Assembly: GCA_028277585.1 (NCBI GenBank)
Contig: JANQFY010000378.1
Span: 1 to 34,786, forward strand
DNA from: Sedimentisphaerales bacterium
GTDB lineage: Bacteria > Planctomycetota > Phycisphaerae > Sedimentisphaerales > Anaerobacaceae
Direction: 5' to 3'
Length of the DNA stretch: 34,786 nt
A model generated the notes under the pieces. That model saw only the letters and a program-made list of their open reading frames with translations, did not search any database and had not been told where the DNA came from. The translations under genes and the position numbers were made by a program. Shown here piece after piece: positions 1 to 34,786 of this stretch. Every line of letters begins with the position of its first letter. Within the stretch, counting starts at the first letter, position 1.

Positions 1-81
1 TGGATGTCCATTGACGTCGTTTCATCAGCTGCTCCTATCAAGTGACTTCGGGAACGAATACTATCCAATTCCGTTAGCCGC

Positions 82-2298
82 TTAAAGGGGAGCAGTATAG
101 CGATCGTTTCGGTCTCCATCTTCGCGCTTGGCCTCCTTCGCCTGCGTTTCTCGTTTTCCGTGCTTCTCGACCCACTCGGCCCATCCGCCTTTGAAGATCA
201 CTACGTTTGAGTAGCCTTCCTCGATCAACCTGACGCCGACCTCCTCGGCGAACTTGCAGCCGGCACTTTGGCAGTACGCGAGGATGGGACTACCGGCAGG
301 GATCTTCGCGACGATCTCCTCCCATACCACGTCGTTGGCATCAACGGGCAAGTTAATCGCCCGCTCCAAATGCCCCTTTTCGAAATCGGACGCAAGTCGC
401 GCGTCAATGACAACGACATCCTTGTCGAGCAACTCGCGCGTCTTCTGTTCGGAAATCTTCGGAACAAAGGAGCCGGCATACGCCTTCTGGAGCGAAGCCG
501 TAGCATTCGCGTTAGCCAGCAGACCCTCACTGTGGGCAAAGTGATAGAGCACGCCGCCCATCAGTGCGGCCAGACCCAGTGCTACGCCCTGTCCGATCGT
601 CATGCCCATCACCCATCGCCGGGGCAATGCGCCGACCAGCGCGAGCCAAAGGCGTTTACCCAACCTCGCGACCACAATGATCAGCACGCCGACCATTGTC
701 CAGAAGAGCAACCGCTGACGATCGTGCCGAAACAGGGCGTCGATATTAAAGGGGCGATCCGAAAGGAACAGAACACGTCCATCCCAGAGAGACGCCAGAT
801 CCGCGAAAGAAACCAGCTTCGGCGCCTCAGGCGGATTGAATACCTTGGCCTTGCCCTTCTCCGTTCCGAGATACAGGGCGTAATGGTCATAGTCCTTGGC
901 CTCAGGGCCCGCCTTCACATGGAGAATCCCCTGGTGGGGAGACTTTCGCAGGGCCTTGGTGCTGAGCCTGGCGGCCACCCCGGCGTGGAAGCCGTAGTCG
1001 TGGGCGGCTCGATTCAATTCCGCCATCGAGCTGCCCCGCAGCCTACCGAAGTATTCCGGCTTGACCAGGTCACGAAAATCGGGCTCCAGTCCCTTGAACC
1101 TGAGAAGGGAGTAGATGCAATAGAGCCCACAATGGGCGCGAGGTTCCAGGTAGGGATTGATCCGTCTGACGAGCGGAAGCGGCTCGTTCGGATCGTCGTC
1201 GACCGGGAGAAGGTCCTCTTCTCGAGTGAGTTCCGGCGCCAGAGACGAATCACCTCCGTCGCCTGTCGACATCACGGTCTCCAGCATCCCGTCGATACGT
1301 TCGACGATGTCGTCATCGACGTGCTTGATCAGTTCGCCATCCTGCCAGACGTAACGAATGTGCGTGACGGGAACAATGATCACCAGCGTCCCGTTGGGAA
1401 CATCGTCTTCTTCAAAGGACCCCAGCGCCTCGTGGTCTGGGTTGGGGGCAAACTCCGTGATTTCGGCATGAGCCGTATCCGTGTAGCGCGTTCCTCTTAT
1501 GACGTATTCCCGCGTTCGAGTCGCCTCCGTGCCAATCCAGATCCCGTCGACACACTCGAAATGGGTCGTGTAATACGTCTCGCGAAACGTATCGAAGCCA
1601 GTGATTCGCCCGTAGCGCACGTGGCCGGCCGCCTTGGTCGTTTCGATCTGTCGCTTGGCAATGGCGAAACCATGCTCCGGATCGATCCAAATGGTGATGT
1701 CCCCATGGGTAGTGTTCGCATCGACGACATAACACGCGATGCCGTTGACCACTTCACGATCCTCCCGGAGGGACACGGAGCGAGTTTGGAGCAGGACCTC
1801 GTCAATGCGACGGAAGGAACCGGGGAAGTGACCCATGGCGAACGAGGCTTCGTGTCGGTATTGCAGAGACTTGATCTCATACTCTTTCATGCTAGGTTCG
1901 AGCGTCGCAAAATCATCATAGAAAAGCACCCCCGTGTCCTCTCGGTCCTGCTTGAGATACTTCCTATAGGTGTGGCCGTCCCACATAAGCCTGAGATAGG
2001 CGGCCTCCTCTGGGTGCAACGTGGTGTCTTTCGTCTCATTAACGTCCTGCCACAACCACTGTCGCTTGCACATTCGCCTACTATCGCTGCGCAGGTCGAA
2101 GTGCGTTAGGGTCCCTGGCCTTTCCTGATCATCCACGTGTGCTTGCGAACGGACTTCGCACTTGAGTCGCCAGGACGCAAACTCGTCCAAATTCTCTCTG
2201 CAATTGCGCAGCAATTGTGCAACATCCATGCTTGGCGCTGCCGTCGCTACCCTACAGACGCCCACCGCGACGACGAGCCATGTCAATGACGTACGCAT
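82..2298 (-). CDS. Exported LolA-like / C39-like peptidase / rhodanese membrane protein, copy A
   Basis: A 738-aa protein with a Sec signal peptide (about residues 1-21). Residues 25-320 resemble LolA-type outer-membrane lipoprotein carrier domains (WIDPEHG near 204-210). Residues 380-515 resemble a C39 (bacteriocin-processing) cysteine peptidase, with candidate nucleophile Cys390 in AHCGLYC and His472 in YDHYALYL. The place of the usual third catalytic residue (Asp in DP) holds Asn488 (FNPP). Two membrane segments follow (about 530-546 and 563-587) with a basic loop between them, so both the C39 and the C-terminal rhodanese domain (about 605-715, catalytic loop CQSAGC, Cys676) should face the periplasm. 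It aligns without gaps with the protein at 8138-10339 over about 700 residues. It lies 124 nt downstream of a Cys-rich peptide gene, its likely partner. The start follows a GAGGG Shine-Dalgarno. The domain calls are firm for rhodanese and moderate for C39; the substrate is unknown. Confidence 0.85.
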   Translation of the reverse strand: MRTSLTWLVVAVGVCRVATAAPSMDVAQLLRNCRENLDEFASWRLKCEVRSQAHVDDQERPGTLTHFDLRSDSRRMCKRQWLWQDVNETKDTTLHPEEAAYLRLMWDGHTYRKYLKQDREDTGVLFYDDFATLEPSMKEYEIKSLQYRHEASFAMGHFPGSFRRIDEVLLQTRSVSLREDREVVNGIACYVVDANTTHGDITIWIDPEHGFAIAKRQIETTKAAGHVRYGRITGFDTFRETYYTTHFECVDGIWIGTEATRTREYVIRGTRYTDTAHAEITEFAPNPDHEALGSFEEDDVPNGTLVIIVPVTHIRYVWQDGELIKHVDDDIVERIDGMLETVMSTGDGGDSSLAPELTREEDLLPVDDDPNEPLPLVRRINPYLEPRAHCGLYCIYSLLRFKGLEPDFRDLVKPEYFGRLRGSSMAELNRAAHDYGFHAGVAARLSTKALRKSPHQGILHVKAGPEAKDYDHYALYLGTEKGKAKVFNPPEAPKLVSFADLASLWDGRVLFLSDRPFNIDALFRHDRQRLLFWTMVGVLIIVVARLGKRLWLALVGALPRRWVMGMTIGQGVALGLAALMGGVLYHFAHSEGLLANANATASLQKAYAGSFVPKISEQKTRELLDKDVVVIDARLASDFEKGHLERAINLPVDANDVVWEEIVAKIPAGSPILAYCQSAGCKFAEEVGVRLIEEGYSNVVIFKGGWAEWVEKHGKRETQAKEAKREDGDRNDRYTAPL

Positions 2299-2362
2299 CG
2301 TTTCCCTCGCCAGCTATCTTTGATCGCTACTGTAGAATGGAGATTCCGGTACACTTCTGGCA

Positions 2363-2393
2363 AAGTCGAGCGTCCTTTTCGGACGCTCGACTT
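2363..2393 (-). terminator. Intercistronic hairpin, peptide A to C39/rhodanese A
   Basis: A perfect 13-bp inverted repeat (AAGTCGAGCGTCC and its complement) with a 5-nt loop lies between the Cys-rich peptide stop and the C39/rhodanese start. On the minus strand the stem ends in CTTTGCC, so the U-run is poor. It may be a partial terminator or an RNA-processing and stability hairpin that lets the peptide mRNA accumulate more than the downstream gene. A similar hairpin with the same GTCGAGCG core sits at the same place in copy B. Confidence 0.65.
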
Positions 2394-2422
2394 CTCGCCG
2401 CCGAAGCGAACGGCATCCGTCG

Positions 2423-2791
2423 CTAGTAACAACTGCCGTTACGCAGGAAAGCGCATACGCCCAAACCCGTGCATGCGGTGCCGACCTTATGAGAGGTCCC
2501 TGTCGCGTCGCCGGCGGAGGAACAACTGACCACCGTGATGGGGCCTCCGGAGCACACCTCGCCTCCTTCCCAATTGCTGCACGACGTGTTGTAGTCGCCA
2601 TCACAGTATGTGCACGACCCAACAGCATTTGTACAAGCGACCCAGGGATTCTGCTCAATGGAGCAGACTGTGAAGCCACCCGTGACCAAATCCCCGGCAG
2701 TGCCGACCGGTGATGCGCCGAGATACACCGCCATCAGTCCCAGGGTCAGGCCAACCAACACCGAGAAGGATGAACACATCCTTGTCTTCAT
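2423..2791 (-). CDS. Cys-rich exported peptide, copy A
   Basis: A 122-aa small protein that I do not recognise as a named family. Its N-terminus is a leader with a hydrophobic stretch (about residues 8-25), followed by ASPVGTAGDLVTGGF, which ends in a double glycine at about residues 38-39. The remaining ~83 residues hold 10 cysteines, including a CxxC, and end in GSCY. The leader matches the copy at 10481-10849 in 24 of the first 40 positions, and eight cysteines map one to one (CxxC, C, C-SGG, C, C, C, C-Y), while most other core residues differ. The start has an AGGGAG Shine-Dalgarno 8 nt upstream. The next gene downstream encodes a C39-like peptidase/rhodanese protein. A Sec-exported disulfide-rich peptide is the simplest reading; processing after Gly-Gly by the C39 domain is inference. 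Confidence 0.8.
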   Translation of the reverse strand: MKTRMCSSFSVLVGLTLGLMAVYLGASPVGTAGDLVTGGFTVCSIEQNPWVACTNAVGSCTYCDGDYNTSCSNWEGGEVCSGGPITVVSCSSAGDATGTSHKVGTACTGLGVCAFLRNGSCY

Positions 2792-2868
2792 GATACGATC
2801 TCCCTAATGTAGAGGACCATCTATTTCACACTGCTTCAGCACAGCGCGAGCAGCGCGACGACCACTGT

Positions 2869-2886
2869 TCAAGGGCCTCGAATCAT
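2869..2886 (-). CDS. Five-residue leader ORF MIRGP, copy A
   Basis: ATG ATT CGA GGC CCT TGA, preceded by TGGAGGTGA with 8 nt to the ATG. The stop is 77 nt upstream of the Cys-rich peptide start. The same five residues, the same stop codon and the same Shine-Dalgarno spacing occur at the matching place in copy B (10909-10926), where all four non-start sense codons differ only at the third base. That pattern suggests selection on the peptide rather than on the DNA. A role as a translated leader controlling the peptide gene is inference. Confidence 0.6.
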   Translation of the reverse strand: MIRGP

Positions 2887-2949
2887 GGCGCTCACCTCCA
2901 ATCACTCCCGCCTACGCGGATCCGACTCCACTACGGCTTCCGTTCCATA

Positions 2950-3019
2950 CGCGCATACACTCTCCGCTTCTTAGATCGGGGAACTATCGAGAAGAGACGT
3001 CACGACGCCGTCATCCTTG
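2950..3019 (-). promoter_or_regulatory. Conserved upstream boxes of module A
   Basis: Two blocks upstream of the MIRGP ORF are shared with copy B. Block 1 (2999-3019) is 21 nt identical to 11038-11058. Block 2 (2950-2962, GAGTGTATGCGCG on the minus strand) is identical to 10991-11003. Block-to-block spacing (36 and 34 nt) and spacing from block 2 to the MIRGP start codon (63 and 64 nt) are nearly fixed, while the DNA between them has diverged. I see no convincing -35/-10 pair, so this is called as a regulatory region only. Confidence 0.5.
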
Positions 3020-3111
3020 CCCTACATCCCGTCGCACCCTTGCACCGTATACCGCTAATTGTCTTCCTCCGCATCAAGTCACGCGATACGCTTCACCCAT
3101 CACGCACGACG

Positions 3112-3131
3112 GCAGCCGCGAAGCGGTCTGC
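3112..3131 (-). terminator. Hairpin abutting the prepilin A stop codon
   Basis: GCAG-CCGC, GAA loop, GCGG-T-CTGC: an 8-bp stem with one bulged T that touches the prepilin stop codon. The equivalent hairpin after the paralogous prepilin (11818-11836) is perfect with the same GAA loop. There is no U-run. Confidence 0.45.
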
Positions 3132-3913
3132 TAATACTCCTCGAATCCCTTCATCCAGTGCGGCCAGTCGCCGGGCGTCACGCCTCCGGCCGTCGTCCAG
3201 GGCCCGGCCGTGTCGAACTGGCGATGCCACTTGAACGTCCACAGTTCCTTCAAGCCTATCTTGCGCACCGACCAGTCCAGGAACAGTCCGTTGACCCCGC
3301 CGTCATGGCGGTTGATGCAGGCCTCCATGCTAACGGTGACGTTCCACCATTGAAAGCCGTCACCTTCCGGGGGGACCTCGCCTCCAGACGGTGCGACGAC
3401 CGTATTGACCCACTCTGTGAGCACGGGAATGTCGGGTCTTTGGCGCACATGTCCTGCCCAGGCGAAGGGAGCATAGGATGCATTGGGTAGGTAGAGCCAC
3501 CCATTCATACTGTAGCTGCCGTACAGTCGTTCCCGCCCCTCGTACTTCAGCGGTCCCCACGCCCGGAATGTATCACCATGTCGAGAGGGGTACTCGTCGT
3601 CCGGCCGATAGTCTCTATAGGTGGGCTGCGAAGCCATCGGACATAGGAGTAGATCGTTGCTGTCCGCGTAGTAGGGCCGCAAGGAATAGATCCACTCGGA
3701 GCCCTCCGTCTGGGGAAAGGCGCTGTGGTTCTCCGCCAGGTAGGCCGCGAAGACAACGCCCCACTGCTTCAGGTTGGCCTGGCACAGCACCGCCCGGGCC
3801 TGCCTCCGCGCCCGCGATAGCGTGGGCAAGAGCATCGCCATCAGCAGGACCACAATGGAGATGACCACCAATAGTTCGATCAGCGTGAATCCGCTTCGTT
3901 TTCTCCCACGCAT
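3131..3913 (-). CDS. Prepilin-like protein (type II secretion pseudopilin type), copy A
   Basis: A 260-aa protein starting [20 protein letters not shown], the classic prepilin cleavage/methylation signal (cut after Gly8, Phe9 at +1, Glu at +5) followed by the hydrophobic helix that anchors pseudopilins. The C-terminal half carries [18 protein letters not shown], a variant of the planctomycete H-x9-DG motif with DW in place of DG, and ends GDWPHWMKGFEEY. The start at 3913 has GGAG 8 nt upstream, and the same start context recurs in its paralogs; an upstream in-frame Met at 3967 lacks this support. A paralog lies at 11837-12706 and a deletion derivative at 4133-4306. The gene lies upstream of the Cys-rich peptide and may be co-transcribed with the mini gene before it. 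Planctomycetes carry many such pseudopilins, mostly of unknown role. Confidence 0.85.
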   Translation of the reverse strand: MRGRKRSGFTLIELLVVISIVVLLMAMLLPTLSRARRQARAVLCQANLKQWGVVFAAYLAENHSAFPQTEGSEWIYSLRPYYADSNDLLLCPMASQPTYRDYRPDDEYPSRHGDTFRAWGPLKYEGRERLYGSYSMNGWLYLPNASYAPFAWAGHVRQRPDIPVLTEWVNTVVAPSGGEVPPEGDGFQWWNVTVSMEACINRHDGGVNGLFLDWSVRKIGLKELWTFKWHRQFDTAGPWTTAGGVTPGDWPHWMKGFEEY

Positions 3914-4019
3914 GGCTTCCGCTCCAATCCTCTCAACAGGAGCCCGCAAAACCGTTCGCTTTGTCATGCCTCGTGCTACAGATCTACCTCCCCTTTATTC
4001 CATGGCGATTCCCACGACA

Positions 4020-4132
4020 GCGATATGGACACAATTCTCAAAAAGAGAAGCCCTGACTCAAGCCGCAGCCCCCCATCCGCAGAACGACCACAGACCGAAC
4101 GGAGGATGCACCGCACTCCGTTTCATTCACGG
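4020..4132. repeat. Diverged repeat of 11637-11750 (module duplication)
   Basis: The non-coding stretch between the mini-prepilin stop and the full prepilin shares blocks with 11637-11750: ATGGACACAA, GACTCAAGCCGC, GACCGAACG and CACCGCACTCCGTTTCA-type strings in the same order. It marks the duplication that produced the two modules. No gene is seen in it. Confidence 0.6.
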
Positions 4133-4306
4133 CTAATACTCTTTGAACGGCCGCATCCAGTGCGGCCAATCGCCCGGCTGCACCCCGCGCGCCTGCTTCC
4201 GCGCGCGCGACAGCCCAGGCAACATCAGCGCCATCAACAGAACCACAATGGAGGTGACCACCAACAGTTCGATCAGCGTGAATCCGCTTCGTTTTCTCCC
4301 ACACAT
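4133..4306 (-). CDS. 57-aa internally deleted prepilin
   Basis: From ATG at 4306 the frame reads [20 protein letters not shown], then the pilin helix to SRARKQARG, and then directly [16 protein letters not shown]-stop. In the paralog at 11837-12706 these two blocks are separated by roughly 220 residues, so the whole globular domain is missing through a clean in-frame deletion. The Shine-Dalgarno (GGAG, 8 nt) and a promoter of the same layout as the other copies are retained. It could be a decaying pseudogene or a functional helix-only mini-pilin; the intact frame, signal and C-terminus keep the second option open. It lies upstream of the full-length prepilin at 3131-3913, with 219 nt between them. 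Confidence 0.7.
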
Positions 4307-4406
4307 GGCTTCCGCTCCGATCCTCTCCAGAAGGAGCCCTCAAACCAAGTCGCTTCGTTCAAGCCTCGTATCCAAGACGCCGCTTCACCACCGTCTCGTT
4401 CTCTCT

Positions 4407-4435
4407 ATGGTCCAATCCCCTCCACATCACGTCAA
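4407..4435 (-). promoter_or_regulatory. Sigma-70-like promoter of the mini-prepilin
   Basis: On the minus strand TTGACG, 17 nt, GACCAT. The same layout occurs before the other two prepilin starts (11501-11529 and 12806-12834), and the flanking sequence (GAACGAG, GTGAAGCGGCG) is also shared. Of the three -10 boxes this one is the furthest from consensus, so it may be the weakest. Confidence 0.55.
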
Positions 4436-4563
4436 GCGAAAACCCCGACACCTCGGCGCACGCCAACTCTCCCACTATCCAAGAAGCCACCCTCACCATC
4501 CCCACACCGACACCATTCTCGGACACGGTCGAAGACCCTCAGTATTCCCCTCCAAGAACTGCA

Positions 4564-4584
4564 AACTAGGGTCCGTCCCTAGTT
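4564..4584 (-). terminator. Hairpin downstream of the mannose synthase-like gene
   Basis: AACTAGGG, 5-nt loop, CCCTAGTT: a perfect 8-bp stem 27 nt past the GT2 stop. On the minus strand it is followed by TGC, so the U-tract is short. It probably ends the C39/rhodanese B to GT2 operon before the mini-prepilin promoter. The 4436-4563 stretch shows nothing else. Confidence 0.5.
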
Positions 4585-4610
4585 ATTCCTAGTTCTGCCG
4601 GACCTCCGTC

Positions 4611-5336
4611 CTATAGGCGACCCATCAGGGCGAGCAGGCGCAGACGCCATAGCCCCCAGAGCGCTTCGTAGACGATGTGCCGATCGAGCTTGGACCGGCC
4701 GGCCCTACGATCGGCGAAAACAATGGGGATCTCACGAATCCGCATCCCCAATTTCCAGACCCGATACGCGATCTCGATCTGGAAGACGTAACCGTTGGAC
4801 GCGATGCGGTCGAAATCGAGCCGCTCCAGGAGCGTCCGGCGGAAACACCGATAGCCGCTGGTGGCGTCCCGGACCGACATGCCCGTGATAAGGTGCGCGT
4901 AGAGATTACCGCACTGCGAGAGGAGCCGCCTTCGCAGGGGCCAGTTCTGCGTCCGTCCTCGCCGGATGTACCGCGACCCAATAATCAGATCCGCCTCGGC
5001 CGCCGCTTCGATGAATCGCGGAATCTCACGCGGGTCGTGCGAGAAATCCGCATCCATCTCAAGGGCGAGATCATAGCCCTGTTCCAGGGCGAAGCGGAAC
5101 CCCGCCAGGTAGGCGGTGCCCAATCCCAGCTTACGCGCCCTCTTGAGCAGGTGCACCCTCGGCGTCGCTTCCGCCAGCCGCTCGGCCAGAACGGCCGTGC
5201 CGTCGGGAGAGTTGTCATCGACCACCAGGATGTCCACCTGCGCCGCCTGCTCCAGCACTCGGGGAACCAGTCGGCGGATGTTCTCTCGCTCTTGATAGGT
5301 CGGAATGATAACCAGAACGCGTCCATTCGCTGCCAT
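4611..5336 (-). CDS. Polyprenyl-phosphate mannose synthase-like GT2 (DPM1 family)
   Basis: A 241-aa family 2 glycosyltransferase. It opens with VLVIIPTYQERENI, has VVDDNSPDGT (nucleotide-sugar binding) near residue 40, and the metal-binding DADFSHDP near 95-102, all as in dolichol/polyprenol-phosphate mannosyltransferases. Length and ending match the short soluble (DPM1-like) form without a membrane domain. Such enzymes transfer mannose or glucose from a nucleotide sugar to a polyprenyl phosphate at the inner face of the membrane, making the donor for GT-C enzymes. A GT-C-like gene lies two genes upstream in the same direction, which fits. The Met at 5336 has GGAGG 5 nt upstream; the Met just before it (5339) is only 2 nt from it. 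The sugar is not readable from sequence. Confidence 0.88.
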   Translation of the reverse strand: MAANGRVLVIIPTYQERENIRRLVPRVLEQAAQVDILVVDDNSPDGTAVLAERLAEATPRVHLLKRARKLGLGTAYLAGFRFALEQGYDLALEMDADFSHDPREIPRFIEAAAEADLIIGSRYIRRGRTQNWPLRRRLLSQCGNLYAHLITGMSVRDATSGYRCFRRTLLERLDFDRIASNGYVFQIEIAYRVWKLGMRIREIPIVFADRRAGRSKLDRHIVYEALWGLWRLRLLALMGRL

Positions 5337-5365
5337 CATGACCTCCCAAGCAATAGGGGCGGATC

Positions 5366-5420
5366 GGGACAGTCACCGGGTATCGCTCGCAGCATCCTAA
5401 CAAGACCGGGTGACTGCCCC
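5366..5420. repeat. Imperfect inverted repeat with GGGACAGTCACC arms
   Basis: Arms GGGACAGTCACC and GGTGACTGCCCC lie in the gap between the MauE/DoxX-like and GT2 genes. A related half-element (GTGACTGTCCC) appears near 13838-13848. It looks like a REP-type intergenic palindrome and could form a hairpin in the operon mRNA. No transposase of the RAYT type is in this window. Confidence 0.45.
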
Positions 5421-5431
5421 GTCATCGGTTG

Positions 5432-5956
5432 TCATAGTTCCAGCGCCGGATCAATGACGGCCGGTTCGGCCTCGGTGCGCTCGGCCGCTTCGGTTGGGGC
5501 CAGCCATTGCCTGGGCGCCAGCAGGATCGTCCCGGCATAGGCCGCGGCGCTGATCAGCATGATCACGATCGCGCGGATCAGGGTCAGGTAGCTGATCTTG
5601 CCGGCCGCGTTGCTGCTGAAGCACCCGCAACTGATGTCCAGCTTGCGGATCAGCGCCGAGGCCAGCACAAACGTGAACATCGCGCCCATCGCCGTGCTGG
5701 CCAGCAGCGCGCCGCCCACGAAGACGCCGCCCACCAGACAGATCCCGACGAACAGTTCCAGCCAGGGCAAGGTCATCGCGACCAACACGCCCAGTTTCGG
5801 CCCGACCAGTTCGTATCCATAGACGTCACTGAGAAACGCGTAGGGCAAACGGATCTTGGGCAAGCTGCTGGCGATGAACATCGCGCCGAGAACCAGCCGC
5901 GTCACCAACACGAATCCGCCCAACGCCCCTTCCCTGCTCGGCAAAGACAATCGCAT
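5432..5956 (-). CDS. MauE/DoxX-like membrane protein
   Basis: A 174-aa protein with about four membrane segments. It opens with GGFVLVTRLVLGAMFIASSLPKI, typical of DoxX/MauE proteins, and carries the ISCGCFS motif that MauE-type members keep between segments 3 and 4. MauE is needed for maturation of disulfide-rich methylamine dehydrogenase, and DoxX relatives act in thiol and sulfur chemistry in the membrane. Beside two exported rhodanese proteins and Cys-rich peptides, a thiol-redox job is plausible but inferred. The start at 5956 has GGAGG 6 nt upstream. A Met six codons earlier (5974) overlaps the previous stop as TAATG but has no Shine-Dalgarno. Either way it is tightly coupled to the upstream gene. 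The C-terminal 25 residues are acidic and variable-looking. Confidence 0.75.
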   Translation of the reverse strand: MRLSLPSREGALGGFVLVTRLVLGAMFIASSLPKIRLPYAFLSDVYGYELVGPKLGVLVAMTLPWLELFVGICLVGGVFVGGALLASTAMGAMFTFVLASALIRKLDISCGCFSSNAAGKISYLTLIRAIVIMLISAAAYAGTILLAPRQWLAPTEAAERTEAEPAVIDPALEL

Positions 5957-5973
5957 ATCAAACCTCCGGTTCA

Positions 5974-8163
5974 TTAGTTTTGAGTGTCGAGTGTTGAGTC
6001 TTGAGTTTCCGATTCGGAGTCTTCAGTGGCGTCTCCGGCCTCCGGCCTGCCGTCTCCCGCCTGCGTCTCTTCCGTCCTTGCTTTCGCCACCAGCCGGTCG
6101 AACTGCACGCGCGGCGACTCGATATACGGCCGCTCCATCTCGTACGCCCGCAAGTGTTCCTCGATCCGCGTCGCCAACTCATCGCGGCGCAATCGCCGCG
6201 CCATCGTCAGCGCCTCCTGCGCCGTCTCCACCGCCTTGGCGTACTGCGCATCGGACGCATACGCCGCCGCCAGCACATCCAGCACACCCGCGTCCCGCCG
6301 GTCGCTCCGGGTCGCCGCTTGCTCGGCATACCCCAGCGCCTCATTCGGATCGCGAATCGCCTCGTCTGGATGCGTCGCCAGGAACCACGCCGCATCCTTG
6401 AGAGCCAAGAGGAAACTCGGATTGACCTGCAGCGCCTCCCGCAAGCGTTTGAGTCCTTTGGCGGGCTTGCCCGAGAAGGTTAGCGCCATACCCAGCTTGT
6501 AGTGCGCCGGGGCGAAGTCGGAACGGGTCTCGAGGATTTCTTGATACTGCTCAATCGCCCGATCGCAGTCGCCCGTGGCCAGGAGGATATTGCCCAGATT
6601 CAAATACGCCACCGTGAGGGTTGGGTCCGCTTCCAGTGCCTTCTGGTAATGCTCGACAACCTCCTTCGTATGCTGGGGCCCCTGCCGACTCAATGCGAGA
6701 GCGAGGTTGTAGTGCGCCACCTTGTCGTCGGGCGACGACGCCAGGGCGCGACGATAACACTCCACGGCCATGTCCGGCTGGCCGCGATGGGCATAGGCGA
6801 CACCGAGGCTCGAGTTCAACTTCGGAGCGTCCGGCTCGGTCTCCAGCAGATACTCGTGCAACTCCACGGTGTCGCGCCACCGACTCTGGTAGCGGCGCAA
6901 GGCGACGGTCTCAGCGCCCGCAGCCGCGACCAAGACAACGAACAGGACGACCTGTCGGATGGCTCGCCTGCGCTCGGGCGCAGCGTCGATAAACCATCGG
7001 GCCAAGGCGGCCAACACCATGAGGAACCCCAGCGCCGATAGGTAAAGATAGCGATTGGCGGCAATCGTCGGCGTCACGCTGATGATCCCCATCGCCGGAA
7101 AGATCATGACGAAGAAGATCAGCCAACCCGTTAGCGGGGCCCGCGTTCTCCGGTGCGCGAGAATCAGCGTTGGAACGAGTAAGGCCGTTCCTATGACACC
7201 GCTCAGCACGGCCGGACTGCGCAAGCTCATGGGCGAAGGGAAGCCGTAATAGGCCGACATCGCCGCGGGCCAGAAGAACTTGTGGAGGTAGAAGACAATG
7301 TTGTGACATAGAACCAGTGGGATGCGCCACGGATCGTAGTCACCGGGCAGCTTCGCCGGCGCGGTGAGTTGCTGAGACACGAAGATAACAACAGCAGAGA
7401 GCACCCCGATGGTAAACAAGGGCCATTTCTCTACAACCGCTTTGCGGCTTAGTCGCTTCAGGGGCCAATGATCGAGCAACAACATCATCGCAGGCAATGG
7501 AACGGCGATCGGTTTGCACAGCAGCGCCAGAGCATAGGTCACGCAACACCCAGCGAAGTGCCGGCGCCGCCGCTGCTCGGCAAACTGCAGGTAGAAGATC
7601 AATGACCACAACGCGAAGAACGCCGAGAGGACGGTCTTGCGTTCGCTAATCCAGCAGACCGACTCGACCGACAAAGGGTGCAGGCCGAACAACAGCGCCA
7701 GACCGGCCGCGACGCCGGGGCGACCGAACAGCAGATAAAGGAACACGCCCAGCAGCGCCGTATTGGCCACGTGGAAGGCCAGGCTCGTGCGGTGGTAGGT
7801 TCGCATGCTGTCGTAGCGGCCCGACATCTCACGGTCCACCATCAGCGAGATCATCGTCAGCGGCAGATAGAACCCCGGGATGGTCGAAGGCTCCCAGACC
7901 TCTACGACAAACCGCCGGGTCGATTCCCACGACGGGTTCTGCACGAGCGGGTTTTGCAGCGCGAAGTGGTGATCGTCGAGATAGGTCGCGCGGGCCGAGA
8001 GGCTGGGCGTGTGGACCAGCGCGACCACCGCACAGGCGGCGATCAGCATATACGCCAGCAGCCGTTTCCGAGTGGTCGCGCCGACCAGCAGCGCCGCCAA
8101 CGAACCGGCCGGGCCGGGCGCCGTCGCGACAGCCCGCTCAGACAGGTAAGTCGTCGTCCGCAT
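5974..8163 (-). CDS. GT-C/TMTC-like multi-pass protein with C-terminal TPRs
   Basis: A 729-aa protein: a hydrophobic N-terminal half with roughly ten or more membrane segments, then TPR repeats (about residues 430-640) and a charged tail. YLDDHHFALQNPLV, just after the first membrane segment, places a DD pair in the first external loop, the site used by GT-C glycosyltransferases. The architecture matches TMTC-type O-mannosyltransferases and the similar bacterial TPR membrane proteins. Such enzymes use polyprenyl-phosphate mannose, and a synthase-like gene lies two genes downstream. The start at 8163 has AAGGAGG 9 nt upstream; a Met 13 codons earlier (8202) has none. It overlaps the end of the C39/rhodanese gene by 26 nt, so translation is likely coupled. 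The acceptor is unknown. Confidence 0.8.
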   Translation of the reverse strand: MRTTTYLSERAVATAPGPAGSLAALLVGATTRKRLLAYMLIAACAVVALVHTPSLSARATYLDDHHFALQNPLVQNPSWESTRRFVVEVWEPSTIPGFYLPLTMISLMVDREMSGRYDSMRTYHRTSLAFHVANTALLGVFLYLLFGRPGVAAGLALLFGLHPLSVESVCWISERKTVLSAFFALWSLIFYLQFAEQRRRRHFAGCCVTYALALLCKPIAVPLPAMMLLLDHWPLKRLSRKAVVEKWPLFTIGVLSAVVIFVSQQLTAPAKLPGDYDPWRIPLVLCHNIVFYLHKFFWPAAMSAYYGFPSPMSLRSPAVLSGVIGTALLVPTLILAHRRTRAPLTGWLIFFVMIFPAMGIISVTPTIAANRYLYLSALGFLMVLAALARWFIDAAPERRRAIRQVVLFVVLVAAAGAETVALRRYQSRWRDTVELHEYLLETEPDAPKLNSSLGVAYAHRGQPDMAVECYRRALASSPDDKVAHYNLALALSRQGPQHTKEVVEHYQKALEADPTLTVAYLNLGNILLATGDCDRAIEQYQEILETRSDFAPAHYKLGMALTFSGKPAKGLKRLREALQVNPSFLLALKDAAWFLATHPDEAIRDPNEALGYAEQAATRSDRRDAGVLDVLAAAYASDAQYAKAVETAQEALTMARRLRRDELATRIEEHLRAYEMERPYIESPRVQFDRLVAKARTEETQAGDGRPEAGDATEDSESETQDSTLDTQN

Positions 8164-10339
8164 TCTTCTCAGCCTCCTTCTGGGGCGTTTCGGGTTCGCC
8201 ATAGCGCTTGACCCAGTCGACCCAACCGCCTTTGAATATCACGATATTGTCGAACCCCTCATCGATGAGCTTGAGACCGATCCGCTCGGCGTACTTGCAC
8301 CTGGCGCTTTGACAATACGCGACGACAGGGCGTCCTCGGGGGATCGTCGAAATCGTCGCTTCCCAGGTCGCGTCGTTGACGTCGACGGGAAGATTGATCG
8401 CGTCCTTGAGATGTCCCCTCTCATAGTCCCGCGCGTATCGAGCATCGATCACCACCGCGTCTTTGCCGAGCAACGTGCGAGCCTTCTGCGCGGATATTTT
8501 GGGAATGAAATTACTCGCGTGAGCCCTCTGGACGCCCACGGCGCCGACGGGATTCGCCAGGTACCCTTCGTCGTTGAAGAAGTGATAGAACCCGCCGAAC
8601 AGTAGTGCGACCAGAGCCAACGCCGCCGCTTGGCCGGCCGTCAGGCCCAGCACCCAGCGGCGCGACAGCATGGGCGCCAGCACCAGCCAGCACCGCCTGC
8701 CCACATGGATGAGCAGGACGAGCAGGACGGCGCTCATGCCATAGAAGTAGAGCCGTTCTCGGTCGGGTCGGAAAAACGTGTCGATATCGAACGGACGCTC
8801 GGAGATGAACAGCGCGTAACCATCCCAGACGGGCGCCAGATCCGCGAAGTCCACCAGCCTGGGCTCCTCCGGAGGGCTGAACAGCTTCGCCTTGCCCTTC
8901 GCCGTCCCCAGGTACAGCGCATAGTGGTCGTAGTCCCTGGCATTGGGTTGGGCTTTGACGTGCAGAATTGCTTGGCAGGGGGACTGCCGCAACGCCCGTG
9001 TACTGAGCCGAGCCGCAACGCCCGCGTGGAAGCCGTAATCGTGCGCCGCCTGATTCAACTCGGCCATTGAGCTGCCTCGTGTTCGTCCAAAGTACTCCGG
9101 CACGACCAGATCGCGAAAGTCGGGATCTAGACCTCTCAGCTTGAGGAGAGAGTAAATGCAATAGAGCCCACAGTGAGCCCGAGGCCCCAGATGAGGGTTG
9201 ACCTGCCTGACAGGTGGACGCACCTCGTTGGGCTCGTCTGCCCTGGCCACCGCATCCTCGTCTCGTGCGGTCCGCGAGTGTATCGACAGGCCGTTCTGGT
9301 TATCCGTCGGCATCATGGTTTCCAGGATTCCGTCGATTTGCGCGACAACATCGTCGTCCACATGCTTGATCAGTTCGCCATCATGCCAGACATAACGGAT
9401 ATGCCCGACGGGGATGACAATCACCAGCGTCCCGTTGGGCACGTCATCCATCTCAAATGAACCGAGCGCCTCATGGTCGGGGTCGAGAACAAACTCCGTG
9501 ATTGTCACATGCGACGTGTCCTTGTATTCCTTTCCGCTGCCTGTACGCTGCTGGCGCCGAATTGCCTTCGTTCCGAGCCAGGCCCCGTCGAATTGCTCAA
9601 ACCGAAGGATCTCAACCGTCTCTGAAGACGTATCGAACCTCAATGCCTTGCCATACCGAATATGACCGGCGGCTTTGTTCACCTCGATCTGTCGCCTGGC
9701 GACTGCAAAACCGTGCTGCGGATCGATCCATACCGTCAAGTCCCCTACTGAGGTCTCTCCGTCCAGGACGTAGCAGGGAATGCCGTTGACTTCTTCGAGT
9801 TCGTCTCGAAGGGAGAGCGTCTGTGCGTGGCGCAGGACCTTGTCGATCCTCTCGAATGTCCCGCCGAAGTAGCCCGTGGCAAACGATGCGTAGTGCTGAT
9901 ACTGCAGGGACCCAATCTCATACGCTCGTCCGTCCTCGTCGAAAGCAGCCAGATCGTCGAGGAGCACTGTGCCCGGATCGTCTCGACCGCCTTTGTGGTA
10001 CTTCCTGTGGGTCTGCCCATCCCATGTGAGGCTCAGGTAGTTGGCCCCTGCGAGATCCAGATCCTCTTTCCGCGCCTCTTCGGCATCCATCCACCACCAG
10101 CGCCGATTGCACAGGCGCACTCCATCGAACCTCAGGTCGTAGATCGAGAGGCTATTCGGTTCCTCTTGTCCGTCGATCGACCGCTCTGTCAGCACTTCAC
10201 ACTTGAGATGCCACGATCGAAGTTTGTCCAGATTCGCAGCACATCGGTCGAGCAGTTGCGAAACATCCACTTCCTGGGCACCCGCGTCCATAGCGCACGC
10301 GAGAAGCATGATTCCAAAGCACATCACAACCTTCAGCAT
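8138..10339 (-). CDS. Exported LolA-like / C39-like peptidase / rhodanese membrane protein, copy B
   Basis: A 733-aa paralog of 82-2298, colinear with it residue for residue until near the C-terminus, so Cys390, His472 and the rhodanese Cys676 fall at the same numbers. The third catalytic position is Ser488 (FSPP) here. The rhodanese loop reads CQSARC. The signal peptide contains MLLAC (Cys15), so lipoprotein processing cannot be excluded. Two membrane segments lie at about 530-547 and 563-588. Compared with copy A, the LolA-like part and linker (about 345-380) vary most, while the C39 core and rhodanese part are nearly the same. It follows the second Cys-rich peptide gene and overlaps the start of the GT-C-like gene by 26 nt, making it the first long gene of the C39 - GT-C - MauE/DoxX - GT2 operon. 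Confidence 0.86.
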   Translation of the reverse strand: MLKVVMCFGIMLLACAMDAGAQEVDVSQLLDRCAANLDKLRSWHLKCEVLTERSIDGQEEPNSLSIYDLRFDGVRLCNRRWWWMDAEEARKEDLDLAGANYLSLTWDGQTHRKYHKGGRDDPGTVLLDDLAAFDEDGRAYEIGSLQYQHYASFATGYFGGTFERIDKVLRHAQTLSLRDELEEVNGIPCYVLDGETSVGDLTVWIDPQHGFAVARRQIEVNKAAGHIRYGKALRFDTSSETVEILRFEQFDGAWLGTKAIRRQQRTGSGKEYKDTSHVTITEFVLDPDHEALGSFEMDDVPNGTLVIVIPVGHIRYVWHDGELIKHVDDDVVAQIDGILETMMPTDNQNGLSIHSRTARDEDAVARADEPNEVRPPVRQVNPHLGPRAHCGLYCIYSLLKLRGLDPDFRDLVVPEYFGRTRGSSMAELNQAAHDYGFHAGVAARLSTRALRQSPCQAILHVKAQPNARDYDHYALYLGTAKGKAKLFSPPEEPRLVDFADLAPVWDGYALFISERPFDIDTFFRPDRERLYFYGMSAVLLVLLIHVGRRCWLVLAPMLSRRWVLGLTAGQAAALALVALLFGGFYHFFNDEGYLANPVGAVGVQRAHASNFIPKISAQKARTLLGKDAVVIDARYARDYERGHLKDAINLPVDVNDATWEATISTIPRGRPVVAYCQSARCKYAERIGLKLIDEGFDNIVIFKGGWVDWVKRYGEPETPQKEAEKNADDDLPV

Positions 10340-10422
10340 GGCTCACCTCATGATCTAGGAACGAGCACATCACCTCTGGAACCCCCGTAGTAAGATGGGG
10401 TCACATCCCAAAGGTATGGAGC

Positions 10423-10453
10423 ACGTCGAACGCCCTCACTGAGCGCTCGACGT
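10423..10453 (-). terminator. Intercistronic hairpin, peptide B to C39/rhodanese B
   Basis: Outer arms ACGTCGAACGC and GCGCTCGACGT pair with one G-U wobble; the GTCGAGCG core is shared with the hairpin at 2363-2393 in the same intercistronic place. There is no U-run. Conservation of the stem despite divergence of the loop and flanks suggests a function in the mRNA. Confidence 0.55.
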
Positions 10454-10480
10454 ACTCATATCACAGCATATCAGCACTTC

Positions 10481-10849
10481 TCAGTAGAAACACGAGCCGC
10501 CGTGAATCCACTCGCATCCCGGGTCACCACTGCAGTACCCCGGACTGCCTGCCCCCGACACACCCCATGCATCCTCCGAACGGGCACAACTTATGGCGGG
10601 GACGCTTCCGCCAGAGCAGTCAAGGCCACCGGCGTAGTAGTCACAGGACGCATACCAGACTAGCCTGCATTCGCCGCAGCCACTCGACCAACTGGCGGCC
10701 ACTGGCTTTCCGCTTATCAGTGTGACCCAGAACCCGCCAGTGACGAAATCACCGGTTGCACCGACCGGCGACGCAACAATCCACATCGCCGACAACCCCA
10801 GGGCTAGGCTCACCAGTAGCAAGAAGGGGGAGGACTTTCGTGTTCGCAT
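10481..10849 (-). CDS. Cys-rich exported peptide, copy B
   Basis: 122 aa, the same length as copy A. The start at 10849 follows AAGGAGAT with good spacing; a longer in-frame reading from 10957 would run through the MIRGP ORF in another frame and is not supported. The leader (MRTRKSSPF, hydrophobic stretch, ASPVGATGDFVTGGF) closely matches copy A, with the double glycine at about 38-39. The core has eight cysteines: CGEC, then C, C-SGG, C, C, C and a terminal GSCFY. All eight map to copy A, whose two extra cysteines are absent here as a pair, so both cores have an even number. The family is unknown to me. An exported disulfide-bonded peptide served by the adjacent C39/rhodanese protein is the working reading. 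Confidence 0.8.
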   Translation of the reverse strand: MRTRKSSPFLLLVSLALGLSAMWIVASPVGATGDFVTGGFWVTLISGKPVAASWSSGCGECRLVWYASCDYYAGGLDCSGGSVPAISCARSEDAWGVSGAGSPGYCSGDPGCEWIHGGSCFY

Positions 10850-10908
10850 CACGTAATCTCCTTTGATGAGTTTCATTCTCAGGGCTTCCACGCTTTCGAC
10901 AGCCCCTT

Positions 10909-10926
10909 TCACGGTCCCCGGATCAT
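10909..10926 (-). CDS. Five-residue leader ORF MIRGP, copy B
   Basis: ATG ATC CGG GGA CCG TGA, with AAAGGAGGTGA placed 8 nt from the ATG. The stop is 59 nt upstream of the Cys-rich peptide start. Relative to copy A, every non-start sense codon differs at its third base and every change is synonymous. See the copy A entry for the interpretation. Confidence 0.6.
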   Translation of the reverse strand: MIRGP

Positions 10927-10990
10927 GACATTCACCTCCTTTGTACTCCGCTCGCACGGGATCTCTATGGTTGGTGGTTACTCTGCAATG

Positions 10991-11058
10991 CGCGCATACA
11001 CTCCCCGTCGTAAGCCAAGGGGGCTCAAAAAAGACATGTCACGACGCCGTCATCCTTG
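10991..11058 (-). promoter_or_regulatory. Conserved upstream boxes of module B
   Basis: Block 2 (10991-11003) and block 1 (11038-11058) are identical to 2950-2962 and 2999-3019, with near-identical spacing to each other and to the MIRGP start. The core of block 1 (GTCATCCTTGAC on the plus strand) appears once more near 11754-11765, downstream of the full prepilin. Confidence 0.5.
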
Positions 11059-11500
11059 ACATACATGCCGCCCCATCCAGGCGGTGTTCATCCCTGACGA
11101 TCTTCCTCCGCAACTCTCCCTTCATCGGTTGGCGCTGCCGGGCCCAACGCCCATGGACTGCGCGTCACAACTGGTGCTCTTCCGATTTCCGCATCCATTC
11201 AGCTCAATGCTATCACACGTCACGACAGCGCCGGTTCTAGCGTCACCAGGTGATCGCAGACACAGATCGCCACCGGTGGTTCGATGGGCGCAGACAGATT
11301 GCCGCGCCGATCATTCCCACACAGGATCGAACGGTTGAGGCCATAGCCGCACCCCTCGCTCTGCGCTCAAGCCGACAGCAAACTGGACTGAATCTCTCCC
11401 ATGCATGGCTTCCACTCCCTTGAACAAGGAGTCCGCACATCGTTTTGCATTCGCAAGCCTCGTACCCGAGACGCCGCTTCACAGTCGCCTCGTTCTCTTC
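11059..11500 (-). other. Relic of a second prepilin gene; no intact gene
   Basis: A start-like site at 11404-11406 keeps the prepilin context (GGGAG, GGAAGCC, ATG, then a GGGAG-like codon run) but the following frame does not encode FTLIELL and stops after 28 codons. The upstream sequence resembles the other prepilin 5' regions, and the downstream sequence joins the boxes of module B, so the coding body appears deleted or scrambled. Nothing else is seen in 11059-11400. Confidence 0.5.
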
Positions 11501-11529
11501 ATTGTCTAACCGCGCCCGCACAAGGTCAA
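11501..11529 (-). promoter_or_regulatory. Orphan prepilin-type promoter
   Basis: Minus strand TTGACC, 17 nt, GACAAT: the best match to the sigma-70 consensus of the three prepilin promoters, although the prepilin it served is gone. Transcripts from here would run into the MIRGP/Cys-rich peptide region of module B. Confidence 0.55.
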
Positions 11530-11636
11530 GCGGAAATCCCAGAAACGCCCGCACTTTCTTCTAGACACCCCGCGCCGCCTTTCCATTTCGGCGCGGACCT
11601 ATCTCCCGTTACTTAGGAAGCGTCCCTCATCACCGC

Positions 11637-11765
11637 AACATGGACACAAGTCTAGGAAGACAAGACAGTCCCCGACTCAAGCCGCGACAGCACAACAGCA
11701 CCATCGCCGCCGACCGAACGAGTGATGTACCGCACTCCGTTTCACTTGCGGCGGTCATCCTTGAC
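11637..11765. repeat. Diverged repeat of 4020-4132
   Basis: It shares ordered blocks with the stretch between the two prepilins of module A (GACTCAAGCCGC, GACCGAACG, ACCGCACTCCGTTTCA). It lies between the full prepilin and the relic, which confirms that both modules descend from one arrangement with two prepilins. No coding potential is seen. Confidence 0.55.
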
Positions 11766-11817
11766 TGTCTTCCCCCGCTTCCACTAACGCGATACGCTGC
11801 ACACGTCACGCGCGACG

Positions 11818-11836
11818 ACAGCCGCGAAGCGGCTGT
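11818..11836 (-). terminator. Hairpin abutting the prepilin B stop codon
   Basis: ACAGCCGC, GAA, GCGGCTGT: a perfect 8-bp stem that touches the stop codon at 11837. It is conserved in position and loop with 3112-3131. There is no U-run, so a 3'-end stability element is as likely as a terminator. Confidence 0.5.
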
Positions 11837-12706
11837 CTAGTACTCCTTGAATCTCCGCATCCATTGCGGCCAGTCGCCGGGCTGCACGCCCCCCGCCTTG
11901 GTCCACGGGCCAGCGGTGTTGAATCCGCGGTTCCACTCAAGCATCCAGAGCTCCTTCAAGCCCACCTTGCGCACCGACCAGTCCAGAAACAGCGCATTAA
12001 CACCTCCCTGATGCCGGTTGATACAAGCCAACCACAAGTGGCCGACATGTGTTCCCATTTGAGCTTCATAGGCGGGGGGCTCACTGAGCGGCGCTGCGTC
12101 GGTGTACCACCACATGCAATCGAGCAGGTACGGTACGTTGGAAACGCCCCTGAGAGCATATGGCTCAGAGAAGTTGCTCTTCCGGCCGAGGGGATCGTCC
12201 GAGGAGATGACACCCATGTTCTGCCCATAGCTACCCATGATGCTCTCGTCGCGATAGATGGCGAAATAAGCAGAGAATGTGCCGCCGTAGATCCCGGCCG
12301 GCGCGGGATCGGGCACTCTGGTCGCGGAAGGGCAGAAAGCGAGATCGGGGGAATCCGTGAAGGGAATGCAGTTATGAAACAGCCCGAAAGCATAATCCCC
12401 CTCTGGATCCAGGCCATAGTTTGGGAATCGCCCATCGTTGTTTTCAATAGCAATAAAGATGCCCGCACCCGCCTGCCGCAGCCGAGACTGACAAACCACC
12501 GCACGCGCCTGCTTCCGCGCCCGCGACAGCGCGGGAAGCAGCATCGCCATCAGCAGGACCACGATGGAGATGACCACCAGCAGTTCGATCAGCGTGAATC
12601 CGCTGGACGCACCTCTCACTCCGGAGGAAACCTCTCCATTCCAATCCAGCTTGGCCGGACCTCCGGTCGAGATAACAGAACGGCTGAATCGTCTTCTCCC
12701 ACACAT
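11837..12706 (-). CDS. Prepilin-like protein, copy B
   Basis: A 289-aa protein. Unlike copy A it has a 27-residue insertion between the start (MCGRRRF) and the prepilin motif [14 protein letters not shown], giving an unusually long pre-sequence of about 35 residues. The helix and SRARKQAR block then match copy A and the mini gene. The centre (about residues 80-220) is largely different from copy A, and the end is again conserved ([21 protein letters not shown], then [18 protein letters not shown]). The start at 12706 has GGAG 8 nt upstream; a TTG 12 codons earlier is less likely. A promoter lies at 12806-12834. The product is probably a surface pseudopilin with a variable middle domain, of unknown function. 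Confidence 0.83.
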
Positions 12707-12805
12707 GGCTTCCGCTCCGATCCTCTCAACAGGAGCCCTCAAACCAAGTCGCCTCGTTCAAGCCTCGTATCCGAGACGCCGCTTCACAGTCGTCTCGTTC
12801 TTTCT

Positions 12806-12834
12806 ATTCTCCAACCGCCTCCACACGAGGTCAA
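12806..12834 (-). promoter_or_regulatory. Sigma-70-like promoter of prepilin B
   Basis: Minus strand TTGACC, 17 nt, GAGAAT, about 100 nt upstream of the start at 12706. It has the same layout and flanks as 4407-4435 and 11501-11529. Confidence 0.55.
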
Positions 12835-13179
12835 GCAGAAATCTCGAAGACGCCCGCGGTTTCGGCTGGAATCGCCCCGCCAGTACTCCGCTTCGAGGTA
12901 CGTCCAGCTTCCCGCTGTCTCAGCGAGCTCTTCGCACGACCCGACATGGCAGCCAATATCACAGAGGACCATCACCCGCGACCGGACACATCTCTCGTCC
13001 CAAGGGAGTTCTCTCTGGTGCGCCCCAGACGCAGCGCGGGAAATACCCCTCGTTTTTCGGCGTGAATCCCGGATTCGGCAGAACTCCCCCCGGGCCCGGA
13101 CGTATCGATAGGCAGGAGTGACATCCAGTTGACGAAGGATGTCGAACGATTTCGCCGAGCCGAAAGGAAGGAGCGCATC
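12835..13179. other. Divergent intergenic region, no gene seen
   Basis: It separates the minus-strand module from the plus-strand peroxiredoxin. I see no convincing promoter for the peroxiredoxin and no RNA gene. An in-frame extension of the peroxiredoxin to 13129 exists but lacks a ribosome binding site. Confidence 0.4.
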
Positions 13180-13641
13180 ATGGCGCGTCTGGAAGTCGGG
13201 GACATGGCCCCGCCGTTTTCCCTGCAGGACCAGGAGGGCAACACGACCGCCCTGGCCGATTTCAAAGGCAGAAAGCTGTTGCTCTACTTCTACCCCAAGG
13301 CCGACACCCCCGGCTGCACGAAGCAGGCCTGCAGCATCCGTGACGCCATGGGCGAACTGGCCGATGCGGACGTCGTCGCCGCCGGGATCAGTCCCGACCC
13401 GCCCGCCAAGCTCAAGAAGTTCGACGGCAGGTACGACTTGGGCTTCCCCCTGCTCTCCGACCCGGACCACGCCGTCGCGCTGGCCTACGGCGCCTGGGGC
13501 GAGAAATCCATGTACGGCAAGACCTACGAAGGCGTCATTCGCTCGTCCTTCCTGATCGACGAAAACGGCGCGATCCTGCAGACCTCCTACAAGGTCAAGC
13601 CGCTGGACACCGTCCCCAACGCCCAGAAAGCCCTCGCCTGA
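13180..13641 (+). CDS. bcp: Thioredoxin-dependent peroxiredoxin (Bcp/PrxQ)
   Basis: A 153-aa peroxiredoxin of normal length for the Bcp/PrxQ group, which reduces hydrogen and organic peroxides in the cytoplasm. DTPGCTKQAC holds the peroxidatic Cys (about residue 45) and the resolving Cys five residues later, the Bcp spacing. YFYPKADTPGCT and the late Arg (GVIRSSFLID) are typical. The start at 13180 is set by AAGGAAGGAG six nt upstream; a Met 17 codons earlier is rejected. It is a single gene, divergent from the module, with an inverted repeat just after it. Confidence 0.93.
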   Translation: MARLEVGDMAPPFSLQDQEGNTTALADFKGRKLLLYFYPKADTPGCTKQACSIRDAMGELADADVVAAGISPDPPAKLKKFDGRYDLGFPLLSDPDHAVALAYGAWGEKSMYGKTYEGVIRSSFLIDENGAILQTSYKVKPLDTVPNAQKALA

Positions 13642-13649
13642 CCCGCGAT

Positions 13650-13714
13650 CCATTTCGGATTGCGGATTTGGGATTCTCCCGCGAGGCTAATCCGCAATCT
13701 CCAATCCGAAATGG
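13650..13714 (+). terminator. Long imperfect inverted repeat after bcp
   Basis: Outer arms CCATTTCGGATTG and CAATCCGAAATGG pair perfectly over 13 bp; inside, GCGGATT and AATCCGC can pair as well. It starts 8 nt past the bcp stop. The GGATT-rich arms look like a dispersed intergenic repeat that also serves as a 3' end. Confidence 0.55.
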
Positions 13715-13887
13715 CCTCATCGAACGAATGCTCTGTTATGGCTTAGCAGTAAGGTGGGGTCCAGAATGGCATCAATGACACCCCTGGCCGGCGGTGACAA
13801 AACCTGAACCTGTCGCCCCGCCGCCCCGTAGGGCTTGTGACTGTCCCGGGAACGCGGTACTTTTTTTTGCCCAGGGACACAAATTAT

Positions 13888-13916
13888 TTGCTTGCACCCG
13901 AAACGGGGACTATACT
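13888..13916 (+). promoter_or_regulatory. Sigma-70-like promoter of the SANT-like gene
   Basis: TTGCTT, 17 nt, TATACT, about 62 nt upstream of the ATG at 13978. The region just before it holds a half REP-like sequence (GTGACTGTCCC) and an 8-T run near 13861. Confidence 0.6.
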
Positions 13917-13977
13917 TGATTATTACATGTCTCTACTTGGCGTCCCACGCCAGGTAACAGTGAAAGGAGGCGCGAAG

Positions 13978-14172
13978 ATGGCAAGAAAGAAACTTGTCAA
14001 GGGATTGTGGTCGAAAGACGACATCAAGCAACTCCGGAAACTCTTTCCCAGCCGAGCGACCGCGGAAGTAGCCTCCAGTCTCGGCCGTCCCACCGAAGCC
14101 GTCAAGAAGAAGGCCTCGAGAATGGGACTTAGAAAATCTAAAAAGTACATGAAGTCACTGGGACGCACCTAG
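13978..14172 (+). CDS. Small SANT/Myb-like DNA-binding protein
   Basis: A 64-aa basic protein. WSKDDIKQLRKLFPSRATAEVASSLGRPTEAVKKKASRMGL fits the bacterial SANT/Myb-like or GcrA-like helix-turn-helix pattern: an initial Trp, an acidic pair, a Leu-rich helix, then GRxxxAVxxKAxxxGL. Both termini are rich in Lys and Arg. AAAGGAGG lies 8 nt upstream of the ATG at 13978. It probably binds DNA as a regulator or nucleoid factor; targets are not readable. It is monocistronic, with its own promoter. Confidence 0.75.
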   Translation: MARKKLVKGLWSKDDIKQLRKLFPSRATAEVASSLGRPTEAVKKKASRMGLRKSKKYMKSLGRT

Positions 14173-14527
14173 TCGATCCCCTTTTCCACCGGCGCCGTCG
14201 CGACCTGTCGATCCGAGAGGCCGCGCCCGGCGTGACGCGGATGAACCGTGACCTCGGTACTGGGTCCGAGCACGACAGACCTGCTCGGATCGTGTGGACA
14301 CAAGGGCTAGTTCCCGGCGCACCCGTGGTGCTCGGCTGAGCTTCCTCTTGACGTGTGCGGGTAGTATATTGCTATCGCCAAGTTGTCCTGCGTCCGAGTC
14401 CCCCGCTTCGTCTACCCTGTCATGCTGGCATCCGCAGGACGGTCGTCTCCGCCCGGACTGTCGCGACATCCACGTCCGACGCGGCGGGGTCACCCCGAGA
14501 TCACCAGTTGATGCGGCCTGGACGCTC
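14173..14527. other. Intergenic region with a possible orphan promoter
   Basis: It lies between the SANT-like gene and the end of the convergent ankyrin gene. TTGACG at about 14350-14355 is followed by an AT-rich GTAGTATATTGCTAT, the only promoter-like spot, but no ORF follows it on the plus strand. GTCCTGCG and CGCAGGAC further on could form an 8-bp stem with a long loop. A small RNA is possible but unsupported. Confidence 0.3.
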
Positions 14528-17500
14528 TCAATCGGCGTTGGGATTGAGTTGATCGAACAACTCATCAAGTTCCGAGGCGCGGGCGTAATCGAAGGCCCGT
14601 CGGTGGTCCAGGTTCTGAATCCGGGTGTCGGCCTTGTGACGGAGGAGAATCTCGCAAACATCGCGATGCCCTCTTCGGGCGGCCAGATGCAGAGGCGTAT
14701 TGCCCCGGTTGTCCTGGACATCGATGGTCGCCTCCTTCGCGAGCAGATACGATGTCAGATCAGCAAGCCCCTGGTCGGCCGCCATGTGCAGAGGGGTCTG
14801 CCCCCCTTGCGAGCGACAATCGATCTGACCTCCATGGTCCAGCATGAGATCGAACAGCGCCTGGTTCCGCAACGCCATGTGCAGCGGGGTCAGGCCCTCC
14901 CTCTTATCTCTGATGTTCACGTCGGCCCCCGCTTGCACCAGCATCTCCGCAATCTCGAACGAACCACGAAAGACAGCAAAGTGCAGAGGACTGCGTCCGC
15001 GCTGAACCGAGCGGTCCGGGGCAACGGTGTTGCAGTCGGCCCCGTGAGCGAGCAGCATCGCCACCATCTCGCCCTTCCTGGCTTGGACCGCTCTGGCCAG
15101 TGGGGTCAGCCCCCCTCGGTCCAGGACGTTGACATCGGCGCCATGGGCAAGCAACAGCTCCATGATCTTGCGATTGGAGTTCCAGGCGACCAGGTGAAGA
15201 AGCGACGACTCCTCAAAGAGTCCTTTCACATTCACGTCGGCCCCATGGGCGATCAGCAGAGGAATCATCTCATCGGTGTTCTTCTCGACCTCGGAGAAGA
15301 GTAGAGCTGAGGCAACGGAGGCCGGCATCCTAGGAAGAAGAAACTCGACGACCTCCACGTGACGCTGGTCATGGGCGCGTGAGATCGCGTGCAGGCGTTT
15401 CCTGTCACGAATATCGAGGCGCATGCCCTGGGCGACGAGCTCTTTGACACGATCCAGATCGCCCGCCCAGGCCGCGAGGTGCAGGGGTGTCGTACCCGTT
15501 TCGAGCAGCGCCTGGACCAACTCGGCGTCGGCTTGGGCGCCGTGTTTCAACAAGGCCTCGACGATCTCACGCTGCTGTTTCGCGGCCGCAATGTAGATCA
15601 GCGGGTCACCGTTTGGCGTGAGAACATTGCCGTCGACGCCACTTTCCAGGAGGCGCTTGAACGTCGCGAGCCGATTCCGCTGGTAGGCCAGGTACAGGGA
15701 ATCCTCACCGTCGGCGCCGGCCGCGATCAGCTGCCGGATGATGTCACTGTGCCCCTCTGCTACCGCGATCTCCAAAGGCGTATGGGCGGGCCGGTTGAGT
15801 ATCGGCAAACTGATCCCGTCCGGCAGACGGCCGGCGCCAGCGATGTGGGCCCCGTGAGCCAGCAGGATCTCCACGCATTTCTCATTGCCACTGGTGACGG
15901 CACTGTGCAAGGCGGTCCAGCCTTCGGTCGACGGTGTATTCACGGCAGCGCCGTGACTGAGAAAGGCCTCCAACAGGGCAGGAGACTCCAGCGCCGCCGC
16001 TTGATGGAGAGGCGTCACGCCCTGATCGTTCTGCACATTGACTCGCAGGCCCTGCCCGACGAGCTTGACCACATAGTCTGCTGTTTCGGCTTTCTCCTCA
16101 GCCTCCATCGTCCGACGCGAAAGGAGCAAGAGAAGAGCGGTGTTGCCTTTGTCGTCCACAGCATTCGGGTCGGCGCCCTGGGCGATGAGCAAGTCAATCA
16201 CATCGAACGCCCCCCGGTAGGCCGCAGCCCCGACGTGGAGCGGTGTTGCATTGGCCTTGTTTCGAGCGTTCACATCGGCGCCGTGTCGAACCAGCAATTC
16301 GACGGCTTCCAGATGACAATGGCTGGCGGCGCCATGCAGCGCCGTCTCGTTGGCGTCGTTCACTGCATCGACTGGGGCGCCGTGCCTGAGCAATAGCTCC
16401 AGAACCTCCGCGTGGGGCCCACTGATCACGTCCCAATAGCGCGTGCTGCCACTCTGGGTGGCGGCATGCAAAGGGGTGGCGCCATATCTATCGGTCGCAT
16501 GGACATCCGCGCCGAGGGCAAGCAGGTCGGCAACGACCTGCTCCCTTCCCCACCAGGCGGCTCGATGGAGCACCGTTCCTGCGGTGTCGCCATGCGGCTC
16601 GAAATTGACACCTGCGTCGATCAGCAGGCGCGCCACCCGGGCCGATTGGGTGAGTAAGGCCTCTTGGGGGATTCCATATGAGAAATCCGGCGCCCCGCTA
16701 TGACGGACGAGCAGGGGGAGGATCTGTCGCTGTCGGTCTTTGAGGGTCTCGAACCGAGCGACCTCATTGGGATCGCGCGAGAAACTGTGGTGCTGCGCGA
16801 TTCGCAGGGCGATCGTCACTGGACTCACACGTCTTTCATCCCGAGCGCTCGCATCCGCGCCCTGGGCGAGCAACCACTTAACGGCGGACACCTGCCCGGC
16901 CTTGACAGCCGCGTGTAGCGCCGTGCGACCCTCGGTATCGATGGAGTCGACCTCGATACCGCTGTCGAGGAGCGCCGCCATGGTCTCAAGAGCGCCCAGG
17001 CTCGCGGCGCTGTGCAGGGTCATTCGGTCCTGCTGCGGCGCGAGCAGTTTCACAATCTCCTCACTGCCATTGCGAATGGCAATGGACAGAGGGGTTTGCC
17101 CCTGCTCATCCCTGGGATTGGGAGCCGCGCCATGGGCGAGGAGTTGCTCCACAGCGGCGTGATCCTTGTAGGCCGCCGCCGAGTGCAAGGGTGTCTGCCC
17201 CGTCTCTGTCGCCGTGTTGACCTTGGCGCCGCGGGCCAGGAGCGCTTCGACCGTCGCGGGCGTGCCAAACAATACGGCATCATGCAGCGGTGTCCGACCC
17301 CAACCGCTGACGGCGTTCAACTCGGCGCCTTGGTCGAGCAGGAAGGTGACCAACTCGGCATTGCCCGCCGCGGCGGCGTGATGCAGCGGCGTCTCGCGTG
17401 CGTTGCGATAGGACCCCCCTTCCACCTCCGGCGACTGGACATTGACCTTGGCTCCGTGCTTGATCAAGAGCTTGCACATGGGCAGATCACCGTAATCGGC

Positions 17501-18271
17501 CGCCAGGTGAAGCGCGGAGGTCAGGCGAGAATCCTGGTGAGGCAGATGGGGCTGCGTATCCGCTTTCGCGCCATGGGCAATGAGCGTTCCAACGATGTTC
17601 AGATTGCCCCCGTGAACGGCGTAGAACAGCAGGGGCAGCGCCGGGTTCCCCCCATCCACGTCGACCTCGGCGCCGCGCGCGACGAGAAACTTGGCCATCT
17701 CCAATGCCTCAGAGGAGTTCGTCGCATTTCTGACTCGTTGACGGCGGGGCTGCTGAATCCAGTCCCAGGCATAGCCGGACCGTTGCGCCTTGACGACAAA
17801 GAACAAAGGCGTCAAATTACCCCAACGGCGCGCGTTGATATCGGCGCCTGCCGCCAGCAAGACTTCGACGATCTCGTTGTGCCGCATCCGAGCGGCGGCG
17901 TGCAGACCGGAGTCCAGGGCCTTCGCCTCCTGTCCCTGGGCGAGGAAGCGTTTGACCAGCGCCAGGTCCCCCTTCTCGGCGGCTTTCGCCAGGGCGCCGG
18001 AGGCACCCTTGGCGATGAGCAAGTCGATGATCTCCAGGTGGCCCGCCTGAATCGCGAATCCCAATGCTGAATCGCGCGAGTACTGACCCTGCCCTTCTTC
18101 GAGCAGGCGCTTGACGCGCGGCAGGTCCCCCGCAAGCGCTGCTCTCTCCAGCGGAAGCCTGGGCTGGGACGAGGCCAGCAGCGATCCCGTCGAGCACAGT
18201 AGTGTCAGAAGACAGACCAAAAGCCTGCGCTGTGTCATGATATTCGTGTGAGATCCCGGATGTATCCTCAT
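14528..18271 (-). CDS. Exported giant ankyrin-repeat protein
   Basis: A 1247-aa protein made almost wholly of ankyrin repeats, roughly 30 or more units of about 33 residues (G-TPLHxAAxxGxxxxVxxLLxxGA-xxxx). The N-terminus MTQRRLLVCLLTLLCSTGSLLASS looks like a Sec signal peptide, so the repeats should lie outside the cytoplasm. No enzyme domain is seen. The start at 18271 has AAGGGA 10 nt upstream; starting at the Met 11 codons later (18238) would give a shorter signal peptide but has no ribosome binding site. Ankyrin proteins bind other proteins; an exported one of this size may be a surface or periplasmic scaffold. The gene stands alone between two intergenic gaps of more than 350 bases. Long plus-strand ORFs across it are shadows. 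Confidence 0.9.
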   Translation of the reverse strand: MRIHPGSHTNIMTQRRLLVCLLTLLCSTGSLLASSQPRLPLERAALAGDLPRVKRLLEEGQGQYSRDSALGFAIQAGHLEIIDLLIAKGASGALAKAAEKGDLALVKRFLAQGQEAKALDSGLHAAARMRHNEIVEVLLAAGADINARRWGNLTPLFFVVKAQRSGYAWDWIQQPRRQRVRNATNSSEALEMAKFLVARGAEVDVDGGNPALPLLFYAVHGGNLNIVGTLIAHGAKADTQPHLPHQDSRLTSALHLAADYGDLPMCKLLIKHGAKVNVQSPEVEGGSYRNARETPLHHAAAAGNAELVTFLLDQGAELNAVSGWGRTPLHDAVLFGTPATVEALLARGAKVNTATETGQTPLHSAAAYKDHAAVEQLLAHGAAPNPRDEQGQTPLSIAIRNGSEEIVKLLAPQQDRMTLHSAASLGALETMAALLDSGIEVDSIDTEGRTALHAAVKAGQVSAVKWLLAQGADASARDERRVSPVTIALRIAQHHSFSRDPNEVARFETLKDRQRQILPLLVRHSGAPDFSYGIPQEALLTQSARVARLLIDAGVNFEPHGDTAGTVLHRAAWWGREQVVADLLALGADVHATDRYGATPLHAATQSGSTRYWDVISGPHAEVLELLLRHGAPVDAVNDANETALHGAASHCHLEAVELLVRHGADVNARNKANATPLHVGAAAYRGAFDVIDLLIAQGADPNAVDDKGNTALLLLLSRRTMEAEEKAETADYVVKLVGQGLRVNVQNDQGVTPLHQAAALESPALLEAFLSHGAAVNTPSTEGWTALHSAVTSGNEKCVEILLAHGAHIAGAGRLPDGISLPILNRPAHTPLEIAVAEGHSDIIRQLIAAGADGEDSLYLAYQRNRLATFKRLLESGVDGNVLTPNGDPLIYIAAAKQQREIVEALLKHGAQADAELVQALLETGTTPLHLAAWAGDLDRVKELVAQGMRLDIRDRKRLHAISRAHDQRHVEVVEFLLPRMPASVASALLFSEVEKNTDEMIPLLIAHGADVNVKGLFEESSLLHLVAWNSNRKIMELLLAHGADVNVLDRGGLTPLARAVQARKGEMVAMLLAHGADCNTVAPDRSVQRGRSPLHFAVFRGSFEIAEMLVQAGADVNIRDKREGLTPLHMALRNQALFDLMLDHGGQIDCRSQGGQTPLHMAADQGLADLTSYLLAKEATIDVQDNRGNTPLHLAARRGHRDVCEILLRHKADTRIQNLDHRRAFDYARASELDELFDQLNPNAD

Positions 18272-18678
18272 AGTCCTCGTTTCCCTTCGCGTGACCCCGT
18301 CTGTTATGCAGTGACTATTGTATGGCCACTCGCTGACTCTTCAAGCCTTTGACGCCGTGGGGGGCAGAAGGTATCCGATCCCTTCTGCGCTCGTGCTTGC
18401 CTCGCGGTCGTGAGTTGTTCCGGTTCCACTCTCCGATCGGTGGCTGAACACGGAACCGGGCGCGGTGCACGCCCCGCGGGCGAAGCGGGGATGACGTTTG
18501 GTGGGCAAGGCACGCTCGCGCGGTTGTCTGTTTCTGGCTCTGTTACGTTGTCATGACAGGCGGTGAGGCGAGCCCCACCTTACAAGGCCTTGACGGGGCG
18601 CTTGCGGGTCGGATGCGGTCTGGACAACCGAGTGACCAATCCTATCTGCTGGCACCAGAACAGGCTCACCGACGGCGG
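18272..18678. other. Intergenic region with one small hairpin
   Basis: No gene is seen. CCCCGC, 7 nt, GCGGGG (about 18472-18490) can fold and could end the oxidoreductase transcript coming from the right. No clear promoter was found for the ankyrin gene. Confidence 0.35.
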
Positions 18679-20040
18679 TTAGACCTCGGTCCACTGTCCG
18701 GGGATGGGGACGGGGAACCAGCCGTCTTCGTCGGCCTTGACAGGGGGCGGGCTGTCGTAGTCCAGGTCGTCGAGGTAGTCACAGAACAGGAAGCGGGATT
18801 TCATCATATCGTCCCAGGTGACGGTCTGGCCCGTATGGCAGGCGGCGCGGCCCATGCACGAAGTCAGGTCGGAATAGACGGCGCGTTCGAGCTCGTTGTG
18901 GGGCCGGTCGGCGCGAATGTTGCCGATGAACTCGTTCCACTCGTATTGCCACGGGCTGTAGCGGTCCTTGGTGGGCGTCCAGGAGATATTGCCCTTTTCG
19001 ATCCGCTGGTCCTTGAACATGTGGACGGTCGCCGCATGGGTCTGGCCGGAGAACTGGGCGGCACACTTGGTGCCGTGAATGAACGTGGCGAACTCGTTGC
19101 GGCACTTGTTCATGCGGCGGAACCCGCACATCGCCTTGGTCCCATCGGCGAAGGTGTACTCCATCGCGTAGACATCGATGTTCTGCCCGTGGTCGCCGCT
19201 GCGCGGGACACGGCCGCCCAGACCCACGGCCTGCACGGGCCAGGCGTCCTTGATCCAGCAGCACTCGTCGATCTGGTGGATCAGGTTGTCCACCATATGG
19301 CCCGACCCGATCCACATGAGCTGGGCGCGGCCGAACCGGAGTTGGCTCATCAGCTTGTTGGCGTTGGCGCCCTGGTCGCCCAGCCAGCCGGCGCCGCCGA
19401 GGCGGTTGGCGCGGATCAGTGGGATCTCGCCCATTTCGCGGCTGCGGATCTTCTCGATCAGCGCCTGGCGGGCGGGCGAGTGACGGCACTGCACGCCGGC
19501 CAGGATCTTGACACCCTTCCGCTGGGCCTCTTTGCCCGCGCGGAGCAGGCGGTGCAGGCCGCCTGGATCGGAGGCGAATGGCTTTTCCATGAACACGTGG
19601 ATGCCCTTACTGATGGCGTACTCGACGTGAACCGGCCTGATGTACGCGCGGGTGGTGCACATGGCCACGTCGCCCGGCCTGAGGATATCGATGGCTTGCT
19701 GATAGGCCTTGAAACCAATGAACTTGCGGTCGGCCGGCACATCGATCTTGTCGCCAAACCGTTTCTTGAGCGCATCGAGCGACTTGTTCATGCGTTCGGG
19801 GACAACGTCGGCCATCGTGTACAGCCTGGTGGGTCCGCCATCGGGAACGGACAGGGCATCGCCCACGGCGCCGGTGCCGCGTCCGCCGCAGCCGATCAGG
19901 GCCAGGCGAATCGTATTGTCCGCGGCGGCAAAGGCCCTGGGCGAGAGACGGCCCAACACCGCCGCACCGGCGGCAAGCGAACTACTGCTTCTGAGAAACT
20001 CACGACGGTCGAGATGGGAACTGTCGGCGGGTCGAGTCAT
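18679..20040 (-). CDS. Tat-exported Gfo/Idh/MocA-family oxidoreductase
   Basis: A 453-aa protein. DRREFLRSSSSLAAGAAVLG at 11-30 is a twin-arginine signal. Residues 44-56 (IRLALIGCGGRGT) form the NAD(P)-binding Rossmann start, and FMEKPFASD (150-158) carries the family EKP motif with the conserved Lys. The C-terminal half has the substrate-domain pattern common in planctomycete members (GHMVDN, HQIDECCW). These enzymes oxidise or reduce sugars or cyclitols using a tightly held cofactor; exported ones carry it through the Tat system. The substrate is unknown. A GAGGAG ribosome site precedes the ATG. The 5' region holds two inverted repeats (20076-20135 and 20217-20302). Confidence 0.92.
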   Translation of the reverse strand: MTRPADSSHLDRREFLRSSSSLAAGAAVLGRLSPRAFAAADNTIRLALIGCGGRGTGAVGDALSVPDGGPTRLYTMADVVPERMNKSLDALKKRFGDKIDVPADRKFIGFKAYQQAIDILRPGDVAMCTTRAYIRPVHVEYAISKGIHVFMEKPFASDPGGLHRLLRAGKEAQRKGVKILAGVQCRHSPARQALIEKIRSREMGEIPLIRANRLGGAGWLGDQGANANKLMSQLRFGRAQLMWIGSGHMVDNLIHQIDECCWIKDAWPVQAVGLGGRVPRSGDHGQNIDVYAMEYTFADGTKAMCGFRRMNKCRNEFATFIHGTKCAAQFSGQTHAATVHMFKDQRIEKGNISWTPTKDRYSPWQYEWNEFIGNIRADRPHNELERAVYSDLTSCMGRAACHTGQTVTWDDMMKSRFLFCDYLDDLDYDSPPPVKADEDGWFPVPIPGQWTEV

Positions 20041-20075
20041 GTCTTATCTCCTCAATCAACAATTGAATGGATGGA

Positions 20076-20135
20076 GACTCTTCTTAACTCGCCTACCAGA
20101 ATAACGCATCCGGCGCCATACAGACAAGAAGAGTC
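20076..20135 (-). promoter_or_regulatory. Long-loop stem in the oxidoreductase leader
   Basis: GACTCTTCTT and AAGAAGAGTC form a perfect 10-bp stem enclosing 40 nt that include a GGCGCC palindrome. It lies 35 nt upstream of the start codon, just before the ribosome site, so it could affect translation. No known riboswitch class was recognised. Confidence 0.4.
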
Positions 20136-20216
20136 CACCGTGCCGGGGAAGGTTTCGTAAGGGGGGAAAGGTGGGTGCCGCAGAAAGTGAAGGCGTTGCA
20201 GCGACGAACAATCAAG

Positions 20217-20302
20217 CCGGTGGGATGGGCGTCCTACTGCGTACGGCAGAGGAGAAGTTGCGGGGAACAACTGAGTAATTTCGACTCGCCCATCCCACCC
20301 GG
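20217..20302 (-). promoter_or_regulatory. Y-shaped structured element upstream of the oxidoreductase
   Basis: Outer arms CCGG-TGGGATGGGCG and CGCCCATCCCA-CCCGG pair over 11 continuous bases, then a one-base bulge and four more pairs. The enclosed 55 nt contain two small hairpins: CTGC/GCAG (20237-20249) and AGTTG/CAACT (20256-20272). It could be a leader RNA domain of the minus-strand oxidoreductase mRNA or a mobile palindromic element. Confidence 0.45.
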
Positions 20303-20694
20303 CCAAGTTACCGTCCAACCGTGTGGCTTCAGCAGCGTCCTCCGTTCTGGGGAAACATGAGGTCTCTTGCTCTCGGCTCCTCGACAGATCGCCGCGACAA
20401 TGGGGCACCGACACACGCTCGCAAAGGCGTCACAACAGCTCAACAGTCCATGCAATGACCAGATCAGAATGCTGTCACAAAGAGGAGTCCGTCCCGCTTC
20501 GGCTTCTCGGCCGATTCCTTCCGCATTGGTTAAATATCGCATATTTCTGAAGGGAAATCAAGACAATTATGAGGGATGGAGGGGGCAGATCCCCGCGTCT
20601 GCTCTGTCATTGGGCCGCCATCCCCCTTGGTCATTGGGGACATCCGTTTGGGACAGGGAAACCGGGGGGAATCATCCCGCGGCCGCGGCGGTGC
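20303..20694. other. Rest of the divergent intergenic region, no gene seen
   Basis: No coding frame with a ribosome site and no RNA gene was recognised. The stretch near 20529-20575 is locally AT-rich (AAATATCGCATATTTC is a short palindromic run) and may hold a promoter, but no paired boxes are convincing. Confidence 0.3.
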
Positions 20695-20718
20695 GCCGAG
20701 CGGGGACGCTCGGCCTAC
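20695..20718 (+). repeat. REP-like palindrome, copy 1
   Basis: GCCGAGC, GGGGAC, GCTCGGC, CTAC: a 7-bp stem, 6-nt loop and 4-nt tail. It belongs to a family of four in this window (also 28027-28050, 28105-28128 and 29563-29586). Confidence 0.7.
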
Positions 20719-20817
20719 ATGCGGGGCCAGCCTTCGGCGGGGTGGACGAAAATGGCGAAACAATTCGCCTGGCACGGCTGTATAGGTAGTAACATAGTAG
20801 GAATGAAAGGGTTGACG

Positions 20818-22314
20818 ATGCAGGCACAGCGGTATTATCGAATGGTGCAGTTGGCGGCGGTGGGCTTGCTGATCGGTGTCGCGTTTCTCGTCGGTGGGAG
20901 CCGGCAGGCGGCGCCGGCGGCTCCCCAGGCCTCGGCCGGACAGAACCAAAATGCGGTGCTGATCGACGATTTCGCAACAGCCGGGCAGAAGAACGCGTTT
21001 GGCGCGAAGTGGAGTTACCTGAGCGACCGGGTCATGGGGGGCGTCTCGAACGGCCAGATGCAGTTCGAGGAGCACGAGGGACGCAAGTGCCTGCGTTTGA
21101 CCGGCTCGGTGAAGCTGGACAACAACGGCGGGTTCATCCAGGCCCGTGTCGGCCTGCACCCGCGCGGGCGCAGCTTCGACGCCCGGGCGTTCAAGGGGAT
21201 CGTCCTGAGCGTCAAGGGCAATGGCGAATCATACGAACTGCACATCAGGACGCAGCAGACGCGGTTCCCCTGGCAATACTACGGGGCGACGTTCACCACG
21301 AACGGGCAATGGCAAGAAATCAAAGTGCCCTTCGCGAAGTTCACCGCCGGCACGGCTCGCGGCCCGATGAGCCTGCAAAGCTTGCGGAGCGTGGGCATTG
21401 TTGCTATCAAGAAGGCTTTCGACGCGGACCTGCGCGTCGATCGGATCGCGTTTTATCGAGAGGGACCCATGTACAACGAACTGACGCCGGAAGAGGCCCG
21501 CATCATTCTCCGCAAAGGAACGGAGCGCCCGTTCACCGGCAAATACAACGACCATTTTGCCGAGGGCGTCTATACCTGCAAACAGTGCAACGCCGAGCTA
21601 TACAAATCGTCCTCGAAGTTCAAGTCAAGCTGCGGCTGGCCCAGCTTCGACGACCAGATCCCCGGCGCCGTCAAGTGGGAGCCGGACGCCGACGGGGTCC
21701 GGACCGAAATCCTCTGCGCCAACTGCAACGGCCACCTGGGCCACGTCTTTCAGGGCGAACAATTGACGCCCAAGAACACGCGCCACTGCGTCAATTCACT
21801 TTCGATGAACTTCGTGCCGGCCGGGCAGGTCCAGACCGAACGGGCCATCTTCGCTTCCGGCTGCTTCTGGGGGACCGAATACCACCTGCAGCGCGCGGCG
21901 GGCGTGATCTCCACTACAGTCGGCTACACCGGCGGGCACGTCGAGGACCCCACCTACAAGCAGGTCTGCACTGACAAGACGGGCCACGCCGAGGCGGTCG
22001 AGGTCGTCTACGATCCGAGCAAGACCAGCTACGAGACGCTGGCGAAGCTCTTCTTCGAAACGCACGACTTCACCCAGTTGAATCGCCAGGGCCCGGACAT
22101 CGGCACGCAGTACCGCTCGGGCGTCTTCTACCTCGACGACGAACAGAAGGCGATTACTGAGAAACTCATCAAGACGCTGCAGGGCAAGGGCTTCGACGTC
22201 AAGACCGAGGTCACCCCGGCCAGCAAGTTCTGGCCCGCCGAGAACTATCACCAGGACTACTACAACAAGACCCGCAAGACCCCCTACTGCCACATCTACC
22301 GGGCGATCTTTTAG
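20818..22314 (+). CDS. msrBA: Exported CIA30 - MsrB - MsrA fusion
   Basis: A 498-aa three-domain protein. Residues 1-30 are a signal peptide or anchor. Residues 45-216 match the CIA30 beta-sandwich (LIDDF at the start, [15 protein letters not shown]). Residues 220-335 are MsrB, with zinc cysteines 254/257 and 300/303 and catalytic Cys324 in RHCVNS. Residues 341-498 are MsrA with GCFWG (catalytic Cys349). The Msr halves reduce the R and S forms of methionine sulfoxide in proteins; export suggests periplasmic repair. The CIA30 domain is named for a complex I assembly factor and may bind a partner or ligand here. The start at 20818 has AAAGGG 6 nt upstream; longer frames to 20569 lack a site. 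It is convergent with the next gene (8-nt gap). Confidence 0.9.
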
Positions 22315-22322
22315 GACGTGGC

Positions 22323-23216
22323 TTACTTCGTCTTCTTGACTTTCTTCTTGCGTTTGGCCTTGTTCGCGGTGGCCTTGACGTTCTTCTTGGGCGTCTTTCT
22401 TTTCGCGGTCTTCGCGGCCGCTTTCCGCCGGATTTTGGCCACACCTTTGGACTTCGTTTGCCTGGGGCCGGCTGCTTCCATTGTCGCAGCCAGATCGATG
22501 CCGAATACGTCCCCCAGATCACCGTCTTCGATCACGCGGGATGACTTCGTTTTCGCCTGTCGGATCAATTGGGCGGATTTGCCACGAACGGCCTGAGCGA
22601 CCAGATCCTCCACCTTGACCTGGCGCAGCACAAAGAACAGGCCGGGGTCTTTGTCCAGTCGCGTCCCGATTCCGTAGAGCGTGGCGGCAACATGCTTACA
22701 CATGGCCGCCCAATCGGGACAACTGCATTCGAAGTGGATCTCTTTGGGCGCGGGGAAAAGCCCGGTGCCTTCGGCCATGAAGAGATCCATCAGAGCCTCG
22801 GGAAACCGCCCTTCGAGAAGCTCCGGCAACGACGCCAGTTGCCCCTCACAGGCAGATGTGATCCGTTTCCAGGAGGACCGGTCGATCGCCTTGATCTCTA
22901 CGGCGACATTGTAGGGGCTGTGGCGGTTGCCTTGCACGAGCGCGTCGACCCGTCCCCGGCTGATCTGCAAATCCAGAACGCAGCCATGCCGCACGTAGCT
23001 GCGCCCCCGGCCGACGCGATTCGCATAGTCGGCATAGCGTTCGAGATTGCGGTTCCAGGCCTTGCCCCACCACGTGTGCGCCAAGGTGCGCCCTTCCACG
23101 ACAACCGGTCGAATATCCGGGTGTTTCTTCTTCAACTGCTCCTGTTTGCGCCGAGCCTTGGCCTTTCTCTGGGCGACAGGCACATAGGGAGGGTAGTCGT
23201 AGCGGTCGTATCTCAC
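22323..23216 (-). CDS. SWIM zinc-finger protein with Lys-rich tail
   Basis: A 297-aa protein starting at GTG with AGGGG six nt upstream. HTWWGKAWNRNLE (about 47-59) is the usual opening of bacterial SWIM proteins found beside SNF2 helicases. The SWIM finger is FECSCPDWAAMCKHVAA, with Cys164, Cys166, Cys173 and His175 (CxCx6CxH). Residues from about 250 to the end are a Lys/Ala/Arg-rich, histone H1-like tail, expected to bind DNA nonspecifically. It starts 11 nt after the SNF2 gene stops, so the two form an operon and probably a complex. Confidence 0.9.
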   Translation of the reverse strand: MRYDRYDYPPYVPVAQRKAKARRKQEQLKKKHPDIRPVVVEGRTLAHTWWGKAWNRNLERYADYANRVGRGRSYVRHGCVLDLQISRGRVDALVQGNRHSPYNVAVEIKAIDRSSWKRITSACEGQLASLPELLEGRFPEALMDLFMAEGTGLFPAPKEIHFECSCPDWAAMCKHVAATLYGIGTRLDKDPGLFFVLRQVKVEDLVAQAVRGKSAQLIRQAKTKSSRVIEDGDLGDVFGIDLAATMEAAGPRQTKSKGVAKIRRKAAAKTAKRKTPKKNVKATANKAKRKKKVKKTK

Positions 23217-23227
23217 GCGAATCCCCT

Positions 23228-25897
23228 CTAGAGTGACAGAGTGAACATGTCCATCAGTTGCCGATCCCCCATTTCCGTAATCCAGGATTCGCCGGAGTCC
23301 GGAATAATCTGGCGTGACAACTCGGCCTTCTCCACCAACATCGCATCGATCTTCTCCTCAATCGTGCCCTTGGTGATGAATTTGTGGACAACGACGTTCT
23401 TGCGTTGCCCAATACGGAAGACTCGATCGGTAGCCTGATTCTCCACGGCAGGGTTCCACCAACGATCAAAGTGTACGACGTGATTGGCCGCCGTCAGGTT
23501 CAGCCCCACACCCGCAGCCTTGAGAGACAGGACCATGAATGGCACGTATTCATCGCTCTGAAAGCGATCGATGAACTGGCCGCGCTTCTTGACTGGAGTA
23601 CCGCCGTGAAACACCAGACCTTCGTGTCCGAAGATGGTCTCCAGGAATCGCTGCAAAGGTGCCGTCATCTCCTTGAACTGAGTGAAGACAAGCATCTTCT
23701 CTCGCTTTGCAAAGACCGTCTCACAGATCGAACGCAGGCGTTTGAACTTGCCGCTCTGGTCCTCGGCAAACCCGCTCTGCCCCAGGTACTGATCCGGGTG
23801 ATTGCACAGTTGCTTGAACTTCATCAGGGATGCCAAGATCAAGCCCTTTCTCCGAATACCGTCGGGCTGTTCTTCCAAGATCCGGCGCAGCTGCTCGATC
23901 AAATCTCGGTACAGAACGATCTGCCTCTTCGTCGGTTCGGCGTAGGTGTTCATCTCGATCTTGTCGGGCAAATCCGAAATCACGGCTTTGTCGGTCTTCA
24001 GCCGTCTGAGAATGTACGGGGCGACGATCTTTCTCAGCCGGGCATAGCCATCCGGATCGCCTCGAAGCCGCCTAGTGAAACGGGCAAATTCCTGGGCGGT
24101 GCCCAGCAAACCGGGATTGAGAAAATCGAACAGCGACCACAAATCGGAAAGGCGGTTCTCGATCGGTGTCCCCGTCATGATGATTCGATTCCGAGCTGGG
24201 AGTTTCTTCACCGCCCGGGTCTGCTTGGCCCCGGCGTTCTTGATCGCCTGTGCTTCATCCAGTACGACGAGATCCCATTCGATGCGATTGAGCCAATCAT
24301 ATCGCTGACAGAGGCCGTACGTCGTGATGACCAAATCAGTATTGTCCAGCGCAGGGCCCTGCTTCAGAGTTCCCCGGTCGGCGCCACCCGATGGATGAGC
24401 CAGGAAACACCGCAAAGAGGGGGTGAAACGCTCGATTTCGGCCGTCCAGTTGTTAATGAGCGAAGCCGGCAGGATCAGGAGGCTCTTCTTCGTGCCTGTG
24501 CCAGATTTGCCAGCCATCCGGACACTCAGCATCGCCAGCAATTGTACGGTCTTGCCCAACCCCATATCGTCGGCCAAACAGGCTCCCAATTGCAGACCAT
24601 CCAGAAAACACAGCCAGTCCAAACCCCGGCGTTGATAGGCTCTGAGCGTGGCCCTGAATCGACGCGGCGGCCTCACGGACTCAATCCGCTGAGGCTCACG
24701 CAGTCTGGTGATCACCGATGCAAGCCACTGCCCCTGGGAGACTTCCACTTCGACGTCATCGTGGGAAAGCCCCAGAGCCTTGCCTGCATTCAACTGCAGA
24801 CGCATCGCCTCACGTAGCGTAAGATCTCCTGACGCCATCAACCGTTGTGCTTCCTCGTAGGCCCGCAGCGTCTGTTCGAGTTTGTCGCGGTCCACCTCGA
24901 CCCATTTGCCCTTGATGAGGGCCAGCCCCTCGGATTCATCCAACAATCCCCTGGCCTCTTCGACCGAAAGGACAGCATCTCCCAGAAGCAATCCGGCATC
25001 GAAATCAAGGATGGCGTCCATGCCGAGTTTGGTCGGCTGAGTGTCACCGACCTGGATATTGAGTCGCAGCCCCGCCTTTCGATTCTTCCACCAGTTGGGG
25101 ATACGACAGAGGATGCCGGCCCGTTCGTAGAGCGGGATTTCCTTCAAGACCGTATGGGCCTCGGCGGCCGAGAGGGCCAGTGCATGAAAGATCTCACCGC
25201 TATCCAGCAGTTCGGAAACGAACCGGCTCTCGGCCGCTGCCTGATGGACAGTCGCAAGGAGTTCGAGCAACTTCTCGCTATCAGCGCCGTACTGAGTCAG
25301 AGCGTGTTTCAGGGGCAGGTGCTTGCAACCGCTCTCTGAGTCCAGGCGACCGGAGTAGGTCGCCAGGAAGGCGAACGGATAGGCCTCCTTCTTGCTCTCG
25401 ACGAGATGAAAGAAGACCCGGCCAACAAGGTGCACCTTTGGACTCAAGGTGTGGAGAAAGTCAGCGACCGACCCCTTATACGATTTGACTTGGCGTCGAT
25501 ACGCCCTGTTGAGTTCGGACCACAACGTGTCAAGTAGGTCCCGCTTCAGGTATTCGGAACCGGGCATGAAGGGCGCCCTATCGAGCAACTCAGCGGCCTC
25601 CGCATCGGTCAGAGCGACCGATGCCTCATGCCTCAGAATCTCCAGATCAGGCGTCTTGATCAGTGCTTGGGCAAAACACCCCGTCACCTTCCGCCAGTAG
25701 TCCAGCGAAGCCGAAAGCGGCGTCGCCGGGTCAGAGAAGCCCAGAAACAACAGGAACGATTCGTAGTCCTCGCCCATGCGTTTGCATAACGCGTCCTGGA
25801 GCCGTTTCTGATCCCTCCCAACGGGATTCTCGACGGAACTCCATTCGAGTTCGATACGGCCGGCCGGCAGGATCGCGGCATTCAGTTCGGCGAACAT
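23228..25897 (-). CDS. SNF2-family DNA-dependent ATPase
   Basis: An 889-aa protein of the RapA/HepA-like SNF2 class. The C-terminal half has DDMGLGKTVQ (Walker A, about residue 445), VLDEAQAIKN (DEAx box, about 547), GTPIENRLSDLWSLFDFLNP and, in the helicase C domain, QATDRVFRIGQRK (motif VI, about 820). The N-terminal ~400 residues are an accessory region typical of bacterial SNF2 proteins. Such enzymes move along duplex DNA to remodel bound proteins or RNA polymerase. It is the first gene of a pair with the SWIM protein. The ribosome site is weak. Confidence 0.93.
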   Translation of the reverse strand: MFAELNAAILPAGRIELEWSSVENPVGRDQKRLQDALCKRMGEDYESFLLFLGFSDPATPLSASLDYWRKVTGCFAQALIKTPDLEILRHEASVALTDAEAAELLDRAPFMPGSEYLKRDLLDTLWSELNRAYRRQVKSYKGSVADFLHTLSPKVHLVGRVFFHLVESKKEAYPFAFLATYSGRLDSESGCKHLPLKHALTQYGADSEKLLELLATVHQAAAESRFVSELLDSGEIFHALALSAAEAHTVLKEIPLYERAGILCRIPNWWKNRKAGLRLNIQVGDTQPTKLGMDAILDFDAGLLLGDAVLSVEEARGLLDESEGLALIKGKWVEVDRDKLEQTLRAYEEAQRLMASGDLTLREAMRLQLNAGKALGLSHDDVEVEVSQGQWLASVITRLREPQRIESVRPPRRFRATLRAYQRRGLDWLCFLDGLQLGACLADDMGLGKTVQLLAMLSVRMAGKSGTGTKKSLLILPASLINNWTAEIERFTPSLRCFLAHPSGGADRGTLKQGPALDNTDLVITTYGLCQRYDWLNRIEWDLVVLDEAQAIKNAGAKQTRAVKKLPARNRIIMTGTPIENRLSDLWSLFDFLNPGLLGTAQEFARFTRRLRGDPDGYARLRKIVAPYILRRLKTDKAVISDLPDKIEMNTYAEPTKRQIVLYRDLIEQLRRILEEQPDGIRRKGLILASLMKFKQLCNHPDQYLGQSGFAEDQSGKFKRLRSICETVFAKREKMLVFTQFKEMTAPLQRFLETIFGHEGLVFHGGTPVKKRGQFIDRFQSDEYVPFMVLSLKAAGVGLNLTAANHVVHFDRWWNPAVENQATDRVFRIGQRKNVVVHKFITKGTIEEKIDAMLVEKAELSRQIIPDSGESWITEMGDRQLMDMFTLSL

Positions 25898-26083
25898 CTA
25901 TTTAGACAATCCCTAAGACAGCGGGCACGGGGCCCCTGTCGATTGAACAAAACTGTGACACGTGCAATCGCCCAAGGACGCGACACGTGTTCCAGCGAAC
26001 ATTGCAGCCTGAAACACCAATGGTGTCAAGCTACTTTGCTCTCTCAGTACTCGTCTCAGCGGCCGGCACGTCTCCTTTTGCCT

Positions 26084-26112
26084 TTGACCGGCCCGGAGTG
26101 GACCGCTACAAT
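26084..26112 (+). promoter_or_regulatory. Sigma-70-like promoter of the Tat sugar-isomerase gene
   Basis: TTGACC, 17 nt, TACAAT, giving a leader of about 80 nt before the ATG at 26198. This is the strongest promoter match in the window. The rest of the 25898-26197 gap, between divergent genes, shows nothing else I can support. Confidence 0.7.
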
Positions 26113-26197
26113 TGCGCCGCTGGCGGCCCTCACGCGGGGGCCACAAGCACCGGCAGGTAAGATTCCGTTTGTGGACCACACAGGGAGGTGAAGGATC

Positions 26198-27118
26198 ATG
26201 AAAACGAATCGAGATCGTCCAGGACTGTCCCGTCGCAATTTCCTGGCCACCGGCGCCGCTTCCGTGGCTGCGATGGGCGTCATCGCAGGCGGCTGCAAGA
26301 AACAAGATGAGGATGTCGAAGCCGTGAAACCTGAGGAAACCGCTAAAGGCCCCGCCGGAGCGAAGGGCCCTCTACCCGTGGGCGTCCAGCTCTATTCGGT
26401 GCGGGCTGACTGCGCCAAGGACCTGCCCGGCACGATCGCCAAGGTCGCCGCGATGGGCTATGACGGTGTCGAGTTCGCCGGCTACTACGAGAACACCGCC
26501 CAGAACCTCCGCAAGATGCTCGACGACAACGGGCTCAAGTGCTGCGGAACCCACACGGCGATGGAGACCCTCTCGAAAGAGAACCTGCAAGCGACGATCG
26601 AGTTCAACCAGACGCTGGGCAACAAGTACCTGATCTGCCCCTGGCTCAAGCCCGCCGAGGAGAACGCCAAGCAGGCCTGGCTCGCATACGCCGAGCGGTT
26701 CAACGAGGTCGCCGAGGTGATCAAGCCGCACGGGATGTACGTGGGCTACCACTGTCACGCGCACGACTTCCACGCCCTCGACACGGGCGAGATCCCCTGG
26801 GAGATCCTTTTCGACAACACGGCCAGCAACGTCGTGATGCAGATCGACACGTGCAACACGATGGCCGGCGGCGCCGATCCGATCAAGTACCTCAAGAAGT
26901 ACCCCGGTCGTTCCCAGACGGTCCACCTGAAGGAGTGGTCGGCCACCAAGAAGGACGCCATCATCGGTGAAGGCGACGTCAAGTGGGACGAGGTGTTCGC
27001 CATCTGCGAGACTACCGGCGCCACCGAGTGGTACATCGTCGAGGAAGAGAAGGACGCCTATCCGCCGCTCAAGGCGATCGAGCTGTGCCTGCAGAACTAC
27101 AAGAAGCTGCGCAGCTAG
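26198..27118 (+). CDS. Tat lipoprotein of the sugar-phosphate isomerase/epimerase fold
   Basis: A 306-aa protein. LSRRNFLATGAASVAAMGVIAGGC combines a twin-arginine motif with a lipobox (Cys at about residue 32), so it should be a membrane-anchored exported lipoprotein. The rest is a xylose-isomerase-like TIM barrel (VGVQLYSVR, YDGVEFAGYY, GYHCHAHDFH, QIDTCN, HLKEW, GEGDVKW), with the Glu, His and Asp residues that bind metal in this family in their usual order. It probably isomerises or epimerises a sugar or keto-sugar outside the cytoplasm. GGAGGTGA precedes the start. It is a single gene, and the Tat-exported Gfo/Idh protein nearby may belong to the same kind of pathway. Confidence 0.9.
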   Translation: MKTNRDRPGLSRRNFLATGAASVAAMGVIAGGCKKQDEDVEAVKPEETAKGPAGAKGPLPVGVQLYSVRADCAKDLPGTIAKVAAMGYDGVEFAGYYENTAQNLRKMLDDNGLKCCGTHTAMETLSKENLQATIEFNQTLGNKYLICPWLKPAEENAKQAWLAYAERFNEVAEVIKPHGMYVGYHCHAHDFHALDTGEIPWEILFDNTASNVVMQIDTCNTMAGGADPIKYLKKYPGRSQTVHLKEWSATKKDAIIGEGDVKWDEVFAICETTGATEWYIVEEEKDAYPPLKAIELCLQNYKKLRS

Positions 27119-27139
27119 CGACTGAGGTTATCCGTCAGG

Positions 27140-27170
27140 GTCGGGCCGGTGACATCCTCGCCGGTCCGAC
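27140..27170. terminator. Bidirectional hairpin between convergent genes
   Basis: GTCGGGCCGG and CCGGTCCGAC pair over 10 bp with one wobble and an 11-nt loop. It sits between the sugar-isomerase stop and the phosphodiesterase stop, so it may serve both. The U-runs are short. Confidence 0.55.
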
Positions 27171-27178
27171 CTGGCGTT

Positions 27179-27649
27179 TCAAGCGAGCGACTGGGCCGTC
27201 GCACTCATATCCGCCGTATCGACAATCACCGTCTGACCGGCGCCCGGATTGACTACCAATGTCGTGCTCGAGCGCTGGATGTCCTGGCGATGGGTATGCC
27301 CGAAGACGATCAGGTCGTACTTCCCACTGGCGGCCGCATGGTTGATCCCGCGCGGGATGTGCATCATGGTGACGGTCTTGCCGTCGACCTGACCGTCGAA
27401 GACACGGTCGTGAATCTCCCCGCCGGACGTCTCGATCGCCGAGCGCAATGAAAGCCGCTCCGTGTCACAATTGCCGAATACCGCGATCATCCGATTCCCC
27501 GGCGCCATCGCGAGCGTCGACGCGGTCGAACAGCCCGTGATGTCCCCGGCGTGCAGGATGCACTCCACCTTCTGCTCGGCAAAGACTTCCAGCGCCCGGC
27601 GAACGTAACGGGAGCTGTCATGGGTGTCGGAGATGATACCTATACGCAT
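27179..27649 (-). CDS. YfcE/MJ0936-type metallophosphodiesterase
   Basis: A 156-aa protein starting MRIGIISDTHDS, which gives the first metal-binding Asp/His pair. HAGDITG, FGNCD and the late FGHTHRQ complete the metallophosphatase motifs in order, and NPGAGQ follows as usual. Length matches the YfcE/MJ0936 family, small manganese-dependent phosphodiesterases of broad or unclear substrate. One family position reads HIPRG rather than HG. The longer frame to 27838 lacks family similarity in its first 63 residues and is rejected. Confidence 0.9.
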   Translation of the reverse strand: MRIGIISDTHDSSRYVRRALEVFAEQKVECILHAGDITGCSTASTLAMAPGNRMIAVFGNCDTERLSLRSAIETSGGEIHDRVFDGQVDGKTVTMMHIPRGINHAAASGKYDLIVFGHTHRQDIQRSSTTLVVNPGAGQTVIVDTADMSATAQSLA

Positions 27650-28026
27650 TAGGTTGTTCCTCGTCGGTTCAGCGATCCCGCCAACGTCGACCATCGACCC
27701 CCGGCGGCGTCCCGACATCATACCGCCATCCGCCCCGCCCCGCAAACATATCGCCGCCAGGGCCCCGCGCCCATCGTCACTCGTAGGGGCGACCCCCCGT
27801 GGTTGCCCTGCCTTCGAATGGACACCCCTAACGACCAAGGGGTGGGTGGCAGCGTCAAGCCGTAGCGCCGCGGAGGCTTGGCGATGGGGTTCGGCAGGTG
27901 AATGTCACCGCTTCGGTCAGATTCTCATCCCTGGAGGAGATCTCTCCGTTACGGCCCGCTGCGCGGGCCTTTAGTCGAGATGACAGACGGCGGGAAAGAC
28001 GATGCGGGCAGGCACAGGTGCGGTGA

Positions 28027-28050
28027 GTAGGTCGTGCGTCCCCGCACGAC
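28027..28050 (-). repeat. REP-like palindrome, copy 2 (inverted)
   Basis: Read on the minus strand: GTCGTGC, GGGGAC, GCACGAC, CTAC. It faces copy 3, 54 bases away, forming a head-to-head pair like the BIME arrangements of enterobacterial REPs. Confidence 0.7.
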
Positions 28051-28104
28051 TTCTTGGCCTCAGGCAGAAACGCGACGTCGAGGCGATTGAGTGCTCGCAG
28101 TTGA

Positions 28105-28128
28105 GACGAGCGGGGACGCTCGTCCTAC
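28105..28128 (+). repeat. REP-like palindrome, copy 3
   Basis: GACGAGC, GGGGAC, GCTCGTC, CTAC. Same loop and tail as the others, with a different but still fully paired stem. Confidence 0.7.
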
Positions 28129-28268
28129 AGGTGCCGCGTCGGCGTTGGGTGCACCGAGAATCAGGGACAGGGCTCTTGTGTGATTGGGATGGGACGATAA
28201 GATGATTAGGGTCCCTCGGCTCGGGGACGGAACGGAATTCGATGACGAGAAGTCAAGGAGTGACAACG

Positions 28269-28829
28269 ATGCGGACACGCGGCGGATCGATGGCGATCGT
28301 TTCAGCGGTGGTTCTGTGGCTCGGCCTGACGCTCCTGGCCGGCTGCGAGGGCAAGACCAGAGCGGTCTTCAGCAAACCCGAACTGCTCACGTACGAGCGT
28401 CTGGCCGTGATCGGGCTGGACCCGGAACGCGAGCAGATCTTCATGGCCGCCTATATCCGAACGTTCGTCAGTCGACCCATCACGTTCGTCGAGCGCAGCC
28501 GGTTGGCGGAGATCATCGGCGAGCAGGACCTGCTGGCGGGCCGACTCGACGAAAAGACGCGAGCCAAGATCAAGCGCATCCTGGGCGTCGAGGCCCTGAT
28601 CATGTGCGAATACTACAAGGCGGACGATCGGCCCGGGAGCCCGATGAAGTTGCGTGTCCGGATCGTGGACAGCGAGACGGGCGCGATCGTGGGCTCGGCG
28701 CTGACGGAGACCTACAGCACGTTCACGCGGCATGCCGAGGCGGCCGCGCAAGCACTGCGCAGCGACCTACTCAATGGCGGATACCGTCGCGGCTATCCTT
28801 CCGAACCGGCGCCGCCGGTCTCGCGATAG
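28269..28829 (+). CDS. Small lipoprotein of CsgG/LpoB type
   Basis: A 186-aa lipoprotein (lipobox LLAGC, Cys at about residue 26). The body, LAVIGLDPERE..FVERSRLAEIIGEQDLLAGRLDEKTRAKIKRILGVEALIMCEY, follows the pattern of CsgG, LpoB and FlgO-like proteins, in which a group of short strands and the FVERSRLxxIxxEQ helix form the core. The C-terminal half (RIVDSETGAIVGSA) also fits. It may be an outer-membrane or periplasmic adaptor; length excludes a full CsgG channel. The start at 28269 has AAGGAG 8 nt upstream, better than a Met nine codons before. Its last 37 bases overlap the end of the convergent CheX-like gene. Confidence 0.78.
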   Translation: MRTRGGSMAIVSAVVLWLGLTLLAGCEGKTRAVFSKPELLTYERLAVIGLDPEREQIFMAAYIRTFVSRPITFVERSRLAEIIGEQDLLAGRLDEKTRAKIKRILGVEALIMCEYYKADDRPGSPMKLRVRIVDSETGAIVGSALTETYSTFTRHAEAAAQALRSDLLNGGYRRGYPSEPAPPVSR

Positions 28830-29287
28830 ACCAGCGCAAAGGCGGCGCGATGCTCGCCGGCCAGATTCGCATTGACCTCGACGCGAGTCGCGTCTTCCGT
28901 CTGGCGGCTGCGGAGTTTGTGTCCCTCGACAACGGAGGGAATGGAGATGGTCAGACCTTCGACATGGTCCTGGACGCGCGTCTTGACCGAGCCCATCACC
29001 ATGTTGCAAATCTCACCCATCGCGTCGATCACGTCGTCGTCGCTCAACTCGTCGGGCGAGTCCATGCACAACATGCCGGCCGAGATGGTCTGGGCGCAGG
29101 GCATCCCGCAGCAGACAGTCAGGTAGCCTTCCAGCGCGCCGGTGAACGTGATGGTCCCCAGCAAGGCGACCTCCGTTTCCTCAGAGAGACCCGCTTCGGA
29201 TTCCTCCAGGCTCATGAACACCATCGTTTCGAATACTTCCTTCGCGCTGTCCAGCAGGACATCCTTGAGGCACAAGACTGTCGTCAT
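28793..29287 (-). CDS. CheX/CheC-like phosphatase-fold protein
   Basis: A 164-aa protein. The centre DDDVIDAMGEICNMVMGSVKT (about 83-103) carries the ExxN pair (Glu92, Asn95) that CheC, CheX and FliY use to attack the phospho-aspartate of CheY. The N-terminal third (ETMVFMSLEE, FTGALEGYLTVCCG) fits the CheX fold. CheX removes phosphate from chemotaxis response regulators. No other chemotaxis gene is in the window, so its partner is elsewhere. GGAGATCAGGT precedes the ATG at 29287; the longer frame to 29476 has no support in its first 63 residues. Confidence 0.82.
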   Translation of the reverse strand: MTTVLCLKDVLLDSAKEVFETMVFMSLEESEAGLSEETEVALLGTITFTGALEGYLTVCCGMPCAQTISAGMLCMDSPDELSDDDVIDAMGEICNMVMGSVKTRVQDHVEGLTISIPSVVEGHKLRSRQTEDATRVEVNANLAGEHRAAFALVYRETGGAGSEG

Positions 29288-29562
29288 ACCTGATCTCCAT
29301 CCGTATTGGCACAAAAAGGAAGACGCAACCGGCTCGGAGTCGCCGGCGACGTCTTGGCTAATCCCACACACGTACGCCCAATACATCGACCTCGAAACGG
29401 CGAATCTCCACTTGCGCCCGCGACTTTTTCGGCTTTTCTGCCCGGTATCAGCATCGAAACGGGAGTTGAGCAGCATTTGAGTAGAGGGAGTGACGGGGTC
29501 GTCCGGCGCGGCCGTCAGGTTCTCGGACCGTCACACGGGACTGTTAGCACTTGAGATCACAA
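29288..29562. other. Intergenic region, no gene seen
   Basis: It lies upstream of the CheX-like gene. I looked for sigma-28-type (TAAA and GCCGATAA) boxes because of the chemotaxis link and found none convincing. A REP-like copy follows at 29563. Confidence 0.3.
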
Positions 29563-29586
29563 GTCGTGCGGGGACGCACGACCTAC
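29563..29586 (+). repeat. REP-like palindrome, copy 4
   Basis: GTCGTGC, GGGGAC, GCACGAC, CTAC. It lies 13 nt past the stop of the alpha/beta hydrolase gene at 29600, in a position where it could form the 3' end of that transcript. Confidence 0.7.
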
Positions 29587-29599
29587 GGGGGCATCAGGG

Positions 29600-30382
29600 C
29601 TACGGCAATTCGCGCCGCAAGGCGTCGAAGAACGCCGTCGCGGCGTGTCGCTCGATCCAGGGCTTGTGGCCGCACCGCTGTAGCAGGATCATGCGGAAGT
29701 CGCTCAGCACTTCCGACAGCGGCACGCGGACCCCCTCAGCCGGGTGCGGATCGCAATCGCCATGGAGCGCCACGACGGGGCATTGAATGGTCGCGACGCG
29801 AGCCAGCAGCCGACCACTGCTGCGCCACTGGGCCGCCTCCCTCCAAACGCTCTGATGAATATCCCAGCGAACATCCAGCCCTTCGCTCTCCAACGTCATC
29901 GGATCGCACGCATCGGCTTTGGTGAACAGCGCCCCGAAGCGGGCGAGCAGCGCGTCCTTATCGCCGGCGGCGGGGTCCTTCATCGTTTCCATCATCGTGC
30001 GGACTTCTTGCCGTTCCTCCGAGTTGAGGCGGGCGAAACGCGTCATCTGCACGTCCGCGGCGTAGTCCTCGGTGAACGGCGCGCTCGAAACGAGAATCAG
30101 TTTCTCGACGAGTTCGGGATGTTGGGCCGCACACAGGCAACTGAGCCAGGCGCCCCAGGAGTAGCCCACCAGGATCACGGGGCCCTGCGCATGGCGCTCC
30201 AGCAAACCCTGAAGCTCCTCGACCTGCTCGGCGACCGACGCTTTGGTCTGCAAGGGTTCCAAGACACCATGCTCGGACGCCAGTTCCCGCGCCACCGGCG
30301 CCATCTCGCCCGGCGCACCGGGACCGCCATGGACGAGGGCAACCTTGAACGGCGCGGTTCCGTACGTTCGCGGATTCTTCAT
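29600..30382 (-). CDS. Alpha/beta hydrolase
   Basis: A 260-aa cytoplasmic protein. ALVHGGPGAPGE (16-26) is the HGGPG oxyanion-type motif, VGYSWGAW (72-79) contains the nucleophile Ser75, GDCDPHP (about 210) the acid and RCGHKPW (about 236) the His. It is thus a complete serine hydrolase triad. HGGPG is often seen in proline iminopeptidase-like members, but the lid region gives no substrate. It lies 23 nt downstream of the DUF4177 gene and is probably in one operon with it. Confidence 0.88.
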   Translation of the reverse strand: MKNPRTYGTAPFKVALVHGGPGAPGEMAPVARELASEHGVLEPLQTKASVAEQVEELQGLLERHAQGPVILVGYSWGAWLSCLCAAQHPELVEKLILVSSAPFTEDYAADVQMTRFARLNSEERQEVRTMMETMKDPAAGDKDALLARFGALFTKADACDPMTLESEGLDVRWDIHQSVWREAAQWRSSGRLLARVATIQCPVVALHGDCDPHPAEGVRVPLSEVLSDFRMILLQRCGHKPWIERHAATAFFDALRRELP

Positions 30383-30405
30383 AGGCTTCCCGAAGACAAC
30401 GGCGT

Positions 30406-30600
30406 CTAGGAGAGCGACCGTTTGAAGATCACGACGACGTCACGGGTCTCGCCGTAGTTCTTGTTCGTATCGAAGCCGGTCACCAGTTCCCACCCCTCGG
30501 AACCGAGCTGGTTCATGTACGTGTCGAGCTGGTTCTCGTCGAACTTGCCGCCGGCGAAGCCCCGGGCGGCCAGCTTGATGGTCTTGTACTCCCATCGCAT
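30406..30600 (-). CDS. DUF4177 small protein
   Basis: A 64-aa protein MRWEYKTIKL..GKFDENQLDTYMNQLGSEGWELVTGF..DVVVIFKR, a standard DUF4177 pattern (YKT, LNxLGxEGWELV, final hydrophobic strand). The function of the family is unknown. AAAGGAG lies 7 nt upstream of the ATG at 30600; the longer frame to 30618 is less likely. It sits between the CBM9-like and hydrolase genes in the same direction. Confidence 0.85.
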   Translation of the reverse strand: MRWEYKTIKLAARGFAGGKFDENQLDTYMNQLGSEGWELVTGFDTNKNYGETRDVVVIFKRSLS

Positions 30601-30648
30601 GGCGTCTCTCCTTTGCATCGAACTTGCGTCTGCCCGCTGGACACCCGC

Positions 30649-31473
30649 CTAGACGGTCTCGTCCGAGAAGTGCACGTACGTGAAGCATTCGGGAATGTGG
30701 GAGTCGTAGACGCCGTGCTTGTTAAACGACCAGCCCACGGACGGATCGACCAGTCGCTCGTTGTACTGCAGCGCCTCGAACCGGGAGAAGTCCATTCGCC
30801 AGGCGTCACCGGGATTGGGGGGCGTCGAACGGCCCTGCGCCAGCGTTGTCATCCCCGACCAGGGGAACGCCAGCGTTACCGTCCAGCCGCGATCGAGCGT
30901 CATGCTGTCGTTGAGCTTGCCATCAACATGGACAGCAGTCTGCAGGCCCGGGAAATCCCAGTCCATAAACGCCCAGCGCCGCCCGCGCGGGTGTTTCTTG
31001 TAGCGCATGGGGTCCTGGAACCCACCGATGACATCGACCGAACGAGTGAACAGGTCGAACTCCGGCTTGTCGAAACAGCCGCCCTTCTTGTACGCCTCTT
31101 GCCAGATATAAAACACCTCGTAGATCGTCCCGCGCGCGTTGATCTGGAACTCGTAGTAGCAATCGAGCCCGGCGATGAAGACCTCGATGTCGTTCTCGAA
31201 GTAGACGGGCGAGTCGCGCTCGGTGTAATGGGCCTGAATGTTGGGCTCCTCGACCCAGAAACCGATGTAGAGATTCTCATCGTCCCACAGCGCCGCCATA
31301 CGCGTGTCCAGAAAGCCCGGCGCACCGGTCACCATGTCCACAAAGCGGGGCGATTTCGGCGCCCGCTCCCAAACACTCTCCGAGAGCTTGCCATCGATCG
31401 CAATCTTCTCCGAGGTCCGGTGGCACGTGTAGTGCCCCACCTCACTGTCACTGCACCCATGCCGTTGGCTCAT
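30649..31473 (-). CDS. CBM9-like carbohydrate-binding protein
   Basis: A 274-aa protein. IAIDGKLSESVWERAPKSPRFVD, then AALWDDENLYIGFWVEEPNI and FENDIEVFIAGLDCYYEFQIN, follow family 9 carbohydrate-binding (DOMON-like) domains; GWTVTLAFPWSGM and DAWRMDFSRFE are the usual late strands. No signal peptide is seen. Planctomycetes and Bacteroidetes carry many such stand-alone proteins of unclear role, perhaps in sugar sensing or handling. The start at 31473 has GGGGAG 7 nt upstream; a Met ten codons earlier lacks this. It may share an operon with DUF4177 (48-nt gap). Confidence 0.82.
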   Translation of the reverse strand: MSQRHGCSDSEVGHYTCHRTSEKIAIDGKLSESVWERAPKSPRFVDMVTGAPGFLDTRMAALWDDENLYIGFWVEEPNIQAHYTERDSPVYFENDIEVFIAGLDCYYEFQINARGTIYEVFYIWQEAYKKGGCFDKPEFDLFTRSVDVIGGFQDPMRYKKHPRGRRWAFMDWDFPGLQTAVHVDGKLNDSMTLDRGWTVTLAFPWSGMTTLAQGRSTPPNPGDAWRMDFSRFEALQYNERLVDPSVGWSFNKHGVYDSHIPECFTYVHFSDETV

Positions 31474-31583
31474 TCCTGCACTCCCCGTATCAGAACCCAT
31501 CACAACCGGCCCCCAGGCCGTCAGTCAGAGGTTATAGCCCCGATCCCAACCCATGTCCACGCCCTGCTCGCCGGCTTCTGCTT

Positions 31584-31967
31584 TCACCAGTCACCAGACG
31601 GCGAAAGCAACAGCGAAATATCGCCGGACTTGTCCAACCACTGGAATCCGTGCTCAGCCTGGGCTTCACAGAAGGGGTCGATCAGACCCGTGATGTTGTC
31701 CCAAGCACATTGCGAGAGCGCACAGACTAGGTTCGATGGGGCAACCAGTAGAGATAGTCCGTGGTTGCGTTTGGAAACACATAGCGTGAGACGACATGAA
31801 TCAACGGGCTCGACGAAAGGAAGGTCATGGACCGCGACGATGTCGACCGACCACTTGGAGAACCGGCAGGCAACATCTCTCAGTTGCACCGCCTCGCCCG
31901 TATCGAAGTCATACAGACGGACCAGCGGGCAATCCTGAGACCCAGCTGGTAGATACTCAAGCTTCAT
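31584..31967 (-). CDS. Unrecognised 127-aa protein
   Basis: MKLEYLPAGSQDCPLVRLYDFDTGEAV and the rest give an acidic soluble protein with five cysteines and no signal peptide or membrane segment. I recognise no family. GAGGTGA lies upstream of the ATG at good spacing, so the gene is probably real. It lies 56 nt downstream of the STN-like gene in the same direction. Confidence 0.7.
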   Translation of the reverse strand: MKLEYLPAGSQDCPLVRLYDFDTGEAVQLRDVACRFSKWSVDIVAVHDLPFVEPVDSCRLTLCVSKRNHGLSLLVAPSNLVCALSQCAWDNITGLIDPFCEAQAEHGFQWLDKSGDISLLLSPSGDW

Positions 31968-32023
31968 GATCTCTCACCTCGCGAATGCCGGGCACAACGG
32001 CGGGCCAAGGATCAACCTCCTTC

Positions 32024-33724
32024 TCACTGCGTCGCTCCCAGGATGGTCACGACAGGGGCTTCGGCCTCCAGAAGGAGCGTCTCCAACTCGGCCGTATGAG
32101 CCATCGCACTCTGAAGCCTCTCGGTCGCGAAGCGAATGGGCACTGCTTCCGGGTCGAAGAGCTGCGGGCCGACGAGCCGGCGATCCAGTTCGCCGATCCT
32201 GCTCGTCACCGTTTCCAGCGTCGCTCGCTGAGAACGCAGTCGGGCCGCGAGCGCCTGCTCCTGAGTGGACGCGGGCCAGAGGGGCCCCAGACATGGAAAC
32301 CCTCCTGGCGGGCGCACCGGTGGGTGCTCATTCGATCGCTCCATGCAAGCGTTGATTTGGCGGATGATTCCATCGATTTCCTCGGCGACCGGCGGGTCGG
32401 ACGTTCCATCCGCAATCTTCGCCTTCAGCGCGTCCAGCGCGCCGAGAACGCCGATCAGATCCTTGTGAACAGCATTCCAGGAGTTTCGGTGGTACCGCTC
32501 TTCTGTGTCCGCCCGGCTTCGCTGGAGCTCGGTCAGGCCCTTCTGAATGCTGTTTGCCTCGGCCTGGAGCTTGTCCCGATAGGATATCAAGAGGCGGAGA
32601 TGATCGGTCAGCATCTCCGGGGAGGCATCGACCGACAGCAGAGCTAGAGGAGCGCGGGCGACCTGCCGGAGAAGCTGCTGGATCTTCCGGTGATTGGGAC
32701 GGGTCTGCCAGATCAGCAATTCAGTGTCTCCAAGCGGCCGGATCGTTCCCGTACCGAATTCGGTCAAATCGTACCAGCTCTCTGGCTCGACAGCTTCCAT
32801 GATCGTACGGATTATCTGGTTGGTTTGCGCCAGAGATCTGAGCCGCGCCGGCACGCGATGGACATAAGCCTCCATTTGCGTCGCCGGCAGACTGTCGATA
32901 GTGGCGACCGTGACGACGCCGTCGTCAACAACGTAGTCCAGTCGTGTGAATCCCCCCGCTACGGCGTTGAGCAAGTTCTTGAGCCCCGCGCCGAGTCGCA
33001 CCACACCCAAACCGTCTATATCGACCTGGGTGGCAGGCTCAATCTCGGCGTTGTCGGACAAATCCTTCCAGAGGACAACGATCTTCAGCGGTGGATCCAC
33101 ACTTCGCCGCAACATCTGGACCGCCTCACGAAAGGACATGTCGTGATTCAAACTGGAGAGATCCACCGTCTCGTCTAGTTGACGATAGATCAGTTCATCA
33201 GCCGGGTCCAGGCTGATCAACTCATCACCAGCAGGCACGCTCTGTACGACTGCCCTGTTGAACGCGTCTGTCGCTCTCTCGACCCGAAGTCTGGCAGAGC
33301 TCAGACGTTCCTCCAGATACTCTATACGCGTGTCGAAGGATCTCTTCAATTCACCGCGCAGGTTCTGAGCCAGGGCGTCTTCGAACTCGACGGCCGCGGC
33401 ATCCACCGTGACAGGCAGGTTGATCGTAACAGCCAACTGCAGAACGTCCGGCTGATCGGAGGCAACAGACTTGGTGGTGAAGAGATGGATATCCGGATCG
33501 AAGTCAACGGACAACACATCGCGCGCGGCGCGCCCCGCCACGGCGTCGCAATACAACAGCGTCCTGAGCGTCTCGGAATTCATCGGCATGACGGCCTGAT
33601 TCACCTGGACCTGCACGAGCGACACCATACGACGCGTCTGCGGCGACCCCGCCGGCAGAAGGCCGCCGATTGCCAGCGTAATCAGGAATACCAATAGCCC
33701 CTTCACCCGTCGAGTGTGGTTCAT
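32024..33724 (-). CDS. Exported STN-like protein with coiled coils
   Basis: A 566-aa protein starting MNHTRRVKGLLVFLITLAIGGLLPAGS, a Sec signal peptide, with AAGGGAG 7 nt upstream; the track-longer frame to 33856 has no support. Residues about 130-165 and 380-500 are heptad-rich and charged, likely coiled coils. The centre (MSFREAVQMLRRSV, then PLKIVVLWKDL, GLKNLLNAV, YVVDDGVVTVAT) resembles the secretin and TonB short N-terminal (STN) fold in planctomycete proteins, followed by a second such unit (IIRTIMEAVEPESWYD, LLIWQTRPNHRKIQQLL). It is probably a periplasmic or outer-membrane-associated structural protein. The exact role is unknown. Confidence 0.75.
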   Translation of the reverse strand: MNHTRRVKGLLVFLITLAIGGLLPAGSPQTRRMVSLVQVQVNQAVMPMNSETLRTLLYCDAVAGRAARDVLSVDFDPDIHLFTTKSVASDQPDVLQLAVTINLPVTVDAAAVEFEDALAQNLRGELKRSFDTRIEYLEERLSSARLRVERATDAFNRAVVQSVPAGDELISLDPADELIYRQLDETVDLSSLNHDMSFREAVQMLRRSVDPPLKIVVLWKDLSDNAEIEPATQVDIDGLGVVRLGAGLKNLLNAVAGGFTRLDYVVDDGVVTVATIDSLPATQMEAYVHRVPARLRSLAQTNQIIRTIMEAVEPESWYDLTEFGTGTIRPLGDTELLIWQTRPNHRKIQQLLRQVARAPLALLSVDASPEMLTDHLRLLISYRDKLQAEANSIQKGLTELQRSRADTEERYHRNSWNAVHKDLIGVLGALDALKAKIADGTSDPPVAEEIDGIIRQINACMERSNEHPPVRPPGGFPCLGPLWPASTQEQALAARLRSQRATLETVTSRIGELDRRLVGPQLFDPEAVPIRFATERLQSAMAHTAELETLLLEAEAPVVTILGATQ

Positions 33725-33889
33725 TTTCGCTCTCCCTTCGCGATGTCCCCATTGACATCCGTTTTGCCGGGCTGCATGTGAAGGGCATGTCGCAATATCC
33801 AACGTGACGCCCGGCCCAGTCCATTCCATTATGGGAAAGGCGACTGCGTCACACAAGGGGAAACGGTATCGCGACCCCGCACAAATCAG

Positions 33890-34783
33890 CTACTCAGCGA
33901 CAGTAACGATCTCATCGACGGCGGCGCGAATGACTTCGGGCGCGTCGCGGTGGACGTGATGGGACGCCTCGGGGGCGAGGACGAACCTGCCTCGTGTCGA
34001 GAGGGTTGCCAACTGGCGGTTCGACTCGATCCAGAAGTCCTGGAACGCCTGGGCGGCGTCGCCGAAGGCGGGGTTGGGCCGCCCGGCCCCGATGACGATC
34101 AGAGGGATATCACCCAGGTCCGTGATATGGTCAAGTTGCTCGGCGGTGATCGCAACCAGCGTCTCGGACTCCGAAGCGACGGTCTCGAAGAAGTCCGCCT
34201 GGTCGTTCCGCCCCGCCTGGCGATGTTCCTGAGCCAACTGGCCAAACGCGCTGGTCTGCTGGTGAAACATGGGCAAGAGATCGGTGAACTGACGACCCGC
34301 GATGAACGCCAGCGGGGGCGGATCGATCAACACGAGCCCAGAGACCTGCTCGGGCCAGGTCGCGGCGAAGACCAGCATATGAGCGGCGCCGAGGGAGTGC
34401 CCTACCAGGAGGAAACGGTCTCCCACCTCGGCCTGTCCCAGCAAGCTGTGGAGTTCGGAGGCGACCTGTTGAGCCGTCCTCGGGAAAGGGCCCATCTCGC
34501 TGTCCCCATAGCCGGCTCGATCGTAGACGAGCACGCGCTTGTCGCGTGACATATCGTCCAGAATGCTCTCCCACGTGCGATAGGTCTCGGTGACGCCCGT
34601 ATCGAGGACCACAACCGGCCCGGTGTCGCCCAGACAGCGATAATGCAGACGATGCCCCCCGACATCGATGAGTCGATCCACCGGGGCGGCATCGTCCTGT
34701 TCGTTGTCCGCTTCCGGGGCGCAGCCTCCAAGCACTGCGAAGGGCACAAGCAAGACAAGGGTATATACGCCGTTGCCTCGCAC
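33890..34783 (-). CDS. Alpha/beta hydrolase lipoprotein, start at the window edge
   Basis: At least 297 aa. LLVPFAVLGGC is a lipobox (Cys21), so it is exported and anchored. Then VGGHRLHYRCLGDTGPVVVLDTG opens the hydrolase fold, GHSLGAAH holds the nucleophile Ser130, and SHHVHRDAPE near 275 the catalytic His. The acid is probably the Asp/Glu after strand 6 (IVIGAG). The frame opens with GTG at 34783, three bases from the edge, so the true start and its ribosome site may lie outside. The substrate is not readable. A gap of 165 nt with nothing seen separates it from the STN-like gene downstream. Confidence 0.85.
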   Translation of the reverse strand: MRGNGVYTLVLLVPFAVLGGCAPEADNEQDDAAPVDRLIDVGGHRLHYRCLGDTGPVVVLDTGVTETYRTWESILDDMSRDKRVLVYDRAGYGDSEMGPFPRTAQQVASELHSLLGQAEVGDRFLLVGHSLGAAHMLVFAATWPEQVSGLVLIDPPPLAFIAGRQFTDLLPMFHQQTSAFGQLAQEHRQAGRNDQADFFETVASESETLVAITAEQLDHITDLGDIPLIVIGAGRPNPAFGDAAQAFQDFWIESNRQLATLSTRGRFVLAPEASHHVHRDAPEVIRAAVDEIVTVAE

Positions 34784-34786
34784 AAA

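Follow-up and report, generated by a model that had tools for sequence, protein, structure and literature searches.

The locus analysed here raises the question of why genes for cysteine-rich peptides, alike in their N-terminal parts and different in most of the remainder, are situated next to a C39-like peptidase fused to a rhodanese rather than to an ABC transporter. The whole analysed stretch of DNA (34,786 nucleotides from a Sedimentisphaerales bacterium), hereafter referred to as the window, was examined together with related loci of other Planctomycetota.

Two cassette copies in one window

The window harbours two copies of one cassette, in each of which the peptide gene is followed directly downstream by its own C39-rhodanese gene (Table 1), and a third copy is located elsewhere in the same genome. 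The assignment of one protease to a pair of peptides, made in the first-pass annotation, was thus incorrect; the position and length of both peptide ORFs were confirmed on the minus strand, the plus-strand reading being ruled out by internal stops. Both genes begin with ATG preceded by a Shine-Dalgarno-like stretch, as judged by eye.

Table 1. Features of the two cassette copies and their surroundings in the window
Feature	Position	Strand	Remarks
Fusion A	82..2298	-	738 aa; architecture as fusion B; C39 site Cys, His, Asn
Peptide A precursor	2423..2791	-	122 aa; leader residues 1-39 (2675-2791), core 40-122, 10 Cys
Pseudopilin upstream of peptide A	3131..3967	-	PF07963
Family-2 glycosyltransferase	4611..5339	-	PF00535; cassette membership uncertain
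MauE/DoxX-type redox membrane protein	5432..5974	-	180 aa; PF07291, E 2.2e-21
Membrane protein (by reading), C-terminal TPR repeats	5974..8202	-	TPR by Pfam
Fusion B	8138..10339	-	733 aa; hydrophobic N-terminus, LolA-like, C39, two TM helices, rhodanese
Peptide B precursor	10481..10849	-	122 aa; leader residues 1-39 (10733-10849), core 40-122, 8 Cys
Pseudopilin upstream of peptide B	11837..12742	-	PF07963

Alignment of the two peptides reproduced the 24 identical residues within the first 40, the eight shared core cysteines and the totals of ten (A) and eight (B) core cysteines noted earlier; one further cysteine of peptide A lies within the leader. The overall identity of 42% is unevenly distributed, reaching 59% in the leader, 35% in the core and 27% in the core without the shared cysteines. 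The two fusion proteins are 58% identical, and the description of the neighbour as a C39-like protein with a rhodanese was upheld by Pfam, the window proteins scoring above the cut-offs for Rhodanese and for Peptidase_C39 (PF03412; 34.6 and 35.0 bits, cut-off 22). The MauE protein (PF07291) scored 76.9 bits, the cut-off being 27. The original observation is right but understated: the second C39-rhodanese gene, the LolA-like domain, the MauE gene and the TPR membrane protein had been missed.

The peptide family and its cassettes in the Planctomycetota

In total, 24 C39 cassettes were found in Planctomycetota. An intact Cys-rich leader peptide is present in 19 of them and a remnant in one more; of the four that remain, three are interrupted by contig ends. 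MauE is encoded in 22 of the 24 cassettes, and most loci contain one peptide per cassette. At L110 the C39 domain is intact but no peptide was found, and at L039 both the fusion frames and the peptide are interrupted. Two kinds of locus were kept out of this set: L075/L076 (G190), which have MauE but a C39 domain devoid of the cysteine and near which no peptide was seen, and L074, which is only a fragment at the edge of its contig. In one search with the fusion protein, the match was limited to the N-terminal, LolA-like half in 12 of the 16 genomes found; in another, G375, G397, G106, G286 and G236 were discarded, since they matched nothing but the TM/rhodanese end. Co-occurrence of peptide and C39-rhodanese in other genomes, the lack of which the first-pass annotation had named as telling against its idea, extends across the phylum, as does the association of precursors that have a Cys-rich core behind a Sec-like leader bearing G[GSA] with a dedicated C39-rhodanese of predicted export.

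In a held-out test, 21 of the 22 peptides scored above every non-peptide ORF (1,867 ORFs), the exception being the L109 peptide (E 0.31 versus 0.27 for an unrelated ORF). Judged by their sequences, the 22 peptides are one family, which is recognisable and has no model in Pfam or NCBIfam: the NCBIfam search of the 22 peptides gave nothing at E 0.1, the Pfam search gave two families with one chance-like member match each, and the best E in the PDB profile search was 0.46.

Matches to the peptide profile were confined to cassettes in the 19 carrier genomes, in 89 genomes of the same family (at most 54 first-look candidates scored per genome) and in 392 genomes of the phylum (at most 12), and no orphan peptide was found in these three sets, the candidates of the latter two having been scored in part. 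When 170 genomes from G719's family were searched (at most 28 candidates per genome), three peptides were added. Two of them, in the genus to which L047 belongs, are beside a cassette; the third lies at the end of a contig and, with its neighbours out of sight, is the sole match away from a visible cassette. The four genome sets overlap, and orphan peptides may have escaped the three partly scored searches. Since the profile matches only cassettes, save for the contig-end case, and recovers held-out members, the pairing goes beyond chance. Three additional weak places in the own genome, returned by a two-peptide profile (E 0.11 to 0.97), were taken as chance.

The fusion protein and the putative cleavage site

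The AF2 model of the C39 domain (pLDDT 80) matches ComA (3k8u; TM score 0.77 over the target) and the LahT chains of 6mpz (2.2-2.8 Å), and on the strength of this model the domain has the fold of C39 peptidases. In the case of the N-terminal domain (pLDDT 82), Foldseek returned 3buu of the LolA superfamily as the top match (E 1.4e-7), with moderate TM scores (0.36 by query, 0.51 by target) and MucB, LolA and LprG among the next ones; as modelled, this is a LolA/LprG-like fold. The fusions possess hydrophobic N-termini and, in 22 of 24, a TM1-TM2 loop with at least three Lys/Arg residues, and from these features a periplasmic orientation of the domains is predicted. The rhodanese motif CX4C is present in all 23 proteins having the domain (Cys676 and Cys681 in fusion B). 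No ABC gene was noticed by eye among the cassette neighbours.

In 21 of the 22 leaders a G[GSA] pair falls within residues 36-42, and a GG, GA or GS pair is found in all 22, the sites having been picked by this motif. Position -4, which was not used for picking, is occupied by V, I, L or M in 14 of the 22, four of these 14 being near relatives. Of the recognition residues of the classical leaders (Leu-12, Glu-8 and Leu-7), Leu-7 and Glu-8 occur in none of the 22, and some leaders have further G[GSA] pairs. LahT-type peptidases accept GG, GA and GS and bind Val-4 (PMC6363468). Based on the motif, the family and the pairing, we infer that the C39 domain cuts after G[GSA].

Alternatively, the C39-like domain would be a non-cutting substrate holder, a role known from certain type 1 secretion systems, with the leader removed by signal peptidase and the fusion acting as a chaperone and thiol scaffold. 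This would accord with the active site, in which the usual Gln at -6 is absent from all 24 C39 proteins compared (a set that includes L075 and omits the interrupted L039, and so differs from the 24 cassettes) and the third residue is D in 18, N in 4, S in 1 and A in 1, copy A having Asn and copy B Ser (Cys390, His472 and Ser488 in fusion B). It would also accord with the loss of the cysteine in L075, with Ala sites ahead of GG in several leaders that, by eye, possibly suit signal peptidase, and with the C39-like domains without catalytic activity mentioned in the available part of PMC5557850. However, 23 of the 24 proteins retain the catalytic Cys and His across deep divergence, and no peptide was seen near the relatives lacking the Cys. 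Moreover, the Gln of LahT is 4.3 Å away and His may serve in its stead (PMC6363468), while FapD, though periplasmic, requires its Cys according to the same part of PMC5557850. A non-cutting role is regarded as unlikely.

Proposed maturation, core variation and known systems

The cassette is probably dedicated to the maturation of exported Cys-rich peptides; the pairing and the family membership are observed directly, whereas each catalytic step is inferred. The precursor would enter the Sec pathway through its hydrophobic leader and stay in or near the inner membrane, where the fusion, anchored by two helices, would expose its LolA-like, C39 and rhodanese domains to the periplasm. The LolA-like domain might hold the hydrophobic leader or the product, and the C39 domain would cut after Gly-Gly/Ala/Ser at about residue 39, freeing a core of 58-88 residues, the thiols of which would be oxidised or otherwise handled by MauE and the two-cysteine rhodanese. 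In some lineages the membrane TPR/glycosyltransferase-like protein may add sugars. The product would be secreted or displayed at the surface, its cysteine scaffold being common to the family while the rest of the peptide varies, and our best guess is that it has an extracellular role in recognition or conflict. Counted against this explanation were the absent Gln, the Asp replaced in some proteins, the missing Leu-7 and Glu-8, the extra G[GSA] pairs, L110 without a peptide, the conserved core of L135/L136, the odd cysteine number in seven peptides and the interrupted frames of L039.

The cores were earlier called hypervariable, a term that is apt for the window pair and markedly so for L105/L106, but not for L047/L136, where the core is barely less conserved than the leader, and not at all for L135/L136, where it is 94% identical and as conserved as the leader. 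The dN/dS of the cores is unusable because silent sites are saturated. The 94% core identity of L135/L136 would suit the alternative that the peptide, instead of being a secreted effector, is a small working protein of the envelope, that is, an electron- or sulfur-transfer partner or a methylamine dehydrogenase-like small subunit matured by the cassette. Pointing the same way are the mostly single peptide per cassette and the lack of orphans reported above, the nine core cysteines of seven peptides, which leave one unpaired, the sulfur chemistry suggested by the rhodanese, and the speculation, found in the available part of PMC7794033, that MauE forms disulfides in a methylamine dehydrogenase subunit. 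However, core sequences vary, with 6 to 12 cysteines (at least eight in 14 of 22 peptides), two or three different cores accompany a single machine in L105/L106, core DNA having been exchanged between genomes with 95% identity in the machine, and no large partner subunit was noticed by eye in the cassettes. A working protein of this kind appears improbable. A third alternative, that decayed or fortuitous ORFs were taken for peptide genes in the vicinity of a widespread C39-rhodanese gene, is scarcely credible and already contradicted: the lack of database family matches beyond chance-like single ones would fit, but all 22 genes have ATG and a ribosome-binding-like stretch (by eye), homology crosses species, and 17 of the 18 ORFs satisfying a numerical criterion, written after the peptides had been seen, lie at a cassette (364,687 bases).

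By this criterion, 15 of 20 anchors pass within 1.2 kb upstream. In the five failing ones the peptide lies downstream (L105, L106), lies upstream outside the limits (L107, L109) or is absent (L110); L037 is an anchor, yet lies outside the 364,687 bases.

Processing of double-glycine peptides is mainly known as a cytosolic step within ABC transporters. The cassette shares with the AMS/PCAT peptides (ComA, LahT, PCAT1) the putative GG/GA/GS site, the C39 fold and, in 14 of 22 leaders, the aliphatic -4 position, but its fusion has no ABC transporter, its protease would face outwards, its leader is Sec-like and hydrophobic, and Leu-7, Glu-8 and the C39 Gln are missing. A C39 peptidase outside an ABC transporter has parallels in FapD and NapP. 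The available part of PMC5557850 describes FapD of the Pseudomonas Fap amyloid system as having a Sec signal, a periplasmic C39 domain and a required Cys, with GG/GA sites as suspected targets, the actual target being unclear there; that of PMC11798529 places NapP, a putative C39 peptidase, beside GG peptides in the Neisseria nap island. Besides an outer-membrane pore (FapF/NapF), the partners in those systems are either amyloid subunits or small cationic peptides, whereas the cassette combines LolA and rhodanese fused to C39, a MauE partner and Cys-rich substrates. Inspection of the cassettes by eye revealed no FapF-like gene.

A MauE gene beside a Cys-rich putative precursor is also found among the decRiPPter candidates of Streptomyces, where the precursor has at least eight Cys (PMC7794033, available part); these belong to another phylum, and that part mentions no C39-rhodanese, LolA domain or Gly-Gly Sec leader. 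Maturation of methylamine dehydrogenase, as far as that part describes it, likewise joins a MauE family protein to a Cys-rich exported polypeptide, but here neither MauA/MauB nor MauD was noticed by eye in the window neighbourhood, a C39-rhodanese taking the place of the latter. The leader-core layout agrees with RiPP precursors, leader removal being predicted only.

The claim that no named system has this design was therefore too strong as regards the parts, which are precedented by FapD and the Streptomyces MauE; the full combination was not found in the literature searched. In the cassette, the C39 fold seems to have been relocated to the opposite side of the membrane and joined to sulfur chemistry and a matched Cys-rich substrate. 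The cassette looks like an undescribed route to secreted disulfide-rich peptides. We propose, as a tentative possibility, an undescribed Planctomycetota class of modified secreted peptides in which the LolA-C39-rhodanese, at the outward-facing side of the inner membrane, cuts Sec-exported precursors at G[GSA], disulfides (or persulfides) arise through MauE/rhodanese, a cassette-specific membrane enzyme glycosylates the product in some lineages, and cores are swapped behind a fixed promoter and leader. The close pairing of substrate and protease and the likely cut site make the role of exported C39 enzymes directly testable here. To our knowledge, secreted peptides of Planctomycetota have been little described.

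Reading the ORFs by eye brought to light neither an immunity gene nor an exporter of the outer membrane, a further point against the proposed maturation. Promoter- and terminator-like matches were of similar number in shuffled sequences. The TPR membrane protein, tentatively a TMTC-like glycosyltransferase, has close relatives in six searched genomes, all at cassettes. The family-2 glycosyltransferase matches AglJ and PpgS of NCBIfam far below the cut-offs and is perhaps a polyprenyl-phosphate-sugar synthase. Pseudopilins, the one upstream of peptide A being presumably of the H-X9-DG type, precede the peptide in four loci (twice in the window, L042, L040); they were set aside as a component of the system because 25 matches to the one upstream of peptide A, itself included, are scattered over this genome, and probably represent a dispersed family.

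Duplicated cassette of the window

The first-pass annotation had described two cysteine-rich peptides of 122 residues, sharing 24 of 40 leader residues and eight cysteines, next to a C39-like protease. Both ORFs (peptides A and B) proved to be real on the minus strand, and the alignment agrees with the description: 24 of the first 40 residues are common and eight core cysteines are in register, the cores holding 10 cysteines in peptide A and 8 in peptide B. The plus-strand reading of both ORFs is ruled out by stops. The precursors are 42% identical over the full length (E 3e-19, single comparison). The neighbouring protease was likewise borne out, since a fusion gene follows each peptide directly and both products, which are 58% identical, score above the Pfam thresholds for Peptidase_C39 and Rhodanese.

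A tree of 23 C39 regions places those of fusions A and B as sisters (support 100/99), and this placement fits a duplication of the cassette within this lineage. The genome holds a third copy on a different contig (locus L008). The window begins at the first base of its contig, hence the sequence downstream of fusion A is out of view. Two pseudopilin genes of the window belong to a long subfamily with 25 matches in genome G000, and at four loci the peptide has a pseudopilin gene upstream of it.

Coordinates of cassette genes and neighbouring features in the window and at related loci (L numbers)
Feature	Sequence	Coordinates	Strand	Remark
Fusion gene A	window	82-2298	-	directly downstream of peptide A
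Peptide A	window	2423-2791	-	122 residues
Pseudopilin gene	window	3131-3967
Family-2 glycosyltransferase gene	window	4611-5339		between the two fusions; Pfam
MauE gene	window	5432-5974		between the two fusions; PF07291, E 2.2e-21
TPR protein gene	window	5974-8202		between fusion B and MauE; Pfam TPR
Fusion gene B	window	8138-10339	-	directly downstream of peptide B
Peptide B	window	10481-10849	-	122 residues
Pseudopilin gene	window	11837-12742
Ankyrin-repeat-like protein	window	14528-18271		1,247 aa; judged by reading
Peptide, third copy	L008	4105-4512
Fusion gene, third copy	L008	4714-6906
Large Cys-rich proteins	L038	6824-7702, 10626-11621		35 and 58 Cys; flanking the cassette, same places in L048
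Interrupted cassette	L039	1-2631		cassette of genome G372
C39-like copy	L075	8412-10066		genome G190; then MauE
C39-like copy	L076	8107-9764		genome G190; then MauE
Peptide paralogues	L105	5423-6306
Peptide paralogues	L106	5026-6454
MauE-glycosyltransferase fusion	L107	5526-6776		then PMT_2 gene

Occurrence of the cassette and the peptide family

C39-rhodanese proteins were collected from overlapping genome sets which include the genome of the window; matches were found in 14 of 397 genomes of the class, 12 of 89 of the family and 7 of 392 of the phylum. A search of 61 relatives gave 16 genomes with a match, confined in 12 of them to the N-terminal half, while scanning 84,980 species genomes with a pattern returned 11 loci, all titled Planctomycetota or groups within it. 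Relatives of the LolA-like N-terminal domain also occur without the C39 part (G023:C56, G033:C87, G017:C603 and others), some of them as tandem pairs.

The collection amounts to 24 distinct C39 cassettes, with the Cys-less L075 and L076 and the fragment L074 left aside. Co-occurrence of peptide and C39-rhodanese fusion in planctomycete genomes, a check set beforehand, turned out positive, an intact Cys-rich leader peptide being present at 19 of the 24. The others comprise L039 with a broken peptide remnant, three loci whose upstream side is cut by a contig end (L041, L102, L108) and L110, the sole locus among the 24 where no peptide was seen though there is room upstream. The MauE-type redox membrane protein is encoded in 22 of 24 cassettes, being absent from L044 and from window copy A (contig end). 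It is the next gene in most of them, except that a TPR gene intervenes in window copy B and L039, and that it lies on the other strand in L008. Both the remnant and the fusion of L039 are interrupted at a contig end, by decay or sequencing error. One of the two large Cys-rich proteins at L038 and L048 bears C-terminal TPRs.

All 22 peptides collected, the window pair included, start with ATG and have a ribosome-binding-like stretch 5' of the gene (judged by eye). At E 0.1, a profile built from them matched 14 of the 19 carrier genomes and found nothing outside cassettes there. At E 0.001 it matched 8 of 89 family genomes (at most 54 candidates scored per genome) and 5 of 392 phylum genomes (at most 12), all known carriers. 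As the matches are members of the profile, the informative part is the lack of orphan peptides. In the family of G719, eight of 170 genomes matched, including G909 (the genome of L047), and three peptides were new. Those of G913 and G911, from the genus of G909, lie beside LolA-C39 genes, with MauE also present in G911 and the contig of G913 stopping inside the C39 gene; the third (G842) is at a contig end. Circularity was avoided in a held-out test, in which the profile was built without a given peptide and its near relatives and then used to look for that peptide among 1,867 ORFs: 21 of 22 ranked above every non-peptide ORF, L109 being the exception. The peptides form a family, and this family is paired with the cassette.

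Putative maturation of the precursors

Every leader contains a hydrophobic stretch (Kyte-Doolittle mean of 1.57 to 3.65 over the best 15 residues), preceded by 0 to 4 Lys/Arg. One Gly-Gly, Gly-Ser or Gly-Ala pair was taken per leader as the candidate site, the later if two were apart and the first if they overlapped; the cut so picked by motif is predicted after residue 36-42 in 21 of 22 leaders and after residue 26 in L109. At position -4, which played no part in picking the site, 14 of 22 leaders have Val, Ile, Leu or Met; four of the 14 are near relatives from L105/L106. LahT, a double-glycine protease, is reported to accept Gly-Gly, Gly-Ala and Gly-Ser at the leader end and to have a groove for Val-4 (PMC6363468). 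The ComA consensus residues Leu-7 and Glu-8 were found in none of the 22 leaders.

The modelled N-terminal domain of the fusion (pLDDT 82) has a LolA-superfamily fold, with 3buu as the best Foldseek match (E 1.4e-7), followed by MucB, LolA and LprG among others at moderate TM scores. Structural matches of the C39 model (pLDDT 80) include the peptidase domain of ComA (3k8u, TM 0.77 by target) and the 6mpz chains of LahT with leader (2.2 to 2.8 Å). Among 24 C39 proteins compared (L075 included, L039 excluded), the catalytic Cys and His are kept in 23; at the third catalytic position 18 have Asp and four (including copy A) have Asn, with Ser present in copy B and Ala in L075. Gln at -6 is missing from all 24, which is not decisive because the LahT Gln lies 4.3 Å from the trapped intermediate and His may do its job (PMC6363468). 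Genome G190 (L075/L076) has lost the C39 Cys and retains MauE, and no peptide was seen nearby; this pattern is consistent with a cutting role of C39. The G190 copies are preceded by proteins of 800-844 aa.

All 23 proteins with the rhodanese domain carry two cysteines there (CX4C). In 22 of 24 proteins, three or more Lys/Arg are present in the loop between the two TM helices (two in L046, none in the very short loop of L109), so that by the positive-inside rule the C39 and rhodanese domains are predicted to face outward. The N-termini of most fusions, split versions too, are hydrophobic by eye.

A Sec-exported periplasmic C39 protease, FapD, requires its Cys and has an unclear target (PMC5557850), and NapP, a putative C39 peptidase, is encoded on an island that also has GG peptides and a channel resembling FapF (PMC11798529). 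Three candidate RiPP families of Streptomyces combine MauE with a precursor of at least 8 Cys (PMC7794033). Among the matches listed in the open-licence literature, no paper joins MauE to a C39 peptidase or reports the combination of Cys-rich peptide, C39-rhodanese and MauE. C39 domains have been described with ABC transporters (PMC10318531); in the PCAT/AMS class the two are fused, whereas the present fusion has no ABC transporter and hence is not a member. The cassette would work like double-glycine peptide maturation and is counted as a variant of it. In the best-supported mechanism, the outward-facing C39 domain would cut the precursor at the Gly-Gly/Ser/Ala pair, and MauE and the rhodanese would handle the core thiols.

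Core variability and a possible glycosylation partner

The cores are 58 to 88 residues long and contain 6 to 12 Cys, two Cys columns being invariant and three more conserved in at least 90% of the 22 aligned peptides, which indicates a common scaffold. Seven cores have nine Cys and so leave at least one thiol over, for which a dimer bond, a persulfide or a glycan anchor are candidates.

The cores had also been called hypervariable, and this held in part. In the window pair identity is 59% in the leader, 35% in the core and 63% in the C39-rhodanese. L105 and L106, from two genomes with C39 and MauE 95% identical, carry tandem sets of two and three peptides, respectively. The DNA of L105a/L106a is 92% identical in the 90 bases upstream and in the leader, 55% in the core and 60% downstream; for L105b/L106b the values are 75% (leader), 58% (core) and 95% (downstream). 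The simplest reading of these two genomes is that promoter and leader stay in place while paralogues may have swapped the cores behind them. However, L047/L136 (59% in the leader and in the first 60 core residues, 50% in the whole core) and L135/L136 (92% leader, 94% core) count against core exchange as a general rule. Over 231 peptide pairs, raw identity is 0.31 for the leader versus 0.29 for the core, or 0.22 for the core without shared Cys, the leader exceeding this last measure in 178 pairs.

The TPR membrane protein of the window, which we take to be a glycosyltransferase by its likeness to TMTC proteins, gives only TPRs in Pfam. Its relatives adjoin the cassette or lie close by in L008, L039, L044 and L104. 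In six genomes searched, close relatives (E below 1e-80) were found at cassettes only and two remote ones (about 1e-39) away from them; two cassette-bearing genomes among those searched had no relative. An independent hint of glycosylation comes from L107, where MauE and a family-2 glycosyltransferase make up a single fusion protein and a PMT_2 gene comes next.
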